Of a stretch of 57,693 bases of DNA, positions 1 through 57,693 are shown piece by piece. Below the pieces are notes generated by a model that saw only the letters and a list, made by a program, of their open reading frames with translations, was not told where the DNA came from and made no database searches. A program made the translations under genes and the position numbers. Positions within the stretch are counted from its first letter, which is position 1. Every line of letters begins with the position of its first letter. This DNA is from Candidatus Paralachnospira caecorum (lineage in GTDB: Bacteria; Bacillota; Clostridia; Lachnospirales; Lachnospiraceae), in assembly GCA_904379015.1 (NCBI GenBank), contig CAJFHG010000013.1, positions 1-57,693 of the forward strand, written 5' to 3'.

Positions 1-13
1 GATAAACAAGAAA

Positions 14-47
14 CGCCGAAAACCTTGATAAATCAAGACTTTCGGCG
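14..47 (-). terminator. Rho-independent terminator after the tRNA-Arg gene
   Basis: An eight-base stem (CGCCGAAA with TTTCGGCG) encloses a second complementary pair (CTTGAT/ATCAAG). Read on the minus strand it is followed by a T-rich stretch, which fits an end for the tRNA transcript. The plus strand also has a TTTTT run after the stem, so it may work in both directions. Confidence 0.6.
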
Positions 48-57
48 GAGTTTTTGG

Positions 58-131
58 CGTCCCAGAGAGGATTTGAACCTCCGACCCCACGCTTAGGAGG
101 CGTGTGCTCTATCCTGCTGAGCTACTGAGAC
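58..131 (-). tRNA. tRNA-Arg (anticodon CCU)
   Basis: All four arms fold. The seven-base acceptor stem (GTCTCAG with CTGGGAC) has one G-U pair. The D arm, an anticodon stem CACGC/GCGTG with loop CTCCTAA (anticodon CCU), and a T arm with loop TTCAAAT follow. The discriminator base is G and no CCA is encoded. It is the only intact member of a three-copy cluster and the one nearest the terminator at 14-47. Confidence 0.93.
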
Positions 132-159
132 ATTTGAATAAATATGAAATTGTATTCCT

Positions 160-223
160 AATTTAGACTCGAACCATCTACCGCTTAGGAGGCGGTCGCT
201 CTATCCAGCTGAGCTATAGCGAC
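160..223 (-). pseudogene. Decayed tRNA-Arg (CCU) copy
   Basis: The D arm and a perfect anticodon arm (ACCGC, loop CTCCTAA, GCGGT) are kept. The 3' half has lost the acceptor complement of GTCGCTA, and the T stem pairs at only about three of five positions although the loop TTCGAGT survives. A functional cloverleaf is unlikely, so this is called a pseudo-tRNA. Its 5' half closely resembles the intact gene at 58-131. Confidence 0.65.
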
Positions 224-261
224 ATTTAAAAAATCTATATTTAATTTTACTTGTTACCTTT

Positions 262-336
262 TCCCGTTTCCTCCGAGGTGTATGTTATAACACTTTCTTA
301 GGAGGCGGTCGCTCTATCCTGCTGAGCTACGGAGAC
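262..336 (-). pseudogene. Second decayed tRNA-Arg (CCU) copy
   Basis: The acceptor 5' strand GTCTCCG, the D arm and the anticodon loop CTCCTAA are kept, but the 3' side of the anticodon stem is gone (AAAG where GCGGT is expected). A hairpin GTGT/ACAC and a partial acceptor complement CGGAGG follow, so the outline is still recognisable. The 3' boundary is approximate. Confidence 0.55.
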
Positions 337-361
337 ATTTTGATAATAATCACCATCCGTC

Positions 362-1243
362 TCAGTCCATGAAGTTAATCTGACCCTGAAGCCAGATCGG
401 ACCCTTAAACCGACGGCCGCGCAGCGGTTCTCCCAGCAGATCCTGACTGTTGATCCCGATCTGGAACACAATATCGCTGCACTCTACCATTAAAACATAA
501 ATTTCTTCATTTGTCCACCTGTTTATTACCTTTTCCACCTCTAAAATTTCTCCGAGTACGGAATACTGGTCACATTCCACGCCAAAAGGCATGAAGCAGG
601 AATCCACAATCGAATAAATATCCTCTCTCTTGACGCGGCTGGAAATGGCTGTGTACAGATCGATGTCTTCCATCGCCAGAGAATCCATGGCCTCTGAATC
701 GCCTCTTCTGGCTGCTTCCAGCAGCGTGTTCCTGTTTTCTGAAGCCACCTTGATCTTTTCTCTCTGACGGTCTGTTTTCTGGACAGGAAGAAGGATCTTT
801 CCGCAGGTAGAAAGGGCGGACAGCATCACCGAAGAAATCTGGGTGCTCCGGTACCGGTCGTAATACCTTCTTACATACTCGGCGCCGTTCTGAAGATAAA
901 AAATCAGGGAAACACCGATTCTGTACTCTTCACAGATCCCCGCGTAAGACTCCTTCTCGGCGTGCCGCTGGATCTGGCAGGGTGCCTGGGTGCTGATGCA
1001 GGTGCTGCGCAGGTACGGAAAATAATATTCCCGTTCCAGCTCATCCTTGTCGTTCAGTTCCCCGCAGACGGAAATTCCGATCCCGTCTCCCGCTTCCACA
1101 TAAATCTGCTGTCTGGTCCGTCCGTCCCGGAGCTGAACAACCTGGGTCTCCCGGGGACAGTTCTCAGCCTTCTTCAAAAGTGTTTCAATATCCTGCTTTT
1201 TTCTGTACTCACTGAATCCCACTGCCCTCAGAAATTTATGCAT
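362..1243 (-). CDS. DUF3881-like conserved protein
   Basis: This soluble 293-residue protein has no signal peptide or membrane segment. It matches my recollection of the DUF3881 family, which is largely restricted to Lachnospiraceae and has no known function. Length fits the family, but the match is from memory. Visible features are a charged N-terminus (HKFLRAVGF), an Arg/Tyr-rich centre near residues 125-135 (YVRRYYDRYR) and a C-terminal segment with repeated Val/Ile strands. The start is fixed by AAGGAGATG just upstream. It lies 99 nt downstream of serS on the same strand with no T-run terminator between them (only a small GC hairpin at 1306-1325), so it is probably cotranscribed with serS and under the same T-box. 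Confidence 0.75.
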   Translation of the reverse strand: MHKFLRAVGFSEYRKKQDIETLLKKAENCPRETQVVQLRDGRTRQQIYVEAGDGIGISVCGELNDKDELEREYYFPYLRSTCISTQAPCQIQRHAEKESYAGICEEYRIGVSLIFYLQNGAEYVRRYYDRYRSTQISSVMLSALSTCGKILLPVQKTDRQREKIKVASENRNTLLEAARRGDSEAMDSLAMEDIDLYTAISSRVKREDIYSIVDSCFMPFGVECDQYSVLGEILEVEKVINRWTNEEIYVLMVECSDIVFQIGINSQDLLGEPLRGRRFKGPIWLQGQINFMD

Positions 1244-1342
1244 GACATCTCCTTACCTTCATATTGTACCGGCACCGGATTGCCGGCACCATACCAAAGG
1301 GGTCCCGGCACGGTCCCGCGTGCCGCTGATCCGTCCGTGCGC

Positions 1343-2629
1343 TCAGTGCTTCGGCACAAGCTTGGTAGTGCCTCCCATGTAGGGCTGGAGCACAGCCGGA
1401 ATATTTACGCTTCCGTCTTCATTCAGATTATTCTCCAGGAACGCGATCAGCATACGGGGCGGCGCCACAACGGTGTTGTTCAGCGTGTGGGCAAAATATT
1501 TGCCGTCCTTGCCTTTTACACGGATTCCCAGCCGGCGGGCCTGAGCATCGCCCAGATTGGAGCAGCTTCCCACCTCAAAATACTTCTTCTGTCTGGGAGA
1601 CCAGGCCTCCACATCATAGGATTTTACCTTCAGATCCGCCAGATCGCCGGAGCAGCACTCAATGGTCCTGACGGGAATGTCCATGGAGCGGAACAGATCC
1701 ACCGTGTTCTGCCACAGCCGGTCGAACCACATGGGACTCTCCTCCGGTCTGCAGACAACGATCATCTCCTGCTTCTCAAACTGATGGATCCTGTAAACGC
1801 CTCTCTCCTCGATGCCGTGGGCGCCCTTCTCCTTCCGGAAGCAGGGAGAATAGCTGGTCAGCGTATAGGGCAGCTTCTCCTCAGGATTAAGCGTATCAAT
1901 AAACTTCCCGATCATGGAATGCTCACTTGTTCCGATCAGATACAGATCTTCGCCCTCGATCTTGTACATCATGGCATCCATCTCATCAAAGCTCATAACT
2001 CCGGTCACCACATTGCTGCGGATCATAAAGGGCGGAACACAGTAGGTAAAGCCTCTGTCGATCATGAAATCTCTCGCGTAGGCAAGGACAGAGGAATGCA
2101 GTCTCGCGATATCGCCCATCAGATAATAAAATCCGTTTCCGGCCACTCGGCCTGCCGCTTCCATGTCAATTCCGTCAAACCGTTCCATGATGGCGGTGTG
2201 GTAGGGAATCTCGAAATCCGGAACAGCCGGCTCTCCATATCTCCTGACCTCCACATTCTCGGAGTCGTCCTTTCCGATGGGAACGGAAGGATCAATGATG
2301 TTGGGAATGGTCATCATGTCCTTTTTAATGGCCTCTTCCACTTCCCGTTCTCTCGCCGTCAGTTCTTCCACCCGGGACGCGTTGGCATTGACCTGAGCCT
2401 TCACCGCCTCGGCCTCATCCTTCTTTCCCTGCTTCATGAGCCCGCCGATCTCCTTGGAAAGACGGTTTCTGTCGGCGCGGAGGCTTTCCACCTCCTGCTT
2501 GATCTCTCTGTTTTCCTTATCCAGGGCCAGCACTTCATCCACCAGCGGCAGCTTATGATCCTGGAATTTCTTCTTGATGTTTTCTCTGACCACATCGGGG
2601 TTCTCTCTCAAAAACTTGATATCGATCAT
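1343..2629 (-). CDS. serS: Seryl-tRNA synthetase
   Basis: Class II aminoacyl-tRNA synthetase that charges tRNA-Ser with serine in the cytoplasm. The 428 residues match the usual bacterial length. It opens with the family-typical MIDIKFLRENPD, followed by a long charged coiled-coil arm (about residues 25-105) that grips the tRNA-Ser variable arm. The class II catalytic core follows, with TSEHSMIG, FRKEKGAHG and the C-terminal motif 3 region containing NNTVVAPPRMLIAFLEN. The start at 2629 is chosen because it begins the conserved N-terminus and has AGGAGGAA ahead of it; an in-frame codon 26 residues upstream lacks both. A T-box leader lies upstream. Confidence 0.97.
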   Translation of the reverse strand: MIDIKFLRENPDVVRENIKKKFQDHKLPLVDEVLALDKENREIKQEVESLRADRNRLSKEIGGLMKQGKKDEAEAVKAQVNANASRVEELTAREREVEEAIKKDMMTIPNIIDPSVPIGKDDSENVEVRRYGEPAVPDFEIPYHTAIMERFDGIDMEAAGRVAGNGFYYLMGDIARLHSSVLAYARDFMIDRGFTYCVPPFMIRSNVVTGVMSFDEMDAMMYKIEGEDLYLIGTSEHSMIGKFIDTLNPEEKLPYTLTSYSPCFRKEKGAHGIEERGVYRIHQFEKQEMIVVCRPEESPMWFDRLWQNTVDLFRSMDIPVRTIECCSGDLADLKVKSYDVEAWSPRQKKYFEVGSCSNLGDAQARRLGIRVKGKDGKYFAHTLNNTVVAPPRMLIAFLENNLNEDGSVNIPAVLQPYMGGTTKLVPKH

Positions 2630-2705
2630 GATAGTTCCTCCTGTTTTCCGCGGCTCGCCGCAGTCTGATTTTTCATTATGCTCCGATTTCCTCTGACATA
2701 AAAAC

Positions 2706-2960
2706 AACCCTCCATCCCACCTGTAATGGGACGAAAGGTTTCCGCGTTGCCACCCAAATTGCCGGCAGGCGCCGGCCGCTCAATGGTGGGATATAGGCCA
2801 CCGGCCTTTTGACTCATCGCCAACTGCTCCGAAAGTGGACGGGCCTGCTGTCCCGCCGGTTCACACCTGCCACCGGCTCTCTGAAGGGCATCGCACGCTT
2901 ATAGCTTTCCTCATCGCCTTTTCCATATTCTGCCGTTCTGCGTTCTGCTTTCCGGCCTTT
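2706..2960 (-). promoter_or_regulatory. T-box riboswitch (serine) leader of serS
   Basis: Read on the minus strand, the leader has the stem I AGAGAGCC element followed by GGTGGCAGGTGTGAACCGG (2863-2882 region). The T-box sequence GGGTGGCAACGCGG lies at about 2742-2755, and a terminator hairpin GTCCCA/TGGGAT with a TTTTTAT tail at 2706-2734. Uncharged tRNA-Ser would pair with the T-box and favour the antiterminator. A UCC triplet at 2837-2839 is a plausible serine specifier, but I did not fold the full structure. The 5' boundary is approximate. Confidence 0.88.
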
Positions 2961-2996
2961 TGTGATCTGATCCATAAACCTGTCATTGCTGTCCAT

Positions 2997-3025
2997 ATTA
3001 TATACCAGGACTTTTTATTTTTCAA
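2997..3025 (-). promoter_or_regulatory. Sigma-A promoter of serS leader
   Basis: On the minus strand TTGAAA and TATAAT are separated by exactly 17 bases. Transcription would start near 2990 and give a leader of about 360 nt that contains the whole T-box. Confidence 0.75.
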
Positions 3026-3052
3026 GACATTTTCATAAGAAGAGCGGCCTCA

Positions 3053-3082
3053 TTGACGAAAAGGAACCGGATATGGTATATT
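3053..3082 (+). promoter_or_regulatory. Candidate promoter of ansA
   Basis: TTGACG and TATATT are separated by 18 bases. It diverges from the serS promoter at 2997-3025. The non-coding interval from 2630 to 3177 is filled by the T-box leader and these two promoters. Confidence 0.5.
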
Positions 3083-3177
3083 CCACCAGTAAAGAGCCGA
3101 CAATATTCCTGACGCACCATGACCGTTTTCCATATTTCCATATTGTTTCACATTTTCCTATGAACGGAGGAACTGAT

Positions 3178-4188
3178 TTGAAAAAGATTCTTTTGATCAC
3201 AACCGGCGGAACCATCGCTTCCGTCCCCGAAAACGGCGGTCTGACGCCAAAATCCGCCGGCGCGCGCCTCCTGGACCTTGTTCCGGAACTGAACGGACTG
3301 TGCGAGATCCATGTGAAGGAGCTTTTCTGCCTGGACAGCAGCAATATTCAGCCGGAACACTGGATCACAATGGCAGAATCCGTTTTCCGGGCGCTTTCTG
3401 TCTTTGACGGGATCGTGATCACCCACGGCACCGATACCATGGCGTATTCCGCCGGCGCGCTTTCCTTTATGCTGCAGAATCTGAAAAAGCCTGTGATCCT
3501 CACCGGTTCCCAGCTGCCCATGGAAGCGCCGGACACAGACGGAAAACGGAATCTGCGGGATGCCTTCCTCACCGCCTGCAACAGTCGGCTGGCCGGCGTT
3601 TATATCGTCTTCGACCGGCTGATCATCCACGGCTGCCATGCTGTCAAGACCAGCTCCCGTGACTTCCGCGCCTTTGAAAGCCTCGGCCGCGCTCCGGAGG
3701 GCCGGATCAGGGACGGCCGCGTTGTTCTGGACCGTTCTCCCGCTGTCCCTCCCGCTGTCTCCTCCGCCGGCGCCTTCACCTTAAACGCCTGTCTTGATCC
3801 GAATGTGTTTCTTCTGAAGCTCTGCCCCGGAATCAGCCCCGCCCTGCTGGAAACCCTGCCTTCCCTGGGCGCGAAAGCGGTCCTGATCGAAGCCTTTGGC
3901 CTGGGCGGCATTCCCGGTCTGGACCGCAGCCTGCTGCCCGCAGTCCGGAATCTGGCCGCCCGGAACATTCCCGTGCTCATCACGACCCAGTGCCTGAAGG
4001 GCGGCGCGGACATGAGCGTCTATGAAGTGGGCATCCGCGCCATGGAAGCCGGAGCGCGCTGCGCCGGGTCCATCACCACAGAAGCCGCTGTCACCAAACT
4101 GATGTGGATCCTGGGGCAGACTGGTGATCCCGACAAAATCTACTCTATTTTTTTCCGGGATTTTGTCGGCGAATTTGCCAAAATTTAA
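3178..4188 (+). CDS. ansA: Type I L-asparaginase
   Basis: Hydrolyses L-asparagine to aspartate and ammonia. The 336-residue length fits the cytoplasmic type I family, and no signal peptide is present. The first catalytic Thr lies in TTGGTIAS (Thr12) and the second catalytic pair in THGTDTMAYSAG (about residue 83). The start is a TTG codon at 3178, set by GGAGG seven bases upstream. The only nearby ATG (3160) lies before that ribosome site, and the upstream in-frame extension has no family similarity. It is followed by gdhA on the same strand, and the gdhA promoter begins just after its stop. The pair suggests nitrogen assimilation or release from asparagine and glutamate. Confidence 0.93.
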   Translation: MKKILLITTGGTIASVPENGGLTPKSAGARLLDLVPELNGLCEIHVKELFCLDSSNIQPEHWITMAESVFRALSVFDGIVITHGTDTMAYSAGALSFMLQNLKKPVILTGSQLPMEAPDTDGKRNLRDAFLTACNSRLAGVYIVFDRLIIHGCHAVKTSSRDFRAFESLGRAPEGRIRDGRVVLDRSPAVPPAVSSAGAFTLNACLDPNVFLLKLCPGISPALLETLPSLGAKAVLIEAFGLGGIPGLDRSLLPAVRNLAARNIPVLITTQCLKGGADMSVYEVGIRAMEAGARCAGSITTEAAVTKLMWILGQTGDPDKIYSIFFRDFVGEFAKI

Positions 4189-5661
<1,473 letters not shown>

Positions 5662-5728
5662 ACCCTGATCCAATAGCTTATGATACCCATAATGTGGTAT
5701 TGTATCATACACCCCCTTTAAAAGATTG

Positions 5729-5765
5729 CAGGAGACGGCGCACGCCGTCTCCTGTCTGTTTTTCC
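5729..5765 (+). terminator. Terminator of gdhA, shared with kdpE
   Basis: A perfect 12-base-pair stem (CAGGAGACGGCG with its complement) has a two-base loop and is followed by TCTGTTTTT. It lies between convergent gdhA and kdpE. Confidence 0.9.
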
Positions 5766-5788
5766 CGTATATTCCTGCATATCCGCAT

Positions 5789-6520
5789 TCATTCGCTTCC
5801 CGCTGTCTGTTCCTGGTCATGCCGCAGCATCCTGTATCCGACTCCTACATGGGTCTGGATATATCTGGGCTGGGACGGATCCGTCTCGATCTTTTTGCGC
5901 AGGGTCGCCATAAAGACCCGAAGAGACGCCACGTCATTTTCCCATGTGCTTCCCCATACTTCTTTTGTAATAAAGGTATGGGTCAGGACCTTGCCCACAT
6001 TCTGAGCCAGAAGGCACAGAAGTTTATACTCAATGGGCGTCAGATGCAGTTCCTCTCCGCTGAGATACACGCATCCTGCCGCGTAATCGATCTTCAGATC
6101 TCCATTGACAAAGACTGATTCCTCCGCCGGCCCGGCTGACCGCATATAGCTCAGCCGCCGGAGCGTCGTCCTGACTCTCGCCAGAAGCTCTTCCACAGAA
6201 AAAGGTTTCGTCAGATAATCGTCCGCCCCCGCGTCCAGCGCGTCAATCTTGTCCCTGTCCTCGCTTCTCGCGCTGATGACAATGATCGGCATCTGAGACC
6301 AGCCCCGGATCTTTTTTATGATTTCCACGCCGTCCATATCGGGAAGTCCCAGATCCAGAAGCATGATGTCCGGGTTCCTGGATGTCACAGCGATCAGAGC
6401 CTGCTGCCCGTTCGCGGCTGTCTCAAACCTGTAATTCTGCATTTCCAGAGTTGTGGCAATGAGATTTTTTACCGCCGTGTCATCCTCTACTAATAAAATC
6501 AAAGGTTTATTATGATTCAT
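5789..6520 (-). CDS. kdpE: KdpE-type response regulator
   Basis: OmpR/PhoB-family DNA-binding response regulator of 243 residues, the expected partner of the adjacent KdpD kinase. The receiver domain shows the acidic cluster Glu12-Asp13-Asp14, the phospho-acceptor Asp56 in LLDLGLPDMDG, and Lys105 in LTKPF. A winged-helix domain follows (LHLTPIEYKLLCLLAQN, then GVGYRML). The start at 6520 follows AGGAGG and overlaps the end of kdpD by 11 nt, so the two are translationally coupled. In known systems KdpDE controls the kdpFABC potassium pump. No pump gene lies in this window, so the target may be elsewhere or may be the divergent small protein at 9414. Confidence 0.92.
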   Translation of the reverse strand: MNHNKPLILLVEDDTAVKNLIATTLEMQNYRFETAANGQQALIAVTSRNPDIMLLDLGLPDMDGVEIIKKIRGWSQMPIIVISARSEDRDKIDALDAGADDYLTKPFSVEELLARVRTTLRRLSYMRSAGPAEESVFVNGDLKIDYAAGCVYLSGEELHLTPIEYKLLCLLAQNVGKVLTHTFITKEVWGSTWENDVASLRVFMATLRKKIETDPSQPRYIQTHVGVGYRMLRHDQEQTAGSE

Positions 6521-9167
6521 GCAGTTTTGCCTCCTCAGACGGCAGCGTAAAGCGGAATACAGCGCCGTGGGGCACATTATCCCGCACGGAAATACTTCCG
6601 CCGTGAGCCGTTATGATCGATTTGCAGAGTGCCAGTCCGAGGCCAAGGCTCCGTCTGCTGTCCGCAATCCCATTATTGACCGTATAAAACATTTCAAACA
6701 CTTTATCCTTTGCCTCATCCGCAATTCCGGGACCATTGTCAGCCACTTCAACTGCCGCCATATCTCCGTCTTTTTCTGATGAAATGACGATTTCCGAACC
6801 GGGCGGGGTATATTTGATGGCATTGTCGACCAGATTGATGATCACCTGAATGATCAGCCGCGCGTCCATCCGGGCCAGGATCCACTCGTCCTTCTGGACC
6901 ACGCGGATCGTGTGCTCCGTCTTTTTCCTGTTTATGTGGCGCTGTGCCTCGGAGATGACCTCCTCCAGCAGCTCCGTCTGAAGATTCAGATGCATGGTCC
7001 CATCTTCGATCCGGGTAACGGAAAGAAGATTTTCCACCAGATTGATCAGCCACATGGAATCATCATAAATATCCGCATACAGCTGCTTCTTTTTGCTTTC
7101 ATCCAGCTTATCGCCGCTGCTCAGAAGAACACCCGCGTTGCCGGAAATACTGGTAAGCGGCGTTCTCAGATCATGAGAGATGGAACGGAGCAGATTTGCC
7201 CTGAGCTTTTCATTTTTCGCCCTGGCCGCCGCTTCCCGCTCTTTCCGCGTCAGGATGATTTTCTCCATGGCAAGGGCGCACTCTCCAAGAATCGAAAGCA
7301 GAAGACTGTTTTCAAAAGTCCCGAACTCCTCTTCTTTCATATGAATGCCCGCAACCGCGTAAACGGACGAAGCTCCCCGCACAGGCAGATAGAGGTATGC
7401 CGCGTCCTGAAAGGTATCCGTTCCCGCTCCTGCCTGCTTATGGTTGTGAAGCACCCACTCCGCGGCTTTCCGCTCTTCCTGGGCCTGCCGCGGCTTTTCC
7501 TCAGCGCCGGCCGCCGTCCGTGCATCCTCCGGCTTTCCGGGGTACCGTTTCGGCTCCTTCAGAGATTTCCCGTCATCTTCGGCCAGATAAAACATCACGT
7601 CTCTGTGGAGAAGCTTGATCAGCTGTTCCGCAGTTACGTCCAGGATTTCCGCCTCGCTCCTCTGTTTCTGCAGAAGCTGGCTGGTATCCAGCAAAATCTG
7701 TGTCCGGTAGGCCATGCCTGTGGAATAGACCGCCTGCTTTTTGATCTGAGTCGTCAGGGAACTGGCCACAAAAGCCGTAATAAACATGATCAGAAACGTG
7801 ACCGGATATTCTTTCGCGTATGCCTGAAAGGTAAATCTCGGCATCGTGAACAGAAAGTTAAACGCCAGGACACTGACCAGAGACAGCGCGATGCTGTACA
7901 GTCTCCCTTCCGTCACGATCGCCGTGAGCAATACGCCCAGGATATAAGCCATAATGATGCTGGAATCGTTCAGCCCGATCCAGGAAAACAGAGCTCCTGC
8001 CGCCGTGGCCGCCAGAAAGATCCCCGCAGTCTTGAGTACGTCGGCCGCGGACAGACGCTTTCCGGATACCGCCGGCTCCACCTTTTTATACAAAAAGGCG
8101 GACTGATCGGGAATGATATAAATATCCATATTAGGGGCAAGCTCCGTGAGACGCTCTGAAAACGTCTGCCTGGGAAGCAGATATTTCCGCTTCATATTAC
8201 TCCGCCCCAGAACGATCTTGGAGGCGCCGCAGACCTTCGCGTATTCAGCGATCTGGAACGCCACATCCTCACCGTAAACCGTCTCCACCCGCGCGCCCAG
8301 CTGCTGCGCCAGATGAATATTCTCCCGCAGCCGGATCCGGTCCTCCGTGGACGCGATCCGGTATCTGGAGGTGGCCACAAACACTGCCGTAAGGCTTCCC
8401 TTAAAGGCGGCGGCCATGCGGGCCGCTGTCCGTATGATCTTCGGATTGGAAGGCGAGGCCGACAGACATACCAGGATCTGTTCATCATTATAATAATCGG
8501 TTCCTGCCTGTACCCTGGCCGTTTCAAACAGCTTGTTCATTCTGTCCGCGCTGCGCCGCAGCGCAATTTCCCGCAGCGCCGTCAGGGATTCCGCCGACGG
8601 GATCCCCTCTCCCTCTTCCCCGGAGACACTGCGGTCCTTCAGCTGTTCAATCAGCTCTTCCGGCTCTATGTCTACAAACTCCACCTGCGCCGCGTCGTCA
8701 AAAATCCTGTCAGGAACCCGCTCTTTGACCGCCGTTCCAGTAATAGACGCCACAATGTCGTTGAGACTTTCGATCTGCCGGACATTGAGCGTAGTGTAAA
8801 CGTCAATTCCCGCGTCCAGCAGCTCATCCACATCCTGATACCGTCTGCTGTGCCGGCATCCCGCCCTGTTCGCATGCGCCAGCTCATCTACGATCAGCAG
8901 CTTCGGACGCCTGGCAATCGCGCCGTCCAGATCAAGCTCCGACGGCACAGCCGTCCCGGCGTCTTCGCCCTGTCCGGATGTTCCCAGTATTTCCAGTCCG
9001 TCCGCAAGCCGCAGAGTCTGCGGCGCCGTATCTGCTCCGATACAGCCCACTGCCACATCGATTCCCTTTTCCTTTGCGGTCCGCGCCGCCATAAGCATTG
9101 CGCTGGTCTTGCCCGCTCCGTCAGTATAACCGAAAAAAATCTTCAAATATCCTTTTGCATGTTCCAT
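6510..9167 (-). CDS. kdpD: KdpD-type potassium/turgor sensor kinase
   Basis: Membrane histidine kinase of 885 residues, the full KdpD length. In order it has the N-terminal KdpD domain with a Walker A loop at residues 13-21 (ending GAGKT), and a universal-stress-protein-like domain at about 230-350 (LVCLSASPSNPKIIRTA and a downstream GASKIVLGRSN). Four clustered membrane segments lie at about 375-480. A GAF-like linker follows, then HisKA with the phospho-acceptor near residue 665 (SISHDLRTPLTS), and an ATPase domain with NLVDNAIKY, DNGPGI and GLGLALCKSI. The start follows AGGAGGAACC. The Walker loop reads DGAGKT where I would expect PGVGKT, a mild deviation. It forms an operon with kdpE. Confidence 0.95.
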   Translation of the reverse strand: MEHAKGYLKIFFGYTDGAGKTSAMLMAARTAKEKGIDVAVGCIGADTAPQTLRLADGLEILGTSGQGEDAGTAVPSELDLDGAIARRPKLLIVDELAHANRAGCRHSRRYQDVDELLDAGIDVYTTLNVRQIESLNDIVASITGTAVKERVPDRIFDDAAQVEFVDIEPEELIEQLKDRSVSGEEGEGIPSAESLTALREIALRRSADRMNKLFETARVQAGTDYYNDEQILVCLSASPSNPKIIRTAARMAAAFKGSLTAVFVATSRYRIASTEDRIRLRENIHLAQQLGARVETVYGEDVAFQIAEYAKVCGASKIVLGRSNMKRKYLLPRQTFSERLTELAPNMDIYIIPDQSAFLYKKVEPAVSGKRLSAADVLKTAGIFLAATAAGALFSWIGLNDSSIIMAYILGVLLTAIVTEGRLYSIALSLVSVLAFNFLFTMPRFTFQAYAKEYPVTFLIMFITAFVASSLTTQIKKQAVYSTGMAYRTQILLDTSQLLQKQRSEAEILDVTAEQLIKLLHRDVMFYLAEDDGKSLKEPKRYPGKPEDARTAAGAEEKPRQAQEERKAAEWVLHNHKQAGAGTDTFQDAAYLYLPVRGASSVYAVAGIHMKEEEFGTFENSLLLSILGECALAMEKIILTRKEREAAARAKNEKLRANLLRSISHDLRTPLTSISGNAGVLLSSGDKLDESKKKQLYADIYDDSMWLINLVENLLSVTRIEDGTMHLNLQTELLEEVISEAQRHINRKKTEHTIRVVQKDEWILARMDARLIIQVIINLVDNAIKYTPPGSEIVISSEKDGDMAAVEVADNGPGIADEAKDKVFEMFYTVNNGIADSRRSLGLGLALCKSIITAHGGSISVRDNVPHGAVFRFTLPSEEAKLHES

Positions 9168-9298
9168 ATACGGTTCCTCCTGTTGGTCCCGCTGTTTTCT
9201 ATTTTAACGCACTGCTGCCAGAAATCAACCGTACCCCTGTATCTTTACATAAATTCTACAATCCGCAAAATAAAAAAAGAGTTAAATATGCCTTCTTT

Positions 9299-9345
9299 GC
9301 ATTAAGATCGCATTAAAAAACCGCAGATTTTATATGATTTTTACA
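9299..9345 (+). promoter_or_regulatory. Candidate KdpE-binding region between kdpD and the small membrane gene
   Basis: GCATTAA occurs twice with an 11-base period (9299 and 9310), the spacing usual for OmpR-family dimers. It is followed by TTTATATGATTTTTACAC at 9328-9345. From memory, that resembles the T-rich KdpE site of the E. coli kdpFABC promoter (TTTATA then TTTACAC). Binding is inferred. Confidence 0.4.
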
Positions 9346-9413
9346 CGACTGCCAAAGCCATAACACCACTTTTATTTTTTCCGTGCTATGGTAAAAAAAA
9401 AGGAGGAATTCTT

Positions 9414-9632
9414 ATGACGGCATTATTCATTATTCTCATGTTTTTATTCGTATTTTTCCTGGGATATCATCTGACAGGAAAGGCCGACCGTTTTATCCGG
9501 AAGAACTGCTCTCCTTTTTCCAATGACTGCAGCTGGGAACCGGACATCAAACCAGAGACCGAACCAGACTCCCGGTCCCGCAAAAAACGGAAGGAGAGAA
9601 AAGTCTTCCATCTTCGCTGGAATCAGAATTGA
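9414..9632 (+). CDS. Small single-span membrane protein
   Basis: I do not recognise this 72-residue protein. One hydrophobic segment (residues 2-21, rich in Leu, Phe and Ile) is followed by a polar tail with an acidic stretch and then a very basic stretch (SRSRKKRKERK near residues 53-63). The predicted topology is a single anchor with a cytoplasmic basic tail. AGGAGG seven bases before the ATG is a near-ideal ribosome site, and TGCTATGGT at 9385-9392 could be an extended -10 element, though it would leave a very short leader. The gene is divergent from kdpDE and lies just downstream of a candidate KdpE site, so a role in potassium or turgor response is possible but unproven. Confidence 0.6.
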   Translation: MTALFIILMFLFVFFLGYHLTGKADRFIRKNCSPFSNDCSWEPDIKPETEPDSRSRKKRKERKVFHLRWNQN

Positions 9633-9698
9633 ATCCAACATCCAAAAACAGGATCCGGTATTCTATCTTTTTTTTCGAAAGGACATTATTCGAAAAAC

Positions 9699-9731
9699 GC
9701 CCCTGCCCCCTCAGAACTGAGGGGCAGGGGC
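9699..9731 (-). terminator. Terminator of adhE
   Basis: A stem of about 15 base pairs (GCCCCTGCCCC with GGGGCAGGGGC, extended by CTCAG/CTGAG) is followed on the minus strand by GTTTTTCG. It separates adhE from the convergent small gene and probably serves both. Confidence 0.88.
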
Positions 9732-9754
9732 ATTTTAGAAAGCAGGATTCTTTT

Positions 9755-12397
9755 TTATTTTCCATAGTAAGCCTTCAGATAGATTTCTTTCAGCTCACTC
9801 ATCAGCGGATATCTGGGATTCGCGCCGGTGCACTGGTCATCAAAGGCCTGCTCCACCATCACATCCAGCGTTTCCATGAAGTCCTTCTCAGAAATTCCGT
9901 ACTCGGCAATGCTCTTCTTGATGCCGATCTTTTCTTTCAGGTCTTCCAGCGCCTGAATGAAGTTTTCAAACACTTCATGATCGTCTTTTCCCTGAATCCC
10001 CGCGAACCGTGCCGCTTCCACGTATTTCTCGAAGGCGTGAGGATATTTGTACTGAGGGAAGGTTCCCATCTTCGCCGGAGCCGGCTCCGCGTTATAACGG
10101 ATCACGTAGGTCAGCACCAGGGCATTCGCCACGCCATGAGGAAGATGATGGAAGGCTCCCAGCTTATGGGCCAGCGAATGATTTACGCCCAGGAAGGCGT
10201 TGGCAAACGCCATGCCGGCCATGCAGGACGCGTCTGCCATCTTTTCTCTGGCTTCCACATCCGCCGCTCCGTATTCATATGCCCGGGGCAGATACTTGAA
10301 TACATTCCGAATAACCTGGAACGCCAGACTGTCTGTATAATCAGAAGCCATAATGGACACGCAGGCCTCCAGGGCATGGGTCATAACGTCGATGCCGGAC
10401 GCGCTGGTCAGTCCCTTCGGCATGGTCATCATGTTGTCGGGATCCACGATCGCCATATTGGGAAGCAGCTGATAATCTGCCAGAGGCCATTTCTTTCCCG
10501 TAGACTCATCCGTGATGATCGCGAAAGGCGTCACCTCCGAGCCTGTGCCGGCAGATGTGGGAATGGCGACAAAATACGCTTTTTCTCCCATCTTCGGGAA
10601 TGTGTAGATTCTCTTCCGGATATCCATGAAATCCATGGCCATATCCATGAAGTCCACCTCCGGATGCTCATACATCACCCACATGATCTTGCCGGCGTCC
10701 ATGGCAGAACCGCCGCCCAGCGCAATGATCGTATCCGGCTCAAAGCTTCTCATCATCTCGGCGCCGGCTTTTGCGCATTTCAGCTTGGGATCCGGCTCCA
10801 CATCATAGAAACAGGTATACACAATGCCCATCTCGTCCAGTTTATCGGTGATCGGCTTTGTATAGCCGTTTTTATAGAGAAAGGTATCGGTCACGATAAA
10901 CGCGCGTTTCTTGTGCATGACCGTTCCCAGCTCATCCAGCGCCACAGGCATGCAGCCCTTTTTGAAGTAAACCTTTTCCGGTGTCCTGAACCACAGCATA
11001 TTTTCTCTCCTCTCGGCAACTGTCTTGATGTTGATCAGATGCTTCACTCCCACGTTCTCCGACACGGAATTGCCGCCCCAGGAACCGCAGCCGAGGGTGA
11101 GAGAAGGATCCAGCCTGAAGTTGTAAAGATCTCCGATACCACCCTGAGAAGAAGGCGTGTTCACCAGGATCCGGCAGGTCTTCATGGCTGCCTGATGCTT
11201 TGCCATCTTCGCTTTTCCGTCCTCAGTCGCTGTATTCACATAGAGAACAGAGGTATGTCCGTATCCGCCGTCCGCAACCAGGCGCTCCGCTTTCGCCACC
11301 GCGTCGTCGAAATCCTTCGCCCTGTACATGGCCAGTACAGGAGACAGCTTTTCATGGGCAAAGGGCTCGGAAATATCCACCGATTCCACTTCTCCGATGA
11401 GGATCTTCATGTCCGCCGGAACTTCAATTCCGGCCAGCTTCGCGATCACCGGCGCCGGCTGTCCTACGATCTTCGCGTTGACTGTGCCCGCCTCCGTCAG
11501 AATGATCGCGCGCAGCTTATCCATCTCTTCTTTATTCAGGAAATAGCATTTTCTCTTTTTAAATTCCGCTTTGACTTCTCTGTATACCCGGTCCAGGACG
11601 ATCACGGACTGCTCGGACGCGCAGATCATGCCGTTGTCAAACGTCTTGGAGTGAATAATGGAATTGACGGCCATCAGAATATCCGCCGAATCGTCGATGA
11701 TCGCCGGGGTGTTTCCGGGGCCCACGCCCACAGCCGGTTTTCCCGAGGAATAAGCCGCCGTCACCATGCCGGGGCCGCCTGTCGCCAGAATCACATCGGA
11801 TCCTCTCATCACTTCGTTGGTCAGCTCCAGGGAAGGCACGTCGATCCAGGAAATGATGCCTTCCGGCGCTCCGGCCTTCACAGCCGCCTCCAGCACGACC
11901 CTGGCCGCCGCAATGGTACAGGCCTTCGCGCGGGGATGAGGCGAAATAATGATCGCGTTTCTTGTCTTCAGGGCGATCAGGGTCTTAAAAATTGCAGTTG
12001 ATGTAGGATTTGTCGTAGGGATTACCGCGGCGATCAGGCCGACCGGCTCCGCAATCCTTTTATATCCGAACGCGGTGTCCTCTTCGATCACACCGCAGGT
12101 TTTTGTATTTTTATATTTGTTGTAAATATATTCTGCCGCATAATGGTTTTTGATGACCTTATCTTCCACTACGCCCATTCCGGTCTCTTCCACAGCCATT
12201 TTCGCCAGAGGAATCCTCTGATGGTTGGCAGCCATGGCAGCCTCATAAAAGATCTTGTCAACCTGCTCCTGGGTAAAGGAAGCGAACTTCTTCTGAGCTT
12301 CCCGCATCTGTGACATCTTCGCGAGAAGCTTTTCTACATTGTCGATGATTTCAATTTCAGGTCTTTCCTGATTCTGGATTTTCTCTGCTTTCGCCAT
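9755..12397 (-). CDS. adhE: Bifunctional acetaldehyde-CoA/alcohol dehydrogenase
   Basis: Converts acetyl-CoA to ethanol through acetaldehyde and reoxidises NADH during fermentation. The 880 residues match AdhE. The N-terminal aldehyde dehydrogenase half carries the catalytic Cys near residue 259 (NGMICASEQS) and the NAD-binding GGPGMVTAAYSSG. The C-terminal iron-dependent alcohol dehydrogenase half carries GGGSAMDAGKIM, the metal-site region HALEACVS and GVNHSLAHKLGA. The protein is expected to form spirosome filaments, as known for the family. The start at 12397 follows AGGAGG and begins MAKAEK; an earlier in-frame codon at 12466 falls next to the Rex-like operator and is not credible. A consensus promoter and Rex-like operator lie upstream. 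Confidence 0.97.
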   Translation of the reverse strand: MAKAEKIQNQERPEIEIIDNVEKLLAKMSQMREAQKKFASFTQEQVDKIFYEAAMAANHQRIPLAKMAVEETGMGVVEDKVIKNHYAAEYIYNKYKNTKTCGVIEEDTAFGYKRIAEPVGLIAAVIPTTNPTSTAIFKTLIALKTRNAIIISPHPRAKACTIAAARVVLEAAVKAGAPEGIISWIDVPSLELTNEVMRGSDVILATGGPGMVTAAYSSGKPAVGVGPGNTPAIIDDSADILMAVNSIIHSKTFDNGMICASEQSVIVLDRVYREVKAEFKKRKCYFLNKEEMDKLRAIILTEAGTVNAKIVGQPAPVIAKLAGIEVPADMKILIGEVESVDISEPFAHEKLSPVLAMYRAKDFDDAVAKAERLVADGGYGHTSVLYVNTATEDGKAKMAKHQAAMKTCRILVNTPSSQGGIGDLYNFRLDPSLTLGCGSWGGNSVSENVGVKHLINIKTVAERRENMLWFRTPEKVYFKKGCMPVALDELGTVMHKKRAFIVTDTFLYKNGYTKPITDKLDEMGIVYTCFYDVEPDPKLKCAKAGAEMMRSFEPDTIIALGGGSAMDAGKIMWVMYEHPEVDFMDMAMDFMDIRKRIYTFPKMGEKAYFVAIPTSAGTGSEVTPFAIITDESTGKKWPLADYQLLPNMAIVDPDNMMTMPKGLTSASGIDVMTHALEACVSIMASDYTDSLAFQVIRNVFKYLPRAYEYGAADVEAREKMADASCMAGMAFANAFLGVNHSLAHKLGAFHHLPHGVANALVLTYVIRYNAEPAPAKMGTFPQYKYPHAFEKYVEAARFAGIQGKDDHEVFENFIQALEDLKEKIGIKKSIAEYGISEKDFMETLDVMVEQAFDDQCTGANPRYPLMSELKEIYLKAYYGK

Positions 12398-12459
12398 GCG
12401 TCCTACCTCCTGATTCGTGTTCCCGGGGGAATAAGAATGATTACGTAACACGGTTTTAA

Positions 12460-12477
12460 TTGACAACTTATTAACAA
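12460..12477 (-). promoter_or_regulatory. Rex-like operator of adhE
   Basis: On the minus strand TTGTTAATAAGTTGTCAA fits the clostridial Rex pattern TTGTTAA-N4-TTAACAA with two mismatches. It starts about nine bases after the predicted transcription start, a position where a bound Rex repressor would block adhE until NADH accumulates. Confidence 0.65.
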
Positions 12478-12492
12478 TCTCAACCTTGCTCC

Positions 12493-12521
12493 ATTATATG
12501 TTATCGTTAATGTTTTGTCAA
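12493..12521 (-). promoter_or_regulatory. Consensus promoter of adhE
   Basis: On the minus strand a perfect TTGACA and a perfect TATAAT are separated by 17 bases. The start would lie near 12486, giving a leader of about 90 nt. Confidence 0.88.
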
Positions 12522-12637
12522 TATGATTTTGATATTTTTTTGACACATTCCATGAAACAGCAAAATTCCCCAATGTCTGCGCAGGAAATAAAACTGGAAC
12601 TTTTTAAAATCGACAAAAAAAGAGATTATTTTCTAAA

Positions 12638-14095
12638 TTAACAAATATATTCTTTAAGAAATTTTTTTGTTTCTTCTTCGCTGTAGAGAATCGTCGATTC
12701 CTCCAGAAAAACAGAAAAGTCATAAAACGCGTTCAGCAGACTCTGTTCTTCAAGGAGCAGATAGTAATACCGGCCCTCTCCGCTTGAAAACTGCAGATAA
12801 CCAAAGCCTGCCGACACAAACAGGTGAAAATTCCGCGGAAAATGTTCCATTTCATTTTTGAACATTCTGATCTTCCTGCCGGAGCCGATCAACGCGCAGT
12901 ATTTTTTCAGAACCCGGACGCGGTCCGGATAATCAAGAGGCTGATAGATTTCCGGAGGGATCTCCTCGATGATTCCCGTTTCCAGAAAACTCTTGATCCC
13001 GTCTCTCGAAAAGAAATTATGCGCCCAGATTTTCCCGACTGATGCCAGATACTGATTGGCCTGTTCGATAAAATTTTCTCTGTCCGGAAGATCGCGTTTT
13101 ACATATTTTTCCACGAGGTCCGGTGTCAGACAGGACGACAGACAAGGCCCAAAACCAAGTATATAGCTGTCCCGGCACGAAGAAACGAGCACAGGAAACT
13201 TCTGGAAATGAAATTCAAGGGAAGACTCAAATGAAAGCAGCATGGGCGACGCTTTCTCCCAGCTCCTGTCAAAATATTCTCTGATCTGCGCTACTACCTG
13301 TTCCTCCCTGAAACAGATTCCTTCTGTCAGATCTCCCGAACAGATCACAGCCGCCTCTCTGGTCAGGAACACGCAGGGCATAAAATTGAAATCACCGAAG
13401 TGGGCGTTGATATCATCATAATAATACCTGGGTTCGTACTGATATCCCGTATTATAAAAAGGAAGAATCCGTTTCAGACACTGCAGATTATAGTTTTCCT
13501 GGGAACGGATAAAATTTTTCACATTATTGATGCATATGATATTGCGTATCTCGGCATTTGGTTTCACATCTCCGTAAGAAACCGGAATCGATGCCGCAAT
13601 GTCCAGCGCTTCCAGATGTTCCGGCTGGGCAAGGATTGAGATATGGCATTCCTTTCCGGAAGCTTCTATCAAAAAAATACGATGAATCATAGCAGACAAT
13701 TCAAACCTCCCGTTTAAGGGAAACGTCTTTTTGTTTTCATCGTATATTCCGCTTATGGCTTCCCGGCTGATCGAAACTGTCGCCAGCCCCGACTGCCTGT
13801 TTTTCTGAATGCTGCGGAAATTCAGGATAAAATCCTGCACACTTCTTCGCCTGAGATACGTTTCGCTCCCCACTCTCGTCATCTCATAGGCATCCATCAG
13901 CTCCTGCGCCTCTCTCGGATTCAGAGACAGATGCTCTGATATCTTCCGCACCAGTTCCTTTGAAGAAGGATTCCTTTTCCCATTGATCAATTTATACATC
14001 GTGGATCGATCCAGTCCGCAGTATCCCGTCAGGGCGCTGACATTGACATCCCTTGCTTTTATGATCTGTGAGAACAGTTTTGAAAATTCCGACAT
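12638..14095 (-). CDS. Large XRE-family regulator, paralogue A
   Basis: The protein has 485 residues. An N-terminal helix-turn-helix (about residues 5-60) contains VNVSALTGYCGLDRSTMYKL then INGKRNPSSKELV. A long region of no recognised domain follows. It is clearly related to the 484-residue protein at 34460-35914: both share RSTxYxxxxGKR in the HTH, xxYE(M/L)(T/A)RVG after it, and a central YEPRYYY...NxMP block. The start at 14095 is placed by GGGGAGA seven bases upstream; the in-frame extension to 14221 has no HTH similarity. A palindrome at 14224-14238 recurs upstream of paralogue B, suggesting a shared operator. The C-terminal 400 residues may sense a ligand or contact another protein, which is inference. 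Confidence 0.82.
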   Translation of the reverse strand: MSEFSKLFSQIIKARDVNVSALTGYCGLDRSTMYKLINGKRNPSSKELVRKISEHLSLNPREAQELMDAYEMTRVGSETYLRRRSVQDFILNFRSIQKNRQSGLATVSISREAISGIYDENKKTFPLNGRFELSAMIHRIFLIEASGKECHISILAQPEHLEALDIAASIPVSYGDVKPNAEIRNIICINNVKNFIRSQENYNLQCLKRILPFYNTGYQYEPRYYYDDINAHFGDFNFMPCVFLTREAAVICSGDLTEGICFREEQVVAQIREYFDRSWEKASPMLLSFESSLEFHFQKFPVLVSSCRDSYILGFGPCLSSCLTPDLVEKYVKRDLPDRENFIEQANQYLASVGKIWAHNFFSRDGIKSFLETGIIEEIPPEIYQPLDYPDRVRVLKKYCALIGSGRKIRMFKNEMEHFPRNFHLFVSAGFGYLQFSSGEGRYYYLLLEEQSLLNAFYDFSVFLEESTILYSEEETKKFLKEYIC

Positions 14096-14223
14096 ATATT
14101 CTCCCCATTTCCTTAATGATATATCGAGCGTTTCCTGCTGTTTTTTACAACCGAATCTGCTAAAAATATAGCAAAAAGTGTATTTCAAAGTAAAGGAAGG
14201 AGACATAAAAAGACTGTCCACAA

Positions 14224-14238
14224 AATCTGCCTCAGATT
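14224..14238. promoter_or_regulatory. Palindromic operator candidate, XRE paralogue A
   Basis: AATCTG-CCT-CAGATT is a perfect six-base inverted repeat with a three-base spacer, inside CAAAATCTGCCTCAGATTG. The same 15-mer with one central change occurs at 35974-35988 in front of paralogue B. Confidence 0.6.
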
Positions 14239-14394
14239 GTGAAATACAGCGTCTCGCTGCACGTTAATACGTTAATACTGAGATTCTTTATATTTTTGCA
14301 TTAATTTTTCCAAAAAATATTACCAAACACAGATCCGCAGATTTAATATAGGATTGAACTGACCTGAATATAAGCAGAGGGGGTATGAATCACA

Positions 14395-14565
14395 ATGCTG
14401 AAACGAGGAAAACTGGCTGTCCCGATCCTGACAGGCAGCCTGATACTGGGAATGCTGCCCTGCGGCATATCCGCAGTTTGCCAACCAGACCGGACACAAC
14501 GGCTATCAGATCACCTGCTCCTGTCTTATGCAACCATATGGATTTTGAAAAAATCCCCGGACTGA
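14395..14565 (+). pseudogene. Remnant of a small secreted-peptide gene
   Basis: A 56-codon frame starts with a good signal peptide (MLKRGKLAVPILTGSLILGM, then LPCGISA) and then turns into unlikely sequence. Removing one G after the GCA codon at about 14473-14475 would give ISAFANQTGHNGYQIT, with a normal AFA cleavage site, before a stop about 25 residues later. I read it as a frameshifted or truncated gene for an exported peptide. A purine-rich GAGGGGG precedes it. The rest of the interval from 14096 to 14658 holds only the operator at 14224, a tandem GTTAATAC repeat near 14263 and the terminator at 14602. Confidence 0.4.
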
Positions 14566-14601
14566 AACAGATTCTGCAAATCTTTTGAGCAAAACATTAA
14601 A

Positions 14602-14657
14602 AGACTCCCCACAGAAATACCCATCCACATAACAGAGGGTATTTCCATGGGGAGTCT
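14602..14657 (-). terminator. Terminator of the lacI-ended operon
   Basis: A long stem pairs AGACTCCCC with GGGGAGTCT and continues inward with GAAATACCC/GGGTATTTC. On the minus strand CTTTTAATGTTTT follows; on the plus strand CTTATTTTTC follows. It begins directly after the stop codon of the LacI-family gene. Confidence 0.85.
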
Positions 14658-14658
14658 C

Positions 14659-15705
14659 TTATTTTTCAGGCAAATCCGTTCGTGGCCCCTTCCTGGCAGC
14701 ACTTTCTCTCATCATCACATCCCCGGCAACACTGACTGTACACCGTGTACCGTTAGGATTTTCTATCCGGCAATTCAAGACCCGCATTGCCGTTTCTCCT
14801 ATCATCTCTCCTGGAATCTGAACCGCAGTAATTGCCGGAGAAGTCATACGGCAAAACAGACTGTCACCGATACTGACAAGCGATATATCATCCGGAATAC
14901 TGTATCCCTTTGCGCTCAATGCGTTGAGCATTCCTACCGCGACCGCATCATTGTCAGCAATCACCGCATCCGGCATGGAACCGCTTTCCTGCATGATAGA
15001 AACAATATTGTCATATGTACCCTCCATCATCGGATTTACAGGAAAACAAATGCTGCGGTCGACTTTGATGCCTCGTTCTTCTGCGATATTCATAAAAGAA
15101 TAATACCGTTCTTTATAATTATAAGTTTTAAAACAGCTGTAAATAAACCCTATCCTTGAATGCCCATAACCGCACAGCAAATCCACGGCCTTGTAGATAC
15201 ACTGCCGATTGTCGATGGTCACGCTGTCGCATTCAAACGCCGGCATTTTCGTATCAACCGTCACAACAGGAGATTGAAATTCTTCCAGATAATTTTTATA
15301 AAACAACGGCAAATCCGTTCCCAGTAAAATCATTCCATCAAGCGGATTTTCATTGATCAGCTGGAGCACTTTGATAAATTCTCCCTCATGGCAGGGCGTA
15401 ACCACCACATCGTATCCCAGCTTTCTTGCTTCTTGTCCGATCGAATCCAGCATAGAATTGACAAATCCGTCATTTTTTCCCGTATGATATCCCACTACGG
15501 AATATTTAAGCAGATATACACGGCGGATTGTTTCCTTTTCCTGTTCTTTAAGTTCCTCATGATACCCATGATCTTTTAACTGCTGAAGAACCTTTGTCCT
15601 TGTTTCATCACTGACTCCGGGGCGATTATGAAGAACCAGAGAGACCGTTGCGGATGATATATTCAAATTTTTAGCTATTTCCTTTAATGGCACTCTGTTC
15701 TTCAC
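14659..15705 (-). CDS. LacI-family transcriptional regulator
   Basis: The protein has 348 residues. The N-terminal LacI helix-turn-helix with hinge helix reads VPLKEIAKNLNISSATVSLV then LHNRPGVSDETRTKV. A periplasmic-binding-protein-like effector domain spans about residues 60-340, with the usual PDAVIADNDAVAVGMLNAL and DDISLVSIGDS stretches. The start is GTG at 15705, seven bases after GAGGGG. It is the last gene of the operon that begins with a solute-binding protein at 21623 and is probably the local regulator, with the transported compound or its phosphorylated product as effector. A symmetric site at 21679-21694 is a candidate operator. The effector is unknown. Confidence 0.9.
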   Translation of the reverse strand: MKNRVPLKEIAKNLNISSATVSLVLHNRPGVSDETRTKVLQQLKDHGYHEELKEQEKETIRRVYLLKYSVVGYHTGKNDGFVNSMLDSIGQEARKLGYDVVVTPCHEGEFIKVLQLINENPLDGMILLGTDLPLFYKNYLEEFQSPVVTVDTKMPAFECDSVTIDNRQCIYKAVDLLCGYGHSRIGFIYSCFKTYNYKERYYSFMNIAEERGIKVDRSICFPVNPMMEGTYDNIVSIMQESGSMPDAVIADNDAVAVGMLNALSAKGYSIPDDISLVSIGDSLFCRMTSPAITAVQIPGEMIGETAMRVLNCRIENPNGTRCTVSVAGDVMMRESAARKGPRTDLPEK

Positions 15706-15778
15706 ATTTCAACCCCTCATTATGATTTCTTTTGGTTACATATGATTTTCATAAACATCTACGATCTGCCATAAATGT

Positions 15779-16414
15779 TCATTGTTTCTCATTCACATAT
15801 TTTGACAATGATGTGATAAGCAGTGCTGCGACAACCGAACCCGGATCAAGAATTTGTCTGGAATCTTCTCCCCGCCGGGCAGCGCGTCCCCAGCAGGCCA
15901 GCATTCCAACCGTCGACGCAGACCCTTCCTGCGCGGCTTCAGCCGCCTTTCTCAGCTCTATTCCAACTTTTTCTTCTGAATGATTAGCAGTCATAATCCG
16001 TACTGCCGGATCAAATCCATCCAGAAACGTTTTCTCGCCGACCTTTGCTTTTCCCCGGTTGATGATTCCCTTCTGAAATGCATTCAAAAATGTTCCAATC
16101 TCACATCCGCTGATTTCCGTTTTCCCCTTGAACACCTTGCCAGCTTCAATAAAACCAGAAGAAATCAATGTTCCCAGACTGGAAGACGCCTTGCTGTTCA
16201 TGGTTTTTCCTGCATTATACAATAATATTCCAATATCTTCAATAGACGAATTCTCTGCTTCTTCCTTCATTGCATGGAACCCGTCTGACATAGACAGCCC
16301 CAAATCTCCATCTCCTGCCACCTGATCCAATTTGATCAGATAATCTTTGTTTTTGTCCATAACTCTGGACCATTCTTCAAATAGATGTCGGAAATCCTCC
16401 ACATTTAATATCAT
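15779..16414 (-). CDS. dhaL: DhaL-type kinase subunit (ATP/ADP-binding)
   Basis: This is the nucleotide-binding subunit of a two-component dihydroxyacetone-type kinase, 211 residues and of family length. The three metal-binding aspartates are at 30, 35 and 37 in LDQVAGDGDLGLSM, the positions I recall for E. coli DhaL; the motif reads GDGDLG rather than GDGDHG. Later conserved pieces include SSLGTLISSGF and the C-terminal GSASTVGMLACWGRAARRGEDSRQ region. The start at 16414 follows AGGGGG; an upstream ATG at 16447 has no ribosome site. It lies downstream of dhaK. No phosphotransfer protein DhaM is in the window, so either it is encoded elsewhere or the kinase uses ATP. Confidence 0.88.
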   Translation of the reverse strand: MILNVEDFRHLFEEWSRVMDKNKDYLIKLDQVAGDGDLGLSMSDGFHAMKEEAENSSIEDIGILLYNAGKTMNSKASSSLGTLISSGFIEAGKVFKGKTEISGCEIGTFLNAFQKGIINRGKAKVGEKTFLDGFDPAVRIMTANHSEEKVGIELRKAAEAAQEGSASTVGMLACWGRAARRGEDSRQILDPGSVVAALLITSLSKYVNEKQ

Positions 16415-16476
16415 AATCCAATCCCCCTGATCTACAGCATCATTCATATAATTCCATATATGATATCATTCGCAAA

Positions 16477-17475
16477 TTACAGCTGCGGCTGGACAAAAAA
16501 TGGCGTTGCGGCCGGTTTTGACAGCAAAGCTTTCAATTCGTCATCCAGCTTAAACAAAGAAATTGACATCCCCGCCATTTCCATGGAAGTTGCAAATTCT
16601 CCCGTATATACATGATATATTTTAATTTTTCTGTTTGTCAAGACAGTATGCACCCGTTTGAAAGCGATATACTGCTCTTCAAGAGGAGTTGCTCCCAACC
16701 CGTTTATCAATACCGCAACTTCATCCTCTTCCCTGAGCTTCATATCCTCTAATATGGGTTCCATCATTTCATCTACGATTTCATTTGCCGTACTGAGCTG
16801 TCCCCGCCTGATCCCTGCTTCACCATGGATTCCCATTCCGATTTCCATTTCATTCTCACCCAATTCAAAACTTGGCTTTCCTACTCTCGGAATCGTACAG
16901 GGAGAAAGCGCGACTCCCATAGTCCTCACATTGTCCGCCGCCTTTCTGGCGATTCTGGTCACTTCATCAAGATCCATCATCTGATCTGCGGCAGCTCCTG
17001 CAACTTTATAAATAAAAAAGATTCCCGCTACGCCTCTTCTATTATCGGCATCATCTGTTGAGACATCGTCCTTTCCTATCACCGTATTAACTTTAATATT
17101 GTCCTCGAAATCAGCCATTTCTGCAGCCATTTCAAAATTCATTTTATCGCCGCCATAATTTCCGTAAATATAAAGAACACCCGCGCCTGAATCGATCGCC
17201 TTTGTCACTGCCAGCATCTGCTGGGCACTGGAAGACTGAAATACATCCCCAATACTGCATCCGTCAAGCATTCCTTCCCCCACATATCCCAGAAACAGCG
17301 GCAAATGTCCGCTTCCACCTCCTGTAGCCAGTCCCACCTTGCCCGGCTTTAAATTTTTCCTCACCAGTGCATGCATATCACCCTCTACATAGGTCAGTTC
17401 ATCTGGATGTGCGAGATAAATGCCTGTCAGCATATCATTTACAAACATTCCCGGCGAATTAATAATTTTTTTCAT
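16477..17475 (-). CDS. dhaK: DhaK-type kinase subunit (substrate-binding), divergent
   Basis: Substrate-binding subunit of a DhaKL kinase, 332 residues. The His that binds the carbonyl substrate covalently is His217 in GMGIHGEAG, and His57 and Asp110 are present in GGGSGHLP and NYGGDKMNF. The residues around them differ from the standard dihydroxyacetone enzymes as I recall them: GGGSGHEPAHAG becomes GGGSGHLPLFLG, and NYTGD becomes NYGGD. The chemistry is therefore kept while the substrate pocket has changed, so the substrate may not be dihydroxyacetone. It sits 16 nt downstream of the aldolase-family gene and upstream of dhaL in one operon. The substrate is inferred to be a small hydroxylated ketone or aldehyde. 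Confidence 0.88.
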   Translation of the reverse strand: MKKIINSPGMFVNDMLTGIYLAHPDELTYVEGDMHALVRKNLKPGKVGLATGGGSGHLPLFLGYVGEGMLDGCSIGDVFQSSSAQQMLAVTKAIDSGAGVLYIYGNYGGDKMNFEMAAEMADFEDNIKVNTVIGKDDVSTDDADNRRGVAGIFFIYKVAGAAADQMMDLDEVTRIARKAADNVRTMGVALSPCTIPRVGKPSFELGENEMEIGMGIHGEAGIRRGQLSTANEIVDEMMEPILEDMKLREEDEVAVLINGLGATPLEEQYIAFKRVHTVLTNRKIKIYHVYTGEFATSMEMAGMSISLFKLDDELKALLSKPAATPFFVQPQL

Positions 17476-17491
17476 AAGCCCTCCATTCTCA

Positions 17492-18547
17492 TCACAGAAT
17501 AAAATCGTGATACTGGTTCATTATGCTTTTCAGGATCTCTATCGTATAGTTTATGTCGGAATGCGAAATATCATTATGGACAACAAATCTGAAATTCCCG
17601 TCCGACCCGGCGCTGATTTTAATGCCTTTCTCCAGCATTCGCGCCGGCAGTGCATTCAAAAAAACTTCTGATCTGTGTTCCCACTTAAAAAATACCATGT
17701 TGATATCGGCTCTTGTCTGGTCTACAGTGATTCCAGGCAATGTTTCCAGCTGCCTGCCAAGATATCTGGCATTTTCATGGTCTTCAAGCAGACGATCTGG
17801 CATTTTCTCAAGAGCAACAATTCCGGCGGCAGCCAGAATTCCGCTCTGCGACATACCTCCTCCCAGCATATGACGGTATCTTCTGGCTTTTTCGATAAAC
17901 GCTCCGGGCCCTACCAGCACGCCTCCTACCGGCGCACACAGTCCCTTCGAAAGATGAACGGACAAAGAATCCGTATATTCAGCGAGCTCTCTTATGTTCA
18001 CCCCCAGTGCTGCCGCCGCGTTGAAAATCCTGGCGCCATCCGTATGAACATTCAACCCGTGACGCTTCGCCGCCTCATATGCTTCTTTCATAAGCGGAAC
18101 AGGCACTACTGAACCTCTTCCCAGGGCATTCTCAAGACATACAAGACTGGTTCTGGGTACATGAATATCCTCCGGATAGGGACGAACCGCAGCTTCTATA
18201 TCTTTTGCCCGCAGAATGCTGTCTTCTGTATGAACCACCCGATATCCCACCGAGGAAAGAACAGCTGCTGCTCCCACTTCAAATTCCAGTATATGGGAAT
18301 CGCTGCTTAAAATCATCTCTTCTCCTCTGTTTGTCCATGTAAGAACCGCCAGCTGATTGCTCATAGTTCCGGTTGGAACAAACAGCCCCGCTTCTTTTCC
18401 GGTCCGCTCTGCCATCATTTTTTCCAGTCGATTAACCGTCGGATCATCCCGAAACACATCATATCCGACTTCCGCCGAATACATGGCCTGTCTCATCTCT
18501 TCTGTGGGCTGTGTCACACTGTCACTGCGAAAATCAATATAGCGCAT
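17492..18547 (-). CDS. Threonine-aldolase-family PLP enzyme
   Basis: Fold-type I PLP enzyme of 351 residues, of the threonine aldolase/beta-eliminating lyase family. Members split beta-hydroxy amino acids into glycine and an aldehyde. Visible features are DFRSDSVTQPTEEMRQAM at the N-terminus, the PLP-contacting HTDGARIFNAAAALG and the Schiff-base Lys201 in VHLSKGLCAPVGG. The motif I know as GGGMRQ reads GGGMSQ here (LGGGMSQSGILAAAG), a change in a normally conserved arginine. Start MRYIDFRSDS matches the family. It lies between the transporter ATPase gene and dhaK, which suggests that its aldehyde product feeds the kinase. True substrate unknown; a lyase role remains possible. Confidence 0.88.
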   Translation of the reverse strand: MRYIDFRSDSVTQPTEEMRQAMYSAEVGYDVFRDDPTVNRLEKMMAERTGKEAGLFVPTGTMSNQLAVLTWTNRGEEMILSSDSHILEFEVGAAAVLSSVGYRVVHTEDSILRAKDIEAAVRPYPEDIHVPRTSLVCLENALGRGSVVPVPLMKEAYEAAKRHGLNVHTDGARIFNAAAALGVNIRELAEYTDSLSVHLSKGLCAPVGGVLVGPGAFIEKARRYRHMLGGGMSQSGILAAAGIVALEKMPDRLLEDHENARYLGRQLETLPGITVDQTRADINMVFFKWEHRSEVFLNALPARMLEKGIKISAGSDGNFRFVVHNDISHSDINYTIEILKSIMNQYHDFIL

Positions 18548-18580
18548 ATCTGCCTCCTTTATTGACCTGTATGGGATCCG

Positions 18581-19363
18581 TCAATTTTCAATCTCAATGC
18601 CAGCCGCGCTGAATAACCCTTCTTTCATAGATGCTTCCCTGTCGATAATACTTTTCAGAAAAGTCTTTGTCCGTTCATTTTCCGGATTCGAAAAGATCCG
18701 TTCCGGGGAACCTTCTTCAATAATGACACCGCCGTCTATCATGATGACTCGATCTGCAATTTCTCTTGCAAAGCTCATTTCATGGGTAACAATAATCATC
18801 GTCATCCCATCGTCCGCCAGCTGCCTGATTACCCGCAGTACCTCGCCGATCAATTCCGGATCCAGCGCTGATGTGGGTTCATCAAACAACATATATTTTG
18901 GTTTCATGGCAAGTGCTCTGGCTATGGCAATTCGTTGCTGCTGTCCCCCGGAAAGCTGAGGCGGATAACTGTTTTTCTTTTCCAGAAGTCCTACTTTAGA
19001 AAGAAGTTCATCAATTACTTTCTCCAGTTCTTCTTTGCTGTATCTGTGATTCAGCTTTGGCGCCAGCGCGATATTATCGTGCACGGTCAGATGCGGAAAC
19101 AAATTAAACTGCTGAAATACCATTCCAAGGTTCAGACGCGCCTCTTTGATCTGCTTTGTACTTCCTCCCATTCTCTTTCCATCAATCAGAATTTCACCGT
19201 CATCTATGGTCTCAAGGTGATTGATACTGCGCAGCAAAGTACTTTTTCCAGATCCGCTCGGTCCTATGATCGCAATGACTTCCCCTTCTTTTACTGTCAG
19301 ATTTACTCCCTTCAGCACTTCCAGTTTCCCGAATTTTTTATGTACATTCTTGAGCTCAATCAT
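18581..19363 (-). CDS. Polar amino acid ABC transporter ATPase
   Basis: Cytoplasmic ATPase of an amino-acid-type importer, 260 residues. It has Walker [10 protein letters not shown] at residues 34-42, the Q-loop [12 protein letters not shown], the signature [15 protein letters not shown], Walker [14 protein letters not shown] and the H-loop VTHEM. These motifs, especially FNLFPHLTV, are typical of the GlnQ/HisP (PAAT) family. It overlaps the permease gene by eight bases, so it is translationally coupled. It powers the two permeases at 19356-20692 with the lipoprotein at 20784. The cargo is unknown; family members carry polar amino acids and derivatives. Confidence 0.94.
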
Positions 19364-20024
19364 ATCTTGCCGCCTTTCTTTCTATGACAGATACTAATTT
19401 GGACAAAGGATAACAGATCACAAAATAGCAGATTCCGACCATAATATAAGTTTCAAAAGGACGTCCGGTCTGATTCATGATGCTCTGCCCATTGCGGACC
19501 AGCTCCGAATATCCGATAATCGATGCCAGCGAAGTATCCTTAATCATTCCAATATAAAAGCCAATCAAAGATGCCAGTGCCAGCTTTACAGTCTGAGGAA
19601 GTATGATCCGGAACATGATCTGCCCGTAATTCAGATCCAGGCAGTACCCCGCTTCCCACTGACCGGAGGGAATGGATTCTATGCCGGAACGTACAATCTC
19701 TGCGATATATGCGCCGCTGTAAAGTGTAAATACCAGAAATGTAGTCAGTGATATATCAATATTGATTCCCATATACGGAAATCCGAAATAGACCATGAAA
19801 AGCTGGATCAGCAGAGGACATCCTCTCAGCAGCTCCACATATATTTTCAAAACAATTCTGAAAGGCTTCAGTGTCCGGCTTTTTGTTGTGCTGACAATTC
19901 CTACCAGCAATCCGAGAACCGTTCCGCACACAACAGCGATCAGTCCCAATCGAAGTGTCATTCCAAATGCTTTCAAAAATAAACCTGTGTAGGCAGGCAC
20001 CCATGAAAAATCCACTCCTGTCAC
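19356..20024 (-). CDS. Amino-acid-type ABC transporter permease 1
   Basis: HisM/GlnP-family inner-membrane permease of 222 residues with about five hydrophobic segments. The N-terminal family features are the [20 protein letters not shown] stretch and [15 protein letters not shown]. The ATPase-docking EAA loop begins at [20 protein letters not shown] and continues to [15 protein letters not shown]. Its ATG overlaps the stop of the upstream permease (ATGA), and its end overlaps the ATPase gene. It is expected to pair with the permease at 20021-20692 as a heterodimeric channel. Confidence 0.93.
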
Positions 20025-20692
20025 CTCCTCTCAGTTTTTGATGCAAACCATTTTTTATATGCCAGTCTGGTAAACAACAGAATCAATGCTGTTACTGCAT
20101 AATAAAACAACATGACGAAGGTAAATATTTCCATACTTCTAAATGACTGCGAATTCAAAATAGAAGCTGTCTGAGTCAGTTCACGGACATCCAGAATCGA
20201 CAATACACTGGTTCCAAAAATCAAAAGCACTAGCTGGTTTGCAATAGAGGGAAAAGCATCACGTACAGCCTGAGGAAAAATCACCCGGATAAAAGCACTC
20301 GTTTTTGAAAGACACAGGCTTTCCGCGGCTTCCCACTGTCCTTTCGGAATAGACTGGATTCCTCCTCTCATAATCTCGCAATAATAAGCTGCACTGTTAA
20401 GGGACAAAACCAATACACCCGCTGTCCATGGTGAAAGAGAAATTCCAATCTGAGGAATTCCGAAAAAAACAAAAAACAACTGTACTAAAAGTGGCGTATT
20501 TCTCATAATCTCCACAAAAGCAGAAACGAAAACATAAAGTATCTTTGGTTTTTTTGAAAATCTTACAATGGAACACAGCGTTCCCAGCAAAAGAGAAGCA
20601 ATAAAACAGATCACACTGATCTGTGCCGTCATCCATGCTCCTGACAACAGCTCTCCTATGTGTTCAATCGGGTATCTCCAGTCTAAAAACAT
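20021..20692 (-). CDS. Amino-acid-type ABC transporter permease 2
   Basis: HisM/GlnP-family permease of 223 residues. It has about five hydrophobic segments, a FVEIMRNTPLLVQLFFVFFG motif and an EAA loop (AAYYCEIMRGGIQSIPKGQW, then IFPQAVRDAFPSIANQL). It is related to, but clearly distinct from, the following permease. The gene lies 91 nt downstream of the solute-binding protein gene and overlaps the next permease by four bases, so expression is coupled. Confidence 0.93.
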   Translation of the reverse strand: MFLDWRYPIEHIGELLSGAWMTAQISVICFIASLLLGTLCSIVRFSKKPKILYVFVSAFVEIMRNTPLLVQLFFVFFGIPQIGISLSPWTAGVLVLSLNSAAYYCEIMRGGIQSIPKGQWEAAESLCLSKTSAFIRVIFPQAVRDAFPSIANQLVLLIFGTSVLSILDVRELTQTASILNSQSFRSMEIFTFVMLFYYAVTALILLFTRLAYKKWFASKTERR

Positions 20693-20783
20693 CGTTTCCC
20701 CCTTATTCTCTGCGGCAGCCGAAAATCAGCTGCCGCAAGTTACACAATGTCCTGTTCATCTGCATTCCCGCCGTATCCAAATA

Positions 20784-21623
20784 TCAATACTGCGGTTCAA
20801 GATCTGTAAACGGTTCCGCACCAAAATACTCCTCAAACAATGCCGCGTTTTGCCCGGAAGAATTAAATTCGAATACAAATTCATTGATGTAATTCAGCCA
20901 AATCGTATCTCCAATAGGAAGCATGATAGAATTATAGCTGATTGTTGCCAGCGGATCTCCGACAACTTTTACGCCATCTGTCAAAGAGGCCTGATACTGC
21001 AGTGTATTGGAATCTTCCGCAAAGGCAACACACTGCCCATTTTTTACAGCAACCACGCCATCCGTGGGACTGGTATAATAAACAATATCCAGATCCGTTC
21101 TGATTGCTTCGATCTCCTGATCCATAGTTCCGCCTTTGGTTACACCTATCTTGTCTCCTGCTGCCAGAGATTCGATTCCTTCAATACTGCTGTCCTCAGT
21201 AACCAGAAGCCGCTCACTGGATACAATTAAAGTATCCGAAAAGGCCACTTTCTGCGCCCGTTCAAGAGTTCTGGTAGAGTTTCCCATACAGATATCCACT
21301 TTTCCTGTTTCAATTGAAGAAATACGGCTGTCAGACGTTACCTCAACAAACTCGATCTCTGCTCCCAGTGAATCAGCGATTCTTTTCGCTACCTCTACTT
21401 CAAATCCCTGCCATTCTCCATTCTCATCCACATAAGAGCAGGGAGCAAATGCGCCGATTACTCCAACTGTAATTTTTCCCGACTGAAGAACTTTATAAAG
21501 AGTACTGTCATATCCTCCATACTGTCCGGATGAGCCTGATGATGACGCAGGACTGCTTCCGCATGCGCCAAATGTCAATACAATAACTGCAGCCATTAAG
21601 ATTGCCATAATCTTCTTTTTCAT
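20784..21623 (-). CDS. Amino-acid-type ABC transporter solute-binding lipoprotein
   Basis: Extracellular binding protein of family 3 (SBP_bac_3), 279 residues. It has a lipoprotein signal (MKKKIMAILMAAVIVLTFGA, then CGSS; lipobox FGAC) and a Ser/Gly-rich linker. Two binding lobes follow, with the family segments GKITVGVIGAFAPCSYVDEN, then GFEVEVAKRIADSLGAEIEF, and CMGNSTRTLERAQKVAFSDT. The start at 21623 follows AGGAGGATG, and an in-frame codon seven residues upstream lies before that ribosome site. It is the first gene of the operon and should decide the cargo. The ligand cannot be read from sequence alone. Confidence 0.93.
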   Translation of the reverse strand: MKKKIMAILMAAVIVLTFGACGSSPASSSGSSGQYGGYDSTLYKVLQSGKITVGVIGAFAPCSYVDENGEWQGFEVEVAKRIADSLGAEIEFVEVTSDSRISSIETGKVDICMGNSTRTLERAQKVAFSDTLIVSSERLLVTEDSSIEGIESLAAGDKIGVTKGGTMDQEIEAIRTDLDIVYYTSPTDGVVAVKNGQCVAFAEDSNTLQYQASLTDGVKVVGDPLATISYNSIMLPIGDTIWLNYINEFVFEFNSSGQNAALFEEYFGAEPFTDLEPQY

Positions 21624-21678
21624 AAACATCCTCCTTTTCTGCATGCTTTTTTAGAATTTTCTGTTTTAAATAAGCTCA

Positions 21679-21694
21679 AGTTTTAATTAAAACT
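21679..21694. promoter_or_regulatory. Perfect AT-rich palindrome in the operon leader
   Basis: AGTTTTAATTAAAACT is a perfect 16-base inverted repeat, about 55 bases after the predicted start of the transporter/kinase operon. It is a candidate operator for the operon's LacI-family protein, although it lacks the central CG usual in that family. Confidence 0.45.
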
Positions 21695-21756
21695 ATCATA
21701 AATATTTTAATAAAATCTCGTTCTTATTTTTCATAACTTTTAAATTCTTAATGTAG

Positions 21757-21785
21757 ATTATAGCATTTCATATAATTATTGTCAA
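21757..21785 (-). promoter_or_regulatory. Consensus promoter of the transporter/aldolase/kinase operon
   Basis: On the minus strand TTGACA and TATAAT are separated by exactly 17 bases. It gives a leader of about 125 nt. The interval from 21624 to 22068 is AT-rich and otherwise holds only the palindrome at 21679 and the promoter at 21956. Confidence 0.85.
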
Positions 21786-21955
21786 TTAATTGTGTTTTTC
21801 ATTTTTCATTTTTGTATAATATTGACATTTTATTTTAAATCAGTTTAGATATAATTTTAATTATCCTTTAAAACTTTAAGCATTTTTAAATTCATTAAGG
21901 TTGTTTTTTACTGATCTCTCTTCTCACATTTCACGCAATTTAACCTGCCTTTTTC

Positions 21956-21985
21956 TTGTACGCAGCCCCATGAATAGAGTATAAT
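21956..21985 (+). promoter_or_regulatory. Candidate promoter of the giant repeat protein
   Basis: TTGTAC and a perfect TATAAT are separated by 18 bases, about 83 nt before the start codon at 22069. Confidence 0.6.
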
Positions 21986-22068
21986 AGGAACCAGAGGAAA
22001 GTGCTTTCTTTCCATATTTCCTGTCAAACGGAAACCATGCAAACCTTATGAAACGGGGAGGAGAAGAG

Positions 22069-25000
22069 ATGAAGTTTCACAGTCAAAGCAAACGGATCCT
22101 GTCTCTGGTCATGGCTGTCTGCCTGATGCTTACCGCCTTCGGCAATACTGTCTCGGCGGCATCATCGGAAGACGGCTTTACTTATGAGGCACTCAACGGC
22201 ACCTACTGTACTGTAACCGGGTACACAGGAACGGACACCGACGTGGTGATCCCGTCCGAGCTCGGCGGATATATTGTACAGCAGATCTCAGACGACGCGT
22301 TTGCCGGCAATACGGCAATCGAGCGGGTCACATTTCCCGCAACCATTGAACAGACCGGTTCCGGTATCTTTTCCGGCTGTACCAGTCTTACATATGTAGC
22401 GTTTGGCGGCAGCCTCACGTCCATTGAAAATTCCACGTTCAGAGACTGCACGTCCCTGACAGAGTTCACGGTTCCTGCCGGAATCACTTCAATTGGAAGC
22501 TATGCTTTTGACGGCTGTACCGGACTCAGGGAAATTTCCTTTCCCGATACTCTGACAGAAATTGATCATTATGCGTTTTCCGGATGCACCGGTCTGGAAT
22601 CTATTGATCTGCCCGATTCTGTGACTGTGATTTCCGGCTACGCGTTCCGCGGATGCGAAAATCTTGCTTCTGTGAAGCTCCCTCTTTCCTGGCAGAACGT
22701 AAGCACCGGAAGCTACAGCGACCGCAGTCCCTTCTATGACTGTGAAAGCCTGACAGAAATCACCATTCCCGATGGAATGACCAGACTTCCCGATTACGCT
22801 TTTTACAACTGTGCCAGTCTGAAAAAGATTCATTTTCCCGAAAGTCTTGCCGAAATCGGCGCGTTTGCATTCAGCAGATGCACCGGTCTGGAGGAAGTAT
22901 CCTTTTCCGAGGGACTGGCCTCCATTGGAAACAGCGCTTTCGACAGCTGTACCTCTCTTGCGCGGGTCACCTTTCCCGATTCTCTGACCACCATTGAAAA
23001 CAGCGCCTTTTCCGGATGTACCGCCCTCGACAATGTGGCGCTCCCGGAGCAGGTTACCGTTCTGAACAGCTCTGTATTCTACGGCTGCACCTCTTTATCG
23101 GAGATCAGTCTGCCGGAAACGCTGACCTCCATTGGATACTATGCCTTCTATGGCTGCACGGGACTTTCCCAGATCCATATTCCCGATTCTGTCAGCGCGC
23201 TGTCCGGCTATGCCTTCCGGGGCTGCGACTCCCTGGAATCCGTCAATATTCCTCTTTCCTGGAATTCCACTGGCAGCAGCTACAGCGACCGCAGTCCCTT
23301 CTATGACTGTGAAAGCCTGACAGAAATCACCATTCCCGACGGAATGACCAGCATTCCTGACTACGCTTTTTACAACTGCGGCAGCCTCAATACCGTTCAT
23401 TTTTCCGATACGCTCACGGAGATCGGAACATACGCATTTGAAAACTGCACGGGGCTCAGACAGCTGACGCTCCCCGATTCTCTGACCACAATCGGCACCG
23501 GTGCTTTTTCCGGGTGTACCGGACTTTCCTCCGTCACCATTCCCGGACAGGTGACAGAAATCCAGAGCTATGTGTTTTCCGACTGTACCGGACTCAGGGA
23601 GGTCATTCTTCCCGAGACCCTGACAGCTGTCTATCCCTATGCTTTTTCCGGATGCTCCGGACTCAGAGAGATCTCCATCCCTGATTCCGTGAACACCCTC
23701 TCCGGCTACGCCTTCCGGAACTGCACCAATCTGACATCCGTTTCTCTTCCCGCTTCCTGGAGCACGGTGGGAAACAACTACTGGAACAGCCCGTTTGCCG
23801 GCTGCACCAGCCTCAGGGAAATCACCCTTCCCGACGGAATGACCAGAATTCCCGATTATGCTTTTTATAACTGCGCCGCCCTTGAAACGGCCATCCTTTC
23901 TGATTCCATAACAGAAATTGGATCCAGCGCTTTCGACAGCTGCTCTTCTCTGGCTCAGATCTGGGTACCGGAATCTGTCATTTCAATCCAGAACCGTGCC
24001 TTTTACAACTGTTCTGCCCTGACCATCCACGGCGTATCCGGCTCCTTTGCCGAACAGTACGCCCAGTCCGCCGGTTTTCCTTTCTCAGCGGAAACTCTGG
24101 TCTATGAAACAGCGGCACTGTCGGGACAGGTTACCGATCCGGAGGGAAACGGCATTTCCGGCGTGCTGGTATCTCTCTATGACGAGACCCGCAGCCAGAT
24201 GTTCTCTTCCGTAGCTGCCACGGATTCAGATGGCAGCTGGAGCTGGCCCGACGCCATCGTGGGAGACCGCTACAGCGTCAGCTTTCTGCATCCCTGGTAC
24301 CAGATTCCCGATATTCTGGATGTGACCGCGGCTGCCGGCGGAACCAGCGCCGGAAAAGCGGTCGGCGAAAAGATCATGGAAGAAACCGCCACTCCGGCTT
24401 CTGATTTTACCTACCGCGTGCTGAACGGCACCTACTGCGCCATCACCGGGTACACCGGATCCGACGCGGAAATCGTACTCCCCTCCGAAATTGACGGATA
24501 TATCGTTCAGGAAATCGCGGATTCCGCCTTTGAGAAAAATGAGACGCTTGAAAAAGTCATTCTGCCTGAAACACTGGAACGGGTGGGCTCCGGCATCTTT
24601 TCCGGATGCACCGGCCTTACCTATGTAGGCTTCGGCAGCAGGCTGACCGAAATCGGAAACTCCATGTTTTCCGGATGCACCAGTCTGGAAAAGATTTCCC
24701 TTCCCATGGGCATTACGTCCATTAAAAATCATGCCTTTTACAACTGCACGTCCCTGACAGAAATCAGTCTGCCCCGGACGCTGAAATCCATTGATTACTA
24801 TGCTTTTTACAATTGTACCGGACTGCAGTCCATCGAACTGCCCGATTCCGTGACAGCCATCTCCGGCTATGCTTTCCGGAACTGCACCGCGCTGACATCG
24901 GTGGAGCTTCCTCTTTCCTGGGAAACACTCCAGGCTGGCAGCAGCAGCTACAGTGACAGAAGTCCCTTCGTGGGCTGCTCCGCTCTGACAACCATTGCCC

Positions 25001-28000
25001 TGCCGGATGGAATGACCAGGCTTCCTGACTATGCCTTCGCGGACTGCAGCCAGCTGGAATCCGTCATCCTGCCCGGCAGCCTGACCGAAATCGGCAGCAG
25101 CGCCTTCCATGGATGTACCGCCCTCGGACAGATCAGCCTGCCGGAGACGCTCTCTGTCATCGGATCCAGCGCCTTCGACGGCTGCTCCGCTCTGACAGAT
25201 ATTTACATTCCCGGACAGGTCACGGAAATTCAGGCTTATACATTCAGCGGATGCACTTCTCTTTCAGAGATTACGCTTCCGGAGGAACTGACCACGATCC
25301 ATTACTATGCCTTCAGCGGATGCACCGGATTACCGCAGATTCATATTCCCGATTCTGTCAGTGTCCTTTCCGGCTATGCCTTCCGGAACTGCACCGCGCT
25401 GACATCGGTGGATCTTCCTCTTTCCTGGGTTTCCACTGGCAGTACCTACGGCGACCGCAGTCCTTTCGCAGGATGCGTTTCTCTGACAGAAATCGCCATT
25501 CCCGAAGGAATGATCCGGATTCCGGATTACGCCTTTACAGGCTGTTCCTTCCTGAAAACAGCGACGATGCCTGACAGCCTCACGGAAATCGGCAGCTATG
25601 CGTTCTCCGGCTGCTCCGGACTTGCCGGAATTGAGCTTTCCGGGTCACTGGCCTCCATCGGAAACAATTCCTTTGAAAACTGCACCGGTCTCAGAAGCAT
25701 CTCCCTGCCCGCTTCTCTGACCTCTATCGGGGACAGCGCCTTCTACGGATGCTCCGGGCTTTCTTCTGTTTCCATTCCGGATCAGGTCACAGAACTGTCC
25801 AGCTACCTGTTCTCCGGATGTACCGGGCTCACACAGATCAGCCTGCCGGAAACGCTGACCAGGATCCGGCACTACGCCTTCAACGGCTGTACCGGGCTTT
25901 CTGAAATTGTAATTCCGGATTCCGTGACGGCCATTTCCGGCTACGCCTTCCGGAACTGTTCCAATCTGACCTCAGTCAGCCTGCCCGTGTCCTGGAACAC
26001 GGTCGATACCGGCTCATACAGCAGCCGCAGCCCCTTTGCCGGCTGCACAAAGCTGACGGAGCTTACTCTGCCCGAAGGACTGGTCTCGGTTCCGGATTAC
26101 GCGTTCACAGACTGCACATCCTTGGAAACGGTCATTCTGCCCGACAGCCTGACCGGAATCGGCCGGTATTCCTTTGACAGCTGCACCGGTCTCCGCCGGG
26201 TATGGATACCGGAATCCGTAACGAATGCCGGCAACGGCGCATTTCAGGACTGCGGCGCTCTGACGATCCACGGCATCGCCGGATCCTTCGCGGAAGAATA
26301 CGCAGCCTCCTGCGGCATTCCGTTCTCCACGGAAATGCTCGTATTTGAAACGGCTCCCCTTTCCGGACGGGTTACAGACACAGACGGAACTCCCATTGCG
26401 GATGTGGCAGTTTCCTTCTATGACGTAACCGGAAAAAATGTAGCCGCTTCTGCTGCCGTAACCGACGAAAACGGATACTGGAGCTATGCAAAAGCGTATG
26501 TGGGCAGTGAATACATCATCAGCTTTTATCATCCTTACTATCAGATTCCCGATACAGAGCACATCCTGGTATCTTCTGAGGGAACGGACGCCGGAACCGT
26601 ATCCGGCGCCAGAGTCATGGATGAAACGGTGACGCCTGCCGGTGATTTTACTTATGAAGTCCTGAACGGCAGCTACTGCGCCGTAACCGGATACACCGGA
26701 TCGGACAGGGAAATTGTCATTCCTTCCGAAATTGACGGATATATCGTACAGGAAATTTCTGCAAATGCTTTCCGGAACAACCAGACCCTGGAAAAGGTGA
26801 TTCTTCCCGAAACGCTGGAGCGCACCGGATCCGGCATTTTCTCCGGCTGCACCGCTCTGACTTATGTGGGATTCGGGAACAGGCTGACCGCAGTGGAAAG
26901 CTCCATGTTCTCCGGCTGCACCAGACTGTCCGAAATCACGATCCCGGCCGGGATCACCTCCATCGGATCCAGCGCCTTCAGCGGATGTTCCGGACTTGTC
27001 ACCGTAAATCTTCCGGAATCTCTGGATTCCATCCACTACTATGCCTTTTATAACTGTACGGCACTGACCCGGATCGTTCTTCCCGACATGCTGAAGTCTG
27101 TTTCCGGCTACGCCTTCCGGGGCTGCACCAGCCTCTCCTCCGTCGTCCTTCCCGCGGCATGGGAAACGGTCGACACCGGAACCTACGGCGACCGCAGCCC
27201 CTTCGCGGACTGCCCCAGCCTGACGGAGATCCAGCTTCCGGACGGCATGACCCGGGTACCGGACTACGCTTTCTCCGGTCTTGCTTCGCTGGAACGCGTG
27301 GTATTCCCCGCGTCCATTTCCGAAATCGGAAGCCGCGCCTTTAACGGATGCTCCGGGCTGACCTCGGTCACGCTCCCTGAACAGACTGCCAAGCTGGATT
27401 CCTATGCCTTCAGTGACTGTACCGCTCTGCAGGAGATCCGGCTCCCGGAATCCCTGACCCAGATTGAAAGCGGCGCCTTTTATGGCTGTACCGCGTTGAC
27501 TTCCGTTGCAGTTCCCGGTCAGGTTGCCCTGCTGGACTCTTATCTGTTCAGCGGCTGTACCTCCCTGAAAGAGGTTGTCCTTCCGGAATCCCTGACAGAG
27601 ATTGATTACAACGCCTTTAACGGCTGCACGGCGCTGTCGGAAATCGTCATTCCCGACTCTGTGACGGCCATCTCCGGCTACGCCTTCCGGAACTGCACGG
27701 CACTGACCTCGGTGACGCTTCCCGCTTCCTGGGAAACAGTCAGCACCGGAACCTACAGCGACCGCAGCCCCTTTGCCGGCTGTGCCGCGCTGACAGAGCT
27801 GACCATTCCCTCCGGTATGGAAAGTATTCCGGATTACGCTTTTGCGGACTGTACGTCTCTGGAACAAATCCAATTGCCCGAAGGGCTGACAAAGATCGGA
27901 AATGACTCCTTCAGCGGATGCTCCGCGCTGCGGGAAATCCATCTGCCGGAATCCCTGACCCAGATTGAGAACGGCGCCTTTAACAGCTGCACCGCTCTGA

Positions 28001-31000
28001 CTTCCGTCACCCTTCCCGGACAGATCACAAAGCTGAATCCTTACGTGTTCAGCGGCTGTACCGCCCTGAAAGAGGCTGTTCTTCCGGAGACTCTGACAGA
28101 AATTGACTATTATGCCTTTAACGGATGCACGGCGCTTCCGGAAATCGTCATTCCCGATTCTGTGACAGCCATCTCCGGCTATGCCTTCCGCGAATGCTCC
28201 GCTCTGACTTCCGTCACCCTTCCCGTCTCCTGGGAAACAGTCGGCACCGGATCCTACAGCGACCGCAGCCCCTTTGCCGACTGTACGAGGCTGACACAGG
28301 TCACATTCCCCGACGGCATGACCCGGATTCCTGACTACGCCTTTTCAAACTGCGTCTCTCTGGAAAAAGTCATATTCCCCGAGGGGCTGACAGAAATCGG
28401 CGCCGACGCCTTCCAGGGATGCACCAAGCTGGATTCTCTTGATTTTCCGGCGTCTCTGGAAGTCATCGGAAGCAGCGCCTTTGAAAACTGCACGGGACTG
28501 CGCCTGCTCAATTTCAATGAGTCTCTGCAGTCCATCGGCCCCTACGCCTTCTCCGGCTGCGACGGACTGGTCAGCATGGTACTCAACGAAAACCTGCAGA
28601 CGCTTTCCAATTACGCGTTTTCGGACTGCGATAACCTGACTGCCGCCAGAGTTCCGAAATCGGTCACCTCCTTCGGGGCGGACAGCTTCCGAAACTGTCC
28701 GAAGATCACCATTTACTGCTACTCCGGCTCTGCGGCCCACATGGCCCTGGAAGGCACCTCCTACCAGTACTATCTGCTGGACGAGCATGAGCATATTTAT
28801 GAAACCTCCGTTGAGACGGAAGCCACCTGCACCCGGGGCGGTTCTCAGATCAGGACCTGCACCGTCTGCGGCTACAATTATATTGAAATGATCGAGCCTC
28901 TCGGACACAGCTACACAGAAGCGGTCACAGCCCCCACCTGTACAGAAACGGGCTATACCACCCATACCTGCTCCCGGTGCGGAGATTCTTACAGAGACAG
29001 TTATACCCCCGCAACAGGCCACAGCTACGGGGAATGGATCACAGACCGGGAACCCGGCTGTACTTCCTCCGGTTCCATGCACAGGATCTGCAGCGTATGC
29101 CAGGACAGAGAAACCCAGTCCATTCCTGCCGCGGGCCACACCTACGGCAGCTGGATCATCGATAAGGCGGCAACCGTTCTGGAAGAAGGACTCCGCCACA
29201 GAAGCTGTTCCAGATGCAATTACACGGAAACAGAAACCATTGACCGCATCGTTGTGGATATCAATACGAATCCCGAATACGGTCTGGCCAATTTCACAGT
29301 GGTAAATGCCCAGACCCTGGAACCCATCAGCGGCGCCAGCATCTTTGTATCCACTGAGCACGACGGCGAAAACACCTTCTATACCGACGACAGCGGAAAG
29401 GTATCCGCCGTTCTGCCCACAGGCACTCTGAACATTTCCGCCTACGCGGACGGCTGCCTCACCAGAAACCTGGAGATCACCATTTCCTCAGGCACCAATG
29501 AGATTCCCCAGATCGGCCTGAGCGACCAGCCCACCTATACGGTAGAGATCGATCATCACCTGATGACAAAGGATGAGATCGAGGAAGCCGGCATCAGTAT
29601 GTCCGGCAACAGTCATGTATATAAATATGAGCTGAAGCTGGAATTTGAACCGGAAATCGACTGGTACAGCCTCTTCTACTACATGGGAGACACCGGATCG
29701 ATCCTGGGCGGCGGCGGAACTGCCTACTATCAGGGAGGCGGCGGCGGCGGAACCGGCGAAGGAGACGGCGGCGGCGGTTCCTCCAGACCGATCATCTGGC
29801 TGCCTGGTGATTCCGGCGGCAGCGGCGGCGGCGGACGTTTTTATATTCCCGGCGGCGACGGCGAAACCTCCACCAGTATTTATCCTGTTTCCGAATATTT
29901 TTATCTGATCATCCGGGGCGATGTGAGATGGCTGAAAGAAATGTTTGATGTGGAAATGCTGGTGGTCAACAACTCCATGACCGACACACTGGAAGACCTG
30001 AACGCCACTCTGAACCTGCCCGAGGGACTGTCCCTGGCAAAAATGAACGGCGAACAGCAGACACTGGCGCAGGAGATCGGCGATCTTGGAGGCGGCGAGA
30101 GCAAATCCGTACACTGGTACGTGCGCGGAGACTCCGCTGGCAGCTACAGCGTCTCGGCAAGACTTCAGGGAACGGTGATGCCCTTCCATGAACCCATAGA
30201 CGACTACTTCAGCGCGGAAAACCAGCTTCAGGTGTGGGCCGGCAACGCCCTGCATCTGCACTTTGAGTTCCCCAACGCGGCCTACCATGGAGAGGATTAT
30301 CCGATCACGATCACACTGACCAATGTTTCGGACATCACTTTGTACAATATCAGCCATAAGGTTCAGATCGAACAGGGCATGGAGACCTATTATTCGGACG
30401 GCACCCATAAAGAGAGGGTGGAAACCTCCGACTGGATCAGCTCCGGCGTCATTTCAGAATTCCATCCCGGCGACCAGATCGTCATTGAAACCTCGGTCAA
30501 TATCTTCTTTGAATCGGAGATCATGGAACGGAAGCTGGAAAGCATGATCGGCAAGATCACCGGAGCGGAACAGTTCCTGGAAGGAATGAAGGCAGTACAG
30601 GCAGGCATTGACGCGACAGATGCCCTGATCGACTGTGTGACCGGCTGTTCAAATGCCCTGGATCATTTCGATTTCGATCTGTCCACTGAATCGGACGCTA
30701 AATTAGAGCTGTTCAAGCAATTACAGTCCCGTATATCGGACTTAACGCTGTCCTACAGCACCAGCGGGAACAAAACCATCGACGCGGCGGTCAAGCTTGC
30801 CAATTCCGGAGTCAGCGCTACCCTGAACGCCATCACAGAGGATCCGGACGAATGGCTGAAAAATCACTCGGAGGACGACATCCGGGATCTGCTTTCCAAA
30901 ACAAGCTCTCTGGAAGCCACGATCGTATCAACCGGAGAAAGCTCACGGAAATTCAACATCTTTGATTCCATCCGGACTGCGATCTCCGCGATCCCGATCC

Positions 31001-32802
31001 GGTTCGCCCTGAAAAACGTGATCATGACGGAGGATGACAGCAACACCACCAGCATTCCCTGGTCCTACTCTGTATCTCAGGCTTCCGCCCAGTACTTCGG
31101 CGTATCAAACGTCAGCAAATACATCGTGGCAAATATGATTGCCTTCGCCGGCGAAGCTTATGAGGAAACAATGCCTTCCTACCTGCAGCTGATTCCCGGT
31201 CTGGACGATCCTTTCAATAAAGACGAGGCCATTCAGTACATCCAGGCCACAGAGGATCAGATCGCGCAGATTAAAGCGAAGGACGCCACCGGAGATGTCA
31301 CCTTCAGGGTGGAGCTCATCCGGAACAACGAACGGCAGTCTCTGAGCCTGGCCTCCGCTGATTCCGGAAACACCCGGGACAGCGTCTTTGCCGCGGATGA
31401 CGACTTCATCATCACCTGCGACAATGAAACGGCCCATGTGGATGAAAACGGTGTTCTGATCTTCACCGGAGACGGGATGATCTCCGTCACGCCCACCGGC
31501 ATGACCGGCGGCACACTCTGCATCACCGACAGCGAAGGAAATGTCTACACCTATGTGATCAGTGTTGTGGAGCCCCACACCTGCACCCCCGGAGAGCGGG
31601 AAGTCGTTATTCCTCCCACCTCCGAATATGACGGCTTCGCTGTAAAATGCTGCGATCTCTGCGGTGAGATCATGGAAGTGGAGTCCCTCTCCGCCGCTGA
31701 TCTCTGCGAAGACCATGTTTTCGGAGAATGGAAAACAGAAGCTGAGCCCACCTATAAAGAGGAAGGACTGCAGTCCAGAACCTGCACCATCTGCGGGACT
31801 GTGGAATACCAGTTTACACCCGCAAAGGAATTTGACTCCGAAGCCTGGGAAGCTCTGAATCATCTGAAGGAAGAACTGAGTGAAATGGACCTGACGGGCT
31901 ATACGGAAGAATCTGTAAAAGCAGTGGAGGAAGCGCTGGAAGCCGCCGGCGCCCTCACGGAGGATGCTTCTCCCGAGCAGCTCCAGGCAGCATTGGAAGC
32001 GCTCCAGGCAGCCAAAGAGGGGCTGACCGCCGACAGAAGCGGCCTCCAGACAGCCATTTCCCAGGCAGAAGCCTTCACGGAACGGATCGGCTATTATACC
32101 GCCGATTCCATGACGGCTCTGAAAAATGCCCTGGCCGCGGCAAACACCATGCTGGCCGATCCTTCCGCTTCTCCTGAGCAGCTTGCCCGGAGCACATCGG
32201 ATCTGCAGACAGCGATAAACGGACTGGTTCCCTTTGAATATGATGATGTAAGCGCCAGCGACTGGTATTATGATTATGTTCACTATGTATATGGCAGACA
32301 GATCATGACCGGCTTCGATCCGACTACCTTCAAGCCCCTGAACACGCTGATCCGCGCTGAATTCGCCACAACGCTCTACCGGATGAGCGGTTCGCCGGAG
32401 GTCGAATATTCAGACCGCTTCCCGGATGTTCACGAGGACAGCTGGTTCGTGGATCCGGTCCTCTGGGCGGCGGAAAACGGCATTGTAACAGGCTACAGTC
32501 AGGGCCCCCTCGCGGGATGCTTTGATCCCGCCACGACCATCCAGCGCCAGCAAATGGCTGTCATGCTGTTCCGCTACGCGAATTTCATGGGGTACGATAC
32601 TTCCGACAGAGCCCCCTTCGACCAATATCTCGACGCGGGCCTGGTGGATGAGTATGCGCAGGAAGCCATGGAATGGGCTGTGGGATGCGGCATCATCAGC
32701 GGAAAATACAATCAGACGCAGCTGGATCCCTGCGGCTCCACCACCCGCGCCGAGTGCGCCACAATCCTGCAGAGGTTTATGGAACGTTATGATCCGGCCT
32801 GA
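22069..32802 (+). CDS. Giant BspA-like leucine-rich repeat surface protein with SLH anchor
   Basis: Secreted cell-wall protein of 3577 residues. A signal peptide (residues 1-31, ending VSA) is followed by three BspA-type leucine-rich repeat blocks at about 37-680, 780-1415 and 1527-2237, made of 23-24-residue units such as LPESLTEIGxxAFxGCTxL. Blocks 1-2 and 2-3 are joined by carboxypeptidase-regulatory-like beta-sandwich linkers (LSGQVTDPEGNGISG; LSGRVTDTDGTPIAD). A run of four CxxC ribbon-like repeats (about 2238-2390), a Gly-rich segment (2544-2597), beta-sandwich and helical regions of no clear family, two more CxxC motifs, two FIVAR-type helical repeats (3260-3387) and three SLH domains (3390-3577) follow. 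GGGGAGGAG fixes the start. A role in adhesion or host contact is inferred from the family. Confidence 0.92.
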   Translation: MKFHSQSKRILSLVMAVCLMLTAFGNTVSAASSEDGFTYEALNGTYCTVTGYTGTDTDVVIPSELGGYIVQQISDDAFAGNTAIERVTFPATIEQTGSGIFSGCTSLTYVAFGGSLTSIENSTFRDCTSLTEFTVPAGITSIGSYAFDGCTGLREISFPDTLTEIDHYAFSGCTGLESIDLPDSVTVISGYAFRGCENLASVKLPLSWQNVSTGSYSDRSPFYDCESLTEITIPDGMTRLPDYAFYNCASLKKIHFPESLAEIGAFAFSRCTGLEEVSFSEGLASIGNSAFDSCTSLARVTFPDSLTTIENSAFSGCTALDNVALPEQVTVLNSSVFYGCTSLSEISLPETLTSIGYYAFYGCTGLSQIHIPDSVSALSGYAFRGCDSLESVNIPLSWNSTGSSYSDRSPFYDCESLTEITIPDGMTSIPDYAFYNCGSLNTVHFSDTLTEIGTYAFENCTGLRQLTLPDSLTTIGTGAFSGCTGLSSVTIPGQVTEIQSYVFSDCTGLREVILPETLTAVYPYAFSGCSGLREISIPDSVNTLSGYAFRNCTNLTSVSLPASWSTVGNNYWNSPFAGCTSLREITLPDGMTRIPDYAFYNCAALETAILSDSITEIGSSAFDSCSSLAQIWVPESVISIQNRAFYNCSALTIHGVSGSFAEQYAQSAGFPFSAETLVYETAALSGQVTDPEGNGISGVLVSLYDETRSQMFSSVAATDSDGSWSWPDAIVGDRYSVSFLHPWYQIPDILDVTAAAGGTSAGKAVGEKIMEETATPASDFTYRVLNGTYCAITGYTGSDAEIVLPSEIDGYIVQEIADSAFEKNETLEKVILPETLERVGSGIFSGCTGLTYVGFGSRLTEIGNSMFSGCTSLEKISLPMGITSIKNHAFYNCTSLTEISLPRTLKSIDYYAFYNCTGLQSIELPDSVTAISGYAFRNCTALTSVELPLSWETLQAGSSSYSDRSPFVGCSALTTIALPDGMTRLPDYAFADCSQLESVILPGSLTEIGSSAFHGCTALGQISLPETLSVIGSSAFDGCSALTDIYIPGQVTEIQAYTFSGCTSLSEITLPEELTTIHYYAFSGCTGLPQIHIPDSVSVLSGYAFRNCTALTSVDLPLSWVSTGSTYGDRSPFAGCVSLTEIAIPEGMIRIPDYAFTGCSFLKTATMPDSLTEIGSYAFSGCSGLAGIELSGSLASIGNNSFENCTGLRSISLPASLTSIGDSAFYGCSGLSSVSIPDQVTELSSYLFSGCTGLTQISLPETLTRIRHYAFNGCTGLSEIVIPDSVTAISGYAFRNCSNLTSVSLPVSWNTVDTGSYSSRSPFAGCTKLTELTLPEGLVSVPDYAFTDCTSLETVILPDSLTGIGRYSFDSCTGLRRVWIPESVTNAGNGAFQDCGALTIHGIAGSFAEEYAASCGIPFSTEMLVFETAPLSGRVTDTDGTPIADVAVSFYDVTGKNVAASAAVTDENGYWSYAKAYVGSEYIISFYHPYYQIPDTEHILVSSEGTDAGTVSGARVMDETVTPAGDFTYEVLNGSYCAVTGYTGSDREIVIPSEIDGYIVQEISANAFRNNQTLEKVILPETLERTGSGIFSGCTALTYVGFGNRLTAVESSMFSGCTRLSEITIPAGITSIGSSAFSGCSGLVTVNLPESLDSIHYYAFYNCTALTRIVLPDMLKSVSGYAFRGCTSLSSVVLPAAWETVDTGTYGDRSPFADCPSLTEIQLPDGMTRVPDYAFSGLASLERVVFPASISEIGSRAFNGCSGLTSVTLPEQTAKLDSYAFSDCTALQEIRLPESLTQIESGAFYGCTALTSVAVPGQVALLDSYLFSGCTSLKEVVLPESLTEIDYNAFNGCTALSEIVIPDSVTAISGYAFRNCTALTSVTLPASWETVSTGTYSDRSPFAGCAALTELTIPSGMESIPDYAFADCTSLEQIQLPEGLTKIGNDSFSGCSALREIHLPESLTQIENGAFNSCTALTSVTLPGQITKLNPYVFSGCTALKEAVLPETLTEIDYYAFNGCTALPEIVIPDSVTAISGYAFRECSALTSVTLPVSWETVGTGSYSDRSPFADCTRLTQVTFPDGMTRIPDYAFSNCVSLEKVIFPEGLTEIGADAFQGCTKLDSLDFPASLEVIGSSAFENCTGLRLLNFNESLQSIGPYAFSGCDGLVSMVLNENLQTLSNYAFSDCDNLTAARVPKSVTSFGADSFRNCPKITIYCYSGSAAHMALEGTSYQYYLLDEHEHIYETSVETEATCTRGGSQIRTCTVCGYNYIEMIEPLGHSYTEAVTAPTCTETGYTTHTCSRCGDSYRDSYTPATGHSYGEWITDREPGCTSSGSMHRICSVCQDRETQSIPAAGHTYGSWIIDKAATVLEEGLRHRSCSRCNYTETETIDRIVVDINTNPEYGLANFTVVNAQTLEPISGASIFVSTEHDGENTFYTDDSGKVSAVLPTGTLNISAYADGCLTRNLEITISSGTNEIPQIGLSDQPTYTVEIDHHLMTKDEIEEAGISMSGNSHVYKYELKLEFEPEIDWYSLFYYMGDTGSILGGGGTAYYQGGGGGGTGEGDGGGGSSRPIIWLPGDSGGSGGGGRFYIPGGDGETSTSIYPVSEYFYLIIRGDVRWLKEMFDVEMLVVNNSMTDTLEDLNATLNLPEGLSLAKMNGEQQTLAQEIGDLGGGESKSVHWYVRGDSAGSYSVSARLQGTVMPFHEPIDDYFSAENQLQVWAGNALHLHFEFPNAAYHGEDYPITITLTNVSDITLYNISHKVQIEQGMETYYSDGTHKERVETSDWISSGVISEFHPGDQIVIETSVNIFFESEIMERKLESMIGKITGAEQFLEGMKAVQAGIDATDALIDCVTGCSNALDHFDFDLSTESDAKLELFKQLQSRISDLTLSYSTSGNKTIDAAVKLANSGVSATLNAITEDPDEWLKNHSEDDIRDLLSKTSSLEATIVSTGESSRKFNIFDSIRTAISAIPIRFALKNVIMTEDDSNTTSIPWSYSVSQASAQYFGVSNVSKYIVANMIAFAGEAYEETMPSYLQLIPGLDDPFNKDEAIQYIQATEDQIAQIKAKDATGDVTFRVELIRNNERQSLSLASADSGNTRDSVFAADDDFIITCDNETAHVDENGVLIFTGDGMISVTPTGMTGGTLCITDSEGNVYTYVISVVEPHTCTPGEREVVIPPTSEYDGFAVKCCDLCGEIMEVESLSAADLCEDHVFGEWKTEAEPTYKEEGLQSRTCTICGTVEYQFTPAKEFDSEAWEALNHLKEELSEMDLTGYTEESVKAVEEALEAAGALTEDASPEQLQAALEALQAAKEGLTADRSGLQTAISQAEAFTERIGYYTADSMTALKNALAAANTMLADPSASPEQLARSTSDLQTAINGLVPFEYDDVSASDWYYDYVHYVYGRQIMTGFDPTTFKPLNTLIRAEFATTLYRMSGSPEVEYSDRFPDVHEDSWFVDPVLWAAENGIVTGYSQGPLAGCFDPATTIQRQQMAVMLFRYANFMGYDTSDRAPFDQYLDAGLVDEYAQEAMEWAVGCGIISGKYNQTQLDPCGSTTRAECATILQRFMERYDPA
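22711..22784 (+). repeat. Near-identical 74-base direct repeat, copy 1
   Basis: It matches 23278-23351 at 73 of 74 bases, in frame, 567 bases apart, within the first block of the giant gene. Confidence 0.9.
23278..23351 (+). repeat. Near-identical 74-base direct repeat, copy 2
   Basis: Partner of the copy at 22711-22784. The single difference is a silent T/C in a GAT/GAC codon. Recombination between the copies would delete or add exactly 189 codons. Confidence 0.9.
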
Positions 32803-32868
32803 CCATCATCCATCATAAAAATCCGGCAGCTGTAAAGGTACTGAGCAGCTGCGGAATCTGTTAAAAAA

Positions 32869-32897
32869 CAGGCTCCTTATTCTGCATAAGGAGCCTG
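32869..32897 (-). terminator. Bidirectional terminator between the giant gene and the zinc-ribbon gene
   Basis: CAGGCTCCTTAT pairs with ATAAGGAGCCTG around a five-base loop. On the minus strand it is followed by TTTTTTAAC, a full terminator for the operon that ends at 32907; the plus-strand tail is weaker. Confidence 0.88.
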
Positions 32898-32906
32898 TCT
32901 GTTTCT

Positions 32907-33533
32907 TCAGTGAAAATTTTTGTCTTTTTTCCCGCCCGCAACTGCCCTGGGCGGAATCAGCGCGCCGATCCAGGCGATCACAGCTCCGGCAATCAGCACA
33001 TAGCATCCTGCTCCCAGACTGACATAACTGTTCAGCCCATATCTGTTGAGAGCGTCTATCATACAATAGTCAACCACGATCACCCAAAACGTGAGGATCA
33101 CCACCCCGATCAGAGAAATCTTCGGATGATTGAAAAACTGCAGCAGCAGCATGACCGCCGCGCCGATCAAAAACGGAACATATAACAGCATCAGCGCATC
33201 ATCCTCCTGGAAAAACGCGTGGATGGACGCCTGATACGAGACCCCGAATCCGGAAGCGCTGTATCCCGCCATCTGCGGCGCGATTAAAATGGTCAGAGCG
33301 GCAGCCAGCGCGAGAAGCTTGTTCCAGGTAAATTCTTTTCTTTTCTTCTGCACAGGCCGGTTCTCTCCATATGCCGGCATCGCCGTATACGGGGGTTCCT
33401 GCCGTCCTGTTCCCGGCTGTCTCTGAACCGTTTTTTCCTGCATTTCCTCCCGGCGTTTCCCCACCGGTCTTCCGCAATTCGTGCAGAACTTCGCGTCCTG
33501 TTCAAGTTCTGTTCCGCAATATCTGCAAAACAT
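32907..33533 (-). CDS. Zinc-ribbon membrane protein of unknown function
   Basis: The protein has 208 residues. An N-terminal zinc ribbon (FCRYCGTELEQDAKFCTNCG, residues 2-21) is followed by a Pro/Gln-rich linker and then four hydrophobic segments at about 75-90, 115-135, 140-160 and 172-195. Many Firmicutes have such ribbon-plus-membrane proteins with no assigned function. The start at 33533 is ATG seven bases after AGGAGG; a GTG two codons earlier overlaps that spacing and is less likely. It is the last gene of a three-gene operon with XRE paralogue B and the lipoprotein, followed by a strong terminator. Confidence 0.8.
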   Translation of the reverse strand: MFCRYCGTELEQDAKFCTNCGRPVGKRREEMQEKTVQRQPGTGRQEPPYTAMPAYGENRPVQKKRKEFTWNKLLALAAALTILIAPQMAGYSASGFGVSYQASIHAFFQEDDALMLLYVPFLIGAAVMLLLQFFNHPKISLIGVVILTFWVIVVDYCMIDALNRYGLNSYVSLGAGCYVLIAGAVIAWIGALIPPRAVAGGKKDKNFH

Positions 33534-33587
33534 AAACACGCCTCCTTCTCATACTTCATGCCGCATTTCTACTGTCCGTTTTTTCGG

Positions 33588-34442
33588 CTACTGCCACCGG
33601 GTTCCGGTATACATGTCGGTCGTATCCGCTCCTTCCCGGATATAAAGTCCGTCGATGCCAACGGAAACAAGATTCCCGCATCCATAAAACATCATCACAA
33701 AATTATTGACATTTGACGTATCAAATCCGCTCAGATCCACCGTTTCCAGACTGGTGCAGGACCGGAACATGGAACTCATATCCGTCACGTCTGAGGTATC
33801 AAATCCTGATACATCGATCTGCTTCGCTTTCTTACAGTTATAAAACATATATGCCATTGTCGTAACATCAGAGGTGTCAAAACAATCATGAAAATTGATC
33901 GATTCCGCATTCTCGTATCCGGCGAACAGATATCTGCAGTCAGGATTGGCTTTGACACCGCCTTCGCCGGCAATAAACAGATCATAAAATCCGCTTTCAT
34001 CCGGATCCGCAGTGACCCAGGCCATAACAGAACCGTCTTTGTTCGCGGAAACATCCCATGACATGTCCGATATATCGGACAGTGTGTCCAGAACCGTAAC
34101 CGATGAAATCTGATCTCTTTCTATTTCACTTCCAAGAACATAATTCTCATATTCTCCCTGGTTATTATCTCCCATCAGGATATTCGGCGCTTCTACATGT
34201 GCATAGGAAAACTCTTCCCCGTCCTCCCGGTTTTCTGTCTCCTCTGCCGGAATGTCCGACTCCGCCGCGCCGGCACTCTCCTGGATCTGGTCTGTATCCT
34301 CATCGAACAATTCGCTGAGGGACTCCAGCACGCCATTTTCATTTATCCCATCCGGTTTTTCAGAGGACCGATTTCCGATCCCGCAGGCTGCCGCAGTCAA
34401 TGCTGACGCAAATACAAGCGCTAAACAGAATTTTTTCTTCAT
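33588..34442 (-). CDS. BspA/DUF285-type lipoprotein
   Basis: Surface lipoprotein of 284 residues. The signal MKKKFCLALVFASALTAAAC has the lipobox Cys at position 20. An acidic linker (about 25-80) comes next. The C-terminal part has the DUF285 pattern: FDTSDVTTMAYMFYNCKKAK, then FDTSDVTDMSSMFRSCTSLE and FDTSNVNNFVMMFYGCGNLV, about 25 residues per unit. These units resemble Mycoplasma-type lipoprotein repeats and are related in style to the giant protein next door. The gene starts 17 nt after the XRE regulator stop and is surely cotranscribed. It may be a surface partner of that regulator's response; function unknown. Confidence 0.85.
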   Translation of the reverse strand: MKKKFCLALVFASALTAAACGIGNRSSEKPDGINENGVLESLSELFDEDTDQIQESAGAAESDIPAEETENREDGEEFSYAHVEAPNILMGDNNQGEYENYVLGSEIERDQISSVTVLDTLSDISDMSWDVSANKDGSVMAWVTADPDESGFYDLFIAGEGGVKANPDCRYLFAGYENAESINFHDCFDTSDVTTMAYMFYNCKKAKQIDVSGFDTSDVTDMSSMFRSCTSLETVDLSGFDTSNVNNFVMMFYGCGNLVSVGIDGLYIREGADTTDMYTGTRWQ

Positions 34443-34459
34443 TTGCTCCTCCCGCTTTC

Positions 34460-35914
34460 CTATGAACCAAGAATCTCATCCGACCACTTCCGCAGAAGCG
34501 CCGCCGACTGCCGGTCATCCAGTACATTGGTCCCCGCTGACGTCGTTTCCAGGAAGTCATAGATTGCCTCCAGTATATCCGTCTCCTCAAACTGGAAAAT
34601 CCTGAAATGGTTTTCAAAGGCATACTGAAGGATCAGATTCTTTCCCCTCTGAACCAGTATTTCCCAGTGATAACTCAGAGAAAATATATCCTCCGGCATA
34701 ATTCGGATATGATACCAGCCCTCCTCCAGCGCGATCAGAATTTTTTCGATCAATATCCTCCTGTCCGCCACAGATACCGGTTCCGCGAAAAAGACCGCCG
34801 GATATTCCCGAAAAACGCCGGTCCTGATAAACTCTTCCACATAGGAAGCATTCACCAGCACCGTAGTCTGCCCTTGTCTCTTTTTCTGGTACAGTAATGA
34901 TGTGTAGGCAACATAACTTTCTATCATGGCTTCACAGTCGGGAATATTCTTGTTGATGTATTTCCGGATCAGCCGCTCATCCCAAAACTGAATGCTGCAC
35001 AAACCGGAACTCATTTCCATTATATTGGAAAAATCGGACTGACGGATATAATCCAGCCCCCATTTTGCCTGACCTCCTCCAAACCCATCTACTCTCGACA
35101 TCATAGGGCAGCTGTGTTGATACATTTTTTCAAATATTTTACTAAAATATAATATAATTTCAAAATTATTATGTAAAACTGCCGCTTTTTGGTCAGAGGA
35201 TATCTGAATCGCATACTGCTCTGTAAGGATCAGGTAAGGCATGATATTCATAACCCCATAGTGCTCTGCTGTTTTTCCATAATAATAACGGGGCTCATAA
35301 TTCTGTATTCCGATTCCGTAACGCAGTACCCAGCGAAAGCTTTCCAGATTGGCGCATCCGTCCTGCCCGCTGTCTCCTTCCAGGCAGATGATCTGCACGA
35401 CTTTTGTATCTTTATGTACATTCCCTGTCAGCATCAGAGACTCCATCAGCAGACTGTAATCCGGCTGAATAAGAAGTTTGATTTCTTCTCCCCGGATCAT
35501 TGCTTCCCGAATAATCTGATTTGTGAGCCGATTGACCTCCAGTTCTCCTTTTATAAAATGATTCTGATTTTCTATGCAGAAGTATGAATCCGGCTCTGTT
35601 CCCGTTTCCTCGAAGGATCCGCTCTCCACGGTCAGGAGAGAACCGAGAATTTCTCTCACTTTTCGGCGCCGGTTATATATTTTTACTCCCACCCGCGCCA
35701 GTTCGTATGCCTCCATAACCTCTGTTCTTTCATCTGGCGTAAGATGAAGCTCTGACATGAGCGCCTCAAGCTGCGCCCGGTTCTGCAGAGGACGCTTTCC
35801 CTTAAGGTACTGATACAGCGTTGACCGTTCAATTCCGCTTCTTTTTGCCAGATCCGCTATATTCTGATCTTTTTGTTCTGTGAAATAAGATAGTTTTTCC
35901 GATAAAACAGACAT
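34460..35914 (-). CDS. Large XRE-family regulator, paralogue B
   Basis: This 484-residue protein is related to the regulator at 12638-14095. The N-terminal helix-turn-helix is NIADLAKRSGIERSTLYQYL then KGKRPLQNRAQLE. It is followed by VMEAYELARVGVKIYNRRRK, a central IQNYEPRYYYGKTAEHYG then VMNIMPYLILTEQYA, and a C-terminal region of no known domain. Only a weak AAGGGA lies before the start at 35914. The gene heads an operon with a DUF285 lipoprotein and a zinc-ribbon membrane protein. A palindrome matching that of paralogue A overlaps its -35 region, consistent with autoregulation. The long C-terminal part probably senses a ligand or partner; no enzyme motif is visible. Confidence 0.85.
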   Translation of the reverse strand: MSVLSEKLSYFTEQKDQNIADLAKRSGIERSTLYQYLKGKRPLQNRAQLEALMSELHLTPDERTEVMEAYELARVGVKIYNRRRKVREILGSLLTVESGSFEETGTEPDSYFCIENQNHFIKGELEVNRLTNQIIREAMIRGEEIKLLIQPDYSLLMESLMLTGNVHKDTKVVQIICLEGDSGQDGCANLESFRWVLRYGIGIQNYEPRYYYGKTAEHYGVMNIMPYLILTEQYAIQISSDQKAAVLHNNFEIILYFSKIFEKMYQHSCPMMSRVDGFGGGQAKWGLDYIRQSDFSNIMEMSSGLCSIQFWDERLIRKYINKNIPDCEAMIESYVAYTSLLYQKKRQGQTTVLVNASYVEEFIRTGVFREYPAVFFAEPVSVADRRILIEKILIALEEGWYHIRIMPEDIFSLSYHWEILVQRGKNLILQYAFENHFRIFQFEETDILEAIYDFLETTSAGTNVLDDRQSAALLRKWSDEILGS

Positions 35915-35945
35915 GTTTTTACCATTCCCTTGTATTCTTTCTTCT

Positions 35946-35975
35946 ATGATACACGAAATGTTTTTTCACCGTCAA
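35946..35975 (-). promoter_or_regulatory. Promoter of XRE paralogue B operon
   Basis: On the minus strand TTGACG and TATCAT are separated by 18 bases. The -35 element overlaps the edge of the palindrome at 35974-35988. Confidence 0.6.
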
Positions 35976-35988
35976 TCTGTGGCAGATT
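35974..35988. promoter_or_regulatory. Palindromic operator candidate, XRE paralogue B
   Basis: AATCTG-TGG-CAGATT (AATCTGCCACAGATT on the minus strand) is a perfect six-base inverted repeat. It differs from the site at 14224-14238 only in the central base when both are read in the same orientation, and the flanking CAAA is also shared. Confidence 0.62.
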
Positions 35989-36062
35989 TTGTTGCATGTC
36001 TTTCTGCCTTTTTTAGTGCTATTTCATTTGCCGCATTATGGTTTTATGACTTATACATAAAA

Positions 36063-36093
36063 AAGGAAGGCGTCCGTTTTGGAAACCTTCCTT
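36063..36093 (-). terminator. Terminator after the parAB-DUF4446 cluster
   Basis: AAGGAAGG pairs with CCTTCCTT around a 15-base loop, and the minus strand continues with TTTTTTATG. It lies just beyond the DUF4446 stop. Confidence 0.82.
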
Positions 36094-36101
36094 TCATCGC
36101 T

Positions 36102-36608
36102 TTATTTATCCATTCCCAGCGCGATTCTGACTGCTTTTTCTTCTTCTTTGCCCAGCGGCGTATCTGTTTCGCCCTTCACAATCTCTTTTACATATACGTA
36201 ACAGGTATCTCTGCTGTGCACCGCGTTCAAAATATACCCGCTTTTATTCTGAGACATCAAGGCCAGAGCAAAACTGGATTTTCCTCCCATTCCCGGAAAT
36301 GCGTCATATTTTACAAGTCCTGTTTTATGGAAAGATTTGACCAACACCTTATTGATGACCTTCAGCGCGTCCTTATTGGCTCTGTCCTCTGCCTGCAGAA
36401 GGCGGATATCTGCGAGAGCCTTCGCGAATACATTTTCCAGAGATTCCGCGTCCCGGCCTCTCATAAATTTGTCATATCGCTTGGCCAGTTTTGAAGTTTT
36501 CACAATCTGCACCACAACCAGAATCGCGAGAATTGCGACAAGGACCACCAGCCCGAGTATGATAAAAATCGGGTCAAATCCTAAATCATACAGTATACTG
36601 TTGTTCAT
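36102..36608 (-). CDS. DUF4446 family membrane protein
   Basis: Single-anchor protein of 168 residues. The N-terminal membrane segment (residues 13-37, DPIFIILGLVVLVAILAILV and on) is followed by a helical cytoplasmic region and a C-terminal part with KYDAFPGMGGKSSFALALMS, typical of DUF4446. Members are usually found beside parB near the origin in Clostridia, which is the case here (18 nt from parB). Function is unknown; the context suggests a link with chromosome segregation or the membrane, but that is inference. Confidence 0.88.
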   Translation of the reverse strand: MNNSILYDLGFDPIFIILGLVVLVAILAILVVVQIVKTSKLAKRYDKFMRGRDAESLENVFAKALADIRLLQAEDRANKDALKVINKVLVKSFHKTGLVKYDAFPGMGGKSSFALALMSQNKSGYILNAVHSRDTCYVYVKEIVKGETDTPLGKEEEKAVRIALGMDK

Positions 36609-36626
36609 CTGTCTATCCTCCTGCTT

Positions 36627-37559
36627 TTACTGCTTCATATTTCCAAACAAATCCATGATTCGTTCCAGCTCTTCCATTGAATAATACTCTATTTCTATTT
36701 TTCCTCTGTTGGCATCTTTTCTATTAATATTTACTTTAGTTCCCAGAATTTCCCTGATCTTATTTTCGATATCCTGATAAATAAAATCCTGTACCTGAGG
36801 GATTTCTTCTTTTTTCTTTGGTGTTTTAGGATTTAATAATGCTTTTACCAGCTTTTCAGTTTCTCTTACACTGAGTTTATGCTCAATGATCCGCTCCGCG
36901 GCTTTATACTGCATTTCTTTATCATCCAGGGACAAGAGCGCTCTTGCATGTCCTCCTGACAATTCTCCCTCAACCAGCATCAGCTGCACCCTTTTATCCA
37001 ATTTCAAAAGTCTCATGGAATTTGTAATTGCAGCCCTGCTTTTGGCAACCCGGCCTGCAATTTCTTCATGGGTGAGATGGAATTCATCAATCAGCCTCTG
37101 ATATGCCGAGGCTTCTTCAATGGGATTCAGGTCTTCCCTCTGAATATTTTCAATCAAAGAAATTTCCATAATTTCCCGAGGCGTATACTCTTTGATGATG
37201 ACAGGAACTTCTTTTAATTTTGCCATTTTAGCGGCCCGCCAGCGGCGCTCACCGGCAATGATTTCATAATAATCATCCTTTTTCCGCACCAGAAGAGGCT
37301 GAAGGACTCCATACTGCTTCATGGAGTCAGCCAATTCGGCCAGAGATTCCTCGTCAAACTGCTTCCTGGGCTGTTCTCTGTTTGGTTCAATCTGACTGAC
37401 CTTGATCAAAACCGGAGATCCATCTTTCTCCTCATGATGATCCGCGCTTTCCTTCTGCCCCTGCTTTTTAGCAGGCTGTTTGATACTCTCCAGCTCTGTA
37501 TCTATGGGAATCAGAGAATCCAGTCCCTTTCCCAGACCACTTCTCTTTGTTCTCGCCAT
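36627..37559 (-). CDS. parB: Chromosome-partitioning protein ParB
   Basis: CTP-dependent DNA clamp that loads at parS sites and directs origin segregation and SMC loading. The 310 residues include the N-terminal ParA-interacting GLGKGLDSLIP, the CTP-binding ParB/Sulfiredoxin domain (QPRKQFDEESLAELADSMKQ and AGERRWRAAK), and the parS-binding helix-turn-helix (LTHEEIAGRVAKSRAAITNS). A C-terminal dimerisation domain follows. The start at 37559 follows AAAGGA and gives the conserved N-terminus; the in-frame extension to 37619 does not. It is downstream of parA in an operon, 69 nt apart, with two parS sites just beyond parA. Confidence 0.96.
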   Translation of the reverse strand: MARTKRSGLGKGLDSLIPIDTELESIKQPAKKQGQKESADHHEEKDGSPVLIKVSQIEPNREQPRKQFDEESLAELADSMKQYGVLQPLLVRKKDDYYEIIAGERRWRAAKMAKLKEVPVIIKEYTPREIMEISLIENIQREDLNPIEEASAYQRLIDEFHLTHEEIAGRVAKSRAAITNSMRLLKLDKRVQLMLVEGELSGGHARALLSLDDKEMQYKAAERIIEHKLSVRETEKLVKALLNPKTPKKKEEIPQVQDFIYQDIENKIREILGTKVNINRKDANRGKIEIEYYSMEELERIMDLFGNMKQ

Positions 37560-37628
37560 ACTTTCTTCCTTTCCGATTATATTTACGATCAACATTTGTA
37601 TCACTGTCTGGATCTGCACTCAGTCATT

Positions 37629-38405
37629 TTATTCCTCTTCGCCGTTGCTTCTCTGAATGACCTCCTCAGCTAACAGACGGTAGCTTTCCGCTCCTGCTGA
37701 TTTTGGATCGTACAAAGTAATCGGCATTCCATGGCTGGGTGCTTCCGCCAACCGGACATTTCTTGGAATAATCGTTTTATACACTGTATTTTTCAGGCTG
37801 TTCTTCACATTTTCAACAACCTGAAGAGAAAGATTTGTTCTTGCGTCATACATTGTAAATACGACACCCTCCAACTCCAGTTCCGGATTCAGTCTCTGTT
37901 TCACCAGATTAATCGTATGAATCAGTTGGGACAGACCCTCCAGGGCATAATACTCGCACTGAATAGGAACAAGCACAGTATCTGCTGTCGTCATAGCATT
38001 GACTGTAAGCATATTCAATGAAGGAGGACAATCAATAATAATAAAATCATACTGATCTCTGATCCTGTCTATTTCCTCTTTCAGGATAAATTCTTTTTTT
38101 CCAATCCCGATCAATTCAATTTCCGCTCCGGACAAATTGATATTGGAGGGCAGAATATCAAGATTTGGAATTACCTCCTTTATAATACATTCTTCAACGG
38201 AACACTGACCGATGAGAATTTCATATGTAGTATTTTCCTGTTCATTCTTATTGACCCCCAATCCGCTGGTCGTATTTCCCTGTGGATCCAGATCAATGGC
38301 CAAAACTTTTTTTTCACTTTCTGCCAGACATGCAGAAAGATTGATTGCTGTTGTAGTTTTGCCAACGCCGCCTTTTTGATTGGCGATTGCGATTATTCTT
38401 CCCAT
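37629..38405 (-). CDS. parA: Chromosome-partitioning ATPase ParA/Soj
   Basis: Walker-type ATPase of 258 residues that works with ParB in origin segregation and may regulate DnaA, as Soj does in Bacillus. The deviant Walker A KGGVGKTTT is at residues 10-18, the Walker A-prime region at IDLDPQGNTTSGLG, and Walker B at FIIIDCPPSLNMLT. The start MGRIIAIANQKGG at 38405 follows AAAGGA with a nine-base gap; an extension to 38429 has no support. It is transcribed away from the parS sites and lies upstream of parB. Confidence 0.96.
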   Translation of the reverse strand: MGRIIAIANQKGGVGKTTTAINLSACLAESEKKVLAIDLDPQGNTTSGLGVNKNEQENTTYEILIGQCSVEECIIKEVIPNLDILPSNINLSGAEIELIGIGKKEFILKEEIDRIRDQYDFIIIDCPPSLNMLTVNAMTTADTVLVPIQCEYYALEGLSQLIHTINLVKQRLNPELELEGVVFTMYDARTNLSLQVVENVKNSLKNTVYKTIIPRNVRLAEAPSHGMPITLYDPKSAGAESYRLLAEEVIQRSNGEEE

Positions 38406-38491
38406 AAGCTCAATGTCCTTTCTACACATGCTTTATTATATCATTATATCAGAACCATTGCCATAAAAATTTCTTAATTCTTTTATAATTT

Positions 38492-38507
38492 TGTTTCACG
38501 TGAAACA
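38492..38507. promoter_or_regulatory. parS site 1
   Basis: TGTTTCACGTGAAACA is a perfect match to the 16-base parS consensus. It lies upstream of parA. Confidence 0.95.
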
Positions 38508-38537
38508 TTCTGAGCAGACTCCAGTCCACGCTGCCAA

Positions 38538-38553
38538 TGTTTCACGTGAAACA
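38538..38553. promoter_or_regulatory. parS site 2
   Basis: A second perfect TGTTTCACGTGAAACA, 46 bases after the first. Together they should nucleate ParB about 9 kb from oriC. Confidence 0.95.
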
Positions 38554-38683
38554 TCCATATAATCTCAAAAGAACAGCAAAAACCGAATGACATAACAACT
38601 TTATAGGTGTATAATAGACGTACCAACATCAACTGATCCTCTTATGTGGATAGTCAGCAATTATGAAAGGATTTAATTTTCAT

Positions 38684-39643
38684 ATGAACAAAAAAAATAA
38701 ATTTGTAAAGAGCATTATTTTAGGTGCTGCTACGGCTGGAATGATTGCCATCATTAATAAATTGATTTTTGCCAAATCTACCTCCAAAAATCTGCTTTCA
38801 AAAGAAGAAAACCATATTTACTCCTGGAGATTTGGCGATATATTTTATAAAAAGGCAGGCGCCGGCAAACCTCTGCTTTTGATTCATGATCTGGTAACAG
38901 CATCCTCCAGCTATGAATGGAATCAGCTTATTGGAAAACTTTCTGAAAATTATACAGTTTATTCCATTGATCTGCTTGGATGCGGCCGGTCCCATAAACC
39001 CAATTTGACCTATACCAATTTTCTGTATGTCCAGCTGCTGACAGATTTTATCAAATCGGTCATTGGTCATCGTACAGATGTAATCGCAACCGGATCTTCC
39101 TGCCCCTTTGTGATCACCACCTGCAGCAACAATCCGGACCTTTTTGATAAACTGATCCTGATCAATCCGGATTCTGTATCAAAATGCAATCAGATTCCTA
39201 CCAAATATATCAAAGGCTATAAATTTTTAATCGACTGCCCTGTAATCGGGACTCTGATTTACAACATTGCCAACAGCCGGAGAAGCATCACTGAAAAATT
39301 TTTAACTGAAAATTTCGCGAATCCCTGCCTGATATCTCCTGAAACAATTTCCATTTATCATGAATCCGCCCACCTTGGAGATTCATCCGCGAAAGCACTT
39401 TATTCCAGCATCAAAAGCAATTATACCCGCCTCAGCATCAATTACGCGCTGAAAAATATTGACAACAGCATGTTTATAATCGGAGGCGAATATGAAAAAC
39501 GGATTCAGGACACCATATCAGAATATATGACCTGCAATCCGGCTGTTGAATACGAAATCTTAAAAGATACCGCACATTTGCCTCAGCTGGAGCAGCCTGA
39601 CAAAACCTATCGGCTGATCAGCGATATTCTGTCAGCACGATAA
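38684..39643 (+). CDS. Membrane-anchored alpha/beta hydrolase-like protein
   Basis: The protein has 319 residues. An N-terminal basic-plus-hydrophobic anchor (residues 8-27, about KSIILGAATAGMIAIINKLI) precedes an alpha/beta-hydrolase fold. The oxyanion region is KPLLLIHDLVTASSSYEW, the Asp-loop is YSIDLLGCGRSHKP, and the C-terminal His is in DTAHLPQLEQPD. The nucleophile elbow reads ATGSSCPF instead of GxSxG and the acid position reads GGEYEKR instead of G..D, so activity is uncertain. The start at 38684 follows AAAGGA at a wide 12-base gap; an ATG at 38663 has no ribosome site. A TATAAT at 38610 is a possible promoter. It is oriented against replication and convergent with rsmG. Confidence 0.8.
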   Translation: MNKKNKFVKSIILGAATAGMIAIINKLIFAKSTSKNLLSKEENHIYSWRFGDIFYKKAGAGKPLLLIHDLVTASSSYEWNQLIGKLSENYTVYSIDLLGCGRSHKPNLTYTNFLYVQLLTDFIKSVIGHRTDVIATGSSCPFVITTCSNNPDLFDKLILINPDSVSKCNQIPTKYIKGYKFLIDCPVIGTLIYNIANSRRSITEKFLTENFANPCLISPETISIYHESAHLGDSSAKALYSSIKSNYTRLSINYALKNIDNSMFIIGGEYEKRIQDTISEYMTCNPAVEYEILKDTAHLPQLEQPDKTYRLISDILSAR

Positions 39644-39672
39644 TCACCTGGCGGACAATAGACTATGATACA

Positions 39673-39724
39673 AAATCCGCCGTATGATTCTGATTTCAAA
39701 AACCATCAATCATACGGCGGATTT
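39673..39724. terminator. Bidirectional terminator between hydrolase and rsmG
   Basis: AAATCCGCCGTATGATT pairs perfectly with AATCATACGGCGGATTT over 17 bases. A T run follows on the plus strand and TTTTG on the minus strand, serving both convergent genes. Confidence 0.92.
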
Positions 39725-39725
39725 T

Positions 39726-40523
39726 TCATTTCTTATTGAACTGATTGGATACTGAAAGAGGCATTTTCGACGGCATTCCCGCTTTTCTTGGATATTTTTT
39801 GCCGATATGCTCCAGACGTTCGATGATCACAAAACTTCTTCCCTGTTCTTCCCCTTCTTTTCCGATCTGCTGTTCAGAATTTTCGGTCCCGCAATCTTCC
39901 GTTTCCGGCTTCAGAGAAAATTTTTCTACTCTTCTTGTTCTGCAGCCCAAAAGCCGGATCGCTCCCTTCGCATGTTCCAGCTCCTCATCAATCACTCCTG
40001 ACTTATATGCCGCAAATGTACCGCCGCAGCGGATAAAAGGCGTGCAATATTCTGAAAGTGTAGACAAATTTGCCACAGCTCTGGAAACACAGAGATCATA
40101 TTGTTCTCTGTATGCAGGATTTCTCCCGAAATCCTCGGCCCGTCCATGGATCAGTTCTACATCGGAAAGTCCCAGTTTATCCACAACATTCTGTAAAAAT
40201 TGGATCCTTTTGTTCAAAGAATCCAGCAGTGTCACCTTTAATTGTGGATAAAGGATCTTCAGAGGAATCCCTGGAAAACCGGCGCCAGTCCCTACATCGA
40301 TCATGGATTTGACTTCACGAAAGTCAATATATTTAGACAATAAAGCACTGTCAAGAAAATGTTTCTCTACAACTGCTTTAAATTCAGTTATTGCAGTTAA
40401 ATTCATCACTTTATTTGTTTCAATCAGAATTTTAAAATATTTTTCAAACTGAACCGCCTGGGATTCCGGAATGATCATTCCTTCTTTTTCAAATCGCTTT
40501 TCTATATACCGGAGCATGTCCAT
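39726..40523 (-). CDS. rsmG: 16S rRNA m7G527 methyltransferase
   Basis: Also called GidB. It methylates G527 of 16S rRNA using S-adenosylmethionine. The 265 residues contain the SAM-binding motif DVGTGAGFPGIPLKILYP, the LIHGRAEDFG and SRAVANLSTLSEYC family motifs, and a C-terminal extension (residues 215-265) that is longer than usual and contains a Glu/Gly-rich stretch. The start at 40523 follows GGAGGG with a ten-base gap. It is the last gene of the mnmE-mnmG-rsmG group, 28 nt after mnmG. Confidence 0.95.
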   Translation of the reverse strand: MDMLRYIEKRFEKEGMIIPESQAVQFEKYFKILIETNKVMNLTAITEFKAVVEKHFLDSALLSKYIDFREVKSMIDVGTGAGFPGIPLKILYPQLKVTLLDSLNKRIQFLQNVVDKLGLSDVELIHGRAEDFGRNPAYREQYDLCVSRAVANLSTLSEYCTPFIRCGGTFAAYKSGVIDEELEHAKGAIRLLGCRTRRVEKFSLKPETEDCGTENSEQQIGKEGEEQGRSFVIIERLEHIGKKYPRKAGMPSKMPLSVSNQFNKK

Positions 40524-40551
40524 ATTTAATTTTCCCTCCGCCTTTCCGCTC

Positions 40552-42438
40552 TCATCTGTGTCCCTTCAGATAGACCAGGAGCACAGAAATGTCCGCCGGC
40601 GATACCCCGGATATGCGGGATGCCTGTCCGATATTCACCGGCTTCAGCTGATCCAGCTTCTGCACAGCCTCTTTCCGCAGACCTTTGATCTGAGTATAAT
40701 CAAGATCCGGCGGCAGCTTTTTTCCTTCCAGCTTTTTAAACTGGCGCACCTGATTTTCCTGTCTTTTGATATATCCTTCATATTTCAGGTTGATATCAAC
40801 CTGTTCTTTTACTCCGTCAGACAGCTGAGGCCTGTCAGGATCGATCTCGCTGATCTTCTCATAGGAAAGCTCCGGCCGTTTGATCAGCTCTGCCAGAGTG
40901 ATTCCGTTTTTCAGCAGCGTGCTGCCGTTTTTTTCAAGAAACGCCTGCACCTGCCGCGTTCCGCCGACAGTCGTATGCTCCAGACGGTGAATTTCCTTTT
41001 CAATCTCTTCTTTTTTCCTGAGCAGTGCCTGATATCGTTCTTCGCCGATCAGACCAATCTCATGACCGATCTCCGTAAGACGCAGATCCGCGTTATCCTG
41101 GCGCAGCAAAAGACGGTACTCCGCCCGGGATGTCATCATTCTATAAGGCTCATGGCTCTCCTTGGTCACAAGATCGTCGATCAGAACGCCGATATAGGCC
41201 TGGGAACGATCCAGAACAATTCCTTCCAGCCCCTGAGCCTTTCTGGCGGCATTGATCCCCGCCATCAGTCCCTGGGCCGCCGCCTCTTCATAACCGGAAC
41301 TGCCGTTAAACTGGCCTCCGCTGAAAAGACCCTCGATATTCCGGAATTCAAGAGTAGGATAAAGCTGTCTCGCGTCAATGCAGTCATATTCGATCGCATA
41401 GGCATTCCGGACAATTTTGACATGCTCCAGACCGGGAACTGTTCTGTACATTGCATACTGTACATCTTCCGGAAGGGAGCTGGACATCCCGCCCAGATAC
41501 ATTTCATTGGTATATTCTCCTTCCGGCTCTATAAAGACCTGATGCCTGTCCTTATCCGCGAATTTAACCACTTTGTCCTCGATCGAAGGGCAGTAGCGGG
41601 GCCCTGTTCCTTCTATAAATCCGGAAAACAGAGGAGAACGGTCCAGATTTGCCCGAATGATCTCATGAGTTTTTTCATTGGTATAGGTAAGCCAGCAGGA
41701 AACCTGGTCCCTCTGGATTTCTTCCGGGTCCGTGGTAAAGGAAAACGGCACAATTTTCTCATCGCCGAACTGTTCCTCCATTTTTGAAAAATCAATGCTT
41801 CTTTTATCCACTCTCGCAGGCGTTCCCGTCTTAAACCGGTACATGCGGATGCCGTTTGCCTTCAGAGAATCGGTCAGATGATTGGCCGCCTGAAGTCCGT
41901 TCGGACCTGTCGGATTGCTGACATCACCGAAAATACAGCGCGCCCGCAGATAAACTCCTGTCGCCAGCACAGCCGCTTTACAGTAATACTCCGCGCCGGA
42001 AACGGTTTTAACCCCCAGAAGCTTCCCGTCCTCCACCATCAGCCCGGACACCTCCGCCTGACGGATCGTCAGATGGTCTGTATTTTCCAGGGTAATCCTC
42101 ATCTGTCTTGTATAATTCTGTTTGTCCGCCTGCGCTCTCAGAGAATGGACGGCAGGACCCTTGGACTGATTCAGCATCTTGGACTGGATAAAAGTTTTAT
42201 CAATATTTTTACCCATTTCTCCGCCGAGAGCGTCCAGTTCCCTGACCAGATGTCCCTTGGAGCTTCCTCCTATATTGGGATTGCAGGGCATCAGCGCAAT
42301 GCTGTCGATACTTACTGTAAACATGATCGTTTCAAGCCCCAGTCTGGCGCAGGCGAGGGCCGCCTCACAGCCGGCGTGTCCTGCTCCGACCACCACTATA
42401 TCATATGTTTCCTGAAGAACAAATTTTTTTTCTGACAT
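40552..42438 (-). CDS. mnmG: tRNA modification flavoprotein MnmG (GidA)
   Basis: With MnmE it forms the cmnm5 modification at U34 of several tRNAs, using FAD and methylene-tetrahydrofolate. The 628 residues match the family. The FAD Rossmann motif is [15 protein letters not shown] near residue 16, the active-site region includes [17 protein letters not shown] and [15 protein letters not shown], and the C-terminal domain ends in [19 protein letters not shown]. The start at 42438 follows GGAGG. It lies between mnmE and rsmG. Confidence 0.97.
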
Positions 42439-42509
42439 CGTTGCCTCCAAACCGATCCTTCTGCCGGCCGTGTTTCCTTTACAAAGGTTCAAAACTGCGC
42501 CCGTTCCTT

Positions 42510-43892
42510 TTACTTTCCCATACAAAATCTGCTGAATATCTCATTGACCAGATCATCCTCCACTGATTCTCCTATGATCAGGCCGAAATATTCATACGCG
42601 TCCATCAGGTCAATGGAGTAAAAATCCTCCGGCATACCGTTCCGGATGCTCTCTTTCACCTTTTTCAGGCTTTCAAAGGCCTGCAGAAGCGCCGTCTTCT
42701 GTCTCGCGCTGGTAATATAGATCTCATCATTAAAATCAAGACTGCCCGCAAAAAACAGATCAGAAATGGTTTCCTCCAGTTCTTCCATTCCCTCTCTGTT
42801 TTTTGCGGAAAACTGGATCACCTTCTGTCCTGTGCGCCTTTCCATATCCGAAACAGACACCACCTGCTCCAGATCCGATTTATTCAGAAGAATGATCACA
42901 TGCTTGTCCCGGATCATCTCCATGATTCTCTCATCCTCTTCCGTCAGCGCTTCCGAAGAATCCACCACATACAGGATCAGATCCGCGTTTTTTGCATACT
43001 CCGCGGCCCGTTCCACACCGATTTTTTCCACGACATCATCAGTCTTTCTGATTCCGGCCGTATCCGCTATATTCAGGCTGATCCCGTTCAGCGTAATATG
43101 CTCCTCCAGCGTATCCCTGGTCGTGCCGGCAATGTCTGTGACAATAGCCCGTTCCTCGCCTACCAGAAAATTCAGCACGGAAGACTTTCCCGCATTCGGC
43201 TTTCCGAGAATGACAGTCCTGATGCCTTCCGAAACCATTCTGCCGTTATCGGCCGATCTGATCAGCTTTTCTGTCTCCCGGATCATTTCTTCTATCTCAC
43301 ATTCCAGATGAACATCGTAGCCGTCCAGAGAAATATGTTCCGGATCATCAAGGGCAGACTCGATGAAGGCGATCTCATAAATGATCTTTTTCCTGATCTC
43401 CCTGATCTTATCAGAAACAGAACCCTTCAGCTGACTCAGAGAGCTTTTCATGGCATATTCATTTTTAGAGTCGATCAGCTCCATGACGGCCTCTGCCTGC
43501 GACAGGTCGATTCTGCCGTTCAAAAAAGCGCGTTTGGTAAATTCTCCCGGCTCGGCCGGCACCGCGCCGTTTTTCAGTACCGTCTCCAGCACCTTTTTCA
43601 CCACCAGAACACCGCCGTGGCAGTTAATTTCCACCGTATCCTCCGCCGTATAACTGCGGGGCATTTTCATATAAATCACAAGAACTTCATCGATCAGATC
43701 CTTTCCGTCATAAATATATCCGTAAGTTACCGTATGGCTTTTGATCTCCAGCACATTCAGCTCTTTCTTTGCCGGATAAAATACTCTGGAAAGAATTTCG
43801 AGAGACTGCGCTCCGCTGATCCTGACAATCCCGATTCCGGAACTGCTCATGGCTGTCGCCACCGCCGCGATCGTTGTATTCATATGATCCAT
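42510..43892 (-). CDS. mnmE: tRNA modification GTPase MnmE
   Basis: GTPase partner of MnmG (also TrmE), 460 residues. The N-terminal domain with [20 protein letters not shown] binds folate. The helical domain carries an inserted G domain with [12 protein letters not shown] (G1), the IAGTTRDT switch, DTAGIR (G3) and NKSD (G4). The C-terminal FCMGK motif supplies the catalytic Cys, read here as CMGK instead of CIGK. The start at 43892 follows AGGAAAA; a second Met three codons later is possible. A terminator sits upstream, so it probably has its own promoter. Confidence 0.96.
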
Positions 43893-43912
43893 TTTTCCTG
43901 CCCCGCTTCCTG

Positions 43913-43952
43913 AAAAAGGGGCTGACACAATATCTGTGCAGCCCCTCTGTTT
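43913..43952 (-). terminator. Terminator after jag
   Basis: GGGGCTG pairs with CAGCCCC, with an inner ACA/TGT pair. On the minus strand the stem is followed by TTTTTCAGG. It separates the rpmH-to-jag transcript from mnmE. Confidence 0.85.
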
Positions 43953-43964
43953 TACTTTTTCTTT

Positions 43965-44663
43965 TTATGCGCGATAACTCTGAGACGACTGTCTTCCCTG
44001 ACGCTCATATCTGTCATAATTTCTCCTGTTTTCTCTCTTGAGGGATACGATCACATGACGATAAGGCTCCTCTCCGTCGCTTCTGGTAATGACATATTTG
44101 TCATTCTGAAGAGCGGAGTGGATGATCCTTCTCTCATAAGGATTCATCGGCTCCAGAGACACAGGCCTCTTTGTCCTTTTCACCTTTGCCGCGATATTCT
44201 TCGCAAGACTTTCCAGCGTAGCTTTTCTTCTTTCTCTGTAATTCTCCGTATCGAGTTTTACTCTGATATACTCTTCACAGTCCTTGTTGACGACCAGGCT
44301 GACCAGATACTGAAGAGAATCCAGCGTCTGTCCTCTTTTTCCAATGAGAACTCCCATATCGTCGCCGCTCAGATCAATATTCATGCAGCCTTCCTCTTCA
44401 TCCATGGAAGCGGCAATCTTCACATCCATATTCATGGAATTGAATACTTTATGAAGAAAATCCTCCGCGACTTCTGTGGTCGTCAAAACCTTTCTTGCTT
44501 TAATAACGGCGGGCTTGCTGTTAAAAATACCAAAAATCCCCGTACTGCCTTTCTCGATCACAACATATTCCAGCTTGTCGCTGGTCGTTTCCAATTGGAT
44601 CAAAGCCTGCGTAACTGCATCATCCACTGTCTTTGCAGATACTTCAATATACTCACCCAACAT
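43965..44663 (-). CDS. jag: RNA-binding protein Jag/KhpB
   Basis: The protein has 232 residues. The N-terminal Jag domain (LGEYIEVSAKTVDDAVTQAL) is followed by a KH domain with the binding loop VLIGKRGQTLDSLQYLVSLV and an R3H domain with MNPYERRIIHSALQ. The family binds small RNAs and mRNAs with KhpA and affects cell division and envelope control. It is downstream of yidC by 14 nt, the usual order. A good ribosome site (AAGGAGGG) precedes the start. Confidence 0.95.
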   Translation of the reverse strand: MLGEYIEVSAKTVDDAVTQALIQLETTSDKLEYVVIEKGSTGIFGIFNSKPAVIKARKVLTTTEVAEDFLHKVFNSMNMDVKIAASMDEEEGCMNIDLSGDDMGVLIGKRGQTLDSLQYLVSLVVNKDCEEYIRVKLDTENYRERRKATLESLAKNIAAKVKRTKRPVSLEPMNPYERRIIHSALQNDKYVITRSDGEEPYRHVIVSLKRENRRNYDRYERQGRQSSQSYRA

Positions 44664-44677
44664 AACAGCACCCTCCT

Positions 44678-45895
44678 TTATTTTTTCTTATTCTTCTTTT
44701 CGTTATAATCCTGTACCATACGTGCTCTGGAAGCGATCGTTCCCATATTTTCTCTCTTCTGCTTATAATAATCCGTAGAATTGGTCGTCGGCTTCTTGGC
44801 CCGCTCTTCTTCCATCTTCTTTCTCCGCTCCGCAGCCTCCGCCGCTCTGTTGATGCTTTTCACCGTCGCGTCCGCGTTGACGGGCGGAAGTCCCTTCTTC
44901 GCACGTTTCTTGTTCTTCTTTTCAATGTTCGTCTTCACCAGATCATCCACATCGATCTTCTTCATATACTGGTTGATTCCCAGCTGCATCACAATACGGA
45001 CAGCGCTGCTGGCCACCCAGTAAATACCGATACCGATCGGAAATGTGATACAGAAGAAAGCCGACATGAGCGGCATGATGATATTCATCGTCCTCATTGT
45101 CCCGGCGCCGGGAGCGTCCGGATCCTGAGGCGTCGTATTCATTGTCTTGACACTGAGCCACTGGGTCAGTCCTGCCAGGACCGGTATAATCAGAGCGATG
45201 GAAAGCCGGAATCCCGGCGCTTCTGTCAGATTCAGTCCGCCCAGAAATGTATTGATATCCAGATATCTGCTGGCGGTTTCCGTAATGACATCATTCAGGG
45301 CAGGAAAAATCTCCTTCAGCCTGTCCCAGGAAGAAGCCGTGAACTTTCCGAACAGGTCCACCATCCGGTTGACTTCCGTATAATCATAATTGGAAAGATT
45401 GTATTCGCTGGCCAGCTCCGCAATCTTTTCCACATATCCGCTCTGCTGCATAACAGGCGTCACCACATTCATCAGAAGCTCCCGGATTCCTGTGATATAG
45501 GCGGGAATCCGGTAAATAACCTGATAAAGGGCAAACATAATGGGAAGCTGAATGACTGTGGTCAGACATCCTCCTGTAGGAGACGAACCATATTTGTCAT
45601 ATACAGCCTGTGTTTCCATCTGAGATTTCTGAAGAGAAGCCTGATCCTGTTTTCCCTTATACTTTTTCTGAATCGCAGTCAGTTCCGGCTGCATGAGAGC
45701 ATTGATCTTCATAAACTTCTGCTGCCTGATCGTCAGAGGAAGCAGGAGCAGGTTTACGATCACCGTAAATAAAATAATACACATGGCTACATTATGGACA
45801 CCCATATTATAAATGCCGTTCATAATCCAGCCAAGCACTTCCGCAATCGGTCCTATTAAAAATGTGGTACTTTTAGTCAACAATAGAAATTCCAA
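44678..45895 (-). CDS. yidC: Membrane protein insertase YidC/SpoIIIJ
   Basis: Inserts membrane proteins with or without Sec. The 405 residues start with an extended hydrophobic N-terminus (LEFLLLTKSTTFLIGPIAEV). Five to six membrane segments follow, with the conserved IRQQKFMKINALMQPELTAI and KYGSSPTGGCLTTVIQLPIM region, and a basic C-terminal tail (KKNKKRAKKGLPP and on) that contacts the ribosome. The start is a TTG at 45895 eight bases after GGAGG. A TTG at 45910 would place the ribosome site inside the gene and is rejected. It lies between yidD and jag. Confidence 0.95.
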   Translation of the reverse strand: MEFLLLTKSTTFLIGPIAEVLGWIMNGIYNMGVHNVAMCIILFTVIVNLLLLPLTIRQQKFMKINALMQPELTAIQKKYKGKQDQASLQKSQMETQAVYDKYGSSPTGGCLTTVIQLPIMFALYQVIYRIPAYITGIRELLMNVVTPVMQQSGYVEKIAELASEYNLSNYDYTEVNRMVDLFGKFTASSWDRLKEIFPALNDVITETASRYLDINTFLGGLNLTEAPGFRLSIALIIPVLAGLTQWLSVKTMNTTPQDPDAPGAGTMRTMNIIMPLMSAFFCITFPIGIGIYWVASSAVRIVMQLGINQYMKKIDVDDLVKTNIEKKNKKRAKKGLPPVNADATVKSINRAAEAAERRKKMEEERAKKPTTNSTDYYKQKRENMGTIASRARMVQDYNEKKNKKK

Positions 45896-45912
45896 TGTTC
45901 CGGCCTCCAAAA

Positions 45913-46125
45913 TTAAGGTACAGGGTCAAATCCTCCCTTGGAAAAGGGATTGCATCTCAAAATCCTCTTTACTGCCAGAAAGGAACCCTTCAGCGCACCG
46001 TACTTTTCCAATGCCTCGATCGCATACTGGGAACATGTTGGAATATATTTGCAGTGATTCCTTGTTTTCAGACCTGACAGATATTTTCTGTAGAAACGAA
46101 TCATCCCAATCAAAATTTTTTTCAT
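45913..46125 (-). CDS. yidD: Membrane-insertion efficiency factor YidD
   Basis: Small amphipathic protein of 70 residues that supports YidC-dependent insertion. Key conserved pieces are [11 protein letters not shown], the Cys pair in [15 protein letters not shown], and [22 protein letters not shown] precedes the ATG. It sits between rnpA and yidC, 15 nt from rnpA. Confidence 0.96.
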
Positions 46126-46140
46126 TATGATCCTTTTTCT

Positions 46141-46476
46141 TTATAACAAATGATGCAGTTTAAACAAATGATTAAGGGCTCCCGTTATCTCCTGATATGT
46201 CTTTTCTCTGCTTCTCTCCCTGGCAATGATCACCAAATCAAATCCGTTCGCTGCCTGACTGAAATTTAACCGGCAGCTTTCACGGATGAGTCGTTTCAGG
46301 CGGTGCCTCACCACACTGTTCCCGACTTTTTTGCTTACAGAAATCCCGATTCGATTTTCCGCTTCATCGTTTCTCTTCTTTACATACATGACAAGATACT
46401 GGTTCGCGTAAGATTTTCCTTCTCTGTAAACAGCCTGAAAATCTCTGTTCTTTTTCAACGAATGAAATTTATCCAT
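46141..46476 (-). CDS. rnpA: Ribonuclease P protein component
   Basis: Protein subunit of RNase P, which trims tRNA 5' ends. The 111 residues carry the conserved KKNRDFQAVYREGKS and the RNR-like signature NRIGISVSKKVGNSVVRHRL followed by KRLIRES. It is 50 nt downstream of rpmH, the standard arrangement. Confidence 0.96.
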   Translation of the reverse strand: MDKFHSLKKNRDFQAVYREGKSYANQYLVMYVKKRNDEAENRIGISVSKKVGNSVVRHRLKRLIRESCRLNFSQAANGFDLVIIARERSREKTYQEITGALNHLFKLHHLL

Positions 46477-46526
46477 ACTTTTAACCTTTTAAGCGAAGAG
46501 AAAACAAAAGGCCACAAATCTGCGGC

Positions 46527-46661
46527 CTACGCTGATAATTTCTTTCTTCCTTTTGCTCTTCTGGCTGCCAGTACCTTTCTTCCTCCCTTTGTGCTCATTC
46601 TTGCACGGAATCCATGTACTCTCGCGTGAGACTTTTTCTTAGGCTGAAATGTCATTTTCAT
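46527..46661 (-). CDS. rpmH: 50S ribosomal protein L34
   Basis: A 44-residue basic protein of the large ribosomal subunit. It reads [20 protein letters not shown], then [20 protein letters not shown] and KLSA, a full match to L34. AAGGAGG lies eight to nine bases before the ATG. A consensus promoter is upstream at 46714-46742, and it is the first gene left of oriC. Confidence 0.97.
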
Positions 46662-46713
46662 GGCTCTGACACCTCCTTCTTTTCATATTTAGGGATAATA
46701 AAACATCATTTCC

Positions 46714-46742
46714 ATTATATTCAATGATGTTTCCCTCGTCAA
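46714..46742 (-). promoter_or_regulatory. Promoter of the rpmH operon
   Basis: On the minus strand TTGACG and TATAAT are separated by exactly 17 bases, about 53 nt before the rpmH start. Confidence 0.82.
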
Positions 46743-46782
46743 GTTAATTTTCAAGGATTTGTAAAATCCAGCTGATTTTCAG

Positions 46783-47025
46783 TTATCCACAACCTCTTAT
46801 CCACATTCATCACATCCCGTATATGGCTTATTTACAGGATTTTTGGAGACATGCCTTCTGTTATCTACATAAAATTCACATACTGTCCACAGGGTTATCA
46901 ACACATATCCACAAATTGTGGATAACTTGTGGATAACTCTGTGGTTTCTATGTTATTATCATGTGTAAAACTTCGATTTTCCCTTAATTTACAAGGCTTT
47001 CCACTGTGTATAAAAGTTATCCACA
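46783..47025. other. oriC, upstream DnaA-box cluster (rpmH-dnaA)
   Basis: DnaA boxes occur in both orientations. TTATCCACA is at 46783, 46797 and 47017, TTATCTACA at 46861, TTATCAACA at 46895, and the reverse TGTGGATAA at 46917 and 46928. An ATATCCACA lies at 46905. The interval from 46662 to 47144 holds only these boxes and the rpmH and dnaA promoters. It forms the first half of a bipartite origin with the cluster after dnaA. Confidence 0.9.
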
Positions 47026-47034
47026 ATATTCTCA

Positions 47035-47063
47035 TTGAAAATTTTCGCGAAATGGTATAGAAT
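47035..47063 (+). promoter_or_regulatory. Promoter of dnaA
   Basis: TTGAAA and TAGAAT are separated by 17 bases. A DnaA box ends ten bases upstream (47017-47025), so autoregulation by DnaA is likely. Confidence 0.65.
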
Positions 47064-47144
47064 AGAAAAAGTATATGGGTTAATGTGCTCTTTTGGAGAT
47101 TTCACAAAATCCATAATTTATTTTGCGATTCAGGAGATAGGAAA

Positions 47145-48524
47145 ATGCTTCACAAAATACAGGAAAACTGGGATACCATTTTACAGTACATGAGAGATAA
47201 ATTCGACATATCAAAGGTCAGCTACGAAAGCTGGCTTTTGCCTCTCAAAGTGGATTCTGTAGATGAAGAGAGCCATATGGTAGGCATTGTCATCACAGAT
47301 CCTCAGATTGAATCCATCGGGATCGATTTTATAAGAAAAAAATATTCCTTTATCCTTCAGGTTTCCATAGAAGAGATCACCGGCTTCAAATGCACGGTGA
47401 ACTTTTATTCAAAGGAGCAGTCTGAAGCAGCGGCAGATCCTGCCGCCTCAGGCGAAATAAAAGATCCTTCTCTTTATTCTGCCATGCAGAACGCAAACCT
47501 GAATCCAAAATATACATTCGAGACATTTGTCGTGGGTTCAAACAATAAAATGGCGCACGCGGCCGCCCTGGCCGTGGCCGAATCTCCGGCTGAGATCTAT
47601 AATCCGCTGTTCATATATGGAGGAGTGGGACTGGGAAAAACCCACCTGATGCATTCCATTGCCAATTTTATCCTGAAAAATGATCCTTCCAAAAAGATCA
47701 TGTACGTAACTTCAGAAAAATTTACCAATGAGCTGATCGACGCCATCCGGAACAAAAACATGGCCACCGCTGCCCAGTTCCGTGAAAAATACAGAAACAA
47801 CGACGTGCTTCTGGTGGACGATATTCAGTTCATCATCGGAAAAGAAAGTACCCAGGAGGAAATTTTCCATACCTTCAATACGCTCCATGAAGCCAAAAAA
47901 CAGATCATCATATCCAGCGACCGTCCTCCAAAAGAATTTGAAACCCTGGAAGACAGGCTGGTATCCCGGTTTGAATGGGGCCTCACCGTGGACATTCAGT
48001 CCCCGGATTATGAAACCAGAATGGCGATCCTGCGCAAAAAAGAAGAGATGGACGGCTATAATATTGACAACGAGGTCATCAAATACATCGCCAACAATAT
48101 CAAATCCAACATCCGGGAACTGGAAGGCGCCCTTACAAAGGTCATCGCTCTTTCACGGCTTGACAACAGAGAGATCAACCTGGCCCTGGCGGAAGAAGCC
48201 CTCAAGGATTTCATTTCCCCCAACCAGGCTGTAGAGATCACGCCGGATATGATCATCGATATCGTCGCGGATCATTATAAATGCAGTCCCGCCGATATCA
48301 TTTCCACAAAACGGAATAAGGAAATCGTCATTCCCCGACAGGTTGTCATGTATCTCTGCCGTCATATGACCGACAGCCCTCTGCAGGAAATCGGCAGATA
48401 TCTTGGAGGAAAGGATCACACGACGATTTTAAACGGTATCAAAAAAATCACAAAACAGCTTGAAACCGATGAAACTATGAGAAATACCATCGATGTACTC
48501 AAGAAAAAGATCAATCCTGCCTGA
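47145..48524 (+). CDS. dnaA: Replication initiator DnaA
   Basis: Binds DnaA boxes in oriC and opens the duplex. The 459 residues hold domain I (KISKVSYESW-type, here FDISKVSYESWLLPLKV) and a short variable domain II. The AAA+ domain III has Walker A GGVGLGKTHL near residue 159 and Walker B VLLVDDIQFI, and domain IV has the DNA-binding GGKDHTTILNGIKKI. The start at 47145 follows AGGAGA and gives the family N-terminus; the in-frame extension to 47085 does not. DnaA-box clusters lie on both sides of the gene. Confidence 0.97.
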   Translation: MLHKIQENWDTILQYMRDKFDISKVSYESWLLPLKVDSVDEESHMVGIVITDPQIESIGIDFIRKKYSFILQVSIEEITGFKCTVNFYSKEQSEAAADPAASGEIKDPSLYSAMQNANLNPKYTFETFVVGSNNKMAHAAALAVAESPAEIYNPLFIYGGVGLGKTHLMHSIANFILKNDPSKKIMYVTSEKFTNELIDAIRNKNMATAAQFREKYRNNDVLLVDDIQFIIGKESTQEEIFHTFNTLHEAKKQIIISSDRPPKEFETLEDRLVSRFEWGLTVDIQSPDYETRMAILRKKEEMDGYNIDNEVIKYIANNIKSNIRELEGALTKVIALSRLDNREINLALAEEALKDFISPNQAVEITPDMIIDIVADHYKCSPADIISTKRNKEIVIPRQVVMYLCRHMTDSPLQEIGRYLGGKDHTTILNGIKKITKQLETDETMRNTIDVLKKKINPA

Positions 48525-48605
48525 TCCCTCCGCACGGATTCATCAAAACGGCAGGATCTGAAACTGAACCGAACGTTTCCTATTATATATGGAACAGCAC
48601 CGGAT

Positions 48606-48727
48606 TGTGGATAAACATGTGGATTTTATGTGTATGATTTGTGGATAAGTTTCACCGGATTTTCGCTTGTGGAAAACTTCAGGTTTATCCACATATTATC
48701 CTTCACTTATCCACAGAGTTATCAAGA
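48606..48727. other. oriC, downstream DnaA-box cluster (dnaA-dnaN)
   Basis: TGTGGATAA occurs at 48606 and 48640, weaker TGTGGATTT at 48618 and TGTGGAAAA at 48668, TTATCCACA at 48685 and 48707, and TTATCAAGA at 48719. Between 48525 and 48850 the sequence holds only these boxes and the unwinding element that follows. Confidence 0.9.
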
Positions 48728-48761
48728 CCTGAAACCCTTAAACTATAAGGGCTTCAACCAC

Positions 48762-48816
48762 TTATCAACAAATCCACAGACCCTACTGCTACTACTGCTA
48801 AATTAATATATATCTA
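48762..48816. other. oriC unwinding element with DnaA-trios
   Basis: TTATCAACA and a degenerate AATCCACA box are followed by a short GC stretch (ACCC) and then TAC-TGC-TAC-TAC-TGC-TA at 48784-48800. Read on the other strand this is a run of TAG/CAG triplets, the DnaA-trio pattern described for Bacillus subtilis. An AT-rich run (AAATTAATATATATC) follows at once. Order and spacing match the known basal unwinding system, so opening probably starts here. Confidence 0.85.
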
Positions 48817-48850
48817 TCTGTACTTCCCGGCGAAAGGAGTTATACACAAC

Positions 48851-49948
48851 ATGAAGCTCTCATTTGAAAAACAGGCACTCCTGAGTGCCATAAGCATCGT
48901 AATGAAAGCCGTCCCCTCCAGGACGACCATGCCCATTCTGGAATGTATTCTCATCGACGCGTCTGATGAAGAGATCAAACTGACCGCCAACGATATGGAA
49001 CTGGGCATTGAAACGAAGGTGAAAGGAAACATTCTGGATCCCGGAAAGATCGCCATTGACGCGAAACTGTTTTCCGAGATCATCAGAAAACTGCCGGACA
49101 GCCAGGTCTGGATCGAATCCGATGATTCTCTCAACGTAAGCATTGACTGTGAAAAATCCAGCTTCAAGATCGCAGGCCGGCCGGGAGATGAATTCTCCTA
49201 TCTGCCTTATATTGAAAAGGAGCATTATATCAGTCTGTCCCAGTTCACGCTGAAGGAGATCATCAGGCAGACCATTTTTTCCATAGCGGCCAACGAAAAC
49301 AACAAGCTGATGACAGGCGAACTGTTTGAAGTAAAAGATGATTTCCTGAGGGTGATCTCCCTCGACGGGCACAGGATTTCGATCCGCAGAGTACAGCTGA
49401 AGGACCATTATGAAGACGAAAAGGTGATCGTTCCCGGAAAAACGCTGACTGAGATCAGCAAGATCCTGTCCGGCGAAGCGGACAGAGAAGTGCTCATTTA
49501 TTTTACCGCGAACCATATTCTGTTTGAATTTGACGATACAGTGGTGGTATCCCGCCTCATCGAGGGGCAGTACTTCAACGTAAACCAGATGCTTTCCAAC
49601 GATTATGAGACCAGGATCACCCTGAACAAGCAGGAGCTTCTGGATTCCATCGAGCGTTCGGTCCTTCTGATCCGCGAAAGCGATAAAAAACCGATCATCA
49701 TCACCATTACTGATATGGGAATGGAAATTGCCATACAGTCGGCCATCGGCTCTCTGAAGGAGGAGATCCTGATCCATAAAGAGGGGAAGGATATTACCAT
49801 AGGCTTCAATCCCAAATTCCTCATTGACGCCCTGAGGGTGATCGATGATGAGAGCGTGGATCTTTATATGGTCAACTCCAAGGCGCCCTGTTTCATACGG
49901 GACGGCGAGGAAAATTATATTTATCTGATCCTTCCGGTCAATATCTGA
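48851..49948 (+). CDS. dnaN: DNA polymerase III beta sliding clamp
   Basis: Ring-shaped processivity clamp of 365 residues, with three clamp domains. It opens MKLSFEKQALLSAISIVMKA then VPSRTTMPILECILIDA and ends SKAPCFIRDGEENYIYLILP then VNI, both family-typical. AAAGGAG precedes the start with a spacing of about 11. It follows oriC and is the second gene of the right arm. Confidence 0.97.
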   Translation: MKLSFEKQALLSAISIVMKAVPSRTTMPILECILIDASDEEIKLTANDMELGIETKVKGNILDPGKIAIDAKLFSEIIRKLPDSQVWIESDDSLNVSIDCEKSSFKIAGRPGDEFSYLPYIEKEHYISLSQFTLKEIIRQTIFSIAANENNKLMTGELFEVKDDFLRVISLDGHRISIRRVQLKDHYEDEKVIVPGKTLTEISKILSGEADREVLIYFTANHILFEFDDTVVVSRLIEGQYFNVNQMLSNDYETRITLNKQELLDSIERSVLLIRESDKKPIIITITDMGMEIAIQSAIGSLKEEILIHKEGKDITIGFNPKFLIDALRVIDDESVDLYMVNSKAPCFIRDGEENYIYLILPVNI

Positions 49949-50010
49949 CCGGCGCTGCGGGAAGCGGCGGCGTAAAACAGATTGCCGGATTGATGCTGAA
50001 GGAGAACAAT

Positions 50011-50220
50011 ATGGAACAGATCAAACTGAGAGAGGACTTCATCAAACTCGGACAGGCGCTCAAGGCTGTTCACGCGGCCGCTTCCGGCGTGGAGGCAAAG
50101 GAAATGATCCTGGCCGGAAAAGTGCAGGTGAACGGAGAAACCTGTCTTCAGCGGGGAAAAAAGCTGTATGACGGAGATGTGGTTTCCTGTGAGGGAATCA
50201 CGATCAGAATCGAAAAGTAA
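50011..50220 (+). CDS. yaaA: S4-domain RNA-binding protein YaaA
   Basis: Small S4-fold protein of 69 residues, with LREDFIKLGQALKAVHAAAS then GVEAKEMILAGKVQVNGETC forming the RNA-binding loop. It always lies between dnaN and recF in Firmicutes and is linked to ribosome assembly, as known from the family. AAGGAG precedes the ATG at 50011; an upstream in-frame codon at 49990 lies before that site. It ends 12 nt before recF. Confidence 0.93.
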   Translation: MEQIKLREDFIKLGQALKAVHAAASGVEAKEMILAGKVQVNGETCLQRGKKLYDGDVVSCEGITIRIEK

Positions 50221-50232
50221 AGTGGTGCGGGA

Positions 50233-53252
<3,020 letters not shown>

Positions 53253-53272
53253 AAAACGGAGGAACAAGATAA

Positions 53273-55792
53273 ATGGATAACACGATTTTTGATAAGATCC
53301 ATGAAGTCGACCTGCAGAAGACCATGGAAAAATCTTATATCGATTATGCCATGAGTGTAATTGCGGCCCGTGCGCTTCCCGATGTAAGAGACGGATTGAA
53401 ACCCGTTCAGAGAAGAGTGCTCTACGCGATGATCGAACTGAACAATGGTCCTGACAAGCCTCACAGAAAATGTGCGCGTATTGTCGGTGATACCATGGGT
53501 AAGTATCATCCCCACGGAGACAGCTCCATTTACGGTGCCCTGGTCAATATGGCGCAGGAATGGTCCACCAGGTATCCTCTTGTAGACGGACACGGAAATT
53601 TCGGTTCGGTGGACGGCGACGGAGCCGCCGCCATGCGTTATACAGAAGCGAGACTCAGCAGGATTTCCATGGAAATGCTGGCTGATATCGGAAAAGACAC
53701 GGTGGATTTTATTCCCAACTTCGACGATACGGAGAAGGAACCCTCTGTGCTCCCTTCCAGGTTCCCCAATCTTCTGGTGAACGGAACCTCCGGCATCGCG
53801 GTCGGTATGGCGACCAATATCCCTCCCCACAACCTGCGGGAGGTAATTGACGCAGTCGTCAAGATTATTGATAATCGGATTCTGGAGGACCGGGATACGG
53901 ACATTGAGGAAGTCCTGAAGATCGTGAAGGGACCGGATTTCCCCACAGGAGCCAGGATTCTCGGGACCTCGGGAATTGAAGAGGCATACAGGACCGGCCG
54001 GGGAAAGATCAAAGTGCGCGCCGTGACCAATATCGAACCCATGCAGGGCGGAAAGCACAGGATCGTTGTAACAGAGATCCCCTACATGGTCAATAAGGCG
54101 AGGCTGATCGAAAAAATCGCCGACCTGGTCCGCGATAAAAAGATCGACGGCATCACCGATCTCAGGGATGAATCCGACAGAAGCGGCATGCGGATCAGCA
54201 TTGAGCTGCGCAGGGACGTGAATCCCAATATTATCATGAACCAGCTGTTCAAGCATACCCAGCTGCAGGACAGCTTCGGCGTGATCATGCTCGCGCTGGT
54301 CAAGAATGAGCCGAAGGTCATGAACCTTCTGGAAATGCTGAAGGCATATCTGGCCCATCAGGAAGAGGTTGTGACCAGAAGGACCAAATATGATCTGAAT
54401 AAAGCTGAGGAGCGGGCCCATATCCTGGAAGGTCTGCTCATCGCGCTGGATAATATTGATGAAGTCATCCAGATTATCCGGGGATCCAGAAATACCCAGG
54501 AAGCAAAACAGAATCTGATGAAGCGTTTCGGCCTCACCGACGCTCAGTCTCAGGCGATCGTGGACATGCGTCTGAGAGCGCTGACAGGTCTGGAACGGGA
54601 AAAGATTGAAAATGAATACAAGGAACTGCAGATCAAAATTGAAGAGTTGAGAGCAATCCTGGCCGACGAGAAAAAGCTGCTTGCTGTGATCAAAGAGGAG
54701 ATTCTGATCATATCCGCGAAATATGGGGATGACAGGAGAACGGAGATCAGCTTTGACGAATCCGATATGTCTGTGGAGGATCTGATCGCCGATGAAAACA
54801 CGGTGATCGCCATGACCAACCTCGGCTATATCAAGCGGATGTCGGAAAATAATTTTAAGGCGCAGCACAGAGGCGGCAAGGGAATTAAGGGAATGCAGAC
54901 TCTGGAGGAGGATTACATTGAAGATCTTCTGATGACCAGCACCCATCATTACCTGATGTTCTTTACCAACAGAGGAAAGGTATACCGGCTGAAAGCCTAT
55001 GAAATCCCGGAGGCAGGCAGGACCGCCAGAGGAACGGCGATCGTCAATCTGCTTCAGCTGCTTCCCGGAGAAAAGGTGACGGCCATCATTCCGATCCGGA
55101 AATATGAAGCGGATAGATATCTGTTTATGGCCACCAAAAACGGCATGGTGAAAAAAACTGCCATCACGGAATATGAAAATATCCGGAAATCGGGACTGCA
55201 GGCGATCAATCTGAGGGATGACGATGAGCTGATCGAGGTCAAATCCACCAATGACAAAAAGGATATCATCCTGGTGACGAAGCACGGACAATGCATCCGG
55301 TTCCATGAGACAGATGTACGGCCCACCGGCCGGGCTTCCATGGGCGTGATCGGAATGAAGCTGGGAGAAGGCGACGAGATTGTCGGCATGCAGCTGGATA
55401 CCCAGGGAAACGCGCTCCTGATCGTTTCTGAAAAAGGACTTGGGAAGCGCACGCTTCTGGAAGAATTTACGCCGCAGCTGCGGGGCGGAAAGGGTGTCAA
55501 GTGCTATAAGATCAATCAGAAGACCGGCGCCATTGTGGGCGCGAAGGTTGTGAAACCCGGACAGGAAATCATGATCATCACCACGGAGGGAATCATCATC
55601 CGTCTCAATGTGGAGGACATTTCTGTTCTGGGAAGGATCACTTCTGGCGTAAAGCTGATCAACATTGATGAAGATGATATTTCTGTGGCGAGTATTGCCA
55701 AAGTAAGAGAAAAGCCCAATAACGGGGATGAAGAAAACAAAGAAGAGGGAAAACAGCTTAACCTGAATTTAACCTCTGAGCCGGAAGCATAA
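53273..55792 (+). CDS. gyrA: DNA gyrase subunit A
   Basis: Cleavage and strand-passage subunit of 839 residues. The quinolone-region [14 protein letters not shown] and [19 protein letters not shown] lead to the catalytic Tyr123 in MRYTEARLS. The C-terminal beta-pinwheel has the GyrA box [11 protein letters not shown], and the tail is Glu/Asn-rich ([11 protein letters not shown]). GGAGG precedes the ATG. A hairpin at 55825 lies between it and the fumarase genes. Confidence 0.97.
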
Positions 55793-55824
55793 TTCCGGCA
55801 ACAAATAAAACAAAATTGACGGGA

Positions 55825-55860
55825 TACTGCTGCGGTAAGGCTTCGGCATGCTGCAGCAGT
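55825..55860 (+). terminator. Hairpin after gyrA, possible weak terminator
   Basis: ACTGCTGC pairs with GCAGCAGT around a GC-containing loop. It is followed only by CCGTTTATGG, which is a poor T run, so it may attenuate rather than stop transcription into the fumarase genes. Confidence 0.4.
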
Positions 55861-55878
55861 CCGTTTATGGAGGAGATT

Positions 55879-56724
55879 ATGAAAGAGATCCATGTGGACG
55901 TGATCGTTGAAAATATCAGGGAAATGTGCATAGAGGCCAATTTGTCTCTTTCTCCGGATATGAAAGAGAATTTTTCCAAAGCCGTGAAACAGGAAGAGTC
56001 GCCCATCGGCAGAAAGATCCTGGATCAGCTGGAAGAAAATCTTTCCATTGCCGCTGAGGAAAAGATTCCGATCTGCCAGGATACAGGCATGGCGGTCGTA
56101 TTCATCAAAATCGGACAGGAGGTACATATCACGGGGGGTGCTCTGGAGGATGCCGTAAACGAAGGCGTGCGCCGGGGATACCGGGAAGGATATCTCAGAA
56201 AATCCGTAGTGGGAGATCCGCTGATCCGGACCAATACCCGGGATAATACGCCGGCCGTGATCCATTACGAGATTATTCCCGGCGACAGTCTCGAGATTAC
56301 AGTGGCTCCAAAGGGATTCGGGAGCGAAAACATGAGCCGGATCTTCATGCTGAAGCCGGCAGACGGAATAGAGGGCGTGAAGGAAGCGGTGGTTACGGCA
56401 GTCCGGGATGCCGGCCCCAACGCATGTCCTCCCATGGTGATCGGAGTAGGCATTGGAGGGACTTTTGAGAAATGCGCGTTTCTGGCAAAAAAAGCGCTGA
56501 CAAGAAATATTTTCGAACATTCTCAGATTCCTTATGTCAGGGAAATGGAAGAGGAGCTTCTTGAAACAATCAACGGTCTCGGCATCGGCCCGGGCGGTCT
56601 GGGCGGAAGAGTCACCGCTTTTGCTGTCAATATTGAAACGTACGCCACTCATATTGCCGGGCTTCCCGTTGCGGTGAATATATGCTGCCATGTCAACAGA
56701 CATGTGACCCGGAAAATCGGGTAA
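55879..56724 (+). CDS. Class I fumarate hydratase, alpha subunit
   Basis: N-terminal half of the oxygen-sensitive [4Fe-4S] fumarase/tartrate dehydratase family, 281 residues. The three cluster Cys positions are visible in PICQDTGMAV, GGTFEKCAFLAKKA and NICCHVNRH. Other family pieces are NDNTPAVIHYE-type NTRDNTPAVIHYEIIPG and GIGPGGLGGRVTAFAV. The start at 55879 follows GGAGGAG; the in-frame extension to 55816 lies in the hairpin. Fumarase is favoured over L-tartrate dehydratase because the beta subunit is about 183 residues and the pair is next to gyrA as in other clostridia, but sequence alone does not exclude tartrate dehydratase. Confidence 0.9.
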   Translation: MKEIHVDVIVENIREMCIEANLSLSPDMKENFSKAVKQEESPIGRKILDQLEENLSIAAEEKIPICQDTGMAVVFIKIGQEVHITGGALEDAVNEGVRRGYREGYLRKSVVGDPLIRTNTRDNTPAVIHYEIIPGDSLEITVAPKGFGSENMSRIFMLKPADGIEGVKEAVVTAVRDAGPNACPPMVIGVGIGGTFEKCAFLAKKALTRNIFEHSQIPYVREMEEELLETINGLGIGPGGLGGRVTAFAVNIETYATHIAGLPVAVNICCHVNRHVTRKIG

Positions 56725-56789
56725 GCCGGACAGAAGCCGTGTGTCCGGGGGTTTTCCGGAAAATTCAGAAAGAAAAAGTGAGGAAATGG

Positions 56790-57341
56790 ATGATGGATAA
56801 ATACATAAATGTTCCGCTCAGTGACGAAGACGCAGGCGCGCTCCGGGCAGGAGATTATGTGTACCTTTCAGGGACAGTGTACACAGCAAGAGATGCTGCT
56901 CATAAAAGAATGCAGGAAGCAATCGCCGCGAAACAGGAACTTCCCTTTTCCATGGAGCATAATGTGATCTATTATATGGGGCCTTCGCCGGCAAAAGAGG
57001 GGCAGGCGATCGGATCTGCCGGACCTACTACAGCCAGCAGAATGGACAGATATGCGCCCGCGCTCCTGGATCTGGGACTGAAGGGAATGATCGGAAAAGG
57101 AAAACGGTCTCAGGAAGTGATAGACGCGATCGTCAGAAATAAAGCGGTTTACTTCGCGGCAGTGGGAGGAGCGGGAGCCCTTCTTTCAAAATGCATCATT
57201 TCTGCGGAAGTCATTGCTTATGATGATCTGGGAACAGAAGCCATCAGAAAACTGACGGTCAAGGATTTTCCTGCGATCGTGGTGATCGATTCAGAGGGTC
57301 ACAATTTGTATGAAACTGCGATAAAAGATTACAAAAAATGA
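56790..57341 (+). CDS. Class I fumarate hydratase, beta subunit
   Basis: C-terminal half of the same enzyme, 183 residues. It contains the substrate-site sequence YYMGPSPAKEGQAIGSAGPT and continues with TTASRMDRYAPALLDLGLKG, MIGKGKRSQEV and KNKAVYFAAVGGAGALLSKC. The start at 56790 (the first of two adjacent Met codons) follows GTGAGG; an open extension to 56682 overlaps the alpha gene and has no support. It sits 65 nt after the alpha gene. Its stop overlaps the start of the tRNA-Ser promoter. Confidence 0.9.
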   Translation: MMDKYINVPLSDEDAGALRAGDYVYLSGTVYTARDAAHKRMQEAIAAKQELPFSMEHNVIYYMGPSPAKEGQAIGSAGPTTASRMDRYAPALLDLGLKGMIGKGKRSQEVIDAIVRNKAVYFAAVGGAGALLSKCIISAEVIAYDDLGTEAIRKLTVKDFPAIVVIDSEGHNLYETAIKDYKK

Positions 57342-57370
57342 TTGACAAGAAAGAGGTTATTTAGTATACT
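57342..57370 (+). promoter_or_regulatory. Promoter of tRNA-Ser
   Basis: TTGACA and TATACT are separated by exactly 17 bases. The -35 element begins immediately after the fumarase beta stop codon. Confidence 0.85.
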
Positions 57371-57412
57371 ATTGAATGCGTCATGCGGCGCAGCATATGG
57401 AAAACAAAGTTC

Positions 57413-57500
57413 GGAGAAATACTCAAGTGGCCGAAGAGGCGCCCCTGCTAAGGGTGTAGGTCGGGCAACCGGCGCGAGGGTTCAAATCCCTCTTTCTCCG
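57413..57500 (+). tRNA. tRNA-Ser (anticodon GCU)
   Basis: It has the acceptor GGAGAAA with TTTCTCC and an anticodon loop CTGCTAA (GCU). The long class II variable arm (TAGGTCGGGCAACCGGCG region) marks tRNA-Ser, and the T loop is TTCAAAT. The discriminator is G. Confidence 0.93.
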
Positions 57501-57553
57501 CTCTCTTTCCATAAGAATGTGTCGTTATTTTTTTGACTTTTTTGAAATAAAAC

Positions 57554-57582
57554 TTGACAAAAAAAGACGGCAGAGGTATAAT
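57554..57582 (+). promoter_or_regulatory. First of two tandem promoters, likely rrn P1
   Basis: A perfect TTGACA and a perfect TATAAT are separated by 17 bases. A hairpin (CCACCG/CGGTGG, 57589-57609) follows. Confidence 0.82.
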
Positions 57583-57629
57583 GAAACTCCACCGCGGAAA
57601 ACACGGTGGAAATAAAATGAAAAAAGTTG

Positions 57630-57658
57630 TTGACAAGAGACAGCGGATGTGATAAAGT
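57630..57658 (+). promoter_or_regulatory. Second tandem promoter, likely rrn P2
   Basis: TTGACA and TAAAGT are separated by 17 bases, 76 bases after the first promoter. No open reading frame follows before the window ends, and the downstream leader folds, which suggests a structural RNA. Confidence 0.8.
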
Positions 57659-57664
57659 ATAGAA

Positions 57665-57686
57665 GTTGTCGCTAATGAGCAACAAC
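57665..57686 (+). other. Leader hairpin of a probable rRNA operon (truncated by window end)
   Basis: GTTGTCGC pairs with GCAACAAC at seven of eight positions around a six-base loop. Together with the tandem promoters it resembles an rRNA leader. The 16S gene itself would lie beyond 57693, so this is inference. Confidence 0.45.
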
Positions 57687-57693
57687 AGAGCGA

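Follow-up and report, generated by a model that had tools for sequence, protein, structure and literature searches.

The 57,693-nucleotide stretch of Candidatus Paralachnospira caecorum DNA analysed here (the window) contains an operon that joins an amino-acid ABC importer to a threonine-aldolase-family enzyme (TA), a DhaK/DhaL-type kinase, and a LacI-family regulator. The eight-gene operon is real, and as its best explanation we lean, by a little, towards a LacI-regulated catabolic unit for import, retro-aldol cleavage, and phosphorylation. The gene combination seems to be undescribed although its parts are familiar: no description of this gene set was found in the openly licensed PMC literature, judged by titles and abstract openings.

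Operon layout and occurrence

The eight co-directional genes occupy 14659–21644 on the minus strand in the order family-3 binding protein, permease, permease, ATPase, TA, DhaK, DhaL, and LacI regulator, with intergenic gaps of −8 to 91 bases (Table 1). The promoter and terminator enclose these genes, the terminator hairpin lying directly 3' of the LacI stop. A promoter scan returned 18 promoter-like sites versus 15.9 expected in shuffles; since this total is close to the shuffled expectation, the weight of the operon promoter comes from the quality of the site and from its conservation in a congener, where both hexamers and the 17-base spacing are also kept. The DhaL start is more likely at 16411 (210 aa) than at the longest-ORF position 16447, because the congener copy is 210 aa long. 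An inverted repeat in the leader (21679–21694) was considered as an operator and dropped, being absent from the congener locus. Rfam gave no match at the gathering score in 12000–24000.

Table 1. Features of the operon, with window coordinates
Feature	Position	Strand	Evidence
Sigma-70 promoter, TTGACA-17-TATAAT, extended -10	21757..21785	-	12/12 consensus matches
Family-3 solute-binding lipoprotein, polar amino acid ABC importer	20784..21644	-	SBP_bac_3, PF00497, 112 bits
ABC permease 1	20021..20692	-	BPD_transp_1, PF00528; HEQRo_perm_3TM (TIGR01726), 103.7 bits, cut-off 42.2
ABC permease 2	19356..20024	-	BPD_transp_1, PF00528; HEQRo_perm_3TM (TIGR01726), 83.5 bits, cut-off 42.2
ABC ATPase, GlnQ-like	18581..19363	-	ABC_tran, PF00005; best NCBIfam GlnQ, 332.8 bits, under cut-off 379
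Fold-I PLP enzyme, GntG / L-threonine aldolase family (TA)	17492..18547	-	Beta_elim_lyase; NF041359, 401.8 bits, cut-off 230
DhaK-family kinase subunit, GHLP / YGNY type	16477..17475	-	Dak1, PF02733, 397 bits
DhaL-family ATP-binding subunit	15779..16411	-	Dak2, PF02734; GDGDLG motif
LacI-family regulator	14659..15705	-	LacI, PF00356, and Peripla_BP_3, PF13377
Intrinsic terminator of the operon	14590..14665	-	Hairpin -43.3 kcal/mol, z -10.6, then T-rich tail

One congener carries all eight genes in identical order between unrelated flanks (locus L034, which is also L005; L034 and L049 are one contig from two collections). Comparison of 9001–27000 with the congener locus by blastn revealed similarity only at 14843–15721 and 15791–21880. 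All eight proteins are 74–90% identical between the two copies despite saturated synonymous sites (pS 0.69–0.84), and by this comparison the gene set is maintained by selection. The best relatives of two congener-flanking genes in the C. Paralachnospira caecorum genome lie on contigs C3 (73%) and C34 (42%); they do not adjoin the operon there, and no defined insertion or loss site was found.

The genomes searched yielded no third copy. TA searches of 116 relatives, 391 class genomes, and 398 phylum genomes, which are partly overlapping sets, gave one operon-type relative (77%, genome G006) among the matches listed, and the next best was 56% identical. Among the fetched TA loci checked for an adjoining DhaK gene (71, of which 67 had a TA match, plus 11 more), DhaK stood beside TA only in the window (L004) and in the congener (L005/L034). 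The reverse search, with DhaK against 397 family genomes, a draw that does not include G006, gave nothing above 68% identity besides the operon's own copy, and TA adjoined DhaK in 0 of 29 non-own loci, these being best matches from the 96 genomes with a DhaK match. Six exact 8-residue TA patterns, which a copy differing in all six would escape, hit 13 loci in 84,980 species genomes; L034 was the sole operon-type locus, and L046, a 32-residue piece from the end of a contig, is too short for class assignment. In 72,556 plasmid records, none of the 1481 with any match reached 80% coverage of the operon, and all 65 records with TA matches at E ≤ 1e-50 were below 60% identity.

The operon is thus known from two instances in one genus and, as judged from these searches, is a rare unit. 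The preliminary description had proposed a single minus-strand operon of these eight genes; place, strand, and order are as first described, and the Pfam domains, promoter, terminator, and congener copy all bear it out. The neighbourhood conservation that it had proposed as a check extends, in these searches, to one other genome, which belongs to the same genus.

Importer and threonine-aldolase-family enzyme

Like other PAAT ABC importers, the binding protein, two permeases, and ATPase carry the family motifs; unlike them, the operon has a distant binding protein. It is 84% identical to the congener copy (512 bits), whereas the next best by score among 116 relatives reaches 32% (118 bits). Identity to the 17 other rows of alignment A2, which does not include rows L143, L145, and L148 of an earlier list, is 27–31%. 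R129 is conserved in at least 90% of the rows of this alignment and D211 in all 19. In amino-acid binding proteins, such an Arg/Asp pair holds the ligand carboxylate and amino group.

TA passes the NCBIfam GntG subfamily model strongly and falls narrowly under the LtaE equivalog cut-off (306.5 vs. 312). It matches Thermotoga maritima TA (1jg8) over nearly its full length (E 1.2e-99), and the two share the PLP fold I, the PLP lysine, the stacking histidine, and the invariant arginines. They differ in that Asp27, Tyr30, Cys196, Ser207, Lys224, and Arg231 of the T. maritima enzyme are replaced by Tyr, Phe, His, Gly, His, and Ser, respectively. E. coli LtaE (4lnj) is named as a further L-threonine aldolase comparator.

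For comparison within the family, 70 of 81 loci were kept, giving 69 comparison rows (67 distinct) that are best matches and so biased to near relatives. Eleven loci were dropped: L024 and L026–L033 were distant or of low coverage, L034 duplicated L005, and L046 was the fragment. Lys201 (PLP lysine), His85 (stacking), Arg173, and Arg320 are kept, each being identical in 69/69 relatives, and Asp170 is also intact; because the PLP lysine, the stacking histidine, and the two arginines remain, the enzyme likely carries out PLP chemistry with an alpha-amino acid as substrate. Both operon copies, however, carry D29Y, C198H, S209G, K226H, and R233S at positions conserved in 65–69 of the 69 relatives, and the operon branch has a length of 0.44 with a support of 1.0. 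Position 226 is Lys in 65/69 relatives and position 233, the Arg of the GGGMRQ motif, is Arg in 68/69. The replacement of near-invariant residues in both copies makes ordinary threonine aldolase activity unlikely.

By their equal spacing to the PLP lysine, His226 and Ser233 probably correspond to Lys222 and Arg229 of the E. coli enzyme. Arg229 probably helps to bind the PLP phosphate. According to the review PMC4761611, Lys222 holds the catalytic water in E. coli, and replacing it with alanine makes the enzyme tenfold less active; the roles given above for the PLP lysine, the histidine that stacks on PLP, and the two arginines are likewise from that review. With the probable equivalent of this catalytic-water residue replaced, the TA reaction may not be retro-aldol. 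The enzyme might instead perform beta-elimination, transaldolation, or racemisation, with DhaKL phosphorylating a derived hydroxy-ketone. The shared replacements and the long, fully supported branch speak for such a change, whereas the intact PLP lysine, His85, Asp170, Arg173, and Arg320, the strong GntG match, and the fact that some of the loci opened have related kinases close to other aldolases speak against it, and we consider it rather improbable.

The opposite possibility is that TA simply converts threonine or allo-threonine to glycine and acetaldehyde, AdhE clears the acetaldehyde, and DhaKL is unrelated. An AdhE gene (9755–12466) does follow in the same orientation about 2 kb downstream, and at E ≤ 0.001 the genome has no TA-family match other than TA itself. 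AdhE is nevertheless separated from the operon by the terminator and by an independent 527-aa ORF, the 17-kb congener locus has no AdhE match, and DhaKL would be left without a role despite its conserved placement. Together with the changed conserved residues, these points make ordinary threonine use decidedly unlikely.

Kinase and its neighbourhoods

The operon kinase shares Dak1 and Dak2 with the DhaKLM systems of E. coli and L. lactis, and its DhaK keeps the equivalents of His56, Asp109, and the covalent His218; unlike in those systems, Glu57 is replaced by Leu and Lys104 by Gly. Gly also occupies the Lys104 position of the IKNY motif in the congener; among 31 other fetched kinases in the alignment, 30 have it too (29 of 30 when L060 and L117, which are one gene, are counted once), and the lysine is present in the two solved DhaKs and in L079. 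Both subunits miss the curated equivalog cut-offs (DhaK 379.7 vs. 406.25; DhaL 120.9 vs. 138.3). The DhaK subunit alone scores 266.6 against TIGR02361, whose cut-off of 574.95 is set for K plus L. DhaM (TIGR02364) was not found in the C. Paralachnospira caecorum genome (0/1; 95.68% complete), with control matches in 3 of 14 genomes. Since Lys104 is missing and DhaM was not found, the kinase probably depends on ATP, and dihydroxyacetone need not be its substrate.

A second DhaK/DhaL cluster of the same genome, on contig C2, is similar in that YGNY replaces IKNY, and its DhaK is 44% identical; it differs in having RpiB-like and xylose-isomerase-like proteins where the operon has an importer and a PLP aldolase. 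We take this cluster to resemble tetrulose pathways.

Of 14 other Lachnospiraceae loci that were opened, 4 have an aldolase-family gene in the neighbourhood of a related kinase: a DHDPS-family gene in two (L108 and L113), a class II FBA in L109, where inositol-type neighbours were judged by eye, and a class II aldolase/adducin gene in L121. In the other 10, no aldolase-family gene was among the neighbours annotated or recognised, annotation being partial. Two enterobacterial plasmids opened have the kinase directly 3' of a class II aldolase, and a Rhizobium plasmid opened has no aldolase-family gene near the kinase. Class II aldolase–DhaK–DhaL–HPr clusters on enterobacterial plasmids resemble the operon in the sequence of importer, aldolase, and finally DhaKL, with kinases 61–62% identical in the two opened, but have a sugar PTS importer and a class II aldolase instead of an amino-acid ABC importer and a PLP aldolase. 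This recurrence near other aldolases lends partial support to an arrangement of "aldolase, then DhaKL".

The occurrence of same-clade kinases in many other contexts would also suit two co-transcribed functions, namely amino-acid uptake and cleavage for glycine alongside a separate triose/tetrulose kinase. In the same direction, a search of the operon's own genome for the P-protein of glycine cleavage found none (0/1), with control matches in 10 of 14. The 16-base gap between TA and dhaK, the one strong promoter, the one regulator, and the order shared by both genomes tell against two separate functions, which we regard as very unlikely. In a search for glycine reductase, the control matched in no genome.

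Proposed route and its meaning

In the catabolic route that we favour, the ABC importer would bring in a polar alpha-amino acid whose polyhydroxylated side chain bears a beta-hydroxyl. The PLP enzyme would have arisen from the ordinary GntG-type threonine aldolase of the genus by remodelling of conserved residues, and would make a retro-aldol cut yielding glycine and a hydroxy-aldehyde. The conserved histidine of DhaK would bind the carbonyl of this aldehyde, or of a ketose form, covalently, and DhaL loaded with ATP would transfer a phosphoryl group to the bound aldehyde or ketose. The phosphorylated triose or tetrose could then feed into glycolysis or the pentose-phosphate pathway. What the importer binds, the retro-aldol cut, the substrate of the kinase, and the sequence of steps are those that we infer from the genes.

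As substrates, 2-amino-2-deoxy-pentonate (giving glyceraldehyde) or -hexonate (giving a tetrose) would fit better than 4-hydroxythreonine and are preferred; the latter appears the weaker candidate because glycolaldehyde phosphate would have no obvious use and the operon has no enzyme for it. The operon contains no isomerase, a difficulty if the kinase requires a ketose. A more specific and more speculative proposal, which we think has a limited chance of being right, is a new catabolism of 2-amino-2-deoxy-aldonic acids, in which a neofunctionalised TA paralogue would release glycine and a triose or tetrose, a DhaK/DhaL-family kinase with a substrate other than dihydroxyacetone would phosphorylate the aldehyde directly, and the two new specificities would have co-evolved in a transferable operon.

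Import, retro-aldol cleavage, and phosphorylation, as read from gene order in the preliminary description, thus survives as the best explanation, in inferred form and with a changed view of both enzymes. The amino-acid importer gains support from the Arg/Asp pair; the threonine-aldolase family assignment stands on the cofactor lysine and invariant arginines, while a standard threonine aldolase does not, given the replaced family-conserved residues; and the DhaKL kinase belongs to a clade found near other aldolases in some of the loci opened, and a dihydroxyacetone-type substrate is not to be assumed for it.

If the route is true, it would add a PLP retro-aldol entry to the bacterial use of polyhydroxylated amino acids, and DhaK/DhaL would be a kinase module that follows aldolases from several families unrelated to one another. 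The operon would then provide an aldolase that naturally prefers polyhydroxy substrates, useful for beta-hydroxy amino acid synthesis, and a kinase that can be predicted to act on a substrate other than dihydroxyacetone.

Conservation of the operon within the genus

The minus-strand operon of eight genes reported in the preliminary description was confirmed at its place in the window, with intergenic gaps of −8 to 91 bases. The genome to which it belongs comprises 2.59 Mb in 55 contigs (completeness 95.68%).

Features of the window and a related kinase locus of the same genome
Feature	Position	Strand	Observation
Eight-gene operon	14659-21644	-	Binding protein, two permeases, ATPase, threonine-aldolase-family PLP enzyme (TA), DhaK, DhaL, LacI
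Promoter	21785-21757	-	Sigma-70 consensus match at 12/12 positions
Hairpin at operon end		-	Just 3' of LacI stop; -43.3 kcal/mol, z -10.6
DhaL start	16411	-	Appears better placed here, like the congener's 210-aa copy
blastn similarity to congener locus	14843-15721, 15791-21880		Limited to operon plus ~235 bases upstream
BspA-type repeat protein	22048-32802	+	3584 aa, mostly leucine-rich repeats, SLH-like C-terminal segments (labels by eye); divergent from operon; overlapped by large antisense ORFs
Protein between operon and adhE	12638-14221	-	527 aa; weak N-terminal HTH (PF13443, 20.3 bits vs cut-off 22)
Sensor kinase	6510-9167	-	885 aa, KdpD-like (label by eye)
Fused DhaKL locus, contig C8	L047:6215-10319		580-aa DhaKL; divergent LacI

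The 527-aa protein had no match in the NCBIfam profile search and is possibly a regulator.

In one congener, represented in two collections (L034; genome G006, 86% complete, as L005 and L049), all eight genes occur in identical order. Protein identities between the two copies range from 74 to 90%: LacI 74%, TA 77%, binding protein about 83–84%, DhaL 84%, DhaK 89%, and permeases and ATPase 90%. Synonymous sites have reached saturation (pS 0.69–0.84) while dN is 0.06–0.17, which argues that all eight genes are under purifying selection. The operon flanks in the two genomes are unrelated by blastn.

Eleven genomes of the genus were searched, that of the window and ten more: the operon TA was present in two, a different TA with 52–55% identity in six, and no TA in three; no second TA match was found in either genome carrying the operon. 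The neighbourhood is conserved in one congener, and no operon-type copy was found outside the genus in the genomes searched. This narrow distribution, two instances in one genus, was counted against the proposed route of amino-acid import, retro-aldol cleavage, and phosphorylation.

Altered threonine-aldolase-family enzyme

The operon TA was aligned with 69 rows of its family, 67 of them distinct. It retains five residues that are invariant across all 69 rows: His85 (His83 in both T. maritima and E. coli), Asp170, Arg173, Lys201 (the PLP lysine), and Arg320. Both operon copies are nevertheless changed at ten conserved positions: D29Y (Asp 69/69), C198H (Cys 69/69), R233S (Arg 68/69), T10S (Thr 68/69), S209G (Ser 67/69), G99S (Gly 66/69), K226H (Lys 65/69), S59T (Ser 62/69), A54G (Ala 61/69), and Y32F (Tyr 61/69). 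The operon TA also lacks the second active-site histidine (E. coli His126), an absence not peculiar to it, as 39/69 relatives have an ENA form without THN.

In relatives, position 233 holds the Arg of the GGGMRQ motif. Position 226 corresponds in the alignment to T. maritima Lys224, which lies 25 residues past the PLP lysine Lys199, and from equal spacing to the PLP lysine it is taken as the equivalent of E. coli Lys222. Lys222 is described as holding the catalytic water, with its change to alanine lowering activity tenfold (PMC4761611). With the probable equivalents of Lys222 and Arg229 replaced, the reaction may no longer be aldol cleavage; judged by its residues, the enzyme is not a standard threonine aldolase.

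The two operon TAs form one clade (support 1.0, branch 0.44) within a larger one (support 0.97) that also holds the genus's six ordinary TAs and two others, and on this nesting the operon TA looks like a remodelled descendant of a local TA.

The DhaKL kinase and its relatives

The operon DhaK keeps counterparts of His56, Asp109, and the covalently acting His218, with Glu57 replaced by Leu and Lys104, a functional residue of DHA kinases, by Gly. Gly at the latter position was found in 30/31 other fetched kinases and is a trait of the whole clade, not of the operon. Both subunits score below their NCBIfam equivalog cut-offs (DhaK 379.7 vs 406.25; DhaL 120.9 vs 138.3), and by these measures the enzyme is not a textbook DHA kinase. 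A profile search of the 95.68% complete genome found no DhaM, which argues for ATP as the phosphoryl donor.

Two further DhaK loci lie on contigs C2 and C8 of this genome. The former adjoins a protein resembling RpiB (by eye) and a TIM barrel of xylose-isomerase type. The C8 DhaKL shares 65% identity with the window's DhaK and is followed by fucose-isomerase-like and nucleoside-phosphorylase-family genes, whose families were assigned from L114, a related locus. This order recurs in L114, with DhaKL and the isomerase in L115, and the cluster may serve a nucleoside-derived sugar pathway.

Fourteen other Lachnospiraceae loci with DhaK 53–67% identical to the window's were opened, and 19 neighbours, from loci other than L112, L115, L116, and L117, were annotated with Pfam together with one protein of C2. 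An aldolase-family gene lay nearby in four: DHDPS family in L108 and L113, class II FBA in L109 amid inositol-type genes (by eye; this link may be incidental), and a class II aldolase immediately 5' of DhaK in L121. None was annotated or recognised among the neighbours in the other 10, which was counted against the proposed route. Further neighbours were iron alcohol dehydrogenase (L108, L110), CoA transferase (L110), the C-domain of fucose isomerase (L114 and, by similarity, L058 of the L115 genome), sugar ABC importers (assigned by Pfam on the binding protein in L111 and by inspection in L112, L113, L117, and L119), ureidoglycolate-lyase-family genes (L111, L119), and LIV-type importers (L120 by Pfam on the binding protein; L118 by inspection). 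L118 also carries a 421-aa serine-dehydratase-alpha-family gene twice, and this repetition could be genuine or could stem from misassembly; inspection of L116 revealed no clear partner.

Among 444 plasmid records with any DhaK match, 52 showed 60–80% identity to the window's DhaK. Two Citrobacter plasmids (L172 and L173, both opened) encode, in this order, a PTS importer, a regulator, a class II aldolase, DhaK, DhaL, and HPr; each stretch has two DhaK/DhaL pairs, one behind the class II aldolase and PTS importer. A Rhizobium plasmid carries a sugar ABC importer, then DhaK, DhaL, and an FGGY kinase, with aldolase not annotated. Our reading is that DhaKL of this clade is a module placed after diverse carbon-cleaving or oxidising enzymes.

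Proposed route

The operon binding protein belongs to family 3; the solved structures closest to it are those of amino-acid binding proteins and of ancestral proteins reconstructed for the cyclohexadienyl-dehydratase lineage. R129 and D211, the pair holding the ligand's carboxylate and amino group in this family, are conserved. Outside the congener, the next best match in 116 relatives reached 32% (118 bits), with no other close relative.

In the likeliest route, whose ligand, reaction, and kinase substrate we infer, a polar beta-hydroxy-alpha-amino acid would be imported upon induction via LacI and split by retro-aldol cleavage to glycine and a hydroxy-aldehyde, which DhaKL would phosphorylate with ATP. 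The preserved operon and the related kinases near aldolases in 4/14 loci favour this route, whereas the altered TA weighs against it; the interpretation in the preliminary description is supported in part. L-specific cleavage would require the 2S configuration, which D-glucosaminate lacks. A five-carbon amino acid would yield glyceraldehyde and a six-carbon one a tetrose, and the phosphate of either would join central metabolism directly; 4-hydroxythreonine would give glycolaldehyde, whose phosphate would have no direct entry. A search of the window's genome (95.68% complete) did not recover the P-protein of glycine cleavage, so glycine would probably go to serine or protein. Among the openly licensed PMC papers matched by literature searches, titles and abstract openings contained no description of this gene set; the component families are known, and the gene set and its altered aldolase appear to be a novel variation.
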